64,000 nucleotides of DNA from Flavobacterium sp. 102 (GTDB lineage: Bacteria > Bacteroidota > Bacteroidia > Flavobacteriales > Flavobacteriaceae), in assembly GCF_003634615.1 (NCBI RefSeq), contig NZ_RBKX01000001.1, positions 1,488,001 through 1,552,000 on the forward strand. Reading direction: 5' to 3'. The notes under the pieces were generated by a model that did not search any database, had not been told where the DNA came from, and saw only the letters and a list, made by a program, of their open reading frames with translations. The position numbers and the translations under genes were made by a program. This document shows, in pieces, positions 1-64,000 of the stretch; the first letter of the stretch is position 1; each line of letters opens with the position of its first letter.

Positions 1-1773
1 ATAACTGTCAAGCTTGGATTTTGTTTTTGATCTACCGTCAACTAAACTTTTATAAATACTTCCGTCATCAAAAACATATTCGAAATTGTATTTATTCCAA
101 TTCCCACGATCCAGGATAACTAATACATTGTCGAATTCGTTTCCTTTAGTTTTGTGCTGAGTAGAAAATGGCGTGTAACCTTCTAAATAGTTGAACAGAT
201 TTAAAAATTCTTTGTAATTAACTTTACAAACCCTATTATATACATACTCCCTTTTTGCTATAAATTCGTTGAGTCTCTGATCTTTTGAAACAATATTGTA
301 TTTATGAGCTAATTCAATAACTTCTCCTATTGTCTTAGAGTCTGTAATAGTTAATTCTTCGATACTTTGTTTTAAAATACTTTTATCACTAATCGAATTA
401 ATTTTATAGTCTGTGATTCTTAAAAAATCGTTGTATAAACCTTCATTGTATAATCTTATGCAATTTTGAATTTTAAATAAATGTTTTAAAAGATTATCGC
501 GTTTAGAACCTTTTTTGCTTTCTTCATTTTCATTTTGTTTTTTATCATCAGTAAGTATATCACTCTCAAGATAAATTTTTTTAAAAAGATTAAAAGAATA
601 CGATTTTGCTTCTTTGAACAAATCTGCATTTGAGGTAATGAAATCTGTCATATTGCCACTGCGGGGAATTACGCCTGTTTTTTTTATTACGTCATCAAAA
701 GTTTCCGAATTTTCTATTTCGATATCTGTATGATCTTTTAAATGTGAAACAATCATACGTTTATATTCAAGAATTTGATCGTCATTATAGATGCTCATTA
801 AAGTGGAGAATTGAGCTTGTTTTGCAATTAGATTATGAGTTAGATTTAGTTCTTTTGTTTCTGGAGCATTATTGAAATTCCATCCAAGATAATTTCTAAC
901 ATCTTCTAATTTATATTCAGATGAATAAATGAATTTTATGTTTCCGAGTTTTACTTTACCATTGGTATCCATATTAGGAGCTGAGAGGTCTTGCGATTCT
1001 TTTTGAGTTAAACCGTCATTCCGTAGTTTATTTGCTAGTGTAATCACAAGTAAAGGATTACGACGATTTTGCTCTTTTTTTACTTCTCTTACCAAATCAT
1101 CTGAATTGCCTTTATATGTATCCAAGTTTCCTATTGAATTATCATAAATAGATTGCATTGCATCGCCAAAAAAACCGATAGTATTTGTTTTTTTACTTTT
1201 TTTAAAATGATTTAAAAATATTTTAATTACTAATTCATTGGTATCCTGATATTCATCTACCAGAATGAATTTAAATTTATCTTTAACAATATCATTAAGC
1301 TTGATATATTTTTCAAATAAATGCTCAGCAATTATTAATAATTCATCATGAGAAATAATACCATTTGCTAAACTGACATTTTCTTTATATTGTATCCCAT
1401 TTTCAGCAAACATTTGAATAGTGGGATTTATAATATTTATTGTGGTCACATCGGGATTGTTTGCTAAATCAACTAATGCTTTTTTTAACTCATATTGATA
1501 GTTCTTTATACTGTCCCATAAGAAATCGTGAATTGTAGATACATGAAGGTTTTTATCATCTATCCTTTCCTCAATTTCCTTAACTGCTGCGTTAGTATAA
1601 GTGATACAGGCAATTTGTTCAGTTGGGTACTTACCAATAATAGTTCGTATTGTTTGCACAAGTGTATAAGTTTTACCACTACCGGCACCACCACTTAAAA
1701 GAAAATTATGACCATTATCGATTTGCTCAATAATTTCATCTATTTCGGTTTTAATTAATTCTCCTTCAGCCAT
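1..1773 (-). CDS. gajB: UvrD/Rep-like helicase, Gabija GajB-like (partial, 3' end beyond window)
   Basis: Open reading frame with no stop before the left edge, so at least 591 codons are visible. It starts with MAEGELIKTE at 1773 and overlaps the end of the upstream OLD-family gene by 19 nt, so the two are translationally linked. A superfamily 1 helicase core is visible: Walker A GGAGSGKT near residue 28, motif Ia ITYTNAAVKEI, Walker B ILVDEYQDT near residue 170, and a late STQHKTKGNEFD motif near the edge. An OLD nuclease followed by a UvrD-like helicase is the Gabija anti-phage arrangement, in which GajB is thought to respond to DNA ends and activate GajA. Known GajB proteins are nearer 500 residues, so this is a long variant. 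A generic OLD-plus-helicase pair outside Gabija proper remains possible. Confidence 0.82.
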   Translation of the reverse strand, partial: MAEGELIKTEIDEIIEQIDNGHNFLLSGGAGSGKTYTLVQTIRTIIGKYPTEQIACITYTNAAVKEIEERIDDKNLHVSTIHDFLWDSIKNYQYELKKALVDLANNPDVTTINIINPTIQMFAENGIQYKENVSLANGIISHDELLIIAEHLFEKYIKLNDIVKDKFKFILVDEYQDTNELVIKIFLNHFKKSKKTNTIGFFGDAMQSIYDNSIGNLDTYKGNSDDLVREVKKEQNRRNPLLVITLANKLRNDGLTQKESQDLSAPNMDTNGKVKLGNIKFIYSSEYKLEDVRNYLGWNFNNAPETKELNLTHNLIAKQAQFSTLMSIYNDDQILEYKRMIVSHLKDHTDIEIENSETFDDVIKKTGVIPRSGNMTDFITSNADLFKEAKSYSFNLFKKIYLESDILTDDKKQNENEESKKGSKRDNLLKHLFKIQNCIRLYNEGLYNDFLRITDYKINSISDKSILKQSIEELTITDSKTIGEVIELAHKYNIVSKDQRLNEFIAKREYVYNRVCKVNYKEFLNLFNYLEGYTPFSTQHKTKGNEFDNVLVILDRGNWNKYNFEYVFDDGSIYKSLVDGRSKTKSKLDSY

Positions 1774-3914
1774 AATAAACCTTCTTTTATGTATTCAGGG
1801 ATATCCCAATTTGAATAATCTTCATTACTATTATAAATTATATCAAGAGCAAAGTGTGTTTTCTTATCGATACATTCATTTGCCAAATCATATATGTCCT
1901 TTGTTGCATCAACAAAATATCTTGGATTTTTAATTCCTTTAAATCTTCCAAGCTTTTTCTTTACGAAATCTAAATTGTTTGTTATAGCAAAAAAAGAGTC
2001 CTCAAAACTTCTTGGAAAGTAGCCATTACATTCTGTCTGATAAACTAAACATAATATTCCGTTGTCGTTTTGAACCCATCCTGTATGATCTTTTATTAGG
2101 CATTTTTGATTTAATGGTAACGTTTTTAAATCTGAAAGTGTTTTCCCTTTTAAAAAATATTTTAATGAAGAATTCGAAAAATCATTTCCATCTGAAACTC
2201 TACAAGCTTCAGGGACTGATCGATCTTTACCATTCTTATTTTTTACCATTTTTAGTTTGGTAGCGTCTAAGTCAGTAATGATTAAAGACTTTATTCCTAT
2301 AAAATCAATAAATAATTCAAAAATTTGCGAAAATGCTCCGACTTCAATAATTGATATGTTTTGAGATAAAAGAGGCATTTTTTTGTTTGTCTTATCTGAT
2401 GCTAAATTTTCAATGTCTATTTTCTTCATTATTGTAGGCAACAAAATCCTCTCAGTATCACCTTCGATTAAAATAGCTTTGTCGGCAAAAAATATTTCTG
2501 CCCTGCTAATGGTCAAATATTGTTTTAAGAACTGATAGTGTTTACCTTCCTTATCATAATATACCTTAAGTTCTTTAAGATTTCTAGATTCGACATTTGA
2601 TTCAATTTTTCTTAAATACTTAATATCATCAAAATTACTGTCTGCAACAATATGTGAGGAATGTGTACTGATAACACATTGTAGACTTTTTGATAAAGTA
2701 ATGTCTGTTCCTGCTGAATTTTTTATCTGTTTTTCAATTACATTTCCGACTATGGTTTTGATGTTTTTTATAAAAACATATTGCATCTGGGGATGGGTGT
2801 GAGCTTCGGGCTCTTCAATAAATAACAGATTTATTTCTGATGGAATTTCCAGTAAAGACTTTTGAAATTCATATTTTTTTATCTCAATTTCAAAAATCAT
2901 ACTTATTAAATTCAAATATCCCAATCCATTGAACTGTTCTGGTAAATCATGAGTATCGTGTTTATAGAATACAGTGGTATTGCCCTTGAGAAGTTCTTTA
3001 GATTGCAAGGTTGATAGAACTGAAAGGACTGAATCATTTTCCTTAATGCCTCCTAATGTTCTAATTTTGGAAATTATGTCTCCAAAAAAGGACTCGTATA
3101 TTTTTGATAATTCATCGTCTGTATTAATAATAGTATCCTGAAACTCTTCAATTTTTTCTTTTTCACTTTCTTCTGTTTCTTTCTTTTCGTAAATTTTTGA
3201 TGTTTGTAGTGAAAGGGTTTTGTCTGTTTCTTTATTAGTTACATCTCTTTTAGCTGAAATATGTTTGAAGTTTATTAAATCAGAAAGTTTTACATCTTCA
3301 ATCGATATGAAATTTTCTTCAATTATATCATCATTAATCCTATCATAGAAGATAGATTTTCGTTTAGTCAAAAAATAGTCTTGAAAATTTAATTTTAAAA
3401 AGTTTTTAAATGTTTTCTCAATGTATTTTTTTGGAGGTGTTGCACTTCCAGCTTTACTTTTTTTTCCAACTTCCTTCGCTTTGAAAATACTATAATCATT
3501 TCTTAAGTTTAGGTAATTTTCATAATTTAAATAGTAGTCGAATCCTAAAACAATAAAATTATTATCAGGGTCAAGATCTAACATTAATTTTTGAACTTTA
3601 CTGAAATTATCTGAATTAAAATACTCAATAAGTATTCTTAATTTTATTCCGCAAAATTTTTTAATGAAATCTTCTTCTATAAGTTCATTTGGGTCTTCAA
3701 TTATATCAGTTAGCGCTGCAACAAAGTTTAAATTGAAATCTTCTATGTTAAATCGATTGCTATCAGGTTGATTTAAAAACTTGTCTAAAATAGTTAGTAT
3801 GGAAGTTTTACCAGAATTGTTTTTTCCAATGATTAAGGATATCTCATCTTCTAAGTCAATAGTAAAATTCTCTAAGATTCTAAAATTCTCAATGTAAAGT
3901 TTTTTGATTTTCAT
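1755..3914 (-). CDS. gajA: OLD-family ATPase-TOPRIM endonuclease, Gabija GajA-like
   Basis: A 719-residue protein with the overcoming-lysogenization-defect layout. The N-terminal ABC-type ATPase has Walker A GKNNSGKTS near residue 30, Walker B LLFIEEPEAHTHP near residue 365 and the ISTHSSHI switch motif near residue 415. The C-terminal TOPRIM nuclease has KAILIEGDTERILLP near residue 480 and the LIITDLDATK motif near residue 545. In Gabija this protein nicks DNA and is held back by nucleotides. It is followed by the overlapping helicase gene. At 719 residues it is longer than the type GajA (under 600), the extra length lying mostly between the ATPase halves. Start chosen at MKIKKLYIENFR, the usual beginning of this family. 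The family call is firm; Gabija membership rests on the neighbour. Confidence 0.88.
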   Translation of the reverse strand: MKIKKLYIENFRILENFTIDLEDEISLIIGKNNSGKTSILTILDKFLNQPDSNRFNIEDFNLNFVAALTDIIEDPNELIEEDFIKKFCGIKLRILIEYFNSDNFSKVQKLMLDLDPDNNFIVLGFDYYLNYENYLNLRNDYSIFKAKEVGKKSKAGSATPPKKYIEKTFKNFLKLNFQDYFLTKRKSIFYDRINDDIIEENFISIEDVKLSDLINFKHISAKRDVTNKETDKTLSLQTSKIYEKKETEESEKEKIEEFQDTIINTDDELSKIYESFFGDIISKIRTLGGIKENDSVLSVLSTLQSKELLKGNTTVFYKHDTHDLPEQFNGLGYLNLISMIFEIEIKKYEFQKSLLEIPSEINLLFIEEPEAHTHPQMQYVFIKNIKTIVGNVIEKQIKNSAGTDITLSKSLQCVISTHSSHIVADSNFDDIKYLRKIESNVESRNLKELKVYYDKEGKHYQFLKQYLTISRAEIFFADKAILIEGDTERILLPTIMKKIDIENLASDKTNKKMPLLSQNISIIEVGAFSQIFELFIDFIGIKSLIITDLDATKLKMVKNKNGKDRSVPEACRVSDGNDFSNSSLKYFLKGKTLSDLKTLPLNQKCLIKDHTGWVQNDNGILCLVYQTECNGYFPRSFEDSFFAITNNLDFVKKKLGRFKGIKNPRYFVDATKDIYDLANECIDKKTHFALDIIYNSNEDYSNWDIPEYIKEGLLWLKEN

Positions 3915-4111
3915 AATTGATTTTACGAGTTAAATAGTAATAGCAATAAAAATAGTTGATTATGAATTTGTATGCTATAAATAGCAAATAATTGCTTGTG
4001 GCATTTATTTCGATGTGGGTGAGACTGATGTTCGAATAAAATTAATTGGCATTGCATTTTGCGAATCATTTTCGACCTTTTATCTTTATGGAGCATCAGG
4101 AGACATCATAA

Positions 4112-5140
4112 TCATCGCCTCCATCTCTCTGATTCAAATAAATCATCATCAGATTTATGTTGTATTTTTTTATAATCTTTTGTCTTTAAATTTTCGTATT
4201 TCTCTCTTATATATTCATTTTCAATTAGAAAGACTCCAAACACATTATGTATCATTCTGTAATCGGTAAAAAACTTATTTGTTTCATTTTCCCATTCTTT
4301 TCCGAATCCAGATAGCCAATTGTAAAACATAAGAACCTGTTCATAGTTGGTTAACTGTGCCCTTAACATTCTGAGATATTCTCTTTTTTCTTCATAACTA
4401 ATAAAGTCCTCATCTTGATTAGCTACAAATTTGACTGTAAGGAACAAATGCCTAAAGTATTGAGACAGTTTTTCGGAATGGCCTTGGATTAATTCATAGT
4501 TGATAACAAACTGCTTGTGGATAAGAAATCCTTCGAGAATGTATGGTTCAACTAGTTTTTTGTTTAGTAATCGTCTAATTTTAATGTTTTCCAAAGCTGC
4601 GATGTAGTCTTTGTCGGTATCAGTGAATTTCCCGTTAAAGAAAATAGCATAGGCAGCCATAAAAGAATATTCTTCGTCTATTCTGAGCGGTAAAATAGTT
4701 TTAAACAGCTCTTCGATTTCCAAGCACAATATTTCAAATACTTCTTTTCCCTTTAATTCAATAGCTTTTTTTTCTACACCGCCTCCTTCATATTCAATTT
4801 CAGTCAATTCCAGTTTTAAGTTTTTTACATTTTCATTGTGTAAATGCAACATTTGATTGAATTTGGATTCGAATTGTTGGATTTTAAATTGGTCACTGAT
4901 TATTTTATTCGCCTTTATCTGCGACCTTAATGCTTTGTAAACAAGTATGGATCCGAAAAATGATAAGGAGGTTCCTAATACACCGCCAATTACAGTAGCA
5001 AGGTCTTGTGCCGGAGTGCCTTTGTAAACTTGTTTTAATATCAGAATTGACGCTAATGAAATTAAAGCACAAATGAAAAACGCGTACGCCAAAAATACTT
5101 GTTCGTTTTTCTTTAATTTAAATGGTTTTTTTTTGCTCAT
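4112..5140 (-). CDS. AbiC-like putative phage abortive infection membrane protein
   Basis: A 342-residue protein with two N-terminal membrane segments (about residues 15-37 and 45-70), followed by a long helical cytoplasmic region starting SQIKANKIISDQFKIQQFES. Two hydrophobic helices, then an IQQFESKFNQMLHLHNENV-type helix, is the pattern of the putative phage abortive infection family (putAbiC). No catalytic motif is evident. It sits about 200 nt upstream of the Gabija pair on the same strand, which fits a defence role. Function is inferred from family resemblance and neighbourhood only. Confidence 0.65.
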   Translation of the reverse strand: MSKKKPFKLKKNEQVFLAYAFFICALISLASILILKQVYKGTPAQDLATVIGGVLGTSLSFFGSILVYKALRSQIKANKIISDQFKIQQFESKFNQMLHLHNENVKNLKLELTEIEYEGGGVEKKAIELKGKEVFEILCLEIEELFKTILPLRIDEEYSFMAAYAIFFNGKFTDTDKDYIAALENIKIRRLLNKKLVEPYILEGFLIHKQFVINYELIQGHSEKLSQYFRHLFLTVKFVANQDEDFISYEEKREYLRMLRAQLTNYEQVLMFYNWLSGFGKEWENETNKFFTDYRMIHNVFGVFLIENEYIREKYENLKTKDYKKIQHKSDDDLFESERWRR

Positions 5141-5397
5141 ATTTTTATTGAAATGAATAGCATAACTATAGACTATTGACGAAGACTACAATAATGATAA
5201 CGCTTAAAATCTTTGTGGTATTTGAAGTGAAGTGGGTAAGACGAAAGTAAGAAAAAAATAACAGATAGTGACTTTTTGCGAATGTTTTTAATGTGAAGTT
5301 GTAGAAAGGTAAAATACTAACGAGATTAGTAACATACCAACATTTTTGGTTTAGTACAGTTTGAAGCCGCACTAACTTGCTTCAAAAATCAGAAATT

Positions 5398-6210
5398 ATG
5401 CGAACTATAACCACCTCAAATTCAGAAACTGATTTCATATTGGAAACGTTATTGAAAGCTGCTGCGCCTTGCAGTATTTATGTCTTCGGTTCTCGTGGCA
5501 CCAGTACTTTACAACCTGAAACTAAGAAAAGTCACTATGATATCCTTGTTTTCGCAAACACGAAGGTAACAGGCTCGCACCTTATGAATGAAATAAAAAT
5601 GCGAACCGACAAAACCATCACTGCAACGGTATTAGTCCATAAAGTAACACAGCTTACTACCCAACAAAAAAGCCAGCAGTATTTTTTTGACCAAGTGCTA
5701 CGATACGGACAGCGGATTGCCCTTGATAAAGCCAATGTGCCTTATATACTTAACCATAATCCAGAAAGGGATTTGGAAACAGATACACGGTTTTGGCACA
5801 AATGTGTTGCGGTAGCGCAATTCAATATTCATGCTGCGAAAGACAGTCCGCAAGCGGAGGTAGGGCTTTGCAAAATAGCGTTGCTCAACACGGCATGCGT
5901 TCAGATGGCCATTGGACTTATTAGGGTTTTCTTAGGGTATACGCCAAATGAATTTGGATTGAAGTACTTGTTGCAGTTGTGTGGGCATTTTACCGATTTG
6001 CCACAACAAGTGTTTGCCTGTAACACGGAAAATGACATACGGCTTTATAAAATGCTTTGTGCGCCGGCCAGTATGCTGCTTCACTGGACTAAGCTTGGTG
6101 TTGAAGAAAACGATTTTGAGGTTTTATTACAAAACTGCGAGAGGTTTTTGGAGAAAGCCGGAGCATTGGCTATAGCAGAACTGAATCGATTGGAAACTTT
6201 AAAAACTTAG
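5398..6210 (+). CDS. Nucleotidyltransferase-like plus HEPN-like protein
   Basis: About 270 residues. The N-terminal part resembles an MNT-type nucleotidyltransferase: IYVFGSRGTS near residue 30, then SHYDILVF. The usual second acidic residue of the DxD pair is replaced by His, so catalysis is doubtful. The C-terminal half is all-helical and HEPN-like, with a signature segment GLIRVFLGYTPNEFGLKYL. This segment recurs almost unchanged (GLIRIFLGYMPNHFSLPYL) in the protein at 17,957-19,654. I see no RxxxxH RNase motif. The ATG at 5398 is preferred to the upstream TTG at 5377. It is followed 3 nt later by the first of two small partner genes, so they form an operon. Possible toxin-antitoxin or sensor module; function unproven. 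Confidence 0.7.
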   Translation: MRTITTSNSETDFILETLLKAAAPCSIYVFGSRGTSTLQPETKKSHYDILVFANTKVTGSHLMNEIKMRTDKTITATVLVHKVTQLTTQQKSQQYFFDQVLRYGQRIALDKANVPYILNHNPERDLETDTRFWHKCVAVAQFNIHAAKDSPQAEVGLCKIALLNTACVQMAIGLIRVFLGYTPNEFGLKYLLQLCGHFTDLPQQVFACNTENDIRLYKMLCAPASMLLHWTKLGVEENDFEVLLQNCERFLEKAGALAIAELNRLETLKT

Positions 6211-6213
6211 GAT

Positions 6214-6609
6214 ATGAATACTAAAATAAACCATTTGCCTGAACCATTGCGCCAACTGGCCGAAAAACATTTTGTATTGCTGGAATCTCAGAATATAAAA
6301 AAGAAACGTGATACTATTCAACTCAATCTGTCTGGCTATTCGGATGTGATGTTCTTAATTGCTGATATAGTGAAAGTATGTATTCTTGCCTTGGAAGGGG
6401 ATACTAGTTGTAATAGGATTCCGGAACCAACAACTAACATCAGTGGAGTATTGGGTATAATCTTGGACTTAGTTCCTTATGAAGAGGCCGATTTACTTGA
6501 CCACATTCGAGAAGCTGTATTGCAACCCAGCAATGAAAAAACTGAGGAACGAGAGGATTACATTTTAGAAAATATATTTTTAACGCTACCAATATCATTT
6601 CAGAACTAA
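6214..6609 (+). CDS. Small helical partner protein of the NTase-HEPN module (paralogue 1)
   Basis: 131 residues, start codon 3 nt after the stop of the NTase-HEPN gene. I do not recognise a named domain. The core YSDVMFLIADIVKVCILAL followed later by SGVLGIILDLVPYEEADLLDHI aligns by eye with the next gene and with the 112-residue gene at 19,658, which occupies the same place behind the related NTase-HEPN gene. The three form one family of mainly helical proteins with a charged, variable tail. The fixed position suggests a binding partner or antitoxin, which is inference. The last 25 residues diverge from the paralogues. Confidence 0.68.
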   Translation: MNTKINHLPEPLRQLAEKHFVLLESQNIKKKRDTIQLNLSGYSDVMFLIADIVKVCILALEGDTSCNRIPEPTTNISGVLGIILDLVPYEEADLLDHIREAVLQPSNEKTEEREDYILENIFLTLPISFQN

Positions 6610-6621
6610 AACAACATTACT

Positions 6622-7002
6622 ATGGAAACCAAAATAGAACAACTCCGTGCTAAAGCAGATTGGCTGTTGGCCGGGATGAAAGCACATCCAAAAAGAGAAG
6701 ATGTGTGGCAGGTGACTGTTAATTTTTCAGGTTATGCCTCATTATATGGAACCGTGCAAGATTTGATGAAGCTGTGCACCGTTGCGTTGCTTACGGAAGA
6801 GCCCTATGTATCATCGACCGTTGGTAACCCGAATATTGATTTGGCCAATATTATGGAACTAGCGATACAACTGATGCCGAGTAACGTACCCGAGTTTTTG
6901 GATAACGTAAATGAGATACTTGCTGACGAAGATACCCAACCCGAAGCACTGCCGGAGTATAATTTCAGTACGATACGAATCATAAGTACAGCGGTCTCGT
7001 AA
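6622..7002 (+). CDS. Small helical partner protein of the NTase-HEPN module (paralogue 2)
   Basis: 126 residues, 12 nt after the previous gene and clearly its paralogue: YASLYGTVQDLMKLCTVAL and then LANIMELAIQLMP occupy the same places as the matching segments in the 6,214 and 19,658 genes. The tandem duplication is seen only at this locus; the copy inside the element has a single partner gene. No membrane segment, signal peptide or catalytic motif is visible. Last gene of this short operon; an imperfect hairpin repeat follows at 7,025-7,070. Confidence 0.66.
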   Translation: METKIEQLRAKADWLLAGMKAHPKREDVWQVTVNFSGYASLYGTVQDLMKLCTVALLTEEPYVSSTVGNPNIDLANIMELAIQLMPSNVPEFLDNVNEILADEDTQPEALPEYNFSTIRIISTAVS

Positions 7003-7024
7003 TTAGAATAAGTGAATCCCGATG

Positions 7025-7070
7025 GCGCGGATTTGTACACGAGCGTAGCGACTGCCGCAGGAATCCGTGC
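7025..7070. repeat. Intergenic imperfect hairpin repeat
   Basis: GCGCGGATT at 7,025-7,033 faces AATCCGTGC at 7,062-7,070 (one mismatch), enclosing a GC-richer 28-nt loop. It lies between the convergent operon ends of the partner gene (7,002) and the 103-residue gene (7,082), so it may act as a bidirectional terminator. It also looks like the short palindromic repeats scattered between genes in flavobacterial genomes. Confidence 0.5.
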
Positions 7071-7081
7071 TTACCTAATGT

Positions 7082-7393
7082 TCAACGCTCCTTCCAGACA
7101 CGCCTTGTTTTACTCCCTTGCATCAACGTAAATATCGGCTGTGTCTCGTCAACAGTAAACTTAAGGTTGGGTACATAGGCAGCAAGCTTATTAAGTTGCA
7201 CAGCCATTTGTTTATCCGGTACGGTAACAAGCACAAGTTCCCACGCCATCAGCCGTTCAAAATCAGCATCAGTGAGGCTTATGTCAAGTGCTTTAAATAG
7301 TAGTTTAATCTTCTCCACATTCAGCACCCGTATACTAGCGTCCAATTTGGCTAATTGCTTTAAATACTCAGGGTCAATAATAACTGTAGACAT
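7082..7393 (-). CDS. Hypothetical protein, 103 residues
   Basis: Soluble and not recognised. It begins MSTVIIDPEYLKQLAKLD and has an alternating helix/strand character, with ELVLVTVPDKQMAVQLNKL in the middle. Convergent with the NTase-HEPN operon. The length, absence of a strong overlapping ORF and normal start spacing make it a plausible gene, but there is no functional clue. Confidence 0.5.
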   Translation of the reverse strand: MSTVIIDPEYLKQLAKLDASIRVLNVEKIKLLFKALDISLTDADFERLMAWELVLVTVPDKQMAVQLNKLAAYVPNLKFTVDETQPIFTLMQGSKTRRVWKER

Positions 7394-7489
7394 GGTATAT
7401 AAGTAAGTATCGTAAAAATACAGGAAAAATAAACTGCACGCAATACTTCGTAATTCGTAATTTCAAATTCGTAATTCTAACGCCTGCTA

Positions 7490-7703
7490 TATAACTCCTA
7501 TATAGGAAAGCCTAGGGAAAGTCCACCCTAAGCCATCAATGGTGACAGATTTGATATTAAGAGGAGGACTGTCTGTGGCAGTTAGATATGCGAACTTTAG
7601 TTCGCTTTAAATCGGTAGGCAATGAAGGATTACCTTCGGAGATCCCATTCTGAGGAGCCCTGAACAAAGAAAACCTGCGGCTGCTGCTCAGCCTTGTTTT
7701 TTT
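7490..7703 (+). ncRNA. Candidate structured non-coding RNA with intrinsic terminator
   Basis: No coding sequence fits here, yet the stretch is rich in local helices: CCTATATAGG near 7,499, GCGAAC/GTTCGC at 7,589-7,604, and GGAT/ATCC arms around 7,627-7,645. It ends in a convincing intrinsic terminator, GGCTGctgctCAGCC then a T-run (7,679-7,703). It is distinctly less AT-rich than its surroundings. I could not match it to RNase P, tmRNA, SRP RNA or a riboswitch class. The 5' end is a guess. It lies just outside the left att copy of the element. Confidence 0.4.
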
Positions 7704-7753
7704 ATTTCCAATCTGAGCCTAAAAGCAAGCTTTTGTCACATATTGAAAATAAA

Positions 7754-7781
7754 AAAACCGATTAGTTTCCTAATCGGTTTT
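7754..7781. terminator. Hairpin terminator next to the left att copy
   Basis: Perfect 12-bp arms AAAACCGATTAG and CTAATCGGTTTT around a 4-nt loop, 2 nt from the tRNA-derived repeat. It occupies the position expected for the original terminator of tRNA-Val before the element inserted. The element provides its own hairpin at 44,448-44,481. Confidence 0.75.
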
Positions 7782-7783
7782 CT

Positions 7784-7808
7784 TTGTGGGCGATGAGGGA
7801 TTCGAACC
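7784..7808 (-). repeat. Left attachment site copy (tRNA-Val 3' fragment)
   Basis: 25 nt identical to 44,502-44,526, covering the last 22 nt of tRNA-Val (part of the T arm, the acceptor 3' strand and discriminator) plus 3 nt downstream. The match stops at both sides (T/C before, G/C after). Only the 3' part of the tRNA is present, so this is not a working tRNA gene. Confidence 0.9.
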
Positions 7809-7945
7809 GTTGTTGTAATCCCGCCTATATCAATACATTGAAAAGTTTAAAATCTAAGGGTCTCGATTTTGCACCTCAGCGAACTGCAAACATCACTAAA
7901 TCTTATGGTGTAAATTTACTGATTAATAAGGTATTATCCAAATGA
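7793..7945 (+). pseudogene. Short ORF fused to the att core, probable gene remnant
   Basis: A 50-codon frame opens inside the att repeat and ends at 7,945. Residues 13-50, starting INTLKSLKSKGLDF and ending NKVLSK, read like the genuine C-terminal end of a protein rather than random sequence, but the upstream part comes from the tRNA fragment. I read it as the 3' tail of a gene cut by the att recombination. I do not recognise the parent protein. Confidence 0.35.
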
Positions 7946-8039
7946 AATGGCAAGAACTACACTAAAAAATGAATGGGTTTGCGAAGCGTTCAAAGGTTCG
8001 GGAGACGTTTATTTTCTCCGCTTTTGGCATTTATCAGCA

Positions 8040-8240
8040 TCACCCAAATATTGTCTTTTCAACCTGTTCAATATTTAACCCTGTGTGATTACAGAATTCT
8101 TGTATAGTAACAAACTTTACGGCTTTATTTAGGCTGTTTGCGATCTCATGCAATAGTCTAAGACTTTGGCGGTAGCTTTGACCAGTAACGAGTTCTACGT
8201 CGTTTGTGGTGATGCATATACGCCTTCCCATAGTTTTCAT
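8040..8240 (-). CDS. Small HTH-like protein, 66 residues
   Basis: Begins MKTMGRRICITTNDVELVTG and has two short helical repeats (TTNDVELVTGQSYRQSLRLL, then TIQEFCNHTGLNIEQVEKTI), each resembling a helix-turn-helix. Small proteins of this kind are common in Bacteroidota accessory DNA and probably bind DNA. It is the first complete gene inside the left end of the element, which would suit a regulatory or directionality role, but that is inference. Confidence 0.55.
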   Translation of the reverse strand: MKTMGRRICITTNDVELVTGQSYRQSLRLLHEIANSLNKAVKFVTIQEFCNHTGLNIEQVEKTIFG

Positions 8241-8555
8241 ACTCTAACCATACCTTTGACTAGGCTTTGAGTTTCTTCAAAGCGCTAGTAACCATTTCTA
8301 AGAACTTTCCAAAAATAAGAAAAATTGTAATTGCTTCGGCAAGGGCAAATTACGGGTTAATTGTGGCTCGTTTCTGTGCCATTTTTGTTGATTGATGCCA
8401 ATTTTGTCGGTTTGGTAATCCTGGTACATGGGTGGCTTTTTTATGTGATGCATTAATACAACTTTTGTTCTCGAATCAGTCGAAATTATGTTGCAACGAT
8501 AATCGAAATGAGGATTGAAAATGAAAGTGAGTATTAATCGTAAAATGTAGAAATT

Positions 8556-9314
8556 ATGGCTAGACAGACTGGCATAATCAAGCTGAAGGGAACCATTGGT
8601 GGTATGACCTTCTACAAGACTTCCGCAGACGGGCACTTGGTGCGCGAGAAAGGTGGAATCGAGAAAAGCAGGATTGAGAGCGATCCTGCGTTTCAAAGGA
8701 CGCGCGAGAACGGCGCGGAATTCGGGCGAGCCGGAAAGGCCGGCAAGATGCTCAGAACGGCGCTGCGTGCTTTGCTGATTAATTCTGCGGACAGCAGAAT
8801 GGTAAGCAGGCTGACGCAGCAAATGGTAAAAGTGATCCAAGCGGATTTGGTGAATGAAAGAGGCCTTAGAAATGTGATTGACGGCGAAGCCGAATTGCTT
8901 TTGGGCTTTGAGTTCAATCTGCGCGGAAAACTTGGAACTACTTTGTATGCGCCGTTCGTTGGAGCGATCGACAGGGTTTCGGGTGAAATCACGGTTGACA
9001 TTGCGCCGTTTATCCCGGCAAACATGATCGTGGCACCATCAGGAACTACGCATTACAAAATTATCTCCGGCGGTGCCGAGATTGATTTTGAGAATGAGGT
9101 TTTCACGGTGGCCACATCGGAAACTGCAATCCTGCCTTGGGATGCGACGTTGACCGTTGCGGTCGCGCAAACGAACCAAGTTACAGCTGCGAGTACCAAG
9201 CCGCTATTCTTAGCGCTTGGGATTGAGTTTTACCAAGAAGTGAACGGCTCGATGTATCCATTGAAAAATGGTGCATTTAACCCGCTGGCATTGGTAAAAG
9301 TAAGCGGCTTGTAA
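8556..9314 (+). CDS. Phage-like hypothetical protein, 252 residues
   Basis: N-terminus MARQTGIIKLKGTIGGMTFY followed by a basic, helical segment (residues 40-110) and a beta-rich C-terminal half. Bacteroidota have a family of such proteins beginning with a short Lys/Gly-rich strand-turn and a GGMTFY/VG-like segment, often in phage-like or secretion-like loci, but I cannot assign a function. First gene of a tight four-gene run (stop at 9,314; next start at 9,316). More G+C than the surroundings (many CGG, GCG, CGC codons), hinting at a separate origin from the DISARM region. Confidence 0.6.
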   Translation: MARQTGIIKLKGTIGGMTFYKTSADGHLVREKGGIEKSRIESDPAFQRTRENGAEFGRAGKAGKMLRTALRALLINSADSRMVSRLTQQMVKVIQADLVNERGLRNVIDGEAELLLGFEFNLRGKLGTTLYAPFVGAIDRVSGEITVDIAPFIPANMIVAPSGTTHYKIISGGAEIDFENEVFTVATSETAILPWDATLTVAVAQTNQVTAASTKPLFLALGIEFYQEVNGSMYPLKNGAFNPLALVKVSGL

Positions 9315-9315
9315 A

Positions 9316-9711
9316 ATGGTCCTTATCCTGAAAAGGAATTATTTCCCGGACGGAACAAATGGAAAACTCGAATGCGAAGGCAAGCTGATCTGCAACACGA
9401 TTGAGCTGCCCTGGAAAAAGAATGAGAGAAGAGTTTCCTGCGTTCCTGAAGGGAAATATTTTTTATCCAAAAGGTATAGCAAAAAGCATCAATGGCATAT
9501 TGAAGTTAGAAATGTGGCTGGCAGAAGTGGCATTTTATTTCATCCGGCCAACAATGCCTTGAAGGAACTGAATGGCTGCATTGCTCCGGTGACAAAAATT
9601 TCGGGAGCCGGTTTAGGGCTTATGTCACGAAAGGCTTGTACAACTTTGAAAACTTTAATTTACAAAGCTTTAGACAAAAATGAGAAAGTAGTTTTAATTA
9701 TTCAATCTTAA
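9316..9711 (+). CDS. DUF5675-family protein
   Basis: 131 residues: MVLILKRNYFPDGTNGKL, then a CNTIELPWKKNERRVSCVPEG segment and later GRSGILFHPANNALKELNGCI. The ELPWKxNxxxxSCIPxG and HxGNxxxxxxGCI-type blocks are typical of DUF5675. The His and Cys layout recalls an L,D-transpeptidase-like fold, but that is only a resemblance. The gene starts 1 nt after the preceding stop and is followed by two small membrane proteins, an arrangement like a phage lysis or peptidoglycan module. Confidence 0.7.
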   Translation: MVLILKRNYFPDGTNGKLECEGKLICNTIELPWKKNERRVSCVPEGKYFLSKRYSKKHQWHIEVRNVAGRSGILFHPANNALKELNGCIAPVTKISGAGLGLMSRKACTTLKTLIYKALDKNEKVVLIIQS

Positions 9712-9721
9712 ATTGATCATC

Positions 9722-9973
9722 ATGAAAATCATAGAAAGAGCGCAAGCGCCCACACCAAAATTTTTTAAATTGCTTCGCACCATCGGACTCGCGATGCTCG
9801 CCGTTAGCGGCGCATTGCTTACCGCGCCGGTAGCTTTGCCAGCGGTGATTGTAACTGTTGCTGGTTACACGGCGGTAGCGGGTGGCGTTTTATCGGCAGT
9901 GAGTCAAATTACTGTTGACGATGCGGCAAAGGATTTGCCGGAAGCTAAAAACGGTTCGCGCGATGGAAGCTAA
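9722..9973 (+). CDS. Small membrane protein of the DUF5675 module
   Basis: About 83 residues from the ATG at 9,722 (a TTG lies 9 nt upstream). One or two hydrophobic stretches (LLRTIGLAMLAVSGALLTA and PVALPAVIVTVAGYTAV), then an acidic tail. Holin-like in size and hydropathy, but unassigned. Its last codons overlap the next gene in another frame. A short degenerate echo of its 3' end recurs at about 14,930. Confidence 0.6.
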   Translation: MKIIERAQAPTPKFFKLLRTIGLAMLAVSGALLTAPVALPAVIVTVAGYTAVAGGVLSAVSQITVDDAAKDLPEAKNGSRDGS

Positions 9974-10139
9974 CATTTCCCTTAAAACAGGAACCGCAGC
10001 GGGAACATTGTTGAGCATTTTGCCCAATCTTCATTCTGAAGACATTGCCAAAACAATTATATTGGCGGTTCTCGGAGCAGTTGTAAGTTTTACCGCGACT
10101 TTGCTATTAAAGATGCTTACTAAAACAAACAAAAAATAA
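9963..10139 (+). CDS. Small membrane protein, 58 residues (intact copy)
   Basis: Starts at ATG 9,963 (MEANISLKTGTAAG), overlapping the previous gene by 11 nt. It has one membrane helix (IILAVLGAVVSFTATLLL) and a basic C-terminal tail KMLTKTNKK, a common holin-like or accessory lysis shape. A second copy at 14,952 carries a single-base deletion. Two hairpins follow directly (10,138-10,206). Confidence 0.6.
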   Translation: MEANISLKTGTAAGTLLSILPNLHSEDIAKTIILAVLGAVVSFTATLLLKMLTKTNKK

Positions 10140-10206
10140 TCCGGTTTTGATTGGTAACCTTTTCCGGATTAATAAAGAAGCCTGTTTCAACTTGAAGCAG
10201 GCTTTT
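10138..10206 (+). terminator. Tandem hairpins ending the DUF5675 module
   Basis: AATCCGG/CCGGATT arms (10,140-10,170), followed by AAGCCTGTTTCAA / TTGAAGCAGGCTT with a T-rich tail (10,179-10,206). The first hairpin is conserved at 15,124-15,158 behind the pseudogene copy; the second is replaced there by an unrelated hairpin. Confidence 0.75.
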
Positions 10207-10353
10207 TATTTTCCGAACCCGCTGTTGTGTGCTGGGCTTATTCGTTAGCCTACGCTTAATTTATTATCAAGCTGTGTTGTAAACAAAGGCAACCTGTCCA
10301 AATTCCTTTACAGAACTTTGACAGGCAGCCATTTTATAATAATTGTGGTGTAT

Positions 10354-10647
10354 TTATTTAGCCGCTAAAACGTCCAATTTCTCAATAGATGGTGCAGTAG
10401 CCAACAATTCAGGTGCATTTTCCATTAACGCCTTTGCAATCTTACCACCAAGATGTGCTTCTCTGCCTTCTTCATCTGAAAAAGTGTCAAAAATGCCAAA
10501 TGTAGAAGCGTCAATACGGAACGCATACCATGTAATAGTACCCGCTTCTTCATTAGCAAGTGGCAATGCACCTGTAATAAACTCTTCAACATCTTTTTCT
10601 TTTCCTGCTTTTGCTTCTAGTCGAACTAATAATCCTAATTTTTTCAT
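10354..10647 (-). CDS. Antibiotic biosynthesis monooxygenase-like (ABM) protein, YgiN type
   Basis: 97 residues with the small ferredoxin-like ABM fold: MKKLGLLVRLEAKAGKEKDV at the start, TITWYAFRIDASTFGIFDTF in the middle, and the GREAHLGGKIAKALMENAPELL helix. Proteins of this size act as quinol monooxygenases or degrade reactive small molecules, but many are uncharacterised. It lies downstream of and co-directional with an AraC regulator (gap 100 nt), so the two may form a stress-response cargo pair. Confidence 0.75.
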   Translation of the reverse strand: MKKLGLLVRLEAKAGKEKDVEEFITGALPLANEEAGTITWYAFRIDASTFGIFDTFSDEEGREAHLGGKIAKALMENAPELLATAPSIEKLDVLAAK

Positions 10648-10747
10648 GTCTTTTTATTTTTAAATTAAACCAATTTTGTTTTAACAAATTTAGCTCATTT
10701 AAGCTTGTGAGGCTTTTTTATTTAGTTCAAAAACTTATGAAAAAAGG

Positions 10748-11608
10748 TCAATTTTTCATAATGTTTTTTGGACTGTATCCAAATTCATTTTTAAAGGCTG
10801 TGCTAAAATTTGATAAGCTATCATAACCAAAGTCCATATAGATTTCTGATGGTGTCGCTTTATTATTAAGCAATAATTTTTTGGCTTTGTTGAGCCGTTT
10901 TAGTTGAAACCATTTTCCTGGAGACTCTTGATATACTTGTATAAATTTTCGCTTAAAAGTAGACAGGCTCATATTGCATAGAAAAGCGACCTCATCAATA
11001 TTCAAACTCGTGTACAGATTTTTTTCAATGACCATTTTAAAAGATAATTCTCTTTCATTGATTAACAATGAATTTAGATAAACAAAAAAACTTTGCCCAT
11101 ACTTATCAGCGAGATACAACATAATTTCCTCAAATTTCAATTCCAGAATCTTTTGAGAGATTGTTTGATTCAAGCCATAAATTTGTTGAATAGAATTAAT
11201 AAAATGGATAATAAAATTGTCTTTTTCAATAAGGAAATAGGGACTACTGGCCGCTGCTTTATTTAAGTCATTTGGGTTAAATAGATGCCCATATTTCAAT
11301 AAAAAATCCTTAATGTTTTTTTGAGAAAAGAAAAAGAGTAGGCAACTATAACTATTTGCCCCTACAATTTCTGTTGTTAAAAAATTTCCCGATGCAAGAA
11401 GCAAGGATTGTGTATGATCTATTGAAACGATGTCATTAGAAAAGTGAATGTCCTTTTGTCCGTCCAATAAAAAACTGAATACATTTTTGTTTAGGTTAAT
11501 CTTATTCTTGGACACATGTTTATACACCTCGTAATTAGCAATTTGCAGGTCTGAAGTGTCCGTGTAGTTATTTTCAAATAAATCTTCTGGAAAATTTGTA
11601 ATGTCCAT
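10748..11608 (-). CDS. AraC-family transcriptional regulator
   Basis: 286 residues. A poorly conserved N-terminal sensor part is followed by a C-terminal double HTH (about residues 190-285), with the typical LNIDEVAFLCNMSLSTFKRK and PSEIYMDFGYDSLSNFSTAF blocks. It most likely controls the adjacent monooxygenase-like gene. Both genes lie between sequences carrying related GTTGTGTGC/GCACACAAC motifs, which suggests they travelled together. Confidence 0.85.
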   Translation of the reverse strand: MDITNFPEDLFENNYTDTSDLQIANYEVYKHVSKNKINLNKNVFSFLLDGQKDIHFSNDIVSIDHTQSLLLASGNFLTTEIVGANSYSCLLFFFSQKNIKDFLLKYGHLFNPNDLNKAAASSPYFLIEKDNFIIHFINSIQQIYGLNQTISQKILELKFEEIMLYLADKYGQSFFVYLNSLLINERELSFKMVIEKNLYTSLNIDEVAFLCNMSLSTFKRKFIQVYQESPGKWFQLKRLNKAKKLLLNNKATPSEIYMDFGYDSLSNFSTAFKNEFGYSPKNIMKN

Positions 11609-11722
11609 AATAGTGTTGTTTTAAAAAACATTTTGGAATTGTAAATATATTACATTTTTATTTCAAAAATCGTGTGCTAAAGTTTGGATGAATAGGTCGT
11701 TTAGCCTTGCACACAACGTTTC

Positions 11723-11835
11723 GCGGCTAACCGAAGTTGCCGATGAAAGCGAGCCGAGTTCTTTCTGCTAAGATAGACTTTCTTCGTGAAAATAAAATTT
11801 GCAGTTACCGAAAATCGGCAATTTTGGTTAGCCGC
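11723..11835. repeat. Long-armed inverted repeat between cargo blocks
   Basis: 21-nt arms at 11,723-11,743 and 11,815-11,835 (GCGGCTAACCGAAGTTGCCGA against the complement of the right arm, three mismatches), with a 71-nt internal segment. It separates the AraC/monooxygenase pair from the YeiH block and could be a boundary left by cassette-like insertion or a large hairpin. No ORF is present in the 260-nt gap. Confidence 0.6.
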
Positions 11836-11874
11836 TGTTAGCGGATAGCCCTTTTACCTTTTTTAGGAAATTTA

Positions 11875-12849
11875 TTAATTCTGAATACTATATATTATTT
11901 TCTTTTCAGAAAGATTAACTACACTAATAGATAAATCTTTGTTTAGTACAAATACATTTTTACCGTTTTTAGAGTAAACAATCGCTTGTCTTGGTTCATT
12001 AAATCCTGTTATCACTCCAATATTAGTTAGTGTTGATACATCAATTATTGAAAGAGAATTATCTTCCTTATTTCCACTCAATAAAATGTTTTCATCTGAA
12101 GATAATGATGCGCCATAAGGATCTTTGCCTACAGAAATTGTTTGAGCGATTATACCTGTATTTAAATTAACTACTGCAATGGAATTGGAACCACTATTAG
12201 CAGCAAATAATGTTTCACCATCTTTAGTAATAGAGATAGCTCTTATTTTGCTAAAACCAGTAATAGTTGTATCGATTTTTAAAGTTGCTGCGTCCACAAC
12301 CGAAATAGCGTCGCTGGCAAAATTGGTCACGTAAATCTTTGTATTTGTTGCGTTTAATTTAATACCTTGTCTTGGTTCGGCAAAACCTGTTATTATTTTT
12401 TTTACCGATTTACTTGAAAGGTCAATTACCGTTACTGTATTTGTTGCCTCATTATTAATATAAATTTCTTGACCATTGTTGCTAATTGCTGAACCAAATG
12501 CTCCAAAGCCTACCGCATATTTTTCAATGATTTTAAATTTCTTTGTTTCCAGTACAGTTAAAAATCCGGTGCTGCTGTCAGTGATGTAAAACTTCATTCC
12601 ATCAGGCGAAAAAATGATGTTTCTTGGACTAATGAATCCAAATATCTTTTTTATTAATTTACGAGATTTTAGATTATAAACACTTACGAAATTTACGTCG
12701 CTGTTTGATGCTAATGCAATATTTTCGGTTGGACTTATTGCTAAAGAATTATTTTTTATGTTGCCGTCAAAGATTTGTTGCGCTTGAGTTTTGGTAGCAA
12801 TAATACTAAAGAATAGTATTAACATTCCAATTTTGAATTCATTTTTCAT
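11875..12849 (-). CDS. Secreted YVTN/YncE-like beta-propeller protein
   Basis: 324 residues with a signal peptide (MKNEFKIGMLILFFSIIATK...AQA|QQ). About seven repeats follow, of the type VVNLNTGIIAQTISVGKDPYG and VIDLSSKSVKKIITGF.EPRQ, the pattern of YVTN beta-propellers. Such proteins are periplasmic or surface ligand- or redox-partner-binding scaffolds of unclear role. It lies 12 nt downstream of the YeiH transporter gene in an apparent operon. Confidence 0.8.
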   Translation of the reverse strand: MKNEFKIGMLILFFSIIATKTQAQQIFDGNIKNNSLAISPTENIALASNSDVNFVSVYNLKSRKLIKKIFGFISPRNIIFSPDGMKFYITDSSTGFLTVLETKKFKIIEKYAVGFGAFGSAISNNGQEIYINNEATNTVTVIDLSSKSVKKIITGFAEPRQGIKLNATNTKIYVTNFASDAISVVDAATLKIDTTITGFSKIRAISITKDGETLFAANSGSNSIAVVNLNTGIIAQTISVGKDPYGASLSSDENILLSGNKEDNSLSIIDVSTLTNIGVITGFNEPRQAIVYSKNGKNVFVLNKDLSISVVNLSEKKIIYSIQN

Positions 12850-12861
12850 ATTTTTAATTTA

Positions 12862-13827
12862 TTAGTTTGTTAAAGTTGTTACAGCCCAAAGTGCAGCAGT
12901 TGCTATAATCACCCATAGAATTACACCTTGAATTAATGGTTTAAATCCAACAGAGGATATTGTTTTTCTATTCAATCCACATCCTATTAAAAACAAGGTA
13001 AGCGTTAATCCTGCTTTTGCAAAATTTGTTAAATAATGATTGTATTGTTGAACAAAAGGAATATAGGTATTTGCAATCATTGCAAGAACAAATAATCCAA
13101 TAAAGTAAGGAATTTTTATTTTACTGTCTTTATTTTTAAAAATAAAAGTTGATAAAAAAGCAACAGGAATTATCCATAATGCTCGTGCTAATTTAACAGT
13201 TGTAGCAATCTCTAAAGCTTGCGGACCATATTTACTTGCTGCACCTACAACTGAACTGGTATCGTGAATAGCAATTGCACACCACATTCCAAATTGTGAT
13301 TGTGATAAATTTAACTGATGCCCAATAAAAGGAAATAAAAATAAGGCTACAGAATTTAGAATAAATATAGTTCCTAATGCAACCGATATCTGTTTTTCTT
13401 CTGCCTTTATTACAGGAGAAATAGCAGCAATAGCACTTCCACCACAAATGGCTGTTCCAGCTGATATTAAGTAAGAAGTCTTTTTTTCTATCTTTAAAAA
13501 CTTACCCATAAAGAAACCAATTACTAATGTTCCAATAATAGAAACTATTGTAAATAAAATACCTTCTTTACCCGCTTTTAATGCACTTGTAACATTCATT
13601 CCAAAGCCCAAACCAACAACAGAAACCTGTAATAATATATGAGTTGCTTTATGATTTAGATGTAAATATGGATGTCCAATAAATTGCGCAATTATTAAAC
13701 CCATAAGTAGGGCAATTGGCGGTGATATTAATGGAGACAAGCAGAGTACAACTGCTAATAAAAAAATCACTTCTCTCGTGGTTATACTTTTGTCTAATAA
13801 ATTTTTGAATCCTTTTTGATTTTCCAT
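12862..13827 (-). CDS. YeiH-family putative sulfate/anion exporter
   Basis: 321 residues, about nine or ten membrane helices. The family signature is visible as AGTAICGGSAIAAISPVIKA near residue 125 and the IAIHDTSSVVGAASKYG loop near residue 190. Members of this conserved family are called putative sulfate exporters and often accompany LysR regulators and sulfur genes; the true substrate is unknown. It sits between LysR upstream and the beta-propeller gene downstream, all on one strand. Confidence 0.88.
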   Translation of the reverse strand: MENQKGFKNLLDKSITTREVIFLLAVVLCLSPLISPPIALLMGLIIAQFIGHPYLHLNHKATHILLQVSVVGLGFGMNVTSALKAGKEGILFTIVSIIGTLVIGFFMGKFLKIEKKTSYLISAGTAICGGSAIAAISPVIKAEEKQISVALGTIFILNSVALFLFPFIGHQLNLSQSQFGMWCAIAIHDTSSVVGAASKYGPQALEIATTVKLARALWIIPVAFLSTFIFKNKDSKIKIPYFIGLFVLAMIANTYIPFVQQYNHYLTNFAKAGLTLTLFLIGCGLNRKTISSVGFKPLIQGVILWVIIATAALWAVTTLTN

Positions 13828-13904
13828 CTTACTTTATATATTATTGTTGGTACAAATTTCTGGAAATAAAGGATATGTTGGAAATTGTAAAAAGTTATGC
13901 GTCA

Positions 13905-14798
13905 TTACTTAAAGTTATAATGATTGGCAAATTTCATAAATAATTCGGGTAAAGCCTCAACTTGACCTTGTTGTTGGATAAAGTAAAAACTCCTTTCGAT
14001 AGACAAATGTTGAACATCTATTATTGTAAATTTATTTTCTTTAAGTTCTTTGTATATGGAATGTAATGATATAAAAGCCATAGTGTTGCTGTGAAGTATA
14101 TAATTTTTAATACTTTCAGTGCTGCCTAATTGCATTTCAATTTTTAAATCTGAAATTTTTACATTCAAAGATTTTAAATGATGTGCAATAACTTCTAGTG
14201 TTCCTGATCCTTGCTCGCGAAACAAGAGAGGAATGTTTTTCAGCTCATCAATAGTAATGTTTTGTCTTTTTGAGAGAGGATTTGTGCTATTTGAAACTAA
14301 AACAATTTCGTCTTTGACAAATTCGGTATATTTTAGATAGGCTTTTTTGGATTTTCCTTCTATGATACCCAAATCAATTTCATTTTTTTGCAGCGCAATT
14401 TCAATTTGTTCTGTATTATTAGCTTCTAAAGAAACGATAAGTTGGTCAAATTTTTTATGAAATGATGCTAAAATTTCAGGTAAAAGATATTGAGCAATTG
14501 TTGTACTCGCACCAATTCTTAATTTTCCGTTGAAATTTTGAGAAAGAGAATTAATTTCAAATTCTAAATTACGATAGGTTTCAAATATTTTTTCGGTATG
14601 AGAAAATAATATAAGTCCTGCTTTTGTTAATTTTACCTTTGAGCCATTTCTTTCAAAAAGTTTAGTTTTCAGAAAACTTTCAATTTCTTGTATGTGTTTT
14701 GAAACTGCTGGCTGCGTAATAAATAATTCTTCGGCAGCTTTTGTAAAATTAAGTCGTTTTGCTACTTTGTGAAATACTTGTAAACGAAAATCAAACAT
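13905..14798 (-). CDS. LysR-family transcriptional regulator
   Basis: 297 residues. The N-terminal winged HTH (FHKVAKRLNFTKAAEELFIT, then QPAVSKHIQEIE) is followed by a periplasmic-binding-protein-like effector domain (LRIGASTTIAQYLLPEIL onward). It resembles the CbbR/CysB-like regulators that commonly control yeiH genes. Here it is co-directional with yeiH, starting 78 nt before it, rather than divergent. Effector unknown. Confidence 0.88.
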   Translation of the reverse strand: MFDFRLQVFHKVAKRLNFTKAAEELFITQPAVSKHIQEIESFLKTKLFERNGSKVKLTKAGLILFSHTEKIFETYRNLEFEINSLSQNFNGKLRIGASTTIAQYLLPEILASFHKKFDQLIVSLEANNTEQIEIALQKNEIDLGIIEGKSKKAYLKYTEFVKDEIVLVSNSTNPLSKRQNITIDELKNIPLLFREQGSGTLEVIAHHLKSLNVKISDLKIEMQLGSTESIKNYILHSNTMAFISLHSIYKELKENKFTIIDVQHLSIERSFYFIQQQGQVEALPELFMKFANHYNFK

Positions 14799-14934
14799 TA
14801 TTATAGGATTAAGTTATTTTACTCATTTTTTCTTGAGTTCTCCAAGGGTTTCCGCTAACTTATTTATAAGCGAATAAATATACAATTATTCAACAACACC
14901 AATGGAAAAATTACTCGCTACTGCGGGAACCGAA

Positions 14935-15126
14935 AAAAACAATGCTCGCGATGGAAGCTAACATATCACTCAAGACAGAACCGCAGCGGGAACATTGCTC
15001 AGTATCGTTCCCAATTTACATTCGGAAGATATATTGAAAACGGTTGTATTGGCGGTGATCGGCGCAGTTGTAAGTTTTATGGCTACGCTAATTTTAAAAG
15101 TACTCACGAAAGTGAGAAAGAAATAA
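14935..15126 (+). pseudogene. Frameshifted second copy of the small membrane protein gene
   Basis: Starting with ATGGAAGCTAACAT at 14,952, this closely follows the intact gene at 9,963. A G is lost after the eighth codon (ACAGAACC instead of ACAGGAACC), which throws the frame; the original frame resumes as readable homology through AAGTGAGAAAGAAATAA. Traces of the 3' end of the preceding gene (GCTCGCGATGGAAGC) and the AATCCGG/CCGGATT hairpin are also kept. It shows that the tail of the DUF5675 module is duplicated on either side of the cargo genes. Confidence 0.85.
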
Positions 15127-15164
15127 TCCGGTTTTGACTGGTAACCTTTTCCGGATTTATAAAG

Positions 15165-15194
15165 AAAGCCCACTTTTTGTTAAGTGGGCTTTTG
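15165..15194. terminator. Hairpin terminator between pseudogene and GHKL gene
   Basis: AAAGCCCACTT and AAGTGGGCTTT arms around a short T-rich loop. T-runs on the plus side and A-rich sequence on the other suit termination of the pseudogene transcript and of the minus-strand GHKL gene ending at 15,219. Confidence 0.75.
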
Positions 15195-15218
15195 TTATTT
15201 AGTATAATTCGCGTTGAT

Positions 15219-17324
15219 TTACATTTTCAATCCTAATTTCTCTATAAATATCTTGTTCCTTAATTCGGCGCGTTTGAGTATCGAACTATATTTCAAGACT
15301 TCAGTATAGATTGCTCCATTTTCCTTCCCGTCAAAACCAATTACTCTCTGTGAAGGACTAAATAAGTAATCTAAATGATACGAATGCTCAAATGTACTTA
15401 CACTTCCTTGTACATCTTTTGCTTCAATCCCTTCGCCAATTAAATAGCCGTAAAAAGTTTTTATCTCAAATTCATCATTTGTGTAGTTTCTTATTAATGA
15501 GGCATATTTATTAATTTGAGTAAGGTGATCAGACGCATTTACAAGAGGCGCTTTAAATTCGATAATAATGCATTTTCCCTCTTCCGGAAACAGTAACACA
15601 TCTGGCCTTTTATCAAGTCTACTCTCATTTAAAGATTTTAAATAATCTAATTCTTCTTCTTCAAATTCCGTCTTAAACACTTTCTTTCCATCAAGTTCTA
15701 AATCTTTAAGCTTAAATTCAGAATTGCCTTTAAAATATATGAATTCTTCATTCAAAATCCACAAATCGCTACCATACGTATTTGTAGATTTTTGATGAAA
15801 CAGTAAGTTATGTATAAGTGCCTCGTCCTTATCTCGTGAATTTTCATTTTGAATTTTCAACTTTTTATCATTGATCTTTGAAAATAATTCAATTACCAAT
15901 TTTCGTCTCGCTACATAGTGACTAAGTGTGCGTTTATTCTGCTCTGGAAGAATTTTTACTATTGCATCTATTTCCTTTTCAAGCTGTTCGTCATAGTTGC
16001 CCGCGGTTGTATCTAAACTTTCTAATCGATCTATTGATTGTTTGATAGTTGCGTCAAGTTTTGCTTCTTTTTTTGCTTGTGCTTCATAGTATTTTTCAAG
16101 AATCCTCTTGTTGTCATCGTTCAATGAAATGTCAACACCGTCTTCATCCTCAATTAAAAACATTTCTTTAAGTTCTTTTAATTCATTTGTATGTTTTTCG
16201 ATGATTTTTTCGATTTCAGGATATAATTTTAGAAGTTTATCATTAACACTATTTTCAATATCTTCAAGAAAGATTATTTCATTATTAAATGCATTAAAAG
16301 CTTTGGGTGCGCGAAGAGGAATATCCAGTTCACCACGAATATTAGTGTCTTTTTCGTCAATATAATTTCCTGATACCAATACTAAATATTTATTGCCCGC
16401 GATATTATCATTTTTTGAAATCCCTTTTAAATTTATTTTTGTTTCTTCAACAACTTCGCCTTTTGAAATTAGTTTCAGATCATTATTGTCTAATAAGTTT
16501 TTAGGAATTTTAAATGTCGTTACATCTAAATTTTCTTTTTTATCTATTGTTTCAATTGTTTTTGCGTCGTTACTCAAACTACTATAAAAAACTTCGATAC
16601 TGTCTTTTTTATCGAATGTAGGAATATCGGTTGGCTCTATACGCGAAGTAGATTGTAACTCCCCAAACACATAAAAGTTGATTTTTATGTCTGGAAGTGA
16701 AGTAGAGTTAAAACAAAAGTAATGTAGATAACGCTTAAGTAATTCCTCTTTCAGAGTAATATCATCTAAAGTATTATAGATATTGCTAGGTTCTAATAAA
16801 TTGCTAAATGAAATAGTTGTATACGTGTGCTTCTCAGTCGACGCCCAACAATGCAATGATTTCACTATTGCATTTTTACTTATAAATGGCTGACTTTTTG
16901 ACATCGAGAATTCTCGCTCATAATATTGACCATTTTCTTCAAAAATACTTTTAATGTTCGTTTTCTCGAAATAATGTACATACTGCAATCTTCCAGAACC
17001 TAAATTTTTGTATCCTTTTGAATTATCTTTAAAAGTATTAAAACGTGAGAACTCTTTTTCATCAAAGCCTATGCCGTTATCACGAATTGACAATGACTTA
17101 AATTCCGTTGTTCGATCAGTTAACTCTTCCGTGTAGATTGAAATTATAATTTCTCCTTTCGCAAACTGTTCTTCTCGATTTTGTTTTATTTTAATTGCTT
17201 CTAATGCATTAGTAAATGCTTCGAAAATTGGAGATAGACTAGTGCCAGATTTTCGAACATCATGTAGAATGCCCGTAAATGATAGATCTTTGGCAATTAA
17301 CAGTTCTGGTTCATTCCTTATCAT
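15219..17324 (-). CDS. GHKL (HSP90/MutL-like) ATPase fused to a PD-(D/E)XK-like nuclease (copy 1)
   Basis: 701 residues. The N-terminal Bergerat ATPase has the N box EAFTNALEAI near 37, DNGIGF near 83, and the glycine lid LGSGRLQYVHYF near 105. The middle is a charged, coiled-coil-prone region (about 360-470). The C-terminal block has IHNLLFHQK, LWILNEEFIYF, then RPDVLLF...IIIEFKAP near 590, a likely D...ExK nuclease core, then a QINKYASLI helix. This combination recalls prokaryotic MORC-like (paraMORC) and restriction-linked GHKL ATPases. It is homologous to the gene at 40,917. Upstream is an XRE regulator, which has its own terminator. Predicted one-gene defence or DNA-processing enzyme; activity unproven. 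Confidence 0.78.
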   Translation of the reverse strand: MIRNEPELLIAKDLSFTGILHDVRKSGTSLSPIFEAFTNALEAIKIKQNREEQFAKGEIIISIYTEELTDRTTEFKSLSIRDNGIGFDEKEFSRFNTFKDNSKGYKNLGSGRLQYVHYFEKTNIKSIFEENGQYYEREFSMSKSQPFISKNAIVKSLHCWASTEKHTYTTISFSNLLEPSNIYNTLDDITLKEELLKRYLHYFCFNSTSLPDIKINFYVFGELQSTSRIEPTDIPTFDKKDSIEVFYSSLSNDAKTIETIDKKENLDVTTFKIPKNLLDNNDLKLISKGEVVEETKINLKGISKNDNIAGNKYLVLVSGNYIDEKDTNIRGELDIPLRAPKAFNAFNNEIIFLEDIENSVNDKLLKLYPEIEKIIEKHTNELKELKEMFLIEDEDGVDISLNDDNKRILEKYYEAQAKKEAKLDATIKQSIDRLESLDTTAGNYDEQLEKEIDAIVKILPEQNKRTLSHYVARRKLVIELFSKINDKKLKIQNENSRDKDEALIHNLLFHQKSTNTYGSDLWILNEEFIYFKGNSEFKLKDLELDGKKVFKTEFEEEELDYLKSLNESRLDKRPDVLLFPEEGKCIIIEFKAPLVNASDHLTQINKYASLIRNYTNDEFEIKTFYGYLIGEGIEAKDVQGSVSTFEHSYHLDYLFSPSQRVIGFDGKENGAIYTEVLKYSSILKRAELRNKIFIEKLGLKM

Positions 17325-17399
17325 GGTGTTCTTTTTAGGTATGATGCTCTAAGCGTTTGATATATCACATGCGCTTTCGAAATTCGTTTTTAAAAGAAA

Positions 17400-17432
17400 A
17401 AAATAAAGAGGCTAAAGCCTCTTTATTTTTTT
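17400..17432 (-). terminator. Terminator of the XRE gene
   Basis: A perfect palindrome AATAAAGAGGCT/AGCCTCTTTATT at 17,402-17,427, flanked by A/T runs, overlapping the stop of the XRE gene (17,423). It suggests the regulator transcript ends before the GHKL ATPase gene. Confidence 0.75.
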
Positions 17433-17800
17433 CTTTCGGCTTCTAATAGCCTTTCATAAAGCTTTTTATTTTCTTCGTAAGCCTCAATTAATTTATCTAA
17501 TGGGTTGAAAGTGCAATGGTGTCCGAATGCCCCACTACTATGACTAAAATCATTATCATAGATGTTATTGAAATAATTTATCACTGCATCTTCAGAGAAG
17601 TTTTTAATAGCTTCAGGTGTAACACCTAGTGCCTTAGCTACCTCAATCAATTTTTCTTCATCAATAGTCTCGCTATTTTCCATCATTGAAATTGCCTGCT
17701 GGTTTGTTCCCATTGCTTGGGCGAGCGCTTCCTGTTTCATATCACGTAATTCGCGGATGCGGCTAATTTTTCTGCCTATGTGGTTTTTTGTTGGTGTCAT
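17423..17800 (-). CDS. XRE-family HTH regulator, 125 residues
   Basis: The N-terminal Cro/CI-type HTH reads GRKISRIRELRDMKQEALAQ, then QQAISMMENSETIDEEKLIEVAKALG. The C-terminal tail (about 70-125) is acidic then helical (LDKLIEAYEENKKLYERLLEAE), a probable dimerisation helix. It is divergent from the NTase-HEPN gene, with a 157-nt shared intergenic region, and upstream of the GHKL gene, so it could regulate either or both. Confidence 0.85.
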   Translation of the reverse strand: MTPTKNHIGRKISRIRELRDMKQEALAQAMGTNQQAISMMENSETIDEEKLIEVAKALGVTPEAIKNFSEDAVINYFNNIYDNDFSHSSGAFGHHCTFNPLDKLIEAYEENKKLYERLLEAERKK

Positions 17801-17956
17801 AATTCAAAAGTAATAAATGTGTTTGGAACGCTGTAAATGTAAGATACGTGTAGCATACAGAACAAAATGATACGGTACAGAAAACAGTCTTTCTTACTTG
17901 CAGTGATTAACAAAAATACAATTTTTCAGATATGTTTCACTTCAAAATTAAGAATT

Positions 17957-19654
17957 ATGTACCACAACTATTTAATTTCAAAGAATCATCCGCAGCAAGC
18001 GGAACTTGAAAAAGCCGTCGGGCTAGTCATGGCGTTTTCTGCCGTTAGTTCTATTTACTTTTCACCGCATATTGAGGAAGATTTGAATGCAGGCATTATT
18101 ATGGTGATTATTGCCGAAGACAGTCCGCACGCCTGGGACGATTTAAACGAAAATTATTGGAAAGTGTTTGAAGCATTTCCGCAATTCTCTTTCCGGATTT
18201 TTAGCGCACAATGGGTTAGGGATGAATTGAAAGATGGCAATCCGTTCTTTGCGATGCATTGCACCAAAAACAGTTTGATTTACAGCACCGAGGAAAGCGA
18301 AGAATTCAATTTTGTAGAACGGCTCAAGCCTAAGCGTTTTTTGAAGAAGGCCAAGAGCGAATTTGACAAGGAAGATAATTCCGCTTTCATTTTAGGACTC
18401 AACCTGAAATACTACCAAAGACAAGAGGATTATTTACAAGCCGCATATAACATTCATCAAAATATCCGGTGGCTGTTGATTGCAGCTTCGAATTTCCTAA
18501 CCGGTGAATATCTTGTGGAACATGATTTAGAAGTCCATCAGAATCATGTAGGGAAGTTTTCGAAGGAACTGGCAAAAACTTTCGACATTCAAAACGAACA
18601 GGAAAAGAAATTGTTGGAATTGCTTAACATTGCCTGCGATGCCGTGCAATACGGCCATGAAATTCCGGAATTAACAAAGGATATCATCGATACTGCCGAA
18701 GCCAAAAAGGATTGGTTAAATATTGAGGTCAGCAGGCTTTTCAAGGAATGCGTCTGCCGATGCCAATATGAGTTTGCACGCACTAAAACTCCTTTGATTA
18801 CTATTGAGCAAGATGAACCGTTAAAGCTAATCACTCAGATCGTTGCCGAATCTGTTGAAATCTCCGCACTTTATTGTATCGGTCAACGAAACGTCAGTAG
18901 GTCTGCAGCAAATGTACTTTTGGAAAACAATGCAGTCGATTTCCAGAACACACATTATTATCTATTTCTGATCGTGAAGGATTTTCAGGCGCATGTTCCG
19001 GGAAATATTTCGTTTAACGTTAGAGCCCAGACGGATGGCCGATGCACGACTACTGTTATCATGCATTCTAAAAAATCACTGTACCAACAAAAGGGAGACC
19101 AGCAACATTTTTTTTACCAGATCATGCAGCGCGGGCAGCTATTGTTCCAAGAAACTTTAAAGCCGGTATTCTTGCCATTTGAGGAAATCCCAATCAGGAA
19201 TATTCCGAAGGCAAAAATATACTGGCAGCAACGTGACCGCACTAAAAATTTCCTTATGGAAGCCGAAGCTATGGACGGCGGCGGTGCGACTAAAATTCAC
19301 GTTTATCTAATGCAACTTGTCATTGAGCAAACTTGTCTCGGGTTGATCCGGATATTCTTAGGCTACATGCCAAACCATTTTTCGCTGCCTTATCTTTTTG
19401 AGTTATGCGAATATTTTACACCAATGACGGCAGAGATTTTTCCGCGAAAAACGGACAAGGACAGAGAACTTTTACGAATTCTATCAGGTCGCACTACGTC
19501 TCTCCGCTATGGTCCTGTCGATGATGTTGCCTACCACGATTACGAAGTTCTGAGCAATCGATATAATGAATTTGTAGAAAGGGCTGATAAGCTTGCGGCT
19601 GCAGAACTGGAAAGGCTTGAACCGATTAAAGAAGATAATGACCAAAATGATTGA
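17957..19654 (+). CDS. Four-domain NTase-HEPN-NTase-HEPN-like protein
   Basis: About 565 residues from ATG 17,957 (MYHNYLISKNHPQQ); an ATG at 17,867 would add an unlikely hydrophobic leader. Two halves look alike. Residues 1-130 are nucleotidyltransferase-like without the GSx9-DxD triad. Residues 150-290 are a helical HEPN-like block (EDYLQAAYNIHQNIRWLLIA). Residues 300-430 are a second degenerate NTase-like domain (YCIGQRN, then THYYLFLIV where MNT proteins have an acidic pair). The C-terminal HEPN-like block has GLIRIFLGYMPNHF. The second half corresponds to the whole protein at 5,398. A small partner gene follows after 3 nt. Probably a nucleotide- or RNA-linked sensor or toxin whose NTase parts are inactive; function unknown. 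Confidence 0.72.
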   Translation: MYHNYLISKNHPQQAELEKAVGLVMAFSAVSSIYFSPHIEEDLNAGIIMVIIAEDSPHAWDDLNENYWKVFEAFPQFSFRIFSAQWVRDELKDGNPFFAMHCTKNSLIYSTEESEEFNFVERLKPKRFLKKAKSEFDKEDNSAFILGLNLKYYQRQEDYLQAAYNIHQNIRWLLIAASNFLTGEYLVEHDLEVHQNHVGKFSKELAKTFDIQNEQEKKLLELLNIACDAVQYGHEIPELTKDIIDTAEAKKDWLNIEVSRLFKECVCRCQYEFARTKTPLITIEQDEPLKLITQIVAESVEISALYCIGQRNVSRSAANVLLENNAVDFQNTHYYLFLIVKDFQAHVPGNISFNVRAQTDGRCTTTVIMHSKKSLYQQKGDQQHFFYQIMQRGQLLFQETLKPVFLPFEEIPIRNIPKAKIYWQQRDRTKNFLMEAEAMDGGGATKIHVYLMQLVIEQTCLGLIRIFLGYMPNHFSLPYLFELCEYFTPMTAEIFPRKTDKDRELLRILSGRTTSLRYGPVDDVAYHDYEVLSNRYNEFVERADKLAAAELERLEPIKEDNDQND

Positions 19655-19657
19655 CTG

Positions 19658-19996
19658 ATGGAAGATAAAATAAAAACAATCGAAGAATTAAAAGATCTCG
19701 CGGCGCATTCCTTTCATGTTGTAAAGCCCTCAAAGAGCCGTAAGGGAAAAGGGACGGTGAATATTCCGGTAAACAGTTATGCGGAACTGAGTTGGTATAT
19801 TATAGATGTGCTAAAGGTATCGGTGGCCGCGCTCGAAGCCGATAGCGAAGGCGTCGGCAATGTAAGGAACATTCCTTGCGCTGTAAGCGGGGTTCTTGAA
19901 AAAATAATCGAGATTATTCCATTGGAAGAAATGGACCTCTTGGATAAAATCCGTGAAATGGTGTCAGATGATGATCAAGAGGAAAAGCAAACTTAA
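19658..19996 (+). CDS. Small helical partner of the NTase-HEPN module (element copy)
   Basis: 112 residues, starting 3 nt after the NTase-HEPN stop. The core YAELSWYIIDVLKVSVAALEA, then SGVLEKIIEIIPLEEMDLLDKI, matches both small genes at 6,214 and 6,622. The tail is short and acidic. Its stop overlaps the stop of the convergent gene at 19,993. Predicted interaction partner of the upstream protein; no named domain recognised. Confidence 0.7.
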   Translation: MEDKIKTIEELKDLAAHSFHVVKPSKSRKGKGTVNIPVNSYAELSWYIIDVLKVSVAALEADSEGVGNVRNIPCAVSGVLEKIIEIIPLEEMDLLDKIREMVSDDDQEEKQT

Positions 19997-20415
19997 AGCC
20001 TGGTATATGCATGCAAAATCACCGCGCGCATTTCCTTTATTAAGTCGATGTTTTTACAAAGTTCTTTTTCCTTTTCTTCTAACAGACTTAATGCCCGGAC
20101 CTTTCTAATGTGCTGGGCGTAGCTGTTTTCTAACGCCTCGCTTTTGGCGACGAACTGTGGCTTAAATTCGTATAGCCTTAAAAATAATACGACGGAGCCA
20201 ACCAGATAATAACGCCAAAATTTCGCTTGCCATAGGCTGTATGCAAGCCAGTAGTGATTTTCTCTTTCCTCTTCGTTTAGAAACTCCAAAACAAAGCAAT
20301 TAGGGCACGATTGCTCTAACGGCTTACCGCTATTGGCACCTTTAGATAGGATAAAGAAATATGGTTTATCATATCGATTTTTTGGGTTGTGTGTCCTGAT
20401 GTTGATTTTCTGCAT
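19993..20415 (-). CDS. DUF6943-like hypothetical protein
   Basis: 140 residues from ATG 20,415 (MQKINIRTHNPKNRYDKPYF); the upstream ATG at 20,478 would add a low-complexity Phe/Ser-rich leader. The motif FFILSKGANSGKPLEQSCPN, followed by CF, is characteristic of a family widespread in Bacteroidota mobile elements. The C-terminal half is helical, with EKEKELCKNIDLIKEMRAVI. Function unknown; useful as a marker of element DNA. Confidence 0.65.
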   Translation of the reverse strand: MQKINIRTHNPKNRYDKPYFFILSKGANSGKPLEQSCPNCFVLEFLNEEERENHYWLAYSLWQAKFWRYYLVGSVVLFLRLYEFKPQFVAKSEALENSYAQHIRKVRALSLLEEKEKELCKNIDLIKEMRAVILHAYTRL

Positions 20416-20768
20416 GGCTTCGATATTTAAATTTGACTGAACTTTTTCAAAAGAAAAAAATGAAAAAAAGAAAGTCATTCCCGAAGCGGAGATTTCAAAT
20501 AAGTGCGGTTTTTAAAATAAAAATACTACCCGACTTTTAGCAGGAGACGTTGTATGCGATAAGATATTTAAACTTTAGCTGATGTTAATTCGTGACCGGG
20601 ATTTGAGGGTGGAGATTTTTGTTTTAAACCCGTAGGGCTTGAACCGAACGTTTTGAAATTGCAGCTTAACTTCCCTTTCTTTTATTTGTTTTTTGAAAGA
20701 GGGTCGTCCGGTTTACGTCCGGTTACGCGATGTTTCTGGGGCAATCTAACACCCCCGAGCACCGCAGC

Positions 20769-20813
20769 AAATAAAAAAGAAAAACGTAGCCTGCGGAGTT
20801 TTCTTTTTTATTT
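20769..20813. terminator. Long perfect hairpin, possible bidirectional terminator
   Basis: 15-bp perfect A/T arms enclose a 15-nt GC-rich loop; the T-run on either side would allow termination in both directions. It lies within the GC-rich non-coding region. Confidence 0.55.
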
Positions 20814-21130
20814 GTGAGGAGCGACGTGGCGGTGTTGCGGCAATTGACCCGCCACCGCAGGACGGGAACGGAACGCAGCTTGCGGAGTGGAGAGAAGGAC
20901 TGCGAGCGTGAAACGGCAGGGAAAAAATTAACAGCTGGCTACGCAGTGGCCTAACCTTGATTTAGGGCAAAGCGCAGCGGAGCCACCCTGATGGCGCGGG
21001 CAAGGCGGCAACCGCCAAATTAACAAGCGGCGGCAGACACAAACACGGCAACTGTAGCTTGCGGAAGTTGTGGTGTTGTGGATGCAGAGCCGCGACGAAC
21101 GACGCACTGAGCCGTGTGAAGACCACGACG

Positions 21131-21184
21131 AAAAAAGGCAAATGGAAAGTGCTTCTTTTTAAAGCTTTTTGCATTTGCCTTTTT
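21131..21184 (+). terminator. Hairpin with T-tail at the end of the GC-rich region
   Basis: AAAAAAGGCAAATG pairs with CATTTGCCTTTTT, with an inner AAAGTGCTTC/AAAGCTTTTT-type stem. The position suggests it ends a transcript that reads rightward through the GC-rich region, which would support a non-coding RNA there. Confidence 0.55.
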
Positions 21185-21316
21185 GAGTGTACTGCGGAAC
21201 GGAAGGAGGCACGACTGACTGGAGCAGCGTGGCGGAACTAAGGCGAAGAAGGAGAGAGACCGATTGATTGCCTGTGTAATGATTTAGTGCCTTAATTTAG
21301 ACAACATTATTTATCT

Positions 21317-23605
21317 TTAATACCCAGGCTTTTTGAGAGGCTGTATATCTTCAAGACTATTTTCAACACCCTGTTCTCGATATTTTGAAGTCATACTGAG
21401 TTGGACAATGTCTCTTTTTTTCTTCCAATAGATTATTGCTAAAAAAGCTATAGTTACCTGAACTTTAATATCTTCGCCAGAATCATTTTGAATCTCACCC
21501 CAAGAATCTTTAATTTTCATATTATCTTCTGTATTGATATCAATTATAGAAGCATATAATTTTAGATTTTCGTCTATAAGCTTCAATTGTCCATCTGAAA
21601 CTACTTCGTCGCTCAACGAACGATGTTCAATACTCGGCAAGTCTGATTTATTAAGAATAAAAAGTAAATCTGTTACACGGTGTTCAGATGAAGGTATATG
21701 TACAACCTTAGTAGTGTAATTCACTTCTAATAATTGTCGTAATTCATACCCAATATTAACGGCTATTATTACATAGTCGGTAGTCCCTGCTATTAATTTT
21801 TCGATTCCTTTGAGAATTAGTTCTTTACTTAGCAGAAATCTACGAGTTCGAGAAACGAAAAAAGAATTAGGTATATATTTTCGAATACTACTCGCGACAA
21901 TACTTTTAGCAAATATTGAATCATAGTTTAAATGTGGAATATCATTATCAGTAAAAGCGGATTTTGTCATTAAGTTCTGGCCACCTGTAACCGTCAACTT
22001 TAAATCATTGTCCTTTTCGGCGTCATCAAGCGGTATAAAGATTTGATCATAATCTTTAAAAGCCGAAGTTATAATGTCTTTGGTTGAATCTCGAAAATGT
22101 TGAAGTTTCTCCTCTGATAAATTAGCATTTAATTTCTGTTCTCCAATTTCTCCAATGATTTTTGATTTAAGATTGGATATGAAATCTCGAAAATCTTGTT
22201 CTTTTTCCAATGCAACTGTTGCAAAATGCAGATCTTCTAGCAACTCTTCGTTTTTCAAAACGTGATTTAAGCATTTTTCGAAAAAAGAAACACTATCCAG
22301 CCAGTTTTTTAATTCTGTTACCTTTTGTGGTAAATTAGGCAATGATGTGAAGTCATGAGATACGTAAAACGGTTGCAATGTAAACTGTCTTATGAATAAT
22401 AATGCTATGTAGCTGCAAATCCAATAATTGACGTCACGTCTATTTCCTAAATTGTCTAATCCAGGGAAAGGATATTTAAGATCTAATGGATGCTTTCTAT
22501 GTCTAAATTCATTTCTAAATTCTTCAAACCACGTGAAAATTGCGGTCATACCTTCAGGGAGCAAAACATATTTTGGAGGTAGTGACTGTGAATAATTAAA
22601 AATGTACTTTAAAGTTTTATATTGTTTTTTATAAAGTAATAGGCCACCCAGAGCATAATTAAATTCTAGAAATTGTTCACGTTCTTTCTGCCGTTTTTTT
22701 ACTTCAGGGTCATTAATTATCTCGCTGCCTTCGGGATTGTATTCAGGGTATAAAAACTTTAGTTGAAAGTCGAAATATTGGTTCGCTGTCGCCCAATACA
22801 TCCGTAAGTATTTATCGTTTGATGAAATCATATAAAGATCGTCCCATAAAATACGATAAGTCTCTTTGGAAATAGTAATTTCTTCAAAATCCTCGCCTAA
22901 TAGCCATGTACCACTTACAGCACGATGTTCAATAGCGAGAAGTTTTTTATTTTCTGTAATTGTGAGTGTATAATTTAATTTGTTAATCAGATGATATAGA
23001 TCAGAAGGATAAATTAAAGGTTGTGAATGGTCATGATTCCTTCGTATTTCAGAAAATACCTCAGAATAAAACTCTAACAAAGTTTCTTGTAAATGCTCAT
23101 CTTGTTTGTCAACAGCATAAAAGGTAAGTTCGTTTATAGTTTTAAGGTAATAGGGATTGTTTGATGTTTTCTTTGAATCCAGATCATGTTTAGCAATCAA
23201 GTATTTTAATATCGTTGTTGACTTTCCATTATAAAGCACAATCTTATCCAGCCATATGAAAAACATTACGGTTAAAGATGAAGTAAGAAATAAAATTATA
23301 CTTTCTGCGGAATTATTGATTACAATGTTATTCCAATCAAACCAAGGTTGAAAATTGAAAATAATCAGGAAGAAAGAAATAATTGTCACATATAGGGTTA
23401 ACTTGAAGAATGATAAGTTCAAATTAGTAAATACAATTTTAATTGATTTTTGAGGAAACTCTTCACCAAATAAATCTGGCAAATAGGTAGAATCGTATTT
23501 GTCACCTATACTTGAGATTTTGTCTACTATGATTGGATAAGCTATTCCAAGAATAGCAATATCAATAGCAACACAGATTTCAACAATATTGTTTAACATA
23601 TTCAA
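21317..23605 (-). CDS. Large membrane-anchored protein at the end of the DISARM-like operon
   Basis: 762 residues. Three hydrophobic segments at about 8-30, 68-90 and 100-125 anchor a roughly 630-residue cytoplasmic part that I do not recognise. That part has tetratricopeptide-like helical stretches and a C-terminal alpha/beta region (TTDYVIIAVNIGYELRQLL). There is no HxKx4D motif, so it is not the PLD nuclease DrmC that closes typical DISARM operons. It follows drmB by 39 nt on the same strand and is the last gene. Possibly a membrane effector or localisation factor of the system. A separate adjacent gene is the alternative. Confidence 0.6.
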   Translation of the reverse strand: MNMLNNIVEICVAIDIAILGIAYPIIVDKISSIGDKYDSTYLPDLFGEEFPQKSIKIVFTNLNLSFFKLTLYVTIISFFLIIFNFQPWFDWNNIVINNSAESIILFLTSSLTVMFFIWLDKIVLYNGKSTTILKYLIAKHDLDSKKTSNNPYYLKTINELTFYAVDKQDEHLQETLLEFYSEVFSEIRRNHDHSQPLIYPSDLYHLINKLNYTLTITENKKLLAIEHRAVSGTWLLGEDFEEITISKETYRILWDDLYMISSNDKYLRMYWATANQYFDFQLKFLYPEYNPEGSEIINDPEVKKRQKEREQFLEFNYALGGLLLYKKQYKTLKYIFNYSQSLPPKYVLLPEGMTAIFTWFEEFRNEFRHRKHPLDLKYPFPGLDNLGNRRDVNYWICSYIALLFIRQFTLQPFYVSHDFTSLPNLPQKVTELKNWLDSVSFFEKCLNHVLKNEELLEDLHFATVALEKEQDFRDFISNLKSKIIGEIGEQKLNANLSEEKLQHFRDSTKDIITSAFKDYDQIFIPLDDAEKDNDLKLTVTGGQNLMTKSAFTDNDIPHLNYDSIFAKSIVASSIRKYIPNSFFVSRTRRFLLSKELILKGIEKLIAGTTDYVIIAVNIGYELRQLLEVNYTTKVVHIPSSEHRVTDLLFILNKSDLPSIEHRSLSDEVVSDGQLKLIDENLKLYASIIDINTEDNMKIKDSWGEIQNDSGEDIKVQVTIAFLAIIYWKKKRDIVQLSMTSKYREQGVENSLEDIQPLKKPGY

Positions 23606-23644
23606 ATTATTTTCCTATAAATTTTCTTCCAATTTTTTTTTCTT

Positions 23645-25606
23645 TTAATTAAAGAAACCAATCGATGGATTTTCAAAAGTACCTATAATTGAAGCTCGAT
23701 CAAGTAGCATGTTGAATTCTTCACAGCTTGTTTCAGGAACTATGGAGCAATTATGACAAGCTGAACCATTAACATTATCTGGACCTTGCCCACTTGACTG
23801 ACCAATATCTGAGCATACTGGATCAGCCGAACACCATCGTGCGTCTTCAATAGAATCTTTAACCAGTTTCCCTAAATTGTTAGCTTTTCCTTGTCTTACT
23901 AAACCGCCTAAAGAACCTTCCGAATCTCCGGATGAAGTGTAAATAAGTATACCATTCATCCTGTTGTCATCGTCATCATTAAAATATAATCTTTCCCTTA
24001 GTGATGATGAACCATATCCACAATGAAAACAAAGTTTCTTTATCAATAGGTGTGTGAAAGTGTGCATGACAATAAACGAAGCATTAACTTTTTTAAGATT
24101 CTCTGTAGGTCTTCTTTTCAACATTGCTCCATGATATCGATCAATTATATTTGTAAACGAATCACCTTGACTTTCTAGCCATTTGTCAATTACATCATCC
24201 CTGAATTTTAAAAAAATACCTTCGCCAAATACTTCTGTTGCCGGTAGCCAATTTACATTTTCATTGGACAATTCACTAATGTCAGTTTTATTTCCAGGGT
24301 CTATCCGAGCAAAACTTCTAAATACTCTCGTTTCTTTTAACTTTTCAATGAGTACAACACATTCGAAATATTTTTCTAAAAAATCTTTTTCCGAATACTC
24401 ATCAAACTTTTTCTTAATCGCTTTAAAGTCTGCATTTTCGGAATTCCTACCTTCTAAAATGTACTGATATTCTTCCAAACGTAATCCTTCCTCAGAGGAA
24501 AAATTATTAATCTCGTCTAAAATTTCATTCTCTAATATTTCTGCTATAACGCCAGCTACTAATTCATCCTTTGAAATTAAATTGTTTTTTATTACTGCTT
24601 CAGATGAAAGTATGGCGGGAAGAATTATTGTTCCTTTGTCAAGATTATAATACTTTTTTAACTCATCTCTTCCTTTTTCCTCAATTACCTTTACGACATA
24701 CTCATTGGCTTGAGATGACACTTGTGGTAAGTAAATTGCCGATACAATATCAGAAAAATGAACATTCGAGGCACCTCTTATTAAAACTTGTAAATGTTTC
24801 TTTCCGGCACATGGCTTCGCGTCAATAATTCCTTCTACGCCTAACCATGGACGATGTCCTTTGCAATACTGTCCTAATGGGTTATTGTCATTTGGTTCAT
24901 CCTCAGTAAATTTTTTGTCTTCTTCCTTGTCTAATCCTATTCTAGCTAATGCGCTATCAAAAACTTTATCGCCATTTTTCCTAACATTCATTAAACCTGC
25001 AAGTGTCCTTTTTTCACCACATGAACATTTAATAAGTATACTTCCCAAGTCACCCGAGCCTGAAAGTGAATGATATGATAAATTATGATTTTTATCGTCA
25101 TTTGGTAATGACCCATCATGAACCCATTCTTTAAAAGGAACATCTTGAATATGACCATTACTACAAGCTGCAACAAATCTAACAGGAATCATTTTAGATT
25201 TAAATTTATTGCCTGATTTACCACATATATCACATTCTATTTTTTCTTCCGCAAAAGTAAGTTCAACCTCCCTCATACTGCCGCATAAATGATTCGTACA
25301 ATGGTGCCACCGTGGAAATCGCACGACAGGGATTGTTAGGAAATTATTCTTAATTCCAGATGTATGATATGAAAATGGCTTAATAAAATATTCGACACCT
25401 AGTACTTTTTGTAAACGAGGCTCAATTATTCTTAACGCGACCTCATCAATATTTTGATAACCCGCTTGAATTTTTCTTTGCTGAATTTTTTCATCCCATA
25501 AATTCAACCCACATACCATAACTGATACCTCCTTAGGAAAGTTGATAATTTGTCCAATTCCAAATGGGGAAAGGAGTTGGCTACTTCTTACGCTTTTATT
25601 GGCCAT
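23645..25606 (-). CDS. drmB: DrmB-like protein (DUF1998 domain) of a DISARM system
   Basis: 653 residues from ATG 25,606 (MANKSVRSSQLLSPFGIGQI); this start overlaps the end of drmA by 11 nt and removes an unlikely 18-residue leader. DrmB features are visible: the FGIGQIINFP beginning, a first Cys/His cluster (HHCTNHLC...CDICG, about 100-130), a second (CSCGEKRT), and the C-terminal CHNCSIVPETSCEEFNMLLDR block of the DUF1998 type. In DISARM, DrmA and DrmB form the core complex that recognises and blocks incoming DNA. The family call is strong. Confidence 0.9.
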   Translation of the reverse strand: MANKSVRSSQLLSPFGIGQIINFPKEVSVMVCGLNLWDEKIQQRKIQAGYQNIDEVALRIIEPRLQKVLGVEYFIKPFSYHTSGIKNNFLTIPVVRFPRWHHCTNHLCGSMREVELTFAEEKIECDICGKSGNKFKSKMIPVRFVAACSNGHIQDVPFKEWVHDGSLPNDDKNHNLSYHSLSGSGDLGSILIKCSCGEKRTLAGLMNVRKNGDKVFDSALARIGLDKEEDKKFTEDEPNDNNPLGQYCKGHRPWLGVEGIIDAKPCAGKKHLQVLIRGASNVHFSDIVSAIYLPQVSSQANEYVVKVIEEKGRDELKKYYNLDKGTIILPAILSSEAVIKNNLISKDELVAGVIAEILENEILDEINNFSSEEGLRLEEYQYILEGRNSENADFKAIKKKFDEYSEKDFLEKYFECVVLIEKLKETRVFRSFARIDPGNKTDISELSNENVNWLPATEVFGEGIFLKFRDDVIDKWLESQGDSFTNIIDRYHGAMLKRRPTENLKKVNASFIVMHTFTHLLIKKLCFHCGYGSSSLRERLYFNDDDDNRMNGILIYTSSGDSEGSLGGLVRQGKANNLGKLVKDSIEDARWCSADPVCSDIGQSSGQGPDNVNGSACHNCSIVPETSCEEFNMLLDRASIIGTFENPSIGFFN

Positions 25607-28600
25607 CTTGATTACTATTATTTGAATATATACTAAGAACAGATTCTGTATCAACTCCACGCATGGAGGTTGAAGTAGGTAAAGATCTTTTTTCCCTAAT
25701 TATTTCTTCACGTACTTCCGCACTACTGGCATACATAAGCGGGAAATATCCATCATCATTTAAAATTTTAAAATTACCCGCATCGCCATAGGATTGAAAA
25801 CCTTTTCTCCAAAACCGAATCCTCTTATTTAATAAATCAATAGTATTATCTACTTCTTCCGGGTCAATAATCTCACACCTATCTTTTATTATTTTAGAAA
25901 TAATTGCTAATAAACCGTCAAATTCGTCATTAATTAACGGCGTTTCTTTCATTTTTCCACTTGAAAAATTTCTTATTAGCGCAATAAAAACCGCATGCAG
26001 CCCTTTTTCTCTAGCATTAATAGAAAATGGCGTAACTGAAGTTGGCTCAACATTTGAATAAATTCGGCTATGGTAGCCTTGGAATTGCTCATATTGAGAT
26101 TTGTCTCTTGGTTTGGATGGACTATATAATGTAAAAATGATTCCTGGTCCCATAGGTACATCTCTTCCTACACGAGAACTAGCTTGAATATATTCAGCTG
26201 TTGTTTTTGGTTGACCATGGATAAACATCAACCCCAAGCGTGAAATATCGACACCAGTAGCCACCATATTTGTGGCTAAACAAATATCTAATGCTTCGTT
26301 CTTGACATTAGTAAATGTTGCTTCTAATTTCTTGAGGGTAGATGGTATTTCAGAGGAACTAATTCTACTAGTTAATTCTTCAATTTTGTTTATATATCTT
26401 TTTTTATCGTTGGTTCTTAAATCACGATTTTGAATTTGGCCAAGTCTCTCTCTAATATCTCCATAAACTAAAGAAGATGCTCCTCCAAGTTCTCTGATAC
26501 TATTAAAATAACCTAAAAGCGTCCAGTAATAATTTATATTTATTGAATCATTAATTTCAGCTAATTCTTTTACTTTTTGTAAAACAGCAGCATACGTTCT
26601 TACGATAGATGTTTGGGCGGATGGAAAACCAGAGGCAAGTATACCTATATACTTTCTCCCAGGATACTTTTGACTACCGGAAGAATCGGTTTCATTTATT
26701 GATTTTTCCTCAGAGAACCAAGTATCCCCAAAAGTTAAGCCTTGAGCTGGAAAAATGCTTAATTGTTCTTTACTTTTAATACCGTATATGCCTTTTACCT
26801 GTTCAAATGCTCTACTAATAGTTGCAGACGACGCGATAATTTTAGGAGGAATTAAGTCCTCTTCATCACCTGTAATAAATGGAGGTTCCGTTTTTTTATA
26901 ATCATTACAAAGAGTTTGAACCATTGTTTCGTATAAACCGACCATTGTCCCCAAAGGGCCAGCTATTAAATGTAATTCATCCTGAATAATTAATTCCGGC
27001 GGGCAAATTCGTGTCCAATCGCCGTTATCATTAATATTTCTAAATCCAAACAATTTTCCGGCGTCTGATTTCCATGGAATCATTGCGAATTTATCGACTG
27101 TTCCTAACAATAATGTGGGTGGAGTATCATAAATCAACTCGTCTACTACTTGAAGCGGTAATGGATTAATATTGTATTCGCAATTCTTATTCTCGCATCT
27201 GAACATTACCTTACCATCCTTACCATCTTCTTTATGCAGTCCTTTAACTTTCTCGACTTTATCAAATCTACCTATATTTTCTACTTTGCCTATTTGTGAT
27301 CCGCAGCAAGGACATTTCATTACAACAAAATTATATTCTGCCTTCGGATCAGTTTTCAACAAATTTAATTGGGCTTTTGCATCATCATTTTTATTTGGGG
27401 TTGAAGTGCCGCCAACCCAAAGACCGATTGAAATTGGTTCGTCTCCAATTTCTTTAAGATTTTCTATCCTTATTAAATCACAAGCGCAGATTAATGAAGC
27501 CGCTCTTTCGTACTGCTGTGTGGTTAACAACCGTAGTGTGTAACGCATCAACACTGTGGTGCCGCCATAAAATTCCCAATTCCATTTAGCCTTTCCTTTA
27601 ATTCTTCTGTAAAAAATGCTAAATGCTGTTAAACCCAAATATGCTTCAGTCTTACCACCACCCGTAGGAAACCAAATTAAGTCAACTATCCTTCTTTCCT
27701 CAGAAGTAGGGTGTAAGATAGATTCAAGATTCAGCAAAATAAATGCAAGTTGAAATGGTCGCCACCTCCCATTATAGTTACTTGATGAATGAAAGTCTTC
27801 TATAGATGGGAAAATTTGCTCGTTGTAATCCCCATTAATCCCCTCAATACTTAATTGCTGATTTTCAGAACTTCCGGTTTTAATCCATTTTCTAATTTTT
27901 GTTTTTGAACGTTGTTGTTGCCATATCATTGCTCGATTCATCCACCTAAAACATTTCACGACATCAGAATTTTCATCCGAATCAATTAATATTTGAATGC
28001 CTTTTTGAATTCTCTTTAATGATTTTTGGCATTTAATAATATTTAATTTTGCTGCTTCTCGATAATTTTCTAATTCTGGTGAATTATCAGCTTCGTTTTT
28101 TATATCCTCAATCCAACCGGAATATTTCTCATGTAATATTTTCAAACTATTCTTTGCATCATTCCAATTACCTTTATCAGATAGTTGCAGCATACTAAGA
28201 TCTACATGTTGAGTCGGCGCTACTTGGGGGAGATCATAAACTGGAATAACCGAAGTACTTATTTTACTAACAGTTTCATAACCAATATTATTATTTGCTG
28301 TGGTTTCCCAGACTACCGATGTACCATGTCCAATAGAAAAGACTCTTTTTTTCCTATATAGCAGATTCAGTTCTTTTTCTTCGTCAGTATCAGAGGCTAA
28401 ATTTTTTTCTTTATATGGAGCAATCAGATTATTATTATCAGTGGTTAATATTAATTCATTTTGGTATAAAATTTTGTTTCCATTTGCGACATCATCGGTT
28501 TCAGCTTTAAGTTCATTAATAAGGACAAAAGTGTAGGTGTGGAAATTTTCTTCACTATCCTTTAAGGTAGTTCTGTTAAACACCCTTAATTTTAACCAAA

Positions 28601-29225
28601 CATCATTTTTTTCATTACATTTTATTGTAACATCATGTGATTTTTTGCCATCTTTAAATAACGAATTAATTTCAAATAAGATAGGTTCGCTAACAATTGG
28701 TCGTCTAACCCAATAATCCGAATCAATTGTTTCACCATCTTTGTTTTTGGCAATTACTATAACACTATTCTTGTCAATTTGCTTTTTAGGCCTTTTGTTT
28801 ACACCTTTTTCATAGTAGGCAGAATTTATTTTAAGGCTGACTGAATCATGGGTTTCTTTAGAATTAAATCTTACGGTAAATCCCATTGCGGAAGGAAGGT
28901 ATTGATTAGCTAAACCAACAGGTTCCTCGTCACTACTACCATTCTCAGTGCTGAAACTATTTTGTGAATCCTTTTCTTTATCAGGGCTATCATCTTCATC
29001 ATTATCGTTGAAATCTGTATCATTAATGTCACCTGAATCTGTATTATCATTATTCATAGATTGTTGTGGATATAGCATACCACCGCCATATCTTGATTTA
29101 GGAGAACCATGGATGCTAGCTAATAAAAGTTCTTCGCCTGTTTGCTCATCACGATAATTTGGATTAAGAGATGGCCCAATTATTTCTTTTTTTACTGCAT
29201 CTAATATTTCTTCTCTTATATCCAT
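25596..29225 (-). CDS. drmA: DrmA-like superfamily 2 helicase of a DISARM system
   Basis: 1,209 residues. The N-terminal 500 residues are a family-specific region with a Ser/Asp/Glu-rich linker near 60-105. Walker A lies in WFPTGGGKTEAYLG near 520, a four-Cys zinc site in MKCPCCGSQ...CENKNCEY near 640-680, and the DEAD-like box IIQDELHLIAG near 750. The C-terminal helicase half is NMVATGVDISRLGLMFIHGQ, then EYIQASSRVGRD, near 990-1,025. Size, order and partner (drmB immediately downstream) match DrmA, the DISARM helicase. Starts 1 nt after the upstream gene stops. Confidence 0.92.
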   Translation of the reverse strand: MDIREEILDAVKKEIIGPSLNPNYRDEQTGEELLLASIHGSPKSRYGGGMLYPQQSMNNDNTDSGDINDTDFNDNDEDDSPDKEKDSQNSFSTENGSSDEEPVGLANQYLPSAMGFTVRFNSKETHDSVSLKINSAYYEKGVNKRPKKQIDKNSVIVIAKNKDGETIDSDYWVRRPIVSEPILFEINSLFKDGKKSHDVTIKCNEKNDVWLKLRVFNRTTLKDSEENFHTYTFVLINELKAETDDVANGNKILYQNELILTTDNNNLIAPYKEKNLASDTDEEKELNLLYRKKRVFSIGHGTSVVWETTANNNIGYETVSKISTSVIPVYDLPQVAPTQHVDLSMLQLSDKGNWNDAKNSLKILHEKYSGWIEDIKNEADNSPELENYREAAKLNIIKCQKSLKRIQKGIQILIDSDENSDVVKCFRWMNRAMIWQQQRSKTKIRKWIKTGSSENQQLSIEGINGDYNEQIFPSIEDFHSSSNYNGRWRPFQLAFILLNLESILHPTSEERRIVDLIWFPTGGGKTEAYLGLTAFSIFYRRIKGKAKWNWEFYGGTTVLMRYTLRLLTTQQYERAASLICACDLIRIENLKEIGDEPISIGLWVGGTSTPNKNDDAKAQLNLLKTDPKAEYNFVVMKCPCCGSQIGKVENIGRFDKVEKVKGLHKEDGKDGKVMFRCENKNCEYNINPLPLQVVDELIYDTPPTLLLGTVDKFAMIPWKSDAGKLFGFRNINDNGDWTRICPPELIIQDELHLIAGPLGTMVGLYETMVQTLCNDYKKTEPPFITGDEEDLIPPKIIASSATISRAFEQVKGIYGIKSKEQLSIFPAQGLTFGDTWFSEEKSINETDSSGSQKYPGRKYIGILASGFPSAQTSIVRTYAAVLQKVKELAEINDSININYYWTLLGYFNSIRELGGASSLVYGDIRERLGQIQNRDLRTNDKKRYINKIEELTSRISSSEIPSTLKKLEATFTNVKNEALDICLATNMVATGVDISRLGLMFIHGQPKTTAEYIQASSRVGRDVPMGPGIIFTLYSPSKPRDKSQYEQFQGYHSRIYSNVEPTSVTPFSINAREKGLHAVFIALIRNFSSGKMKETPLINDEFDGLLAIISKIIKDRCEIIDPEEVDNTIDLLNKRIRFWRKGFQSYGDAGNFKILNDDGYFPLMYASSAEVREEIIREKRSLPTSTSMRGVDTESVLSIYSNNSNQDGQ

Positions 29226-29226
29226 G

Positions 29227-30957
29227 TTAATTCAATTTTGAGTAATTATTGACAATGAGTTTATTAAAGTTTTCCTCTTGTGATTTATTCAACACAATAT
29301 ATAATTCAAGTCTTGGTCGCGATATTCCGATATAAAGTAATCTTTGTGCAGATTCAGAAATTATTTCTTCAAAGTCAAAAAGAATTATAATGGTATTTTC
29401 TAATCCTTTATATGCTTGAATGGTACTGACTTCAACTCCCTGGTTAATTAAATTATTTATTATATCAGAATCACATATAATTGAATTTTCAAACCGCTTC
29501 GGAGAGAGTAGTGTAATTTTATTATACGGGATACTTTTGTTAATGAGGTCTAATAATATTTCTTCAATAACTTTAGTTTGTAGGTTAAATGAAGGGAATT
29601 TGCATGTAACTGTATTACCTTCAAATCCATTTAATGTAAATTTAGGTATATCTACTCCCGTCAATAGGGTATTTTGTGAAGCTATTTTTTTTGTATTACG
29701 ACAGTTTATTTTTAAAGGAGGAAATTTAGTGAAATATGTTTTGTCGCTAAGTAATGTAAATATTTCTTCGGGATTATTTAGATATATAGCTTGATTAGAA
29801 AAGTCACCAAATAAGACCCATCGCCCATTTTTTATTCCACCTTTAAGTATGGTGTCAAAAATTTCAACAAAATATGGAGAGATTAAATCTTGGGCTTCGT
29901 CTAAAATAAGAATATCGAATTTCTCTAAGTCAGTATCTTCATTATTTGATAAAAATTCAATAATTAAATCTTCTGAGTAATATTTTTGCTTTTCCTTTTC
30001 AGATTCTGGAGGAATTGAATTTGTGTATTTAGTTAAAAAGCTATGAAGCGTTCCTACGTAAAAATTACTCTCATTGTTTTCGAAATTTTTACTGATGTAG
30101 TTGAATAATTTATCGCCTAATTTATTATTAAAACAGAATAAGCCGACTTTATCTTTCTTTTCAATTTTTATTCGCGAAATTTCTAGAGCCATTAATGTTT
30201 TTCCCGTTCCGGCTGAACCTTCAATTATACATCTATCATTGTAATTGACAAAATCCAATAAATCAAATTGTTCTTTAGTATATTCTTCAATTAGATTTTC
30301 TCTGTCATTAATTTTATTTATTTCAGAATAATTTACATCAAAATCACCTCTGAGAATTTTTAGTAAAGTTTTACAATCTTCAAGTGTTGGCCTTGACATA
30401 TTGATATCATACCAATATTTTCCTTTATATTCATTATGCCAGCCCTTGCTTAATGCTGATAGGTAATAGCTGATCGGGATACTCAATCCTTGTTTTGTTA
30501 GAATTTGCCATGAATGCCCTTCTGTCCCGAAGTCAATAAATTCATCCATACTTGTAAATGCCAACCCAGTTCCCCATACGATTTTGGAAAATCTTTCATG
30601 GAGATCCTTTTTGTGTTTGATTTTTTCGAGGACATATTTTTTGATCGACTGCAATGTCCCATCAACCTGTGCAAATGGACTTTTGGTATTTGTTGTAGTA
30701 ATCCCTTTTCTATTTGTAAATGACCAAGTTCCATTCTTTCTAGATACGCCACCATGCTTGACTTCAATAGCGAAAAAACCTTCGTTTGGTGCCAATACTA
30801 AGAAATCAAGTTCCCCAGATTTATTTTTTATATGATGGTTAGTAAACAATGAATGAAGTATATGCATGTTTTTACATGATTTATCATTTTTAAATTTTAG
30901 GTAAATTATTTTCTCACCACTAGACTCAAAGCCCTCAATGTTATCTGGAATTAGCAT
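29227..30957 (-). CDS. NERD-nuclease-domain UvrD-like helicase in the DISARM operon
   Basis: 576 residues. The N-terminal NERD domain (about 20-130) has GELDFLVL...FFAIEVKHGG, the D...ExK core of a nuclease-related fold. The superfamily 1 helicase follows: Walker A EGSAGTGKTLMAL near 248, Walker B ILILDEAQDL near 350, late motif IQAYKGLENTIIILFDFE and LLYIGISRPRLELYIV. It overlaps the drmE-like gene by 7 nt and abuts drmA, so it belongs to the operon. It is not one of the standard DISARM subunits. It may replace the nuclease function that DrmC normally brings; that is inference. Confidence 0.8.
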   Translation of the reverse strand: MLIPDNIEGFESSGEKIIYLKFKNDKSCKNMHILHSLFTNHHIKNKSGELDFLVLAPNEGFFAIEVKHGGVSRKNGTWSFTNRKGITTTNTKSPFAQVDGTLQSIKKYVLEKIKHKKDLHERFSKIVWGTGLAFTSMDEFIDFGTEGHSWQILTKQGLSIPISYYLSALSKGWHNEYKGKYWYDINMSRPTLEDCKTLLKILRGDFDVNYSEINKINDRENLIEEYTKEQFDLLDFVNYNDRCIIEGSAGTGKTLMALEISRIKIEKKDKVGLFCFNNKLGDKLFNYISKNFENNESNFYVGTLHSFLTKYTNSIPPESEKEKQKYYSEDLIIEFLSNNEDTDLEKFDILILDEAQDLISPYFVEIFDTILKGGIKNGRWVLFGDFSNQAIYLNNPEEIFTLLSDKTYFTKFPPLKINCRNTKKIASQNTLLTGVDIPKFTLNGFEGNTVTCKFPSFNLQTKVIEEILLDLINKSIPYNKITLLSPKRFENSIICDSDIINNLINQGVEVSTIQAYKGLENTIIILFDFEEIISESAQRLLYIGISRPRLELYIVLNKSQEENFNKLIVNNYSKLN

Positions 30958-33626
30958 AATATTTTTCGGGTGTTATGGTAATCAATTTCTATTTCATTTT
31001 TGATTAAAGAAGATATGGTTCTGGTTTCAACTTTAATTTCATTTCCATGAATATTAACTGAAAATTTATCATTCGTTAAATTTTTAGATGTAAGCTGATT
31101 AATGATGTTTTTTTTAATATTTGAACTTAAACTGATCGTATAGGAATTTACCTCTCTAAAAGCATTTTCAAGTTCATTTAGTTTTTGATCAAAATTCTCA
31201 ACCTTTGCTGTGAGAAGTATAATTTTAAGATTTTGCGTACGCGGACAAATAAATTCATCATCGTATAGCCATCTTTGAATACTTGATTTAATTGGATTTC
31301 CATCCATTAATTGATATTCTTTCTTCGTTGCAAAAAATAATTGTTCAAGGGTATCAAGATTTTTGTTTGATGTAGTAAATAGTTTTTCTAGTTCAACTTT
31401 CCAACTTTCTAACTTCTCAAAACAGGACTTAATGTTTAGATCATTTTTTGAAATTTCTCTATTTGCGGCTCTATCTTTTCTATATTTAAAAATTTTATAC
31501 CCTATGTTTAGGTCATTAAATCTTGTTTCACAAATGGTGGTCTTTTCTATATTATTTTCGGTTTGTGTTAATACCGTACTTTGCTTTGGCAAAAACATGA
31601 AACTGCCATCGTCAAAATTTATAATATCACATTTAACTGTAAAGGAGTTCTCTTCGTGATTAGGAATGCCATAACCCTTATACTTAAATGTGTGCAAATA
31701 TTCTAAATTTGCTTCCTGCACATTTTCAACTTGTATTGAATTATCTACTGTTAGGAATGAATTGATTTCATCTTCAAAATTCATTTCGGTTTTTAATAAA
31801 TATTCATCCTTTAATGGCGTAATTTCAGCGATATTATCACTAAAATAACTCGCGGTAATTCTTCTTTTGAGATAACCGGTCGTTAACGAGGCCTCGTTCG
31901 GCCAACAAATTATTTTCACATCCGGAACAAAATCAAGACAAACTGAATTTAATAAATATTTTCCCGAATATTCGTTATATGGGTATCCAGTGAATACTAT
32001 ACTTTCAGAACTTGAGGTCGGTACATTAACTTTTATTCTCTCAAGTGGGATGTAATTTTTTTTAAGGGCAGATGTAGTTAATACATTTGAAAAAATATTA
32101 CTATTTGGATTATAGGATTTTGTGTTCTCTTTAAATTCGGAAGCCAATTGAATACCTTTTTCAATTTCCCTAGCAACGTCTTGGGTAATGCCATTATTTT
32201 TAACAGCATCAAAGACTTCTTTAAACTCTAATATCAGGTCTGTAATTTGCTCCGTTGACCTCATTGAATTTTTAAGCGCATACAAAGAGGGATAAAAGTA
32301 GCTGTAAAAAGCTTTTTGCAAAGTTTCAAAATTATCTAATTCTTTTACTAGTTTAAGAAGCCTCGGAGTCAAAATATCTAGCTCATTTTTTGACGTTATG
32401 TTGATTTCAATTCTTTGTTTAGCATATCTTTTGCATTGGAGCCAAAGTTCATCATCTATATAATTTATATCTGATGAATATTGTATTAGTTTCCCAATCT
32501 TATTTTTATTCCAATTTATTCTAAAGTATTCCGGATTGTTGGAGAATAATCTCTTGTAAAAGTCAATTTCATCCGTATTTTCAACTATCCGATTTGAAAT
32601 GAAAATAACTGGGACACCCTTTTCCAAAAACCCTTCAATAGTATCTTCATATTCATAAATTTGGCTTATATCATTAATGATAACTGCTCGTAATTTTATT
32701 GGAAGTTCATCTTGGATTCCAGGATATTTTTTTTCCAAGAATTTAAGTTGAATTATTTCGCCTTCGAATTCCAAAATAAAAGCGTTAAAGTCGCTATCAA
32801 ATTCTTGAGAAATCTTTTGTTCGTCAAGTAACAATTTTATCAGTTCTTCTATTTTTAATTTAGCTTCCTCTATTTGAATAATTTCTGCTAATTCAAGCAA
32901 AAATTCTTTAAACTCATTAAACTGTTTTTCCTTATCACTATTGAAGATGCTAACGTAAGATTTCAAATCTGGACTTACAATTAAATTCTTTTTTAAAGGA
33001 AATATTTTTGACAAAGGTTCGTCATATATCTTTATCTTATTTAACAAGTCAATAAATGTACTTGTGTTTCCTCTACCACTAACTAATAGTACTTTAGAGT
33101 CGAGATTATTTTGATTAATTGAAACAGATTCATTTGGCTCTAATATTTTAGAAATAGAATTTCTTTTGGTTTTAGAGTCTTTTAAATTTTTAGTATATTT
33201 TTTCCATAAACTTAAAGTCCTTTGAGAAGGAACTTTACTTATTTGAGAGCGAAGCGATTTTTTTATAGGAATTCCTCCTTGATCTTTAAACTTTAAATAG
33301 ACTTTATCTTCAATTACTTTCTCAATTTCAGCAATGCAATCGAAAATTTTTATTTTATCACCTTTTTTTAGCTTTATTCCGTCAACTTCATTATCAATGA
33401 AATCTTCATAAAAAAAGTTGGTTAAAATTGAAATTGCAGTCCATAAAGAGGCTTTCTTTTTTTCAGGAAAGCATAAGAATAGTGGTTTTTTAGGTAATTT
33501 ATTATTATTAATCAAATTACAATATTGCAAAGCAATTCCTGATGTAATCTTCATAATAGGGCTAAACTTATTATCACCCAAATTAATAAAGTATTTTTTA
33601 TCAAAGGAATCTAGTAGCTCTCTCAT
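30951..33626 (-). CDS. drmE: DrmE-like protein of a class 2 DISARM system
   Basis: 891 residues, no Walker A or other catalytic motif recognised. The start MRELLDSFDKKYFINLGDNK overlaps the methyltransferase stop by 4 nt (ATGA). An alternating helix/strand domain (about 50-160), a helical middle and a long C-terminal beta-rich region are visible. The call rests on size and position between a cytosine methyltransferase and the drmAB genes, the place of DrmE in class 2 DISARM, and on the PLFLCFPEKKKASLWTAISI opening, which fits a degenerate nucleotide-binding or helicase-like fold. A new subunit is possible. Confidence 0.6.
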   Translation of the reverse strand: MRELLDSFDKKYFINLGDNKFSPIMKITSGIALQYCNLINNNKLPKKPLFLCFPEKKKASLWTAISILTNFFYEDFIDNEVDGIKLKKGDKIKIFDCIAEIEKVIEDKVYLKFKDQGGIPIKKSLRSQISKVPSQRTLSLWKKYTKNLKDSKTKRNSISKILEPNESVSINQNNLDSKVLLVSGRGNTSTFIDLLNKIKIYDEPLSKIFPLKKNLIVSPDLKSYVSIFNSDKEKQFNEFKEFLLELAEIIQIEEAKLKIEELIKLLLDEQKISQEFDSDFNAFILEFEGEIIQLKFLEKKYPGIQDELPIKLRAVIINDISQIYEYEDTIEGFLEKGVPVIFISNRIVENTDEIDFYKRLFSNNPEYFRINWNKNKIGKLIQYSSDINYIDDELWLQCKRYAKQRIEINITSKNELDILTPRLLKLVKELDNFETLQKAFYSYFYPSLYALKNSMRSTEQITDLILEFKEVFDAVKNNGITQDVAREIEKGIQLASEFKENTKSYNPNSNIFSNVLTTSALKKNYIPLERIKVNVPTSSSESIVFTGYPYNEYSGKYLLNSVCLDFVPDVKIICWPNEASLTTGYLKRRITASYFSDNIAEITPLKDEYLLKTEMNFEDEINSFLTVDNSIQVENVQEANLEYLHTFKYKGYGIPNHEENSFTVKCDIINFDDGSFMFLPKQSTVLTQTENNIEKTTICETRFNDLNIGYKIFKYRKDRAANREISKNDLNIKSCFEKLESWKVELEKLFTTSNKNLDTLEQLFFATKKEYQLMDGNPIKSSIQRWLYDDEFICPRTQNLKIILLTAKVENFDQKLNELENAFREVNSYTISLSSNIKKNIINQLTSKNLTNDKFSVNIHGNEIKVETRTISSLIKNEIEIDYHNTRKILC

Positions 33627-35224
33627 TTTTTATCTAAATTAAAAATAGTTGTAACTATTTCAGCAATCTGATATGCAAGGAAAGGAGGTACTGCATTACC
33701 TACTTGATGATATTGAGATGTTCGAGGGCCACAAAATAAATAATTGTCGGGAAAAGTTTGAATTCGTGCTGCTTCTCTTACTGTAAGACTTCTGCATTGA
33801 TTGGAATCATAATGGATAAAATAGTGGCCATCTTTAGAAATATGACTAGTTATTGTAGTAGCGGCACTATCAGGCATTTGAACTCGAAATCTATCTGCAA
33901 ATTTCCCGCTTGTTGCGCTCGCATGGTCTGGCATTAATTCACTACTGTGTGTTTGATAATCCTTTAGTCTAGGAAATCGTTTATGTTTTTCAGCATAAGT
34001 ACTGGCAAATAAATATCGCTTCAAGTCTTCAACTAAATGTGTCCTTGTTTCATGGTTGCAAACACCTTTTAAATTATCATCTACAAACCATTCCCTTAAA
34101 GGGTTTTCTGCGCAAGGTGTCTTATATTCAATATATTCTGAACCTAGCCCATGTGATGCTGCTTCAATATTGTTAAAAGGAATGTTACTTTCAAGACCCT
34201 TCCAAGTGGTGATTTCTTTTTTAAAACTATTAATTATATTTTGCCAGTTTTGTTTTGAATCAATTTCATTTTTATATTCCCGTTTCTTAACGCCATTAAT
34301 GATTTCACTTGAAATAATTGATCGTCCTATTCCGCTTCTTAATTTCGGTAAATCTCCGATAACACTTTTCAAGTCGGTTTCTTCAACAACCATTTTTAAG
34401 ATTTCAGGCTTGATGTTTATATCCTCTCGAACTCCAAGTAATATAACTCTATGCCTTTTTTGCGGGATTTTAAACTTTTCAGATTGTATTAGATAATCTC
34501 TATTATCCTTATATTTGGGATTGCCAAACTCATCAAAACTTTCAGGCTCATTAGAAAGGGAATAGATTTTATATTTTGGAGCATTAGTTTCTTTGAAAAC
34601 TGAAGAAGGATTTCTTAAGTCACTCAAAATCCAGTCAAATACCTTTTCATCATTAACTTTAGCAGACAAGAGACCTTTAACGTTTTCCATAACAAAAACG
34701 GTAGGATGGTGAACAGCTATGATTCTTAAATATTCTTTATAAAGATATACTCTATGATCGTCATCGTCAATTCCTCCAACTCTTGATCTTCCCGCCAGAG
34801 AAAATGCTTGACATGGTGGCCCCCCAATTAAAAGCCATTCTGTATTACCACTTAAAGATTTAATTATCTTCTCATCAATCGTTGAAGATGGATAAGATTC
34901 ATTGCCCAACTCAGCTTTCCAAGCTTCTTTTTTTGCCTCCTGCGATTCTCTAGGATATTTCTCAAATAATGTTATAATTAAATTGTCTCTTTTCTGTAAA
35001 TCATTTTCCTTTAATACATCATAATATTCATTTGGAACTTTTCCTTTTTTAAATTTTCGAAAAAAGCTTCTTAATTCAAGGGTTTTATGCGCATCGTTAT
35101 CTTTTTCGATCGATAACTTTATATCAAAAACCCTCTCTCCATTTCTTAAAACGGAAGAAAAACCTTCACCTAAACCACCCGGCCCTGCAAATAAATCAAT
35201 TATTGGAATATTGTTATTGGTCAT
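33623..35224 (-). CDS. drmMII: DNA cytosine-5 methyltransferase, DISARM DrmMII-like
   Basis: 534 residues from MTNNNIPIIDLFAGPGGLGE (ATG 35,224; an alternative in-frame ATG lies at 35,242). The C5 methyltransferase motifs are in order: DLFAGPGG (I), GGPPCQAFS with the catalytic Cys near 137 (IV), MENVKGLL near 178 (VI), PQKRHRVILLG near 250 (VIII), and QVGNAVPP near the end (X). It modifies cytosine in host DNA to mark self; the target sequence cannot be read from the protein. First gene of the operon, with a 13-bp palindrome about 100 nt upstream. Confidence 0.9.
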   Translation of the reverse strand: MTNNNIPIIDLFAGPGGLGEGFSSVLRNGERVFDIKLSIEKDNDAHKTLELRSFFRKFKKGKVPNEYYDVLKENDLQKRDNLIITLFEKYPRESQEAKKEAWKAELGNESYPSSTIDEKIIKSLSGNTEWLLIGGPPCQAFSLAGRSRVGGIDDDDHRVYLYKEYLRIIAVHHPTVFVMENVKGLLSAKVNDEKVFDWILSDLRNPSSVFKETNAPKYKIYSLSNEPESFDEFGNPKYKDNRDYLIQSEKFKIPQKRHRVILLGVREDINIKPEILKMVVEETDLKSVIGDLPKLRSGIGRSIISSEIINGVKKREYKNEIDSKQNWQNIINSFKKEITTWKGLESNIPFNNIEAASHGLGSEYIEYKTPCAENPLREWFVDDNLKGVCNHETRTHLVEDLKRYLFASTYAEKHKRFPRLKDYQTHSSELMPDHASATSGKFADRFRVQMPDSAATTITSHISKDGHYFIHYDSNQCRSLTVREAARIQTFPDNYLFCGPRTSQYHQVGNAVPPFLAYQIAEIVTTIFNLDKK

Positions 35225-35319
35225 ATTTAAATTAGAAATCATTTACTAATTCTTTAGAAAGAATAGCCAGATTATTGTATGAACTTAAACTGTAAATCTA
35301 ATTTTTTCTAGCAAATAAA

Positions 35320-35332
35320 CCTAAAATTTAGG
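35320..35332. promoter_or_regulatory. Palindrome upstream of the DISARM-like operon
   Basis: CCTAAAATTTAGG, perfect 6-bp arms around one base, in the 177-nt gap before the methyltransferase. A TTTATTTGC element (one mismatch to the Bacteroidota -7 box) lies beside it on the minus strand. Candidate operator for operon control; no matching second copy was noticed in the window. Confidence 0.4.
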
Positions 35333-35401
35333 GTGATAGAATTAACAATTCAAATATATTATAAAACGGCAAAAATTATTTACGGTTTTCCGTAGCCTTA
35401 T

Positions 35402-36031
35402 TTAAGTACGATTTAATTCATCTATATATAATTTTAAATCATACAAATAAATTAATTCATTTGCTTCGTCCTCTGGCATCTGTGCCAATTCGACAAAGTT
35501 GACATTTTCAAACAAAGATTTTTCGCCAATAATATCCTGCATAATTATAAAAACTACATGAAGTAGATTTTTATTAGTACAATGAACAGTAAAGTTTTTT
35601 AAGTAAACAATCATATCAATTTTCTTGATTCCTTCGTACTCAAACGGCATAAATTTAAGTTCACTCGCTTTAACGATAATGTCTTTGAAAACATAGGGCT
35701 TATCTAATCCGGCTTCCATTTCATCGATATCTTGTGATGGCTGAATAAATGCGACAAACTTCCAGTTCCTTAGTTTTGGTGCGTTCTCAATCATAGTTGT
35801 GACTTGTTCGAAATATTCAGGATTTCCACTAGCCGAAATTACAAGCTGCGTCGGTTCATTTTCGTTTGCGGGAAACATCAATATACTTTCAAGCTGTTCA
35901 CAGTAATTATGCAAATGCTTATCAAGCCAATAGATAAACATTTTTTGCACAGCAGGCTTTTCATTTCTAAGGTTTTTAAGAGTTTGTTCATTGTAACGGA
36001 TCCAGTCCCAAAATAAAGTGATTGATTTCAT
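35402..36031 (-). CDS. Hypothetical protein, 209 residues
   Basis: Begins MKSITLFWDWIRYNEQTLKN, with PTQLVISASGNPEYFEQVTT and NWKFVAFIQPSQDIDEME in the middle. I have seen this alternating pattern as a recurrent Bacteroidota hypothetical family, often with no clear link to neighbours. Soluble, with no catalytic motif evident. It follows the ATPase gene by 18 nt, so it is probably co-transcribed with the replication-type genes upstream. Confidence 0.6.
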   Translation of the reverse strand: MKSITLFWDWIRYNEQTLKNLRNEKPAVQKMFIYWLDKHLHNYCEQLESILMFPANENEPTQLVISASGNPEYFEQVTTMIENAPKLRNWKFVAFIQPSQDIDEMEAGLDKPYVFKDIIVKASELKFMPFEYEGIKKIDMIVYLKNFTVHCTNKNLLHVVFIIMQDIIGEKSLFENVNFVELAQMPEDEANELIYLYDLKLYIDELNRT

Positions 36032-36049
36032 ATTTTAATTTTTTGATAA

Positions 36050-36721
36050 TTAGCGTTTGTCTTTTGTATTCTTCTCATAGGAAATAAGATTGATCATTTC
36101 CCTTAACCGGCTCCTTACGCGCACGCCATAGTGGGTTTCGATTTCCGTTGCCGATAGATTTGTTGTGATGTGTGTATTGATTCTTTTGCTTATAAAAATG
36201 TCATATCTGCTTAAAATAATTTCTGCTAACACGTTGCATTCATTCCCGAAATATTTAAGATTGTTCTCTGAGCCGAGATCGTCAAAACAATAAATCTTCG
36301 GGTCAGATTGGTATAACTTTCCTTTGCTATACCGGTGAATTACTTCGTAACCATCATGTATAAATTCGAAACTGATATCCCGGCAAGGCTTCACAGAAAA
36401 TTTATACTCCAATGGTGTCAGGAATTTCATTATGGTCAACAGTGATGTTTTACCGCAGCCAACCGGACCAGCCAATAGAATTCCTTTGTCCAGATTGAGA
36501 TTGTGCTGAAAAGCTGCCTGTTCGTCTTTCAGGAAATAGGCGATGAGTTTGTAAATCACCGGAAGATCATTTTCAATAATTCGAAAGCGCTTTCCATATA
36601 ATTCATGTCCTTTTTTCTCAATCCAGGCACAAACTTCCTCATAGTTATAATGGCTCTGAATAATCTTTCCCTGCTGATGTGTCGAGTGATCTAGTCCTGT
36701 CTGTTCGTTCATTGCTGACAA
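36050..36721 (-). CDS. P-loop ATPase, DnaC/replication-initiation type
   Basis: 223 residues. Walker A is GILLAGPVGCGKTSLLTIMK near residue 75, Walker B is KIYCFDDLGSEN near 145, followed by an AAA+-like sensor region (FISKRINTHITTNLSATEIE). Such small ATPases load helicases or assist replication in mobile elements. It overlaps the upstream winged-helix gene by 77 nt in another frame, an unusually long overlap. No internal ATG offers a shorter start that keeps the N-terminal domain. Probably part of the element's replication or maintenance module. Confidence 0.72.
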   Translation of the reverse strand: MSAMNEQTGLDHSTHQQGKIIQSHYNYEEVCAWIEKKGHELYGKRFRIIENDLPVIYKLIAYFLKDEQAAFQHNLNLDKGILLAGPVGCGKTSLLTIMKFLTPLEYKFSVKPCRDISFEFIHDGYEVIHRYSKGKLYQSDPKIYCFDDLGSENNLKYFGNECNVLAEIILSRYDIFISKRINTHITTNLSATEIETHYGVRVRSRLREMINLISYEKNTKDKR

Positions 36722-37589
36722 ATTTTGGAGCGTTCAATATCCAGTTTCTGGCTGCAGCCGGCCAGTCGGTCATGGGAGTTTTACCGCCAACTAACCAACC
36801 GATACTTTTGAAATAGTTGAAAAATTTGTTGGCTTCGATTTCCGGATAGCTTTGTTCCCGGAAATAATTAATTACTTCTTCAATTGTTGGATTTGGCAAT
36901 GGCTTTTCTGAATAGGTTTCCGGAGGTTTTTCTATTTGGTTTAAAAACAAATGTTGAACGTGTTCCACGCTTTCTCGCTCGGTGAAAGAATCAGTTCGTA
37001 ACTCAGTACTTTCTTTTTCTTTTTTCGCGGAACTTTTTTCTTTTTCCTGAGCATTGCTTTTTAAAAAATCAAGACTCTCATTTTCATTTTTTTTTGCTGG
37101 CTCATCCAAGTTTAAGCTGTTTGAATCGTTTAAAATGTTTGTATTGTTTGTATTGTTTATATAAGGTACTAATGCTTGTTCACTAACCTGTTCACTACCT
37201 GTTTCAGTACTAGTACGATACTTGTTCACTACCTGTTCATCAACATGTTCAAAATTTGAAGCAACTATCCTTTCGTTACGCGCCGTAGGCTTGAGATCGT
37301 CGGCAAAATTGAAAAGGAAGACATGACTGCCTTTGTAGGGATTGAAGGATGGCTCATATTTGATATAGCCATGCGCGTCTAAAAGTTTCAGGCAACGGTG
37401 ATAAGTGGCCAAAGAACTGATTTTGCTGATACGCATAATCTCATGTCTCGATATGCTTATGGGGTTCCGAAAGCGGTTGATGTTCCAGAATTGGAACAAT
37501 GCAATGTATAGGCTAACATGGGTTGGATTGAGCAGTTTGTCTTTTGCGACTTTATCGAAAAAGCCAGTCAGATGTTTAATGTAATTCAT
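36645..37589 (-). CDS. Winged-helix replication-initiation-like protein
   Basis: 314 residues. The N-terminal winged helix (LNPTHVSLYIALFQFWNINR, then SISRHEIMRISKISSLATYH, then RCLKLLDAHGYIKYEP) resembles initiators and DnaD-type proteins of mobile elements. A long Ser/Glu/Lys-rich linker (about 110-215) leads to a C-terminal DnaD-like helical block (EEVINYFREQSYPEIEANKF, ending GWLVGGKTPMTDWPAAARNW). Followed by the overlapping ATPase gene. Predicted to bind an element origin, not shown. Confidence 0.72.
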   Translation of the reverse strand: MNYIKHLTGFFDKVAKDKLLNPTHVSLYIALFQFWNINRFRNPISISRHEIMRISKISSLATYHRCLKLLDAHGYIKYEPSFNPYKGSHVFLFNFADDLKPTARNERIVASNFEHVDEQVVNKYRTSTETGSEQVSEQALVPYINNTNNTNILNDSNSLNLDEPAKKNENESLDFLKSNAQEKEKSSAKKEKESTELRTDSFTERESVEHVQHLFLNQIEKPPETYSEKPLPNPTIEEVINYFREQSYPEIEANKFFNYFKSIGWLVGGKTPMTDWPAAARNWILNAPKFVSNERTDRTRSLDTSAGKDYSEPL

Positions 37590-37597
37590 AAGCCGAA

Positions 37598-37891
37598 TTA
37601 CTTGGAATTAAACAACGTGCGCTCAGAACTTACCTTGTTAAGTTCAAGCAGTTTTTCGATATCCTGATGGGCGTAGTAAATTATACCGCCAATTTTAGTA
37701 TAGGACAGCGTTTTATTAATCCGGAGTGTTTGAAGCGTTCCGGGAGAAATGTTCAGAAGCTTTCGGACTTCGGTAGATTTTAACCACTGTTTTGCCTGCT
37801 GCGGTTTTAATTGTAGAATTTCTTTAAAATCTTTGAGTAGTAATGTGCGGAATTCATTTAAGTCCTCACGAGTGATAATTTCGACAGCCAT
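37598..37891 (-). CDS. HTH_17-type DNA-binding/excisionase-like protein
   Basis: 97 residues. The C-terminal MerR-like HTH (STEVRKLLNISPGTLQTLRI, then TLSYTKIGGIIYYAHQDIEK) is the domain of excisionases and Xis2-type factors of Bacteroidota conjugative transposons. First gene of the replication-type operon. Its upstream region carries a 17-bp palindrome nearly identical to one before rteC, so it is a likely regulated excision or replication switch. Confidence 0.8.
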   Translation of the reverse strand: MAVEIITREDLNEFRTLLLKDFKEILQLKPQQAKQWLKSTEVRKLLNISPGTLQTLRINKTLSYTKIGGIIYYAHQDIEKLLELNKVSSERTLFNSK

Positions 37892-37955
37892 AACGTTTGT
37901 TTTAATTTGTTATGGCACAAAATTGTCGCGATTGACTTATTTTATTTCAGAAGCT

Positions 37956-37972
37956 AATCCGAAGTTCTGATT
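37956..37972. promoter_or_regulatory. Shared palindromic operator, copy 1 (HTH/replication operon)
   Basis: AATCCGAAGTTCTGATT, the same as the perfect palindrome at 39,936-39,952 except for C in place of A at position 5. It is 64 nt upstream of the HTH gene start. A TCAGAAG half-site occurs about 9 nt further left. Likely binding site of an element regulator such as RteC. Confidence 0.65.
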
Positions 37973-37998
37973 GATTTATTGTAAAATAATAGTAATTC

Positions 37999-39687
37999 TT
38001 ACGTTGTTGACTGCTTTTTCAGTTCGCGGATGAAATACAGCGGCGTAAGTTCGGTGCTTTTTACAAACGCCTCTTTGAATTTCTGAGGTGATTTGAAACC
38101 TGCTTCTTCAGTTAAGGCCTTGATCGTGTAATTTCGATATTTATTGTCGGTTTTAAGACGGTTCACTATAAAATCAATCCTCAGATCATCGACATATTCG
38201 ATGTATTTCTTCTTCCTGGTTTCGCAAATGATTCGTGACGTATAACGAGTGTTGCAATCGACATATGCTGCCATTTTGTTAAGATTAAAATCTTTATCCA
38301 AAAAAATATCACTGTCTTCAAATTTTTCAAGTTTTTTGGAAACTGCTGCAACGATTTCAGGTTTGATTATTAAGTCGCCATCAACGATTTTTTCGTTTGC
38401 AGGCACCGGCGATGCAATCCTATCTTTATGTGAAATGATTCCCTTGAATTTCTGTTTTCTTTGTTTCCTGCGCTGGTATTGCCTGCAAATGATGAATCCG
38501 AATACAAGTGTAACGATTAGAAATATGATCCCGAATATTATATCCATCTTATCACGGAAGAATAGCTTTCTTTTAAGTTCTTCAGTTGATTCGATAATTT
38601 TTTTCATATCGTATTTCCGGCTGATGCTATCAGAAAGATACCTGAAGTTTTTGTTTACAAAAGTTTCGGCTTTTAGAAGTCCAGTGAGGTATTTCAGTTG
38701 TTGGGTAGGATTTCCTTTTGCTTCGTAATATTGCGCCAAGAGGTCATAAGCTTCGAGCAAATCTTCTTTCATAAAGTTTTCGCTTTTAAAATAATCATCC
38801 ACCTTTTTCAGGTATGGAATCGCTTTTTCCTTCTCGCCTAACGCCCAGTAGCTTCGCCCAATATAAAAATTGGTCGTTGATACGTTTGCAAAGTCATTGC
38901 CTTTTGTAATTGGCGCAAGCGACTTTTGCAGTTTTTCGATTGCAGATCGGTAGTTTTTCCTGAAGTATTCATTTTGCCCTTCAGAATTTGTAAGGTAGGG
39001 AATGGTCGATGGTTCATCTACGTCTATCGCTTCGCGATATCCCAAGTCGTTCGTTGCAGTTGCAAGATCGTATCTTTTCGTTTTGATGTAACACATGCTT
39101 AAGGAATGCAATGTTCGAAGGTGCGGTTTTCCAGGTTCATTAATCCTGAAATATACTTCGCATTCCTTTAAAAGTGAAATTGCTTCTTCGTAATAGCCCA
39201 AATAATATTTAATCTGCGCGATAGAATATTTGGTTTTATATTTTAAATATTGATTGTCGGATTTGGATATAAAACTGTCCGCGATAATAAAATTATCGAG
39301 TGCTTTCGGCTCTTGTTTGAAATAATAGTAAACGATCCCTCTCGTTAAATATGCAGAGCCGAGCAGCGAATCAGTTTTCGATTTTTTGGCCACGACTAGC
39401 ATGCTGTCGCAATATTGCAACCAAGCTTCTTTTGGAGACTTATGCATGACTGTGTTGTATGCTTTTATCGTATTGTCGTAGTCATTGGCAGCTTTTGATT
39501 TTAAAAGATAGGTGTAGGCATAAATGGAATCTAATGATTTATCATCCTCATTTTCGTCAAGACGATCGATGACATAATCGATGCTTTTACTTTTTAATGT
39601 GTCCGGAATTTTAAATGCTTTTTGCTGCGCGTAGGTTTCTTGGGCTAAAATAATAAGAAGTACAAAAATGATTTTTGCTGTTTTCAT
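37999..39687 (-). CDS. TPR-membrane-AraC sensor regulator
   Basis: 562 residues. A signal peptide (residues 1-20) leads into a periplasmic region with tetratricopeptide-type helical repeats (about 60-340). One membrane helix follows (DIIFGIIFLIVTLVFGFIIC near 385), then a cytoplasmic AraC-type HTH at the C-terminus (FNLNKMAAYVDCNTRYTSRI and KALTEEAGFKSPQKFKEAFV). This layout is typical of Bacteroidota one-component sensors. Divergent from rteC with a 302-nt gap between start codons. The signal sensed is unknown. Confidence 0.85.
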   Translation of the reverse strand: MKTAKIIFVLLIILAQETYAQQKAFKIPDTLKSKSIDYVIDRLDENEDDKSLDSIYAYTYLLKSKAANDYDNTIKAYNTVMHKSPKEAWLQYCDSMLVVAKKSKTDSLLGSAYLTRGIVYYYFKQEPKALDNFIIADSFISKSDNQYLKYKTKYSIAQIKYYLGYYEEAISLLKECEVYFRINEPGKPHLRTLHSLSMCYIKTKRYDLATATNDLGYREAIDVDEPSTIPYLTNSEGQNEYFRKNYRSAIEKLQKSLAPITKGNDFANVSTTNFYIGRSYWALGEKEKAIPYLKKVDDYFKSENFMKEDLLEAYDLLAQYYEAKGNPTQQLKYLTGLLKAETFVNKNFRYLSDSISRKYDMKKIIESTEELKRKLFFRDKMDIIFGIIFLIVTLVFGFIICRQYQRRKQRKQKFKGIISHKDRIASPVPANEKIVDGDLIIKPEIVAAVSKKLEKFEDSDIFLDKDFNLNKMAAYVDCNTRYTSRIICETRKKKYIEYVDDLRIDFIVNRLKTDNKYRNYTIKALTEEAGFKSPQKFKEAFVKSTELTPLYFIRELKKQSTT

Positions 39688-39935
39688 GCTTGATGGTGTC
39701 GGTTAGAATTTGGTGCGGCATGTACAGAATGTTTTGGCGTTTAAAGAGATATGAAAAATAATAATTAAAACTATAATCACAAATGGAAAACTGGCGACAA
39801 AGATCGTGCTTGATAGGTAATTTGACTAATTCCTTATTTTACAAGTGATTGCGTCATATATATTATTGCAGGATTAATTAATGCTTGCATTTTCCCTCCT
39901 CTAAAATTCTTTAATGGTCTTAGATATGGCTTGGA

Positions 39936-39952
39936 AATCAGAAGTTCTGATT
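39936..39952. promoter_or_regulatory. Shared palindromic operator, copy 2 (rteC)
   Basis: AATCAGAAGTTCTGATT, a perfect palindrome with 8-bp arms, 37 nt before the rteC start codon. It matches the site at 37,956-37,972 in 16 of 17 positions. It suggests common control of rteC and the HTH/replication operon, possibly RteC autoregulation. Confidence 0.7.
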
Positions 39953-39989
39953 TTAGATTTGGCGTACCAAACCAATAAAACTTTACCCC

Positions 39990-40832
39990 ATGAAAGTATT
40001 TACGTCGAAGCTGCTTGCAGAATTAGAGGAACATTTGATCAAGATTGATTTGCATAAAACGGGCACAATTCAATCAGCCGAAAATGCCATCAATGTAACA
40101 ATTGTTATTCTCGAAAAACTAAAGACGTTTTCAATTAGCCATACTTTCGAAAATAAAGGTGACGAAATTAATTTCTTTAAAATAATTAAACCGCAGTTCG
40201 TAAGCCGATTGATTTATTATAACGAAATTCACAATATTGAAAGCAATAAGCCTTTTGGCGCCAATCGCCATCTGCGAAAATACTTCAATGCTGAACTAGA
40301 TAAGCTGAAAGTCTACTTTAATGAAAATTTGGATTTTTACAAATATTTCCGCACCGGAAACACAGTGCTCGACAAAAAGTATTTTCTCCGTGGCCGTTAT
40401 GATATTAAACTTACTCTCGATAGTTCTTATTTTCAAGCGGACAATCGGTTTACAACTTCGCACGATTTTAAAGTGGCCAAGATTATCGCGAATGATCAGA
40501 TCAAAGTTTATTTGGAGAATGAAGTGGCCAAACTGGATGCGAAGCCGGAACCTTATAAGATTTCGGAACGACATATTCAAAAATGGACAGGTTCAAAGAT
40601 TGCCTTGATTGAATTGATTTATGCGCTGCACGCGGAAGGCGTTTTTAATAATGGCACCACTGATCTAAAAGAAACTGCTAAATTTTTTGAAGAAACTTTT
40701 GATATTGATTTGGGGCAATTCCATAGAACGTTTTTTGAAATGAGGGCGCGGAAGTCGGAGAGGACAAAGTTTTTGAATTCTTTGAGAGATACTTTGGTTA
40801 GGAGAATGGATGAGGTTGATGAAAACGTGTAA
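39990..40832 (+). CDS. rteC: RteC-family regulator
   Basis: 280 residues. Family features include the KPQFVSRLIYYNEIHNIESN segment near 70, FNENLDFYKYFRTGNTVLDK near 115, YFLRGRYD, and the C-terminal WTGSKIALIELIYALHAEGV, then FNNGTTDLKETAKFFEETFD. In CTnDOT-type conjugative transposons RteC activates the xis/exc excision operon by binding an inverted repeat near its promoter. Here an HTH (xis-like) operon with a matching palindrome lies nearby. No RteA/RteB two-component pair is seen in the window. Confidence 0.88.
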   Translation: MKVFTSKLLAELEEHLIKIDLHKTGTIQSAENAINVTIVILEKLKTFSISHTFENKGDEINFFKIIKPQFVSRLIYYNEIHNIESNKPFGANRHLRKYFNAELDKLKVYFNENLDFYKYFRTGNTVLDKKYFLRGRYDIKLTLDSSYFQADNRFTTSHDFKVAKIIANDQIKVYLENEVAKLDAKPEPYKISERHIQKWTGSKIALIELIYALHAEGVFNNGTTDLKETAKFFEETFDIDLGQFHRTFFEMRARKSERTKFLNSLRDTLVRRMDEVDENV

Positions 40833-40916
40833 TCTATTTAGACGATCAATAATTATATCTTGTTTAGGCATCATCAAAATATTGGCTATTTAAGTACATT
40901 TGTAAAAATGTATTTT

Positions 40917-42977
40917 ATGGAAGCAATGGAAATAATCGAGCAAAAAGTAAATTACGCAGGTTTAATTAATAGTATCGATATTAAACCAGACGAGTATTTA
41001 TTGCCCTTGCACGAAGTTATTGTCAATTCATTGCAAAGTATAGAAGACAGACACGATGCGAGCGATGCTGGTTCAATCATAATTAAAGTTCATAGAAACC
41101 TGCAAGAAAAGCTTGAATTTGAAGACAATGAAAATTTTCATCCGATTTCAGGATTTACAGTTATCGATAATGGCGTAGGATTTACAAATAAGCGTGAAAC
41201 GGCGTTCAGTACACCATTTACAAATTTTAATTACAACAAAGGCGGTAAAGGAATGGGTCGTTATACTGTTCTTGCTTGTTTTGGAAGTATGGAAATTGAA
41301 AGTAGTTTCATTGAAGATGGAACTATGCATAATCGAAAATATAGATTTGACAATGTAAAAGGATTACAGAAGTACCCTGAAACTGCGGTACATGACGCGA
41401 GTAACTTTGTCAATAGAACAACCGTCAAATTAAACAATTATCTTCCAGAGTACTACAACTACGCTTCAAAATCAAAAATTGATATAAATCATGTTGCGGA
41501 TAATATTATACAACATTGCTTGTTATTTTTTATTGGCTCAGAAAACATTCCAACAATCAGGATTTTACACGAAGAAGACGATATCAAAAATGCAATTGTT
41601 TTAAATGACATTTATAAATCCGTAATTGAAATTGAAAAGAAAGAGCCAAATCTCCAATTTTCTGATATTCCGGAATCCTTCAATTTAAGTTACGTCAGGA
41701 ATTACAATGGAGTACATTCTCATTCTATCCATCTCTGTGCAAATAAAAGGGAAGTAGGCAAAAAACAATCGCTCACCAATTTTTTGCCATCGTTTAAGGA
41801 ACTTTATAATGACGACAAAAAATATTATTTGTCAATTTATGTGGAAAGTGATTTTTTAGATCAAAATAATCACCCTCAAAGGAACAAGTTTATGCTTCCG
41901 GAAAATTCTGCTGCAAAAAATGACTTCGATAAATTTTCATTAGATGAGCTGTTCAAGCATATTTCCGATAATGTAAGAAGTAATTTTACAGAGCATATTC
42001 AGGAAGCAGAAAAGGAAAAAAACGAAAGAATTGAAAAGTACATTTTAAATCCGCAAAAGCCGAGGCTACGCTATCGTCATTTATTAAGTGTTGATAATGC
42101 TTTTACAGACATTCCTATCAATGCATCAGATGAGACTTTGGAAGCAAGATTGCACGAGAAGGAATTTAAACTGGAGCAAAGACGATCTAAAGCTTTTGAG
42201 AAGGTTTTTAAAAAAAATGAGTACGATAAAGAAGCTTTTGGTGAAATTGTTCATACCATTCTCAGAGAAGAGGCCGCCTTTTCTAAAGACAAATTAGCGG
42301 ATTTAATGATTAAGAGGAAATCCGTTATTAAGCTGTTTCAAAAATACCTTCAATGGCGCACGGATGAAAATTTCATGTTGGAGAAAGATTTGCATAACAT
42401 TATTTTTACTATGGGTGCTGAAAGTAATAACATGCCCATCGATTACCATAATCTTTGGTTATTGGATGAAAGATTTACGTTTCACACTCATACATCGTCA
42501 GACGTTAAAACAAAATCTATTAAAAACATTGAAAGCGACGGTAAAAAAGAAGCGGATTTATTAATCTACGATGTGCCTTGTGCTTATTCGGATAACTTAG
42601 ATAAAATTAACTCTCTTGTAGTATTTGAATTTAAGAAGCCAGGCAGGGAGTTAAGCGATACAACTAACCTCGACGAACTAGTCTTAAAATACTTTCGCGA
42701 CTTAATGAAAAGTAAAGCGAGGAGTAATAAAGGGAACTTATTAAATATCGAAGATAACACTCCGAAATTCGGTTATATAATTTGCGAGCTAAACAAAGAA
42801 AATATTGACCATAACATAAAATGGAATGAGTTTAAAAGAAGTGCGCACGGTCATTTATATAAAATAAATCCAACATTGAACTTACACATCGAGGTGATGT
42901 CTTATGAACAAATGTTGGATTTTTCGGAGAAAAGGCATGAAGCCTTTTTCAAAGCTTTGGGTATCGATAATATTTAA
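40917..42977 (+). CDS. GHKL ATPase fused to a PD-(D/E)XK-like nuclease (copy 2)
   Basis: About 686 residues from ATG 40,917 (MEAMEIIEQKVNYAG); ATG 40,908 is the alternative, and upstream in-frame codons back to 40,860 look untranslated. The ATPase boxes are HEVIVNSLQSIED (N box, near 38), VIDNGVGF (near 83) and GGKGMGRYTVL (near 110). Shared with copy 1 are KRKSVIKLFQKY, LHNIIFTMG, LWLLDERFTFH, and the nuclease-like D...LVVFEFKKP core near 571. Overall identity to copy 1 (15,219) looks low, but the order of blocks is the same. It is convergent with the integrase (10-nt gap), a typical cargo position. Likely a defence ATPase-nuclease; substrate unknown. Confidence 0.78.
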   Translation: MEAMEIIEQKVNYAGLINSIDIKPDEYLLPLHEVIVNSLQSIEDRHDASDAGSIIIKVHRNLQEKLEFEDNENFHPISGFTVIDNGVGFTNKRETAFSTPFTNFNYNKGGKGMGRYTVLACFGSMEIESSFIEDGTMHNRKYRFDNVKGLQKYPETAVHDASNFVNRTTVKLNNYLPEYYNYASKSKIDINHVADNIIQHCLLFFIGSENIPTIRILHEEDDIKNAIVLNDIYKSVIEIEKKEPNLQFSDIPESFNLSYVRNYNGVHSHSIHLCANKREVGKKQSLTNFLPSFKELYNDDKKYYLSIYVESDFLDQNNHPQRNKFMLPENSAAKNDFDKFSLDELFKHISDNVRSNFTEHIQEAEKEKNERIEKYILNPQKPRLRYRHLLSVDNAFTDIPINASDETLEARLHEKEFKLEQRRSKAFEKVFKKNEYDKEAFGEIVHTILREEAAFSKDKLADLMIKRKSVIKLFQKYLQWRTDENFMLEKDLHNIIFTMGAESNNMPIDYHNLWLLDERFTFHTHTSSDVKTKSIKNIESDGKKEADLLIYDVPCAYSDNLDKINSLVVFEFKKPGRELSDTTNLDELVLKYFRDLMKSKARSNKGNLLNIEDNTPKFGYIICELNKENIDHNIKWNEFKRSAHGHLYKINPTLNLHIEVMSYEQMLDFSEKRHEAFFKALGIDNI

Positions 42978-42987
42978 ATTTATCTGC

Positions 42988-44229
42988 TTATCCGTTTGAG
43001 GCGAATGACGTATTAGGTATTGCAAACTTTGCTCTTAGGTTCTGCATATCTTCACTTACTTTCTTATCAAGAACTCTAGCGTAATGCTGAGTGGTCTGAA
43101 TATTTTTATGACCTAGCATTTTACTAACACTTTCGATAGGAACTCCATTAGTCAAAGTTACAGAGGTCGCAAAAGTGTGTCGGGCCATGTGAAAAGTAAT
43201 CTCCTTTGTGATTTGACATAAGTCACCAATTTCTTTTAAATACCCATTCATTTTCTGATTGCTTAATACTGGTAAAACTCTATCTTCATTTAAACACTTT
43301 GGATGGTTAGCATACTTTTTAATAAGTTCTTCAGGAATTGGCAACAATGGAATTTTGGATTTTGTGTCAGTCTTTTGACGGTTTTTAAATATCCATTTTT
43401 GTCCATCGATACCAATTCCTATATGATCCCGGTTAAGTCCTTTGACATCGACGTAAGCAAGACCAGTAAAGCAGCAGAAAATAAAAATGTCCCGCACAAG
43501 TTCCAATCTTGGTGTACGGAATTTCTTTGAGTAAATGTCTTTGATTTCTTCCTCGGTTAAAAATTCGGTCTCAACTTCTTTCATTTTTCCATCATACTTG
43601 ACGAATGGGTCTTTTTCTAGCCAGTCATTATTGAGACAAATCTTTATAATCTTCCTGAAGTTTCGCACGTATTTAACAGCTGTGTTGTTATTGCAGTTTT
43701 TTTCACTTCTTAAATAGAAATCAAATTCAGTGATCATCGCAAAGTCGATTTTAGAAATGGCAATATCCTTAATATCGTATTTCCAAATTAGGAATTCTTC
43801 AAGATGTTTTAGTGAAATCTTAAAACGTTCAAGCGTTCCAGGTGCGTAGCCATTTCCAAGCAGCCCTTTGATCTTATCGTTATGCGCTTGGTAAATTGGA
43901 ATAAGCATTCTGTCGCGATCTGTTTGGCCAAAGAGGTGCTTCCTAAAGTTGTCAATATTTACAGATTCCCGTTTATGCGTTAGCATGATCTCGATGTTTG
44001 TGACGTGTGCTTTCATCGAATCGAGATAGCTATTTATTGAACGGGCTTCTTCGGAGTTGCCTTTCATTTTCGACAGGTCTTCAGACCATTTGGATTTTTC
44101 AATGAGTTTTTTGGAACTGAATTCCAGACGTTCGCCATCTACGGTAAGTCGGACATAAAGAGGTAATAGTCCTGTGGCAACAGCTTTTTTACTTCTTAAG
44201 TAAAAATGCAAAGTGATTTTTTCTTTCAT
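42988..44229 (-). CDS. int: Tyrosine recombinase (integrase) of the element, IntDOT-like
   Basis: 413 residues. An N-terminal arm-type domain (KEKITLHFYLRSKKAVATGL) and SAM-like core-binding domain precede the catalytic domain. Visible catalytic elements are HMARHTFA (HxxR near 346), LGHKNIQTTQHYA with the nucleophile Tyr near 383, and a Lys-rich strand KNRQKTDTKSKIPL. The usual first Arg in the TGLR box is replaced by Ala (TGLAYVDV), as in CTnDOT-type integrases that find an Arg elsewhere. Located next to tRNA-Val, its target; inserts or excises the element at the 25-bp repeat. Confidence 0.92.
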   Translation of the reverse strand: MKEKITLHFYLRSKKAVATGLLPLYVRLTVDGERLEFSSKKLIEKSKWSEDLSKMKGNSEEARSINSYLDSMKAHVTNIEIMLTHKRESVNIDNFRKHLFGQTDRDRMLIPIYQAHNDKIKGLLGNGYAPGTLERFKISLKHLEEFLIWKYDIKDIAISKIDFAMITEFDFYLRSEKNCNNNTAVKYVRNFRKIIKICLNNDWLEKDPFVKYDGKMKEVETEFLTEEEIKDIYSKKFRTPRLELVRDIFIFCCFTGLAYVDVKGLNRDHIGIGIDGQKWIFKNRQKTDTKSKIPLLPIPEELIKKYANHPKCLNEDRVLPVLSNQKMNGYLKEIGDLCQITKEITFHMARHTFATSVTLTNGVPIESVSKMLGHKNIQTTQHYARVLDKKVSEDMQNLRAKFAIPNTSFASNG

Positions 44230-44447
44230 GGTGGTAACCTTTTAATTATTATTCAATTTATCTTTCTGAGCAATAACAAACAAGATGTACAAATTTTGAA
44301 CAGGTGAGTGAACAGGTTGTTAGTACGGCTGTCTGTAAGGTCTTAGGAAATTTAGCGATGCCCCTTGTGACGATTTTTAAAAGGGCATCGCGTTTGTTTC
44401 GTAAGATTTAAGATTGAATGAATAATTCGCTACTTGCACAAAAGCAA

Positions 44448-44481
44448 AAAACCCCACAAATCGTAAGATTTGTGGGGTTTT
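44448..44481. terminator. Element-borne terminator for tRNA-Val
   Basis: Perfect arms AAAACCCCACAAATC and GATTTGTGGGGTTTT around GTAA, 20 nt beyond the tRNA 3' end. It replaces the chromosomal hairpin now stranded at 7,754-7,781. Confidence 0.8.
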
Positions 44482-44501
44482 GAAACTAATTGTATTTAAA
44501 C

Positions 44502-44526
44502 TTGTGGGCGATGAGGGATTCGAACC
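44502..44526 (-). repeat. Right attachment site copy (within tRNA-Val)
   Basis: Same 25 nt as 7,784-7,808, lying in the intact tRNA gene, so the tRNA is regenerated after integration. Confidence 0.9.
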
Positions 44527-44579
44527 CCCGACCCTCTCGGTGTAAACGAGATGCTCTGAACCAACTGAGCTAATCGCCC
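44505..44579 (-). tRNA. tRNA-Val (UAC anticodon)
   Basis: 75 nt, no encoded CCA. Acceptor GGGCGAT/ATCGCCC, D arm GCTC...GAGC with GTTGGTT, anticodon arm TCTCG-TTTACAC-CGAGA with anticodon TAC, and T arm GGGGG-TTCGAAT-CCCTC. Discriminator A. Preceded by a good Bacteroidota promoter (44,616-44,645). Its 3' end is the element's integration site. Confidence 0.95.
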
Positions 44580-44615
44580 GTCTTGCGCTAAGTCATTTCT
44601 TCCTTATTGCGAGTG

Positions 44616-44645
44616 CAAAGATACACTACTTTTTTACTCCTGCAA
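44616..44645 (-). promoter_or_regulatory. Promoter of tRNA-Val
   Basis: On the minus strand, TTG (44,643-44,645), a 19-nt spacer, then TATCTTTG (44,616-44,623), an exact fit to the Bacteroidota -33/-7 consensus. Confidence 0.8.
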
Positions 44646-44662
44646 GGTTTTTTGAAAAAAAA

Positions 44663-45883
44663 TTACAAAATTTCTGCAACTACAAAGGTGCTTCCGCCTA
44701 CATAAATAAAGTCATCAGGTGTTGCTTTTTTTGTAGCATTCGCATAAGCATTTGAAACAGAATTATATATTTCGCCTATAAGTCCAAAATTTTCGGCTCT
44801 TGCTGCCAAAATCTCAGCTTCTAGTCCTCGTGGAATATTTGGTTTGCAGAAATAATATTTTGCCTTTTTGGGGAATAAGGGTAGAATTTCTTCTAAATTT
44901 TTATCATTCACGACACCAAGAACGATGTGCAAATTATCAAATTTTTCTTTTTTTAATTGGTTTAAAACAATTGATAAACCATGAGCATTGTGTGCTGTGT
45001 CGCAAATTATTTTAGGGTTTTCGCCCAATTGCTGCCAACGCCCTTGAAGATTGGTGTTTTTAATCACATTTAAAAAACCATTCTTGATTGCTTCTTCCGA
45101 AACGGAAAGGAGTTGTTTGTTCTGCAATACTTTCAAAGTTTGTAAAACCGTTTTTTTATTGTGAAACTGATAATCGCCTAACAAAGCCGAAGGATAATCT
45201 TCCTGAACCAAATCGGAAGCAAAGTAAATTTCGGAATGCGTTTCATTTGCTTTAGCTTCAAAAACCGGTTTGGTTTCGATTACATATTCCCCAATAACCA
45301 CAGGAATATTTGGTTTGATAATGCCGGCTTTTTCAGAAGCAATCGCTTTGAGCGTGTCTCCTAAAAACTGAGTATGGTCTAATCCTATGTTGGTAATCAC
45401 AGAAACTAACGGCGTGATGATATTAGTAGAATCCAGTCTTCCGCCCATACCCACTTCAATAATGTTAATGTCTGTTTTTGCTGCCACAAAATAGTCAAAA
45501 GCCAATCCAACACTCATTTCAAAAAAGCTCAATTCATTGGCTTCAAAAAATGACTTATTTGTGTTGATAAAGTCACAAACATACTCTTCTGATATTGGTT
45601 GCCCATTAATGGTAATTCGCTCACGGTAATCTTTTAGATGTGGTGAAGTATACAACCCAACTTTATATCCGGCTTCTTGAAGAACGGAAGCGAGCAGGTG
45701 AGATGTTGAGCCTTTGCCATTGGTTCCGGCTACGTGTATGCATTTTAAAAGCTTTTCGGGATTGCCTAAATGATTGGCTAATAAAACCGTGTTGGTGATG
45801 TCTTTTCGATAAGCCGTTGCGCCTTGGGTTTGGTACATCGGTAACTTATTAAACATCCAATCAAGTGTCTCTTTATAAGTCAT
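44663..45883 (-). CDS. folC: Folylpolyglutamate/dihydrofolate synthase
   Basis: 406 residues of the Mur-ligase superfamily. The P-loop HVAGTNGKGSTSHLL near 48 and GLYTSPHLKDYRERI near 80 are FolC signatures; MGGRLDSTN near 155 and the CDTAHNAHG block near 295 follow. It adds glutamate to folates (and in many bacteria makes dihydrofolate) in the cytoplasm. Last gene of the exbB-exbD-tonB-folC run, with a 22-nt gap to tonB. Confidence 0.93.
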   Translation of the reverse strand: MTYKETLDWMFNKLPMYQTQGATAYRKDITNTVLLANHLGNPEKLLKCIHVAGTNGKGSTSHLLASVLQEAGYKVGLYTSPHLKDYRERITINGQPISEEYVCDFINTNKSFFEANELSFFEMSVGLAFDYFVAAKTDINIIEVGMGGRLDSTNIITPLVSVITNIGLDHTQFLGDTLKAIASEKAGIIKPNIPVVIGEYVIETKPVFEAKANETHSEIYFASDLVQEDYPSALLGDYQFHNKKTVLQTLKVLQNKQLLSVSEEAIKNGFLNVIKNTNLQGRWQQLGENPKIICDTAHNAHGLSIVLNQLKKEKFDNLHIVLGVVNDKNLEEILPLFPKKAKYYFCKPNIPRGLEAEILAARAENFGLIGEIYNSVSNAYANATKKATPDDFIYVGGSTFVVAEIL

Positions 45884-45905
45884 AATAAAAAAAGAATAGC
45901 TTTCG

Positions 45906-46691
45906 CTATTCTCCTAATTTGAAATTGATAACAATAAATCCGATTTGTGTTTCCGGAGCGTTACTATCGGATTGCCATTTGAATTTTCGCGCCGCAGATA
46001 GTGCCGGATTTACTAAACAAGGACTTGTGTTGTCGGTTCCTTGAGAGCGCTCAGCTTTGATTACATTTCCTTGACGGTTTACCCAAATTTTAACCACCAC
46101 TTTTCCATACTCATTACAGTCTTGTACTTCTTTAGCGGGAGAACTTAATTTTCTTCCTTTTAAACCCCAACTGGTTCCGTTGCCGGATCCATTTCCCGTT
46201 CCGCTACCGAAAAAACTATTGGCATAACGGTCACCGTTTGGGTCGCCTTTATCTCCTGGTAAATTATCATTGCCGTGACTGGCTTCAGCACCGGTTGTTT
46301 TTGGGCCGTTAATCAAACTCTCCAAAGCACTAGTCGTAGTTTTTGATAAAGTTGGTTTGGGTTTAACGACTTCCTTAACTTCTTTTACGGGCTTTTTTGC
46401 ATCCGTTTTCTTGATAACCGGAGCATCAGAATTGTCTTGTGTCGCTACTTCATCTTCCACCGCTTCTTGTGGCGGAGTATATTCCGGCTGTGGTGAAGAT
46501 TTTACCGGTTCAAGCGGTTGTACTTCGCCTTGACCAACATCGGAAGTGCCAAAGTTGATGGCAATGCCATTTTCCGGCGGCGGATCCATATAAGTTAATC
46601 CAAAAAAGAAACACAACAGAAGCAGTATCACAAAAATTACCGTTGTGATGCCAAATGATTTTTTCTCTTCTTTGGTTTCTAAAAACTTCAT
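45906..46691 (-). CDS. tonB: TonB-family energy transducer
   Basis: 261 residues: a short cytoplasmic end, one membrane helix (ITTVIFVILLLLCFFFGLTY, about 15-34), a Pro/Glu/Lys-rich periplasmic stretch (60-120), a Gly/Asn-rich segment (135-175), and a TonB C-terminal domain (VVVKIWVNRQGNVIKAERSQ near 205). It couples the ExbBD motor to outer-membrane receptors. It sits 7 nt after exbD. Confidence 0.88.
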   Translation of the reverse strand: MKFLETKEEKKSFGITTVIFVILLLLCFFFGLTYMDPPPENGIAINFGTSDVGQGEVQPLEPVKSSPQPEYTPPQEAVEDEVATQDNSDAPVIKKTDAKKPVKEVKEVVKPKPTLSKTTTSALESLINGPKTTGAEASHGNDNLPGDKGDPNGDRYANSFFGSGTGNGSGNGTSWGLKGRKLSSPAKEVQDCNEYGKVVVKIWVNRQGNVIKAERSQGTDNTSPCLVNPALSAARKFKWQSDSNAPETQIGFIVINFKLGE

Positions 46692-46698
46692 GGTTTAG

Positions 46699-47091
46699 TT
46701 ATTTAGGTCTTACGGCCAATACAATCTTCATTTGATTTCTATTGGCAATATCCATTACATAAACGGCTTTTTCAATAGGTACGCCTTCTTCTGCGCGAAG
46801 AATAATAGGCATATCTTTATTTTTAGCAGTCAGTGACAATAATTGTGCCTCAATGGAACTTTCTTCTATAGGTGTTTTATCAATATAGAATTGTAAGTCT
46901 TTGTTAATGCTAATTGAGATGCTTTTATTACTGTCAGTTTTTCCTTTTGCTTTAGGCAAAACTAAATCCAAAGCATTAGTGGTAACCATAGTGGATGTCA
47001 ACATGAAGAAAATCAATAAAAGGAATACGATATCCGTCATTGACGACATATTGAATTCAGGACTAACTCTATTTCTACCTCTTAAATTCAT
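46699..47091 (-). CDS. exbD: ExbD/TolR biopolymer transport protein
   Basis: 130 residues with one N-terminal membrane helix carrying the key Asp (MTDIVFLLLIFFML, near 17-30) and a small periplasmic domain ending IVLAVRPK. Proton-channel partner of ExbB. One base separates it from exbB. Confidence 0.92.
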   Translation of the reverse strand: MNLRGRNRVSPEFNMSSMTDIVFLLLIFFMLTSTMVTTNALDLVLPKAKGKTDSNKSISISINKDLQFYIDKTPIEESSIEAQLLSLTAKNKDMPIILRAEEGVPIEKAVYVMDIANRNQMKIVLAVRPK

Positions 47092-47092
47092 C

Positions 47093-47797
47093 TTATTTCT
47101 TTTCGTTTAGTAAGTCAAAAAACTCAACGCCGTTCAGCTCCATTAAGTGAACTACTTTGTCTGTTTTTACCACTAAGTGGTTGTACCCGATGTAGGCAAT
47201 TAAACCAACGATTAGTCCAACAACAGTAGTCGTCATGGCAGTATAAATTCCTTCTGCCAAAGCACCCACTTCAATTTGTCCTCCACCACTGGCCATTTTA
47301 TGAAAAGCCATAATCATTCCGACTACCGTTCCTAAGAATCCGGTCATTGGACCTGCTCCTGCTATAGTCGCAAGCATACTGGTGTTTTTTTCCAAACGGT
47401 AAATTTCTAATTTTCCGGCGTTTTCAATAGCGGTATTAATATCCTCTAATCGATTGCCAATTCTGGAAATCCCTTTTTGTATTAATCTGGATACAGGAGA
47501 ATTGGTGGAAGCACATAACATTTTGGCCGAATCGATTCTGCCGTTAGAGATGTGATCTTTAATTTGCATCATAAAATTGTTGTCTATTTTAGAAGCTGCA
47601 TTAATGGCCATTAGCCTTTCAAAATACAAATAAAGCGCAAAGAAAAGCATGACAAATAAGGCGATCATGATGATTTGCCCGGCTAAGCCGCCACTGGTTA
47701 AAAGTTCCCAAATAGAAATGGTTTTCTCAACGGGTGCTACTTCTGCTAAAGCATCTTTGGCTACTGAAAGTGAGTCGGCTTGAAGAAATAAACTCAT
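47093..47797 (-). CDS. exbB: MotA/TolQ/ExbB proton channel protein
   Basis: 234 residues, three membrane helices (about 35-58, 140-165 and 185-205), with the conserved GPMTGFLGTVVGMIMAFHKM segment and TAMTTTVVGLIVGLIAY. It powers TonB-dependent uptake. First gene of the exbB-exbD-tonB-folC operon. Confidence 0.93.
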   Translation of the reverse strand: MSLFLQADSLSVAKDALAEVAPVEKTISIWELLTSGGLAGQIIMIALFVMLFFALYLYFERLMAINAASKIDNNFMMQIKDHISNGRIDSAKMLCASTNSPVSRLIQKGISRIGNRLEDINTAIENAGKLEIYRLEKNTSMLATIAGAGPMTGFLGTVVGMIMAFHKMASGGGQIEVGALAEGIYTAMTTTVVGLIVGLIAYIGYNHLVVKTDKVVHLMELNGVEFFDLLNEKK

Positions 47798-47920
47798 ATG
47801 ATTAATAGGTTTTAAATAGTTATTGGATTGATGTAAATATATTTATAATCTTTTGAAGTAAAAGAATATTTTAATTTTACTTTAACTTCTTAGGTATATA
47901 ACGCAAAAAACATCAAAATA

Positions 47921-49147
47921 TTATACCAATTGTTTCAGTGCAATTTCAAAAGCTGTCGCACTGATATTCTTCTTGTCGGAATTCAAAGCGTAGGCTTTAT
48001 CCAAGGCTTTTTTAATCGTTTCTGAAATGTCGTAGAAGATGGCTTCGTCAGTCATTTGTACTTTTTTCTCCATGAAATAGGCAAAAACTCTCGCCATACC
48101 ACAATTCGAAATAAAATCAGGAATCAAACTTACTTTGCTGTCTGTCTCTTCCATAATCGAGCCAAAAAATATTTCCTTATCGGCAAACGGAACATTCGCA
48201 CCACAAGAAATCACATCCAATCCGTTAGCAATTAAGTTATCGATTTGGTCTTTGGTTACCAATCTTGAAGCCGCACATGGTGCAAAAATATCAGCACCTA
48301 ATGTCCAAATTTTTTCATTGATTTCGGCAAACGGAATCATATTTTGGGCTACCAATTTATTACCATCTTTATTCAAGAACAACATTTTGATTTCTTCAAA
48401 AGAGAAACCTTCTTCGTTAATCACACCACCATCTCTGTCGATGATTCCGACAACTTTGGCGCCCATTTCGGCCAAATAAAAAGCAGCAGCCGAACCTACA
48501 TTTCCAAAACCTTGCACAATCGCTTTTTTACCTTGTACATCGCCACCGTAAATGTTATAGTAATGACGAACCGCTTCGGCAACACCAAAACCGGTAATCA
48601 TATCGGCTACAGTATATTTTCGCAGTACATCCGGAGAGAATTTCGGGTTTTCGATTACCTTAATTACACCGTGACGCAATTGTCCGATTCTGTTGATTTT
48701 ATCAGCTTCTGTTGGTTTGAAATGGCCGTTGAAAACACCTTCTTGCGGATGCCAAACACCGCATTCTTCCGTAAACGGAATTACTTCGTGGATTTCGTCA
48801 ACATTCAAATCGCCACCGGTTCCGTAATAACTTTTTAGCAAAGGAGAAACCGCTTTGTACCAACGTTGCAACACGCCTTTTTTACGCGGGTCATTTGGGT
48901 CAAAGTTGATTCCCGATTTCGCACCACCAATCGCCGGACCGGAAACAGAGAATTTTACTTCCATAGTCTTCGCCAAAGACAATACTTCATTCATGTCTAA
49001 TCCTTTTCTCATTCGGGTTCCGCCACCGGCTGCACCACCGCGAAGTGAATTAATTACAGTCCATCCTTCGGCTTCTGTCTCAGCGTCTTTCCAGTTGAAT
49101 ACTATTTCGGGTTCTTTGTTTTCGAATTTTTTTAATAATTCCTTCAT
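47921..49147 (-). CDS. Glu/Leu/Phe/Val dehydrogenase
   Basis: 408 residues. The dimerisation/catalytic half has SVSGPAIGGAKSGINFDP (catalytic Lys region near 75) and GTGGDLNVDE near 110. The NAD(P) half has the Rossmann loop IVQGFGNVGSAAAFYLAEMG near 210. It oxidatively deaminates an amino acid (glutamate or branched-chain) to the 2-oxo acid; the substrate cannot be settled by eye. Preceded by a TATATTTG -7 box at 49,172-49,179 (minus strand). Confidence 0.9.
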   Translation of the reverse strand: MKELLKKFENKEPEIVFNWKDAETEAEGWTVINSLRGGAAGGGTRMRKGLDMNEVLSLAKTMEVKFSVSGPAIGGAKSGINFDPNDPRKKGVLQRWYKAVSPLLKSYYGTGGDLNVDEIHEVIPFTEECGVWHPQEGVFNGHFKPTEADKINRIGQLRHGVIKVIENPKFSPDVLRKYTVADMITGFGVAEAVRHYYNIYGGDVQGKKAIVQGFGNVGSAAAFYLAEMGAKVVGIIDRDGGVINEEGFSFEEIKMLFLNKDGNKLVAQNMIPFAEINEKIWTLGADIFAPCAASRLVTKDQIDNLIANGLDVISCGANVPFADKEIFFGSIMEETDSKVSLIPDFISNCGMARVFAYFMEKKVQMTDEAIFYDISETIKKALDKAYALNSDKKNISATAFEIALKQLV

Positions 49148-49171
49148 TGTGTTGTTAGTTTATTTGTGGTG

Positions 49172-49179
49172 CAAATATA
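49172..49179 (-). promoter_or_regulatory. -7 promoter element of the amino-acid dehydrogenase gene
   Basis: TATATTTG on the minus strand, 25 nt before the start codon; an exact TAnnTTTG match, but no clear -33 box at the expected distance. Confidence 0.5.
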
Positions 49180-49269
49180 AAAAATAGGTTCGTGTAAAGA
49201 GATGTTTTTGTCATAATTTGAGAGTTACGCGTCTAAATTGAAATTTTGAGATTGTGAGCTTTTACACAA

Positions 49270-49309
49270 AAAAAAGGAATTTTCATCTTGAATGAAAATT
49301 CCTTTTTTA
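49270..49309 (-). terminator. Terminator after the T9SS-sorted protein gene
   Basis: AAGGAATTTTCAT / ATGAAAATTCCTT hairpin flanked by A- and T-runs, 30 nt beyond the stop of the gene at 49,339. Confidence 0.8.
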
Positions 49310-49338
49310 TGGATTTTTAAAATGAGAGCTATAACTGT

Positions 49339-50472
49339 TTATTTGACAAATTTAAAAGCTTTATTGTGGCTGTCTATTTTTAGTATGTAAATACCGCTGC
49401 GTAATACATTAATATCAATACTGTTTTCGACTTCCGAAAGTTTAGCAGAAATTATTTTCTGACCAGATATATTATAAATTGTTGCGTTTTGGCTACTTTC
49501 TAATCCGCTTACAGTAAGGGTTGTTTTGGAATTATAAATAGAAATAGTATTTAAGTTGTCAAAATCAGTTGTAGATAAATCAGCATCTTGTATTACAACC
49601 ACTTTTCCTTGGTTGAGCAAAGTCATGTAGAGTTTATCTCCAATCAAAACAACATCTCTAAAATTAGCGTTAAATGGGGTTCCGTTAATATCTTGGTAAG
49701 TAGTATTTTTGGCTACATAGGTTAATGCATTTGCAGTATTAAGGTTTTTTGTTCCTACAAGATTTCCCTCAGTAACGAATATACTTGAGCCATTTACGAA
49801 AATTCCTTTATTAAAATTTAGCCCGCTAAAGTATTCAGATACCACAATCGGAGCAACTGTAGTATCAAATCCAAAAACCTTGCCCTCGCCACCTACAGAT
49901 ATAAGCAAGTTATTATTATAAAAAGTCATATCTCTAGCCTCATAATTTGAACTAAGATTACTCACTAAAACTGTGGCTGTAGGGTTAACGACAGCTGTAT
50001 TTATTCTATGAATTTGAACCGTAAAGTTATCCTCACCGTCCGGATCAGTTTCGCTTGAAAAATAAATAAAAGATCCATTAGCTGTCAAAGAAGATACATA
50101 CTGCATCGTGGTGTAAATTACATTTGCCGGAGCTGTCAGATTAGTTAAATCCAATGATATAATCCTGCAACCCAAAAAAGTATCTGTAGATTCAGAATAA
50201 TTTTCTTCCGAGATATACATATTAGTACCGCTGATGGTCAGATTGGTCATGTAAAAATCTGTAGGTGCGGTGTATATAACCGTTGGATTAGGATCAGGAA
50301 CTGTCGTATTTATTTTGTATATATTTCCGATTCCCTGTACATACAATGTCGTTCCTTGGGAAACCATTGCTGATGGTTCGGCTAAATTAGATACATAATC
50401 AATCGCTTCCTGTTGTGCATAGGCGTTGAAAAATCCGATACTTAAAAATGCTAATAGTAGTTTTGCTGTCAT
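49339..50472 (-). CDS. Secreted beta-propeller-like protein with T9SS type A sorting domain
   Basis: 377 residues from the internal ATG 50,472, which begins a clean signal peptide (MTAKLLLAFLSIGFFNAYAQ|Q). The body has repeated strand blocks such as YVQGIGNIYKINT and ITFDN-like turns, fitting a beta-propeller. The C-terminal 70 residues (ATIYNISGQKIISAKL, ending GIYILKIDSHNKAFKFVK) are a classic T9SS sorting domain. Exported across the outer membrane; ligand unknown. Confidence 0.85.
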   Translation of the reverse strand: MTAKLLLAFLSIGFFNAYAQQEAIDYVSNLAEPSAMVSQGTTLYVQGIGNIYKINTTVPDPNPTVIYTAPTDFYMTNLTISGTNMYISEENYSESTDTFLGCRIISLDLTNLTAPANVIYTTMQYVSSLTANGSFIYFSSETDPDGEDNFTVQIHRINTAVVNPTATVLVSNLSSNYEARDMTFYNNNLLISVGGEGKVFGFDTTVAPIVVSEYFSGLNFNKGIFVNGSSIFVTEGNLVGTKNLNTANALTYVAKNTTYQDINGTPFNANFRDVVLIGDKLYMTLLNQGKVVVIQDADLSTTDFDNLNTISIYNSKTTLTVSGLESSQNATIYNISGQKIISAKLSEVENSIDINVLRSGIYILKIDSHNKAFKFVK

Positions 50473-50617
50473 ACGTTTTTTTTTACAAATATAATCATAA
50501 GACATGAGGAAGGCAACCCCTGAGAGTGATATTTATTTTTTAAAATTCTATTGTAACTATAAAAAAAGCAATAAATCTGCTTATTTTAAAGATTTGCAGA
50601 ACGATAAATGCTTTTTA

Positions 50618-51682
50618 TCAAGTGAAAATAGAGCCCGATGAATGATCCTTCTTCGCACCGGTAACACTACTCAATACATTAATCTCCTTGCGCAATTTCA
50701 ACACGCCAAGTAATCCAAAAATCAATGCTTCTTTATACTCTAAAGTTTTAGCATCTGGAACGATGAGTGACAATTCAGGCAAATAATCTTGCATGCTTTC
50801 TAACAGAAAAGTATTGTAAGCACCACCGCCGGTAACGAGCATTTTGCCTTTTCTTTCCGGTAAAGCGAAAGCAGTTTGTTTGGCAATGTGTTTGATAAAA
50901 GTGTGCATTTTGTCTTCAAGACTAATGTCGTAACTTTCCATTAATGGCAATACAATCGATTTGACAAATTCAAAACCTAAAGATTTTGGATATGGTTTTT
51001 GGTAATAAGACAAGTTGTCTAATTCTTCCAATAATGTCATATCAGTTTCTCCCGAACGAGCGATATTGCCTTTGTCGTCATAAGCTAAACCTAATTTATT
51101 AGCGTAAAAATTCAAAACTGTATTCACCGGCGAAATGTCAAAAGCGATTCGTTTTCCGTCTTGTTCAAAAGACACATTCGAAAAACCTCCTAAATTCAAA
51201 CAATAATCATATTCAGAAAATAGAATTCGGTCACCAATAGGCACTAGTGGAGCGCCTTGTCCACCCAATTTAACATCTTGTACCCGGAAATCACAAACGA
51301 TCGTTTCGCCTACGATTTTCGCCATTTCTTTTAGATTTCCAATCTGTAAAGTGTAGCCGTTTTGTGGTTGGTGCAGAACGGTGTGTCCATGACTGCAAAC
51401 CGCATCGAGATGGGTGATTTTGTGTTTGTTGATAAAATCCTTAATGATATTCCCCAAAAGAATCGTGTAGTCTTGATTCAATTGCTTTAATTCAGCTTTC
51501 GAAAAATCAACAGCCGTTCTCAATTTGTTTAACCAATCGTCGTTATACGAAACGGTCTCACTTTCAAGGATTTTATACTGCCATTTGTCTTTTAATACAG
51601 TGAAATTAATGTGTGCCAAATCAACGCCATCCAATGATGTGCCCGACATGACGCCGATAACGGTATAACTTTCTTTCAACAT
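50618..51682 (-). CDS. anmK: Anhydro-N-acetylmuramic acid kinase
   Basis: 354 residues. The start YTVIGVMSGTSLDGVDLAHI is the family signature; AVCSHGHTVLHQP near 95, LNLGGFSNVSFEQ near 160 and MLVTGGGAYNTFL near 285 follow. It recycles anhydro-MurNAc from cell-wall turnover. Divergent from acyl-CoA dehydrogenase. Confidence 0.93.
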   Translation of the reverse strand: MLKESYTVIGVMSGTSLDGVDLAHINFTVLKDKWQYKILESETVSYNDDWLNKLRTAVDFSKAELKQLNQDYTILLGNIIKDFINKHKITHLDAVCSHGHTVLHQPQNGYTLQIGNLKEMAKIVGETIVCDFRVQDVKLGGQGAPLVPIGDRILFSEYDYCLNLGGFSNVSFEQDGKRIAFDISPVNTVLNFYANKLGLAYDDKGNIARSGETDMTLLEELDNLSYYQKPYPKSLGFEFVKSIVLPLMESYDISLEDKMHTFIKHIAKQTAFALPERKGKMLVTGGGAYNTFLLESMQDYLPELSLIVPDAKTLEYKEALIFGLLGVLKLRKEINVLSSVTGAKKDHSSGSIFT

Positions 51683-51702
51683 TGGCTAAATTTACGAAAA
51701 CG

Positions 51703-51734
51703 TTTGAAATTTTAACTTTTAAATCCTATTTTTG
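51703..51734 (+). promoter_or_regulatory. Promoter of the acyl-CoA dehydrogenase gene
   Basis: TTTG (51,703-51,706), 20-nt spacer, TATTTTTG (51,727-51,734); matches the Bacteroidota consensus, with the start codon 43 nt downstream. Confidence 0.75.
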
Positions 51735-51777
51735 CACACCAAAATTAAAGAAACAACAAACATAATCGTTACAATTT

Positions 51778-52917
51778 ATGGATTTTAATTTAACCGAAGA
51801 GCAGTTAATGATTCAACAAGCCGCAAGAGATTTTGCTCAGGCGGAATTATTACCCGGCGTAATAGAAAGAGACGAACACTCTAAGTTTCCAACCGAGCAA
51901 GTCAAAATGATGGCGGATTTAGGATTCTTAGGAATGATGGTAGATCCAAAATATGGCGGCGCCGGATTAGACAGTGTTTCTTATGTTTTGGCGATGACCG
52001 AAATTGCCAAAGTGGATGCCTCGGCAGCAGTAATCATGTCGGTCAACAATTCACTGGTGTGTGCCGGAATGGAAAAATACTGTTCGGAAGAACAAAAAAT
52101 GAAATATTTAGTGCCTTTGGCCAAAGGGGAAGTAATCGGAGCATTCTGTTTGTCAGAGCCGGAAGCCGGAAGTGATGCAAGTTCGCAAAAGACAACCGCC
52201 AAAGATATGGGCGATTATTACTTATTAAACGGTACAAAAAACTGGATCACTAATGGTGGAACTGCTTCAACTTATTTAGTAATTGCACAAACCGATGTCG
52301 AAAAAGGACACAAAGGAATCAATGCTTTTATCGTTGAAAAGGGTTGGGCAGGTTTCGAAGTCGGACCAAAAGAAAAGAAAATGGGAATCCGCGGAAGCGA
52401 TACACATTCGTTAATGTTTACAGATGTAAAGGTTCCAAAAGAAAACAGAATCGGAGCAGACGGTTTCGGTTTCAACTTCGCTATGAATGTATTAAACGGC
52501 GGAAGAATCGGGATTGCTTCTCAAGCTTTGGGAATCGCAACCGGTGCTTACGAATTAGCGTTGAAATATTCACACGAGCGCAAAGCTTTTGGTAAAGAAA
52601 TCTTCAAACACCAAGCGATTGCATTCAAATTGGCGGATATGTATGTAAAAATCACGGCAGCCAAATTATTAATCATGAAAGCGGCTTGCGAAAAAGATGA
52701 AGGAAAAGACATTGCACATTCAGGCGCCATGGCAAAATTATACGCTTCTGAAATTGCTTTAGAAGTAGCCAATGAAGCGGTTCAAATTCACGGAGGAAAC
52801 GGTTATGTAGCCGAATACCATGTTGAAAGAATGATGAGAGATTCTAAAATCACTCAGATTTATGAAGGAACTTCTGAGATTCAAAGAATTGTAATTTCGA
52901 GAGGTTTGGTTTCTTAA
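51778..52917 (+). CDS. Short-chain acyl-CoA dehydrogenase
   Basis: 379 residues. Family motifs: CLSEPEAGSDASSQKTTA near 125, WITNGGTAST near 158, the LNGGRIGIASQALGIA helix near 240, and the catalytic-Glu segment IYEGTSEIQRIVISR near the end. It oxidises acyl-CoA to enoyl-CoA, passing electrons to ETF; most like butyryl-CoA dehydrogenase. Confidence 0.92.
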   Translation: MDFNLTEEQLMIQQAARDFAQAELLPGVIERDEHSKFPTEQVKMMADLGFLGMMVDPKYGGAGLDSVSYVLAMTEIAKVDASAAVIMSVNNSLVCAGMEKYCSEEQKMKYLVPLAKGEVIGAFCLSEPEAGSDASSQKTTAKDMGDYYLLNGTKNWITNGGTASTYLVIAQTDVEKGHKGINAFIVEKGWAGFEVGPKEKKMGIRGSDTHSLMFTDVKVPKENRIGADGFGFNFAMNVLNGGRIGIASQALGIATGAYELALKYSHERKAFGKEIFKHQAIAFKLADMYVKITAAKLLIMKAACEKDEGKDIAHSGAMAKLYASEIALEVANEAVQIHGGNGYVAEYHVERMMRDSKITQIYEGTSEIQRIVISRGLVS

Positions 52918-52936
52918 TCAAACAGCTAACAAATAG

Positions 52937-52973
52937 AAAAACCCTTTCAGTGTAAATATTGGAAGGGTTTTTT
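52937..52973 (+). terminator. Terminator after acyl-CoA dehydrogenase
   Basis: AAAAACCCTT and AAGGGTTTTT arms around an 18-nt loop with a T-tail. Confidence 0.75.
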
Positions 52974-53000
52974 ATTAGAATAAATTTATACATTTACGCT

Positions 53001-53681
53001 ATGTATGAAGAGTTAAAATATTGGTATCTCCGCGATCATAAATTGTTTTGGACACTAAGCATGTCACAAATCAAGCAGTTGTGCATTATAACCGGTTTTA
53101 AAAAAGCCAAAAAAGGCGATATCATTTACTTTTCTTCTTCGGATTTGCCTAGGGTTTTTTTGCTTAAAAAAGGCAATATCAAAATTGTCTCTGTCGATGA
53201 AGACGGTAACGAAACTATTAAAGATATTATCGAGAAAGGCGATTTATTTGGCGAACTCGAACTCGATAGCGACAGAAACTCCAACGAATATGCTAAAGCC
53301 TTAACGGACGATATCATCATTTGTAGTTTTCTACTATCTGATTTTGAAGATTTGTTGTTGCGCAATCCAAGTTTGGCACTGTCTTACACCAAGTTTGTCG
53401 GACTAAAATTAAAACGCATCAAAAACAACTACGCCAATTTGGTTTCCAAAGACGCCAAAACCAGATTACTCACTTTTATCAAAGATTGGGCAGAGCGCGA
53501 TGGTAAAAAAGACGGCAATAGAATCACGATTCAAAATTACCTTACGCAAAATGACATCGCTCAAATCATCTGTACTTCACGCCAAACCGCTACCGTTTTA
53601 TTAAATGAATTAGAAGAAAATGGCTTGATGCATTACGGCAGAAAAGAAATTATTATAGAAGACATTTCGAAGTTAACTTAA
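53001..53681 (+). CDS. Crp/Fnr-family transcriptional regulator
   Basis: 227 residues from ATG 53,001 (MYEELKYWYLRDHKLFWTLS); an upstream TTG start would read through the previous terminator. The cyclic-nucleotide-binding-like domain (IIYFSSSDLPRVFLLKKGNI, then GDLFGELEL) lacks the full cAMP phosphate cassette. The C-terminal winged HTH has LTQNDIAQIICTSRQTATVL. Ligand unknown. Confidence 0.88.
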   Translation: MYEELKYWYLRDHKLFWTLSMSQIKQLCIITGFKKAKKGDIIYFSSSDLPRVFLLKKGNIKIVSVDEDGNETIKDIIEKGDLFGELELDSDRNSNEYAKALTDDIIICSFLLSDFEDLLLRNPSLALSYTKFVGLKLKRIKNNYANLVSKDAKTRLLTFIKDWAERDGKKDGNRITIQNYLTQNDIAQIICTSRQTATVLLNELEENGLMHYGRKEIIIEDISKLT

Positions 53682-53690
53682 ATAAAACGC

Positions 53691-54221
53691 ATGACTTTTG
53701 ATCATTTTAGTGTCCGTTTATTAGAAATCTCCGATTTGGAAAAATACTTTTCGCTTGTAGAAAATAACAGAAAACGATTGGAGGACTTTTTTACAGGAAC
53801 TGTCTCCAGAACAAAAACCTTTGAAGAAACAACGCAATTTTTAAAGGAATTACTTCAGAAGCGCGACGATAAATTATATTATCCATTTGTAATCGAGAAT
53901 CTTGAAACCAAAGAATTGGTTGGTTTTATTGATGTCAAAAACATTGACTGGAATATTCCGAAAGCAGAATTAGGCTGTTACATCGATAAAGATTATGCCG
54001 GAAAAGGCATCACTACAAAAGCTTTTTCATTAGTTGTAGACCATTGTTTTGACCATTTTGGGTTTGCAAAACTGTTTTTAAGAACACACGAAAGTAATTT
54101 GTTTGCTCAGAAACTTGCTGACAGAAGTGGATTTCAGGTAGAAGGAAAAATTCGAAAAGATTATAAAACTACAAAAGGTGAAGTCGTGGATTTGATTTAT
54201 TACGGTAAAATTAAAGCGTAA
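53691..54221 (+). CDS. GNAT-family N-acetyltransferase (RimJ/RimL type)
   Basis: 176 residues with the GNAT core: GFIDVKNIDWNIPKAELGCY, then IDKDYAGKGITTKAFSLVVD (acetyl-CoA loop), and LFLRTHESNLFAQKLADRSG at the end. It probably acetylates protein N-termini or a small amine. Follows the Crp gene by 9 nt, so co-transcribed. Confidence 0.88.
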   Translation: MTFDHFSVRLLEISDLEKYFSLVENNRKRLEDFFTGTVSRTKTFEETTQFLKELLQKRDDKLYYPFVIENLETKELVGFIDVKNIDWNIPKAELGCYIDKDYAGKGITTKAFSLVVDHCFDHFGFAKLFLRTHESNLFAQKLADRSGFQVEGKIRKDYKTTKGEVVDLIYYGKIKA

Positions 54222-54279
54222 AAACAACGATTTTACTCCAACTGTAAACTAACCGACAAAACCGCTTTTCATGACGCTT

Positions 54280-54287
54280 TACTTTTG
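54280..54287 (+). promoter_or_regulatory. -7 promoter element of the YHS-domain gene
   Basis: TACTTTTG, exact TAnnTTTG, 34 nt before the ATG at 54,322; it supports that start over an upstream in-frame ATG at 54,271. Confidence 0.5.
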
Positions 54288-54321
54288 CGTTATCAAATTA
54301 GATAATTTAAAAATTAAACTC

Positions 54322-54780
54322 ATGAACAAATCCATTTTATTTTTACTGTTTGCTTTTGTTTCAGTAACCGGTTTGGCTCAAAACTCAAGAGCAACCCATT
54401 TCAATTTAGAAAAAAAAGTTGCCATTCAGGGTTATGATCCGGTAGCTTATTTTACACAGAAAAAAGCAATCAAAGGAAAATCATCTCTTGCCTCAACTTA
54501 TGAAGGTGTGATTTATTATTTTTCTTCTCAAGCGAATAAAGAAACTTTTGTTAAAAATCCTTCCGGTTACGAATCGCAATATGGCGGCTGGTGCGCTTTT
54601 GCTATGGGCGATTATGGCGAAAAAGTGGAGATTAATCCGGAAACATTTAAAGTTTTGGATGGGAAATTGTATTTGTTTTACAATGCTTATTTCAATAATA
54701 CGCTCAAAAGTTGGAATAAAGACGAAACCAATTTGAAGAAAAAAGCCGATGCTAATTGGAAGAAGATTAGTGTTCAGTAA
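54322..54780 (+). CDS. Secreted YHS-domain protein
   Basis: 152 residues with a signal peptide (MNKSILFLLFAFVSVTGLAQ|N). The YHS domain shows VAIQGYDPVAYFTQKKAIKG, then YYFSSQANKETFVKNP and YGGWCAFAM; the single Cys replaces part of the usual metal site. Periplasmic, possibly metal- or small-molecule-binding. Confidence 0.88.
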   Translation: MNKSILFLLFAFVSVTGLAQNSRATHFNLEKKVAIQGYDPVAYFTQKKAIKGKSSLASTYEGVIYYFSSQANKETFVKNPSGYESQYGGWCAFAMGDYGEKVEINPETFKVLDGKLYLFYNAYFNNTLKSWNKDETNLKKKADANWKKISVQ

Positions 54781-54814
54781 TCTCCCGATAGCTATCGGGA
54801 TAGTGTTCAGTAAT
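54768..54814. repeat. Palindrome flanked by a 14-bp direct repeat
   Basis: TAGTGTTCAGTAAT occurs at 54,768-54,781 and 54,801-54,814, enclosing a CCCGATAGCTATCGGG palindrome (54,784-54,799). The first copy includes the YHS stop codon. It looks like a small palindromic insertion with target duplication. Confidence 0.7.
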
Positions 54815-54860
54815 ACCCTTCTAAGTAGTCTAATAATCTAACAATCTAATAATCCAAAAA

Positions 54861-55250
54861 ATGAAAAACCCAATTATATTCTGGGTTGTCAAGCTCGTCG
54901 CCGTGATAATTCTTGTACAAACGTTATACTTTAAATTCACCGCAGCCGAAGAAAGTGTGTATATTTTTCAAACTTTAGGCATAGAACCATTCGGCCGAAT
55001 TGGTTCCGGTGTGGTCGAATTGATTGCCGCAGTTTTGATTTTAATTCCGAAAACAACATTACTTGGCGCATTTTTAGCATTGGGTACGATGTTAGGAGCG
55101 ATTTTTTCTCATATATTTGTCTTAGGAATAGAAGTGCAAAATGATGGTGGAACGTTATTTATTTTGGCTGTCGTCACTTTAATAAGCTGTTTGCTTTTGG
55201 TGTATGCGGAACGAAATAAAATTCCGGATTTATTACGATTTAAATTGTAA
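54861..55250 (+). CDS. DoxX-like membrane protein
   Basis: 129 residues, four membrane helices (about 7-25, 45-65, 70-90 and 100-120), of the DoxX/DoxD-like family (VVKLVAVIILVQTLYFKFTA, then GRIGSGVVELIAAVLILIPK). Roles in redox or quinone metabolism are proposed for the family. Confidence 0.82.
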   Translation: MKNPIIFWVVKLVAVIILVQTLYFKFTAAEESVYIFQTLGIEPFGRIGSGVVELIAAVLILIPKTTLLGAFLALGTMLGAIFSHIFVLGIEVQNDGGTLFILAVVTLISCLLLVYAERNKIPDLLRFKL

Positions 55251-55253
55251 AAC

Positions 55254-55261
55254 TATTTTTG
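55254..55261 (+). promoter_or_regulatory. -7 promoter element before the DinB-family gene
   Basis: TATTTTTG, exact TAnnTTTG match. It overlaps a TTG that could be read as a start at 55,259, so the ATG at 55,304 is the better start. Confidence 0.5.
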
Positions 55262-55303
55262 GATCAAAATCGTAATTATACAGTAAACAAACAAGAACTA
55301 AAT

Positions 55304-55792
55304 ATGCTTATTCCGGCCATCTACAAAACTCTCAATGAATTGTCAGGCTTGGTCTCGCAACTTTCAGACGACGATTATTGTTGTCCTTGTTATGACTTGA
55401 GCAATGCCACTATTGGTGAACACACACGTCACATTATTGAAATGTTTCAGTGTCTCGAAAACCAATATGAAAATGGCGTGGTCAATTATGATAACCGAAA
55501 GCGAGATTACCTGATTCAAACCAATACGGCTTTCGCCAAAGAATGCATCGATATCATTTTGAAACAAGTCGATAAACCCAATAAAAACTTGCAATTGCAA
55601 CAAATCGTCGATGGGGAAGAATTGCTGATTGACAGTAATTACCAACGCGAGTTATTGTACAATTTAGAACATTGCATTCACCATCAAGCGTTAATCAAAG
55701 TCGCGATTATTCAATCTAAAACCATTGAAATTGATGCTGATTTTGGCGTAGCACGCTCAACTATCGAATACCGAAAACAATGTGCACAGTAA
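55304..55792 (+). CDS. DinB-family protein
   Basis: 162 residues from ATG 55,304 (MLIPAIYKTLNELSGLVSQL). The DinB four-helix bundle is visible, with candidate metal ligands in TIGEHTRHIIEMFQ and YNLEHCIHHQALIKV. Members include thiol transferases and stress proteins; substrate unknown. Its stop lies inside the next gene (13-nt overlap). Confidence 0.82.
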   Translation: MLIPAIYKTLNELSGLVSQLSDDDYCCPCYDLSNATIGEHTRHIIEMFQCLENQYENGVVNYDNRKRDYLIQTNTAFAKECIDIILKQVDKPNKNLQLQQIVDGEELLIDSNYQRELLYNLEHCIHHQALIKVAIIQSKTIEIDADFGVARSTIEYRKQCAQ

Positions 55793-56490
55793 GTTTTGTC
55801 AATGCCAATGGTAAAATCATCATTACATCTAATCGTGATGAGAAAATAATTCGCCCGAATGCCATTGAACCCAAAACGTATCTCCTAAACGATAAAAAAG
55901 TCATTTTTCCCAAAGACAACAAAGCCGGTGGCACTTGGTATGCCATTGACGAGCATTCCAATGTTTTGGTTTTATTAAATGGTGCTGAAGAAAAGCATGT
56001 TTTAAAAGACAGTTATCGAAAAAGTCGCGGTTTAATCGTACTCGATTTAATCGGCAGCGAATCGCCTTTGGAAGCTTGGAAAGCTATCGATTTAGACCAT
56101 ATAGAACCGTTTACTTTAGTGTTATTCGAAAACCAAAATCTCTATCAATTGCGTTGGAATGAGTTGGAGAAAAGCACTTTAGCCTTGGAAACGAATCAAA
56201 GTCACATTTGGTCATCTTCCACTTTATATTCGTCAGCAGTTCGAGAAAAAAGAGCAAATTGGTTTTCTACTTTTCTAGATACCCAACCCGAAGTCAATGA
56301 AGAAGAATTGTTCAATTTTCACCGTTATACAGAAGAAGACAACAACGAACACGGTTTAGTCATCAACCGAAATGATATTTTAAAAACACTAAGCATCACC
56401 CAAACCATTATCGAAAAAAACAAAGTCAGTATTCATTACAATGATTTGATTACTGAACGCGATTTTTCTAACGTATTTCTATCCTTGTAA
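55780..56490 (+). CDS. NRDE (TANGO2-like) family protein
   Basis: 236 residues starting MCTVSFVNANGKIIITSNRD, with the family NRDE motif and GGTWYAID near 48. The N-terminal Cys could be exposed, as in Ntn hydrolases. Eukaryotic relatives (TANGO2) are linked to heme and lipid handling; the bacterial role is unclear. Overlaps the DinB gene. Confidence 0.88.
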   Translation: MCTVSFVNANGKIIITSNRDEKIIRPNAIEPKTYLLNDKKVIFPKDNKAGGTWYAIDEHSNVLVLLNGAEEKHVLKDSYRKSRGLIVLDLIGSESPLEAWKAIDLDHIEPFTLVLFENQNLYQLRWNELEKSTLALETNQSHIWSSSTLYSSAVREKRANWFSTFLDTQPEVNEEELFNFHRYTEEDNNEHGLVINRNDILKTLSITQTIIEKNKVSIHYNDLITERDFSNVFLSL

Positions 56491-56526
56491 GAATTCATAA
56501 TTTACAATTCGTAATTCATAATTAAT

Positions 56527-57561
56527 TTGAGATTATTTTTCCACAAACTATTCCATTGGGAATATTGGCCATTCCAAATTGTTTATATCCCGATTTATTT
56601 CCTTTGGGCTTATTATGCTTTGAAAGCACGAACGATTTTCTTTTTCAATACTTGTAACCCAACGATGCGAAACGGCGGATTTATCATGGACAGTAAGATT
56701 GAAATCTATGATTTGATTCCGCAACAGTTTTACCCGAAAACCGATTTTGTCAAAGAACAATTGCCTTTTGAGGAAGTCGAAAATATACTAACCAATTCTA
56801 AGATTGATTTCCCTTTTATTGCCAAACCTGATATTGGTTTGCGTGGTTCGGCAGTCAAAAAAATTAATTCAATTGAAGACTTAAAAAGTTATCACAGCAA
56901 AGCCAATTTTGATTATTTAGTGCAAGATTTGATTCTGTTTCCCAATGAAGTCGGGATTTTTTATGTCCGTTATCCGCATGAAAAAAAAGGTAGAATTACC
57001 GGAATTGTCGCCAAAGAATTCCTAATCGTTGAAGGCGATGGTTGTTCAACAATTGAAGAACTATTGAAAGCCAATCCGCGATATGAATTTCAGTTGAAAG
57101 CATTACAAAAAGAATATGGCAGCCAACTCAAAGACATTTTGGTAAAAGGTGAAAAAAGAAATCTGGTTCCGTATGGTAATCATGCTCGAGGCGCTAAATT
57201 CTTAGATTACAGTCATTTAATTTCTCCGGAATTGACTAAAGTGATTGATGATATGTGTCTGCAAATTGAGGAATTTTATTTTGGGCGAATGGATTTAATG
57301 TACAATACTTGGGCCGAATTAGAACAAGGAAAAAACTTCTCCATAGTTGAATTAAATGGCGCGGCAAGCGAACCAACACACATTTACGACCCGAAACATT
57401 CGCTGTTTTTTGCTTGGAAAGAATTGGCGCGACACATTACCTATATGTTCGAAATCAGTGTCGCCAATCACAAACGCGGTTACGATTATTTGCCACACAA
57501 AATCGGAATGGAGCAATACAATTTGCATTTGGAACAAAGTAATAAAATTGTGAATTTTTAA
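56527..57561 (+). CDS. ATP-grasp-like ligase (D-Ala-D-Ala ligase related)
   Basis: 344 residues. TTG at 56,527 is the likely start; a hydrophobic segment at 16-34 precedes the ATP-grasp fold, seen as FPFIAKPDIGLRGSAVKKIN near 95, RITGIVAKEFLIVEGDGCST near 155 and SIVELNGAASEPTHIYDPKH near 275. Carboxylate-amine ligase or sugar-acid activity is expected; substrate unknown. Confidence 0.75.
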   Translation: MRLFFHKLFHWEYWPFQIVYIPIYFLWAYYALKARTIFFFNTCNPTMRNGGFIMDSKIEIYDLIPQQFYPKTDFVKEQLPFEEVENILTNSKIDFPFIAKPDIGLRGSAVKKINSIEDLKSYHSKANFDYLVQDLILFPNEVGIFYVRYPHEKKGRITGIVAKEFLIVEGDGCSTIEELLKANPRYEFQLKALQKEYGSQLKDILVKGEKRNLVPYGNHARGAKFLDYSHLISPELTKVIDDMCLQIEEFYFGRMDLMYNTWAELEQGKNFSIVELNGAASEPTHIYDPKHSLFFAWKELARHITYMFEISVANHKRGYDYLPHKIGMEQYNLHLEQSNKIVNF

Positions 57562-57573
57562 AATAATAATTAC

Positions 57574-57653
57574 TTTGTCATTCCGAGGCACGAGGAATCT
57601 CATAATCTGATGCGATTTCTCTCTCGTCCCAAAAGACGAGACGAAATGACAAA
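57574..57653. repeat. Flavobacterial intergenic hairpin repeat
   Basis: TTTGTCATTCCG at 57,574-57,585 faces CGAAATGACAAA at 57,642-57,653; inside is a second hairpin, CTCGTC/GACGAG. Its form matches the widespread Bacteroidota intergenic repeats built on a GTCATTYCGA core. No gene in the 100-nt gap. Confidence 0.65.
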
Positions 57654-57662
57654 CTATACAAC

Positions 57663-58286
57663 ATGCAAAACCTAAAAAACATATTCGTTGGTTTTATGGT
57701 GAGTTTCATCGGGTCGATTCCTTTGGGATACTTGAACGTTGTCGGTTTTCAGGTTTATGAAAGATTAGGTTTGTCGCCAACGGTTTTGTACTTATTGGGC
57801 GTAATTATTATTGAGTTCTTCGTGATTTATTTCACTTTAATTTTCGCCAACAGCTTAGCGGCTAATAAAAAACTAACCAAGTATATTGAAGGTTTTTCGA
57901 TTGTATTTATGTTGCTACTAGCGTATGTTTTTTATTCTAGTGCCAATGCTAAAAGTGATTTTTCAACCACTTTTAATTATGCGCCATTCTTTTTGGGCAT
58001 AGTATTGAGTAGTTTAAACTTTATTCAAATTCCGTTTTGGACCGGTTGGAATCTTTGGCTTTTAAACGGAAATTACATTGAAATTTCAGGAACTAGAAAA
58101 TATGTCTTTGTTGTGGGAACGATTCTCGGAACATTTTGCGGCATGCTGACGTTGATTTTGGCACTGCATTACTTTGCTTCTAATGTTGATTTTTTGGCAA
58201 AATATTTAATGCAGATTATCATTCCGTTGGTGTTTGTGGGATTTGGAATTTTGCAAGGATATAAATTTTGGAAGAAATATTTCTGA
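57663..58286 (+). CDS. LysE-type translocator-like membrane protein
   Basis: 207 residues, six predicted membrane helices. The GSIPLGYLNVVGFQVYERLG beginning and FIQIPFWTGWNLWLL motif resemble the LysE/RhtB amino-acid export family, though the similarity is loose. Substrate unknown. Confidence 0.7.
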   Translation: MQNLKNIFVGFMVSFIGSIPLGYLNVVGFQVYERLGLSPTVLYLLGVIIIEFFVIYFTLIFANSLAANKKLTKYIEGFSIVFMLLLAYVFYSSANAKSDFSTTFNYAPFFLGIVLSSLNFIQIPFWTGWNLWLLNGNYIEISGTRKYVFVVGTILGTFCGMLTLILALHYFASNVDFLAKYLMQIIIPLVFVGFGILQGYKFWKKYF

Positions 58287-58335
58287 TGGTTTTCAAATCC
58301 TTACTTTTAGTATATTTACGACAAGAAAGAAACAC

Positions 58336-59013
58336 ATGAAGAATATCATCATTACAGGAACTTCGCGTGGCATTGGTTACGAATTGGCTTTACAATTTGC
58401 CCAAGCCGGACATCAAGTCTTAGCCATTTCCAGAAAAACACCACAAGCTTTAATCGAAAACGAGAACATCACTTGTCTGTCAGTTGATTTAGGCAACGAA
58501 GAAGAATTGGTTGAAGTCGAAAAATTTCTAGCTACTGCTTGGAAACAAGTCGATATCATCATTCACAACGCCGGATGTTTAGTCAACAAACCTTTTGCCC
58601 AACTTACGCAAGCCGATTTTGAAAATGTTTACAGCGTCAATGTTTTTGGTGTGGCCAATTTGACTCGTGTTTGTTTGCCGTATTTGGAAAAAGGAAGTCA
58701 TGTAGTTTCCATCAGTTCGATGGGTGGCATCCAAGGCAGTATGAAATTCCCGGGATTAGCGGCTTATAGTTCAAGTAAAGGTGCTGTAATTACGCTGTCA
58801 GAGTTATTGGCCGAAGAGTACAAAGAACAAGGCATCGCTTTCAATGTTTTGGCACTCGGAGCGGTGAATACCGAAATGTTACAAGAAGCTTTTCCGGGTT
58901 ACGAAGCGCCAACTTCAGCCAAAGAAATGGCCGACTACATTTTCAATTTCGCGCTAACCGGAAATAAGTATCATAACGGAAAAGTGATTCAAGTTTCATC
59001 ATCAACGCCTTAA
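58336..59013 (+). CDS. Short-chain dehydrogenase/reductase
   Basis: 225 residues from ATG 58,336 (MKNIIITGTSRGIGYELALQ); the longer frame from 58,234 would overlap the upstream gene. TGTSRGIG cofactor loop near 8, NAG near 80, Ser near 130 and YSSSKGAVI (catalytic Tyr/Lys) near 145. NAD(P)-dependent oxidoreductase; substrate unknown. Confidence 0.92.
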   Translation: MKNIIITGTSRGIGYELALQFAQAGHQVLAISRKTPQALIENENITCLSVDLGNEEELVEVEKFLATAWKQVDIIIHNAGCLVNKPFAQLTQADFENVYSVNVFGVANLTRVCLPYLEKGSHVVSISSMGGIQGSMKFPGLAAYSSSKGAVITLSELLAEEYKEQGIAFNVLALGAVNTEMLQEAFPGYEAPTSAKEMADYIFNFALTGNKYHNGKVIQVSSSTP

Positions 59014-59015
59014 AT

Positions 59016-59419
59016 AGTTATGAATTATGAGTTATAAGTTATGAGTGAAAGCATTATTAAAGCAAAGAGTTTTGAATTAGCCGTTCTAGGAATTAGATTC
59101 TACAAGAGTTTAGTTTCTGATAAGAAAGAGTTTGTTATGAGTAAACAGTTTCTTCGTTCCATTACTTCAGTTGGTGCCAATGTTAGAGAAGCAGTAAATG
59201 CTCAAAGCAAAGCAGATTTCATTCATAAATTAGCCGTTTCTCAAAAAGAATGCGACGAAACAATGTATTGGTTAGAACTTTTAAAAGAGACAGATTATAT
59301 TTCAGTAGAAGAATTTAAAAGTATTTATCCCAAATGCGAAGAAGTTTTAAAAATCATAAGAAGCATCATTATCACATCAAAAAGCAACTCATAACTCATA
59401 ATTTATAACTCATAACTCC
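59016..59419. repeat. Inverted repeats enclosing the four-helix-bundle gene
   Basis: About 29 nt at the left (59,016-59,044, AT-rich, TATGAGTTATAAGTTATGAG-like) faces about 33 nt at the right (59,387-59,419, its near reverse complement). The left arm supplies the gene's start codon and the right arm its stop. It may be a minimal mobile unit. Confidence 0.65.
59041..59394 (+). CDS. Four-helix-bundle protein (23S rRNA intervening-sequence family)
   Basis: 117 residues: SESIIKAKSFELAVLGIRFY, then QFLRSITSVGANVREAVNAQ and KLAVSQKECDETMYWLELL. This is the small four-helix family found in 23S rRNA intervening sequences and as accessory protein of diversity-generating retroelements. No retroelement is next to it here. 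The frame is enclosed by inverted repeats. Confidence 0.85.
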   Translation: MSESIIKAKSFELAVLGIRFYKSLVSDKKEFVMSKQFLRSITSVGANVREAVNAQSKADFIHKLAVSQKECDETMYWLELLKETDYISVEEFKSIYPKCEEVLKIIRSIIITSKSNS

Positions 59420-60022
59420 TTGAGCGAAGTCCTTCAAAAATACCTTCCCGAACACGCTGTTCTTTCTTGCTTTGAGCTAATCAAAAGCAACAATGTGCAT
59501 TTGAAAATTGTCAACGAACGACAAACCCGTCATGGCGATTATCGCCGCGCAGTAGGAGGAAAGCATGAAATTACGGTGAATGCCAATTTGAATAAGTATC
59601 GTTTTCTGATTACGTTGGTGCATGAAATTGCGCATTTGGTGGCTTATGAAAAATTCGGACGATTAATCAAACCACATGGGAACGAATGGAAGCATACGTT
59701 TCAAAGATTAATGGTGCCGTTTATACGGCCGGATATTTTTCCGCATTCGGTGTTGCCTTTGGTGGCGAATCATTTCCGAAATCCAACCGCGAGTAGTGAT
59801 ACCGATGCAAAGTTGGCTTTCGCTCTAAAACAATTTGACGAGAGAAAATCCGATATTCATTTTGTACACGAAGTGCCAAGCGGTAGTTTATTTAGAATCA
59901 AAAACGGAAGAATCTTTCAGAAGAAAGGCTTGCGTGTAAAGCGCTACGAATGTCTCGAAGTCAAAACCGGGAGATTGTATTTGTTTAACGCCAACGCTGA
60001 GGTAGAAATAATTCCGGGATAA
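59420..60022 (+). CDS. SprT-like zinc metalloprotease
   Basis: 200 residues from TTG 59,420, directly after the inverted repeat. The zinc site HEIAH lies near residue 75 with a later H (KPHGNEWKHTFQRL). A Cys-containing C-terminal segment is present, but a full zinc ribbon is not clear. Relatives act in DNA-protein crosslink repair or are uncharacterised. Confidence 0.85.
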   Translation: MSEVLQKYLPEHAVLSCFELIKSNNVHLKIVNERQTRHGDYRRAVGGKHEITVNANLNKYRFLITLVHEIAHLVAYEKFGRLIKPHGNEWKHTFQRLMVPFIRPDIFPHSVLPLVANHFRNPTASSDTDAKLAFALKQFDERKSDIHFVHEVPSGSLFRIKNGRIFQKKGLRVKRYECLEVKTGRLYLFNANAEVEIIPG

Positions 60023-60078
60023 TAGGATAAAAAAACTCAGCAACTTAGTACCTTAGCAACTTAGTTACTTTCAGAAAA

Positions 60079-61140
60079 ATGAACAACAATTATTACGCAA
60101 TATTAATGGCCGGTGGAGTCGGGTCAAGATTTTGGCCGGTCAGCACCACCGATTTTCCAAAGCAGTTTCACGACATGTTAGGTTCGGGTGATACCTTGAT
60201 TCAAAAGACTTTTAGTCGTTTGGCCAAGTTGATTCCGACAGAGAACATTTTGATACTAACTAACGAGCGGTACAACGGTTTGGTTTTGGAACAATTGCCT
60301 ATGGTAAAACCAGAGCAAGTTTTGTTAGAACCAGCAATGCGTAATACGGCGCCTTGTATTTTATATGCTTCGCTAAAAATTCAGAAAATGAATCCCGATG
60401 CCGTTATGGTTGTCGCGCCAAGCGATCATTGGATAGAAGATGAAGCCGAGTTTGCGAACAATTTGCAACAATGTTTTGATTTTTGTCAAAAGGAAAATGC
60501 TTTGATGACCTTAGGAATTCAACCGACTTTTCCAAACACCGGTTTTGGTTATATCGAATTTGATAAATCAGATAATAATCCGATAAAAAAAGTGAATCAG
60601 TTCAGAGAAAAACCAGATTACGAAACAGCCAAATTATTTTTAGAAGCCGGAAATTTTCTTTGGAACGGCGGAATTTTTATTTGGAGTGCAAAATCGATTA
60701 CACAAGCTTTTGAGAAATTCCAACCCCAAATGAATGCTTTGTTCCAACAAGGTGCTGATAATTATAATACGTCGAATGAAAAGCAATTTATCATAGACAA
60801 TTACAGTAAAGCCGAAAATATATCAATCGATTATGCTATAATGGAAAAGGCTGAAAACGTCTATGTTTTGCCCGCAACTTTTGATTGGAACGACTTGGGA
60901 ACATGGGGTTCACTACATGAAAAACTTGATAAGGATGAGCAGAATAATGCAGTCGTAAATGCGACAGTAATTTTGGAAAATGCTTCTAATAATATCATTC
61001 GTTCTGACGCTAAAAAGCTTGTGGTTATTGATGGTTTAGATGATTATATCATTGTGGATAATGAAAACGTATTGATGATTTACCCCAAAAGTAAGGAGCA
61101 AGATATCAAGAAAATTACCGCTAGAGCAAACGAATTATAA
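60079..61140 (+). CDS. manC: Mannose-1-phosphate guanylyltransferase
   Basis: 353 residues. AGGVGSRFWPVSTTDFPKQF is the nucleotide-binding signature; VVAPSDHWI near 113, FREKPDYETA near 178 and NGGIFIWSAKS near 195 follow. It makes GDP-mannose from GTP and mannose-1-phosphate for glycan synthesis. Confidence 0.92.
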   Translation: MNNNYYAILMAGGVGSRFWPVSTTDFPKQFHDMLGSGDTLIQKTFSRLAKLIPTENILILTNERYNGLVLEQLPMVKPEQVLLEPAMRNTAPCILYASLKIQKMNPDAVMVVAPSDHWIEDEAEFANNLQQCFDFCQKENALMTLGIQPTFPNTGFGYIEFDKSDNNPIKKVNQFREKPDYETAKLFLEAGNFLWNGGIFIWSAKSITQAFEKFQPQMNALFQQGADNYNTSNEKQFIIDNYSKAENISIDYAIMEKAENVYVLPATFDWNDLGTWGSLHEKLDKDEQNNAVVNATVILENASNNIIRSDAKKLVVIDGLDDYIIVDNENVLMIYPKSKEQDIKKITARANEL

Positions 61141-61250
61141 ATAAAAAACATCATTTACTCATTTCTTGGCTTCAAATACTAAGAATTTCCGCAACCATTA
61201 AATATTTGTTGTATCTTTCCATTTAGTTTTATCAGAAAAAATCGCCTGAA

Positions 61251-64000
61251 ATGAATGGTTTTAAATTGAAGTTCTCTTTTGTCTTTTTGCTTATAACACA
61301 ATTGTCTTTCAGTCAATTGTCAAATTTTACCCTAACGGTAGCCGGAACCAATGAAACTTGTACAGCCAATGGAAAGCTGACTTTCAATGTTTCTAACACA
61401 ACAGTTGGGTCAACCATTTTATATACAATTTATCGTTTGCCGGATATTTCGACTCCAATATCTGTGCAGTCGACAAATACTTTAACCGGATTAATTGCCG
61501 GAAGTTACAGGGTTATCGCTACACAATCTTTAGCAGGTAACAGTGGAATGCAGCAACAAGATGTTGATATAGAGGATTTAGTAGTTCCATTGACTTATCA
61601 AGTTAGTAGTATAAACGAAACCTGTGGGAATGATGGAAGAATTACCGTAAATGTTTTATCAGGTACAGTGGCGACCAACGGATTGATTTATGAACTTTTT
61701 TCCGGTCCAATGATTAGACCTTTGCAAACGTCTAATGTTTTTAACGGATTGACAGCAGGCGAGTATTTGATTAGGGTTTTTGATAATTGTGGCGAAGGTG
61801 TTGTGCAAACCTATAATTTGCAAAGTTCGGATACGGAAATAGCGTTTGAATTATTTCAACCTAATTTAGCCACTTGTACAACAGTGGAAATTGGCGCCGC
61901 TTTTCAATCCGTTATACCTTATCCTCAAGGAATTGTAAAATTTCCTTTGCAAATAGTGACCACGCTTTTTCCACCTTCAGGGCCATCCATAACCTATACA
62001 CAAAATATAGCCAATGGTATAGAGTTTTCCCAAATTGTTCCTCTGTTTGCCAATCAAAATTACAGTTATACATTCACGATAACAGATGGTTGCGGAACTG
62101 TTTACACTTTAAACGGTCAAATAGATAATTTATCGGTTGAAGCCAGCTACCAAGTTTTACCTGAAGATTGTACGCACCAACAAATCACTTTTTTCAGAGT
62201 AACTGACGTGGTTTTGGTTTCAGCACCTTCAGGGTTTTCGACATCATTGCCGCAGAGTTATACTTCCTCTATCGTTAACAGTGCCGTAACTATTGGTGGT
62301 TTAATAGCAGGAACTTATGTTTTTAATACGGTTGATATTTGTGGAAATCCAGAGGTGTTTACTATCGAGGTCGTTATTACAGAAGTAGCGCCACCCTTTA
62401 CTTTTTTGTACAATGTAAATTGTCTTACCGGATCGGTAATCATTAGCGGTATCCAACAAATGGTATTGATTTCTGCTCCTTCAACTTACAATGTTCCTCT
62501 GCCGCATGATTATACCGCTTTAATTAACGACGCAAATTACGTCACTTTCGAGAATATACCGGTTGGAACTTATGTTTTTGACGTGTTGGATTTGTGTAAT
62601 CAGCCGGATACTGTGGTAGTAGTCATAGCGCCTGTATCAGAAAATCCGGTTTTAACCGTTGCCGAAGGATGTCAAGATGGTTTTGGTACGATTAGAATAA
62701 CCGGACAATTCAATTCCATATCAATGACTTCCGCACCGGCAGCTTATGGAGCAACTTTGCCTTTAAATCTGATGGGTAATTTGGTTTCCAATGGGACAAC
62801 GCTCACTTTAGACATGTTGCCAGCAGGAAATTATGTGATTCAATCGGTAAATTTGTGTAATATTCCCTACACAACCAACATAACGATTTTAGGACATCAA
62901 GACAGTACCAATGTTGCGGTTACTCCAAATTGTGGTTCGTTTAATCTTAATTTAAACAATACGACTAATACTGATGTATCAACTTCCTATTGGTTGCAAA
63001 AGTTAAATACGTTGACCAATGATTGGGGTCATCCTTTGACAGGTGTGGTTTATACCAATGGAACTTATCCCGGTAATGGCGATTCTGTTTTACTAACCAA
63101 CAATAGTATCAATTATAATTTAGCTTATCAAGGACATTTTAGAATTTTAAAAGTGTTCCAAAGTTTTGAAATGAATAATCCGGATATTGTCTATTGTTTT
63201 AAAACCCTTTATGAATTTGATTACAATGGTTTGCCTCAAATTAACGATGTTTATGCTGTTTCTTGTGGTGGTACTTTTGAAGTTATTGTATTGGCAGAAG
63301 GTTTCGATCCATTACAATATAGAATAACCACCAGAAACGGACAGCCATTTGTTATTGAGAATGGTAACTCAAATATTTTTACAGGCTTGCAACCGGCGAC
63401 TTACAATTTTCAAGTGGAAGATGCCTGTGGGAATTTCTTAAATAGTGCATTTGAGATTTTGAGTCCAAATCCACTGGCTATTTCAGCTAACGAAATCAAT
63501 TGTGACGGAGAGAACCTGACTTTGTCGGCACCCAATTTTTCTTTTTTTCAATATGAATGGTGGAAAGACAATAATACCACAAATATATTGAGCACTTCAA
63601 GTACGCTGAGTTTTACGCCCTTTAATTCGGTTGCTCATAACGGAACTTATCATGTTAGGATAACTTACACCAATAACCAAAGTTCTTGTTTAAATCAGGT
63701 GTTAAGTTATACAATATCGGTTACTAATGTCCCGCCAAATGCAGGTCAAGGTGGTTCATTTTCCTATTGTGGTCGTCAAGGGAACATCGATTTATTTGCC
63801 CTTTTACAAGGGAATTATGATGCCGATGGAATTTGGGACGAAGCGACCTCAAGCGGAACACTCAATAATAATATTTGGGATTCAAGCAATGTTGCTTTTG
63901 GTAGTTACGAATTCAGATATCATGTTGACGGCAGTTGTAATGCCTTTGAAGAAGCTTTTATCAATATTACGATTAATGAAATTCCGCAAGTTCCAACAGC
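61251..64000 (+). CDS. Large secreted repeat protein, probable T9SS adhesin (partial)
   Basis: Starts MNGFKLKFSFVFLLITQLSF (signal peptide, about 21 residues) and stays open to the right edge, at least 916 codons. Ig-like repeats of about 80-90 residues recur, with NETCTANGKLTFNV, NETCGNDGRITVNV, and GLTAGEYLIRVFDNCGEG-type ends, rich in Asn, Thr, Gly and paired Cys. The length and repeats fit gliding or surface adhesins exported by T9SS; the expected C-terminal sorting domain is beyond the window. Confidence 0.85.
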   Translation, partial: MNGFKLKFSFVFLLITQLSFSQLSNFTLTVAGTNETCTANGKLTFNVSNTTVGSTILYTIYRLPDISTPISVQSTNTLTGLIAGSYRVIATQSLAGNSGMQQQDVDIEDLVVPLTYQVSSINETCGNDGRITVNVLSGTVATNGLIYELFSGPMIRPLQTSNVFNGLTAGEYLIRVFDNCGEGVVQTYNLQSSDTEIAFELFQPNLATCTTVEIGAAFQSVIPYPQGIVKFPLQIVTTLFPPSGPSITYTQNIANGIEFSQIVPLFANQNYSYTFTITDGCGTVYTLNGQIDNLSVEASYQVLPEDCTHQQITFFRVTDVVLVSAPSGFSTSLPQSYTSSIVNSAVTIGGLIAGTYVFNTVDICGNPEVFTIEVVITEVAPPFTFLYNVNCLTGSVIISGIQQMVLISAPSTYNVPLPHDYTALINDANYVTFENIPVGTYVFDVLDLCNQPDTVVVVIAPVSENPVLTVAEGCQDGFGTIRITGQFNSISMTSAPAAYGATLPLNLMGNLVSNGTTLTLDMLPAGNYVIQSVNLCNIPYTTNITILGHQDSTNVAVTPNCGSFNLNLNNTTNTDVSTSYWLQKLNTLTNDWGHPLTGVVYTNGTYPGNGDSVLLTNNSINYNLAYQGHFRILKVFQSFEMNNPDIVYCFKTLYEFDYNGLPQINDVYAVSCGGTFEVIVLAEGFDPLQYRITTRNGQPFVIENGNSNIFTGLQPATYNFQVEDACGNFLNSAFEILSPNPLAISANEINCDGENLTLSAPNFSFFQYEWWKDNNTTNILSTSSTLSFTPFNSVAHNGTYHVRITYTNNQSSCLNQVLSYTISVTNVPPNAGQGGSFSYCGRQGNIDLFALLQGNYDADGIWDEATSSGTLNNNIWDSSNVAFGSYEFRYHVDGSCNAFEEAFINITINEIPQVPT

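Follow-up and report, generated by a model that had tools for sequence, protein, structure and literature searches.

Five coupled genes on the minus strand of a Flavobacterium genome probably make up a DISARM-type defence against phages (a probability of roughly 0.6), which would form a lineage apart from classes 1 and 2 and would carry a fused NERD nuclease and UvrD helicase in place of the PLD protein DrmC. The operon was analysed within a window of 64,000 nucleotides from Flavobacterium sp. 102, this being the whole stretch of DNA under study. Its genes run in the order C5-methyltransferase, DrmE-like protein, NERD-UvrD, DrmA and DrmB, and a sixth minus-strand gene, for a 762-residue protein, follows about 40 bp after drmB.

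33623..35242, minus strand: drmMII-like C5-cytosine methyltransferase, 539 aa (PADLOC DrmMII, Pfam DNA_methylase, TIGR00675)
30951..33626, minus strand: DrmE-family protein, 891 aa, a remote match (NF038316 under cut-off; orthologue and profile comparison)
29227..30957, minus strand: fusion of a NERD nuclease of the PD-(D/E)xK type with a UvrD/SF1 helicase, 576 aa (PADLOC, Pfam, residues)
25596..29225, minus strand: DrmA (YprA-family) helicase, 1209 aa (NF038325, PADLOC DrmA)
23645..25660, minus strand: DrmB (DUF1998/MZB) protein, 671-aa ORF (NF038324, Pfam MZB)
21317..23605, minus strand: 762-aa protein, three hydrophobic segments near its N-terminus (hydropathy; without a family match)

As the initial annotation had described, all six ORFs lie on the same strand with short overlaps or gaps between them, and profile searches agreed with the identities it had given to the first five, the match of DrmE being remote. 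Its end for the methyltransferase gene, position 35224, proved to be an in-frame ATG within the larger ORF 33623-35242. By coordinates, the methyltransferase gene overlaps drmE by 4 nt, drmE overlaps the NERD-UvrD gene by 7 nt, and a 1-nt gap separates the latter from drmA. The drmB ORF opens with GTG at 25660; its probable start is the ATG at 25606, which would give an overlap of 11 nt with drmA. The same five-gene order was found in locus L010 and in Pseudozobellia thermophila (L034), and the arrangement with NERD-UvrD recurs across many bacterial phyla.

Three components expected of a DISARM operon were recovered by profile. The DNA methyltransferase matched PADLOC DrmMII (323 bits, 6.1e-97), Pfam DNA_methylase (1.7e-46) and TIGR00675 (3.8e-44). 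The DrmA helicase matched NF038325 at 928 bits (8.6e-279), just below the cut-off of 950, and PADLOC DrmA at 732 bits, while DrmB, encoded as a separate DUF1998 gene, matched NF038324 at 423 bits (2.4e-126), above the cut-off of 240, and Pfam MZB (3.6e-8). A scan of a phage collection for DrmA returned no match.

The DrmE assignment is a remote one, as the profile link appears to run through single-chain relatives. The window protein matched NF038316 at 30 bits (1.6e-7) and its L010 orthologue at 79.6 bits (1.6e-22), against a cut-off of 80, and the window DrmE had no match in the PADLOC scan. Profile comparison of window-type DrmE with six single-chain relatives gave 99.4% (E 8.7e-22); canonical class 2 DrmE gave 96.1% against the single-chain relatives and 1.8% against the window-type alignment directly. 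A structure model built from eight sequences had a mean pLDDT of 54, and a Foldseek search with it against the PDB returned no match at E <= 0.001. The sole match of the sequence profile was a designed bundle (E 0.012), leaving function unreadable from the fold work. Kinship of DrmE with DrmA was also considered and rejected, hhalign giving nothing, and no relatives of the window DrmE were found in the plasmid collection.

The placement apart from both classes is drawn from a DrmA tree, for which 80 genome loci, many of them metagenome bins, were picked by similarity to the window DrmA. In the midpoint-rooted tree of 105 sequences the window belongs to a group of 52 (support 0.999), separate from DrmC-bearing class 1 and from canonical class 2. 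An IQ-TREE fast tree drawn from 61 of these sequences recovered the same group (SH-aLRT 99.6). The two canonical class 2 DrmA sequences found (L120 and L121) cluster with class 1 and with further loci that carry DrmC, and the window DrmA does not group with them. The initial label of a variant class 2 DISARM thus holds as to DISARM and is too narrow as to class 2; on these trees the operon is more than simply class 2 minus DrmC. The proposal of a new subtype with a nucleolytic or membrane-linked effector keeps its separate lineage, its nucleolytic part is plausible, and its membrane-linked part is not supported, for the reasons given below.

The NERD-UvrD gene is a conserved partner of drmAB, which supports this part of the initial reading: among the 52 loci of the DrmA group, 40 have it immediately upstream of drmA (38 full-length; L095 and L098 hold partial ORFs spanning the helicase positions only). 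Within the phylum sample, all eight members of the DrmA group, the window included, carry it. The window copy matched PADLOC RTasNERD-Hel best (94 bits, 2.6e-27), followed by PADLOC C3a187 'NERD+UvrD' (1.3e-18) and Pfam UvrD-helicase (4e-8). Pfam NERD gave no match to it at E 0.1, the NERD assignment being based on PADLOC, the aligned motif and the NCBI names of relatives. The nuclease residues E49, D51, E65, K67 and Q97 are present together with the helicase motifs, whose Walker lysine is K253, and the 15 nuclease and helicase positions examined are invariant in all 38 full-length copies of the group. Distances among NERD-UvrD proteins follow those among DrmA (r 0.907 over 38 loci; 0 of 2000 permutations as high), a correlation that also reflects shared descent. 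When 395 genomes of the phylum were searched with a NERD profile, three candidates being scored per genome, no match of at least 250 bits lay away from DrmA. Nine of the 52 loci have no upstream NERD-UvrD, five of these forming one Bacilli subgroup, and NERD-UvrD is thus not indispensable everywhere; in the other three the contig holds nothing upstream. DrmAB loci elsewhere in the tree have NERD-UvrD proteins too, in some cases behind drmB, and the pairing is therefore not unique to the window's group.

The claim that the PLD protein is missing was borne out in the operon and in the genome. None of the six proteins matched a PLD family in three profile libraries, and the class I DrmC model NF038319 had no match in the closed 3.8-Mb host genome, a model that matched 10 of 14 controls and scored above its cut-off in one. 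A PLDc_2 search of the genome returned, apart from polyphosphate kinase, a single isolated PLD protein other than DrmC (242 aa, at 3.07 Mb), which matched no DrmC model at E 0.01 and could be recruited by the system. DrmC (>50 bits) was found in 0 of 52 loci of the window's DrmA group versus 8 of 53 outside it. Profiles were relied on because an HKD pattern was too strict, finding one of six DrmC-labelled proteins. A PLD profile made from nine DrmC-labelled proteins and the lone host protein was run over all 776 ORFs in the group's 52 loci, and only three matched at E <= 0.001: L038_1 (786 aa) and L038_11 (1052 aa), which are PLD-plus-helicase proteins by profile and motif reading, and L066_13, itself one of the nine proteins in the profile. 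The latter (696 aa, Pfam PLDc_2, DrmC profile 31 bits) is encoded in the opposite orientation, some 6 kb past drmB. These PLD-domain proteins within the L066 and L038 loci are not standard DrmC, and they count against the reading that NERD-UvrD replaces DrmC.

If the preferred reading is right, the C5-methyltransferase would mark host DNA, and DrmAB would load on unmarked ends of DNA or on single strands, unwinding these, by likeness to Serratia DrmAB, for which such loading and unwinding are reported in the accessible part of PMC9142583. DrmE may serve as an accessory or scaffold subunit, the weakest step of the scheme. NERD-UvrD would be the system's own nuclease, moving along the exposed strand and cleaving it with its PD-(D/E)xK site where DrmC would otherwise act, a role suggested by its position, its co-variation with DrmA and its intact catalytic residues. 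A nucleolytic effector step is plausible. The wider proposal, that the operon represents a third, cross-phylum class of DISARM in which NERD-UvrD is the executing nuclease of DrmAB, and PLD DrmC and NERD-UvrD are alternative solutions to the same step, stands for us at even odds. In the accessible text of PMC9142583 the nuclease step of DISARM is left unsolved, and DrmC is described as dispensable and often missing. A lineage that had swapped DrmC for one conserved nuclease-helicase would make the question of how phage DNA is destroyed testable with point mutants.

That same dispensability of DrmC favours another account, namely an ordinary class 2 DISARM after loss of DrmC. NERD-UvrD would then be an auxiliary, and DrmAB would carry the defence in a way already proposed for DISARM in general, either by blocking replication or by recruiting a PLD nuclease encoded on the chromosome. 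The lone host PLD protein and the nine group loci with neither an upstream NERD gene nor DrmC would fit such an account. However, that host protein fits no DrmC model, the canonical class 2 DrmA sequences branch with class 1, outside the window's group, and the absence of DrmC from the entire group means that it was not lost in the window alone; we therefore consider this account unlikely. It is less likely still that NERD-UvrD serves to protect the host, repairing or handling host DNA that DrmAB has broken or stalled, and not to cut the DNA of phages. Repair genes do lie near the operons, a Vsr-like family being close to 20 of the 52 (Pfam confirmed Vsr in 5 of 5 tested) and an HhH-GPD-like family close to 5 of the 52 (2 of 2 tested). 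Vsr-like genes are, however, expected beside an active C5-methyltransferase, cytosine methylation accounts for the glycosylases as well, and the tight coupling and co-variation of NERD-UvrD with DrmA fit a core role better.

Least probable is that the membrane protein acts as a sixth, membrane-linked effector, as the initial annotation had entertained. It is encoded on the same strand just after drmB, and no terminator-like site was listed in the gap by a scan that was itself uninformative (6 sites versus 8.1 in shuffles). Against this, of the 108 labelled loci only one, the window itself, has it next to drmAB, and a search around seven relatives with DrmA, DrmB, DrmE and NERD profiles gave no match; these neighbourhoods rule against it as a system component. 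It is probably a separate island gene, an independent passenger outside the system. Its three predicted membrane helices were upheld by Kyte-Doolittle hydropathy (segments near residues 7-25, 64-82 and 101-119). Three libraries returned no family for it, and the viral_contigs scan no relatives. A single-sequence AlphaFold model of it was worthless (mean pLDDT 33).

Among known systems, DISARM class 2 (DrmMII, DrmE, DrmA, DrmB, DrmC) shares with the window the C5-methyltransferase, separate DrmA and DrmB and, by a remote match in the window, the DrmE-family protein. In contrast, the window has NERD-UvrD between drmE and drmA, and its methyltransferase gene comes first, that of L120 and L121 last. 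The PADLOC type II rule requires DrmC, according to the accessible part of PMC9252829; the window falls outside it, and other loci with NERD-UvrD in place of DrmC would fail it too. DrmA and DrmB are also common to class 1 (DrmD, DrmMI, DrmA, DrmB, DrmC), which has its DrmA in a different group; SNF2-like DrmD, DrmMI and DrmC were not matched by any operon protein in the three libraries. As far as the accessible text of PMC12458937 describes them, TALON combines a YprA-family helicase and a NERD-type nuclease in one operon, as in the window, with ARMADA-like YprA, TPR-CSD and TBP genes, and the ARMADA type II operon, again like the window, holds both a YprA helicase and a UvrD-type one, its UvrD helicase bearing a RelE-like domain and BrxHII-like and PglX-like genes being present as well. 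The YprA family counts nearly 52,000 proteins in PMC12458937. Unlike TALON, the window has separate drmA and drmB genes with DrmE and a C5-methyltransferase, and Pfam found no TBP or cold-shock family among its ten proteins scanned. The best PADLOC match of NERD-UvrD belongs to the NERD-helicases of DRT systems; unlike these, the window has no reverse transcriptase match among the same ten proteins in three libraries. No NERD-UvrD DISARM appeared in the openly licensed literature among the matches listed, and an annotated Rhodococcus opacus example carries generic gene names only.

The operon lies within an island of about 36.7 kb at tRNA-Val, bounded and equipped as follows.

44502..44526, no strand: attachment-site copy overlapping the tRNA-Val 3' end (25-bp repeat)
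44504-44579, minus strand: tRNA-Val
7784..7808, no strand: second copy at the opposite island end (exact 25-bp repeat)
42988..44229, minus strand: island tyrosine integrase (Pfam Phage_integrase 4.5e-16)

The 23-bp core of the repeat was found twice, and in none of 100 shuffles.

Six successive ORFs, all on the minus strand, run from position 35242 down to 21317 of the window. PADLOC, Pfam and NCBIfam profiles named five of them as the initial annotation had proposed, namely a DrmMII-like C5-methyltransferase, a DrmE-family protein, a NERD+UvrD protein, DrmA and DrmB, while the sixth, a 762-aa protein, matched nothing in the same scans. The junctions among the first five genes are tight, with 4-nt and 7-nt overlaps, a 1-nt gap and, provided that drmB starts at 25606, an 11-nt overlap between drmA and drmB.

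A DrmA search of 395 genomes of the host's phylum matched 44, of which 24 were dropped as matches to the helicase core only (E 3e-6 or weaker) and 20, the window's genome counted, were strong; the 19 others are loci L010-L028. Loci L034-L113 come from the GTDB genome collection, which was scanned with a DrmA alignment; they are the best 80 of the 590 loci confirmed there, and are therefore those most like the window DrmA. The window and these 19 and 80 loci gave 99 DrmA ORFs (L090 had none), of which 97 were long enough for a tree, and eight annotated or canonical loci brought the tree to 105. Gene calls were mechanical ORFs, labelled by profiles built in this analysis.

In this sample, which includes the best 80 of 590 loci, the window DrmA fell in a group of 52 of the 105 (support 0.999); the tree was midpoint-rooted, so the group is strictly a split. 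In a fast IQ-TREE run on 61 of the 105, the 30 group members sampled again clustered as one (SH-aLRT 99.6). A set of 299 genomes supplied two canonical class 2 operons (NF038323, 1110 and 1004 bits) with the order drmE-drmA-drmB-drmC-C5-methyltransferase; in contrast to the window DrmA, their DrmA proteins branch with class 1 and DrmC-bearing loci.

The NERD-UvrD gene lies directly upstream of drmA in 40 of the 52 group loci from this best-80-of-590 sample (L095 and L098 as partial ORFs, the latter at a contig end), bearing out its proposed conservation with drmAB in other genomes. It is missing there in nine (L035, L041, L054, L058, L062, L069, L072, L079 and L115), and three have nothing on the contig upstream of drmA. 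The same 52 loci hold DrmB in 48, a DrmE-like gene (>20 bits) in 44 and a C5-methyltransferase (>25 bits) in 35. Within the phylum sample, eight of the 19 DrmA placed (window counted; L028 was too short) belong to the group, and all eight have the NERD gene. Judged by record title, the NERD-bearing members, many of them metagenome bins, include Bacteroidetes, Acidobacteria, Actinobacteria, Alpha-, Beta- and Gammaproteobacteria, Deltaproteobacteria, Myxobacteria, Firmicutes, Nitrospirae, Verrucomicrobia, Dormibacter and Shapirobacteria.

The claim that the operon lacks DrmC held. PADLOC, Pfam and NCBIfam showed no PLD domain in the six window proteins, and DrmC (>50 bits) was found in 0/52 group loci and in 8/53 loci outside the group (sample including the best 80 of 590). 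No DrmC homologue came to light elsewhere in the closed 3.8-Mb host genome: the class I DrmC model NF038319, which rang in 10 of 14 control genomes and exceeded its cut-off in one, had no match there, and PLDc_2 matches were limited to polyphosphate kinase and a solitary 242-aa PLD protein encoded at 3.07 Mb. NucT- and DpdK-like models match this PLD protein, each below its cut-off, and no DrmC model does. At L038, 786- and 1052-aa proteins with PLD-like and helicase-like motifs (1115-3475 and 17427-20585) flank a NERD-DISARM operon.

The window DrmE-family protein alone is a weak match (30 bits against a cut-off of 80); its orthologue at L010, a locus with the same five genes in the same order, reached 79.6 bits (cut-off 80) across residues 311-894. 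In much of the group DrmE is split into two adjoining genes, and Pfam DrmE_C matches the second of these at L017. In profile comparisons, the match of the single-chain relatives to window-type DrmE spanned 722 columns (99.4%, E 8.7e-22); they matched the second split gene strongly (100%) and the first weakly (66.9%, E 5.3e-5).

The full-length group copies of NERD-UvrD all agree (38/38) at fifteen positions, which include E15, E49, D51, E65, K67, Q97 and residues of the helicase motifs. Tree distances of NERD track those of DrmA (r 0.907; 0/2000 permutations as high), a correlation to which shared descent adds. The NERD-UvrD profile matched 15 of 395 genomes, three candidates being scored in each. 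Nine exceeded 250 bits, all at DrmA loci; eight of these supplied the profile's sequences, and thus the useful result is that no match above 250 bits lay away from DrmA loci. Three further genomes (G111, G161 and G429; 131-134 bits) likewise matched at DrmA loci, and three (G100, G116 and G127; 157-227 bits) are outside the DrmA-positive set. Beyond the group, 12/53 loci (best 80 of 590 included) hold a NERD-UvrD protein of at least 180 bits; in other DrmA branches it follows drmB (L016, L063, L082, L092, L099 and L118) or precedes a ~830-aa gene without family matches (L012 and L013). Separately, eleven actinobacterial operons (L061, L065, L076, L077, L081, L084, L086, L088, L091, L108 and L109) have a UvrD-type helicase of ~640 aa directly upstream of drmA, preceded in all eleven by an ORF of 1,580-1,860 aa, unlabelled here; none of the eleven has a DrmC label.

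DISARM without DrmC is already in print, in passages of PMC9142583, and the text of a YprA survey (PMC12458937) names a NERD nuclease for TALON alone. No description of a NERD-UvrD DISARM was found in the openly licensed literature among the matches listed.

In Serratia, according to the same passages of PMC9142583, DrmAB is recruited to unmodified 5'-overhang DNA, and its ATPase is stimulated by unmethylated DNA and less active with methylated DNA. In the window system, methylation would mark self, DrmAB would load and then unwind DNA, and NERD-UvrD would cut it. A Vsr-like family (5/5 tested were Vsr) lies near 20/52 group operons in the sample including the best 80 of 590 loci, which fits an active C5-methyltransferase. 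A recurrent family of HhH-GPD base-excision type (two members tested), near the operon in five group loci (L017, L039, L070, L095 and L098), is perhaps a glycosylase partner of that enzyme. At L018, in another genome of the host's genus, a protein two genes upstream of drmA (14434-16506) weakly matches argonaute (NF052569, 50.8 bits against a cut-off of 700).

The operon has the following surroundings in the window:
7784-7808, 25-bp exact direct repeat of the last bases of tRNA-Val
42988-44229, integrase
44504-44579, tRNA-Val

The window has two copies of a 23-bp core of the repeat, against none in 100 shuffles. Together with the integrase, an RteC protein and, upstream of the operon, genes for a DnaC-like loader and an HTH_17 protein, the repeat marks 7784-44526 as a putative integrated element of ~36.7 kb at tRNA-Val, carrying the defence operon.

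The 762-aa membrane protein, adjoining drmB, had been proposed as a further component, an assignment that found no support. Relatives were found in 2/59 other genomes of a first draw and 5/394 of a phylum draw (scoring limited to two candidates in each genome), one genome being common to both, and one more lies on a Hymenobacter plasmid. Seven such places were opened (L007, L008 and L029-L033), and DrmA, DrmB, DrmE and NERD profiles found nothing at any of them; within the group the protein occurs in the window only (1/52, best 80 of 590 included). We take it to be an independent island gene. Three N-terminal hydrophobic segments are common to the window protein and the six relatives scanned (L007, L008, L029 and L031-L033; the L030 copy is split over two ORFs). 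Neighbours at three of the seven loci are of restriction or Dnd type: L030 has a type I restriction subunit, L031 a ResIII/RE_endonuc protein, and L033 a DUF4007/PAPS-reductase cluster, which we take to be Dnd-type, with an integrase. This three-segment family, whose seven relatives lie at places without drmAB, is possibly a stand-alone defence gene.
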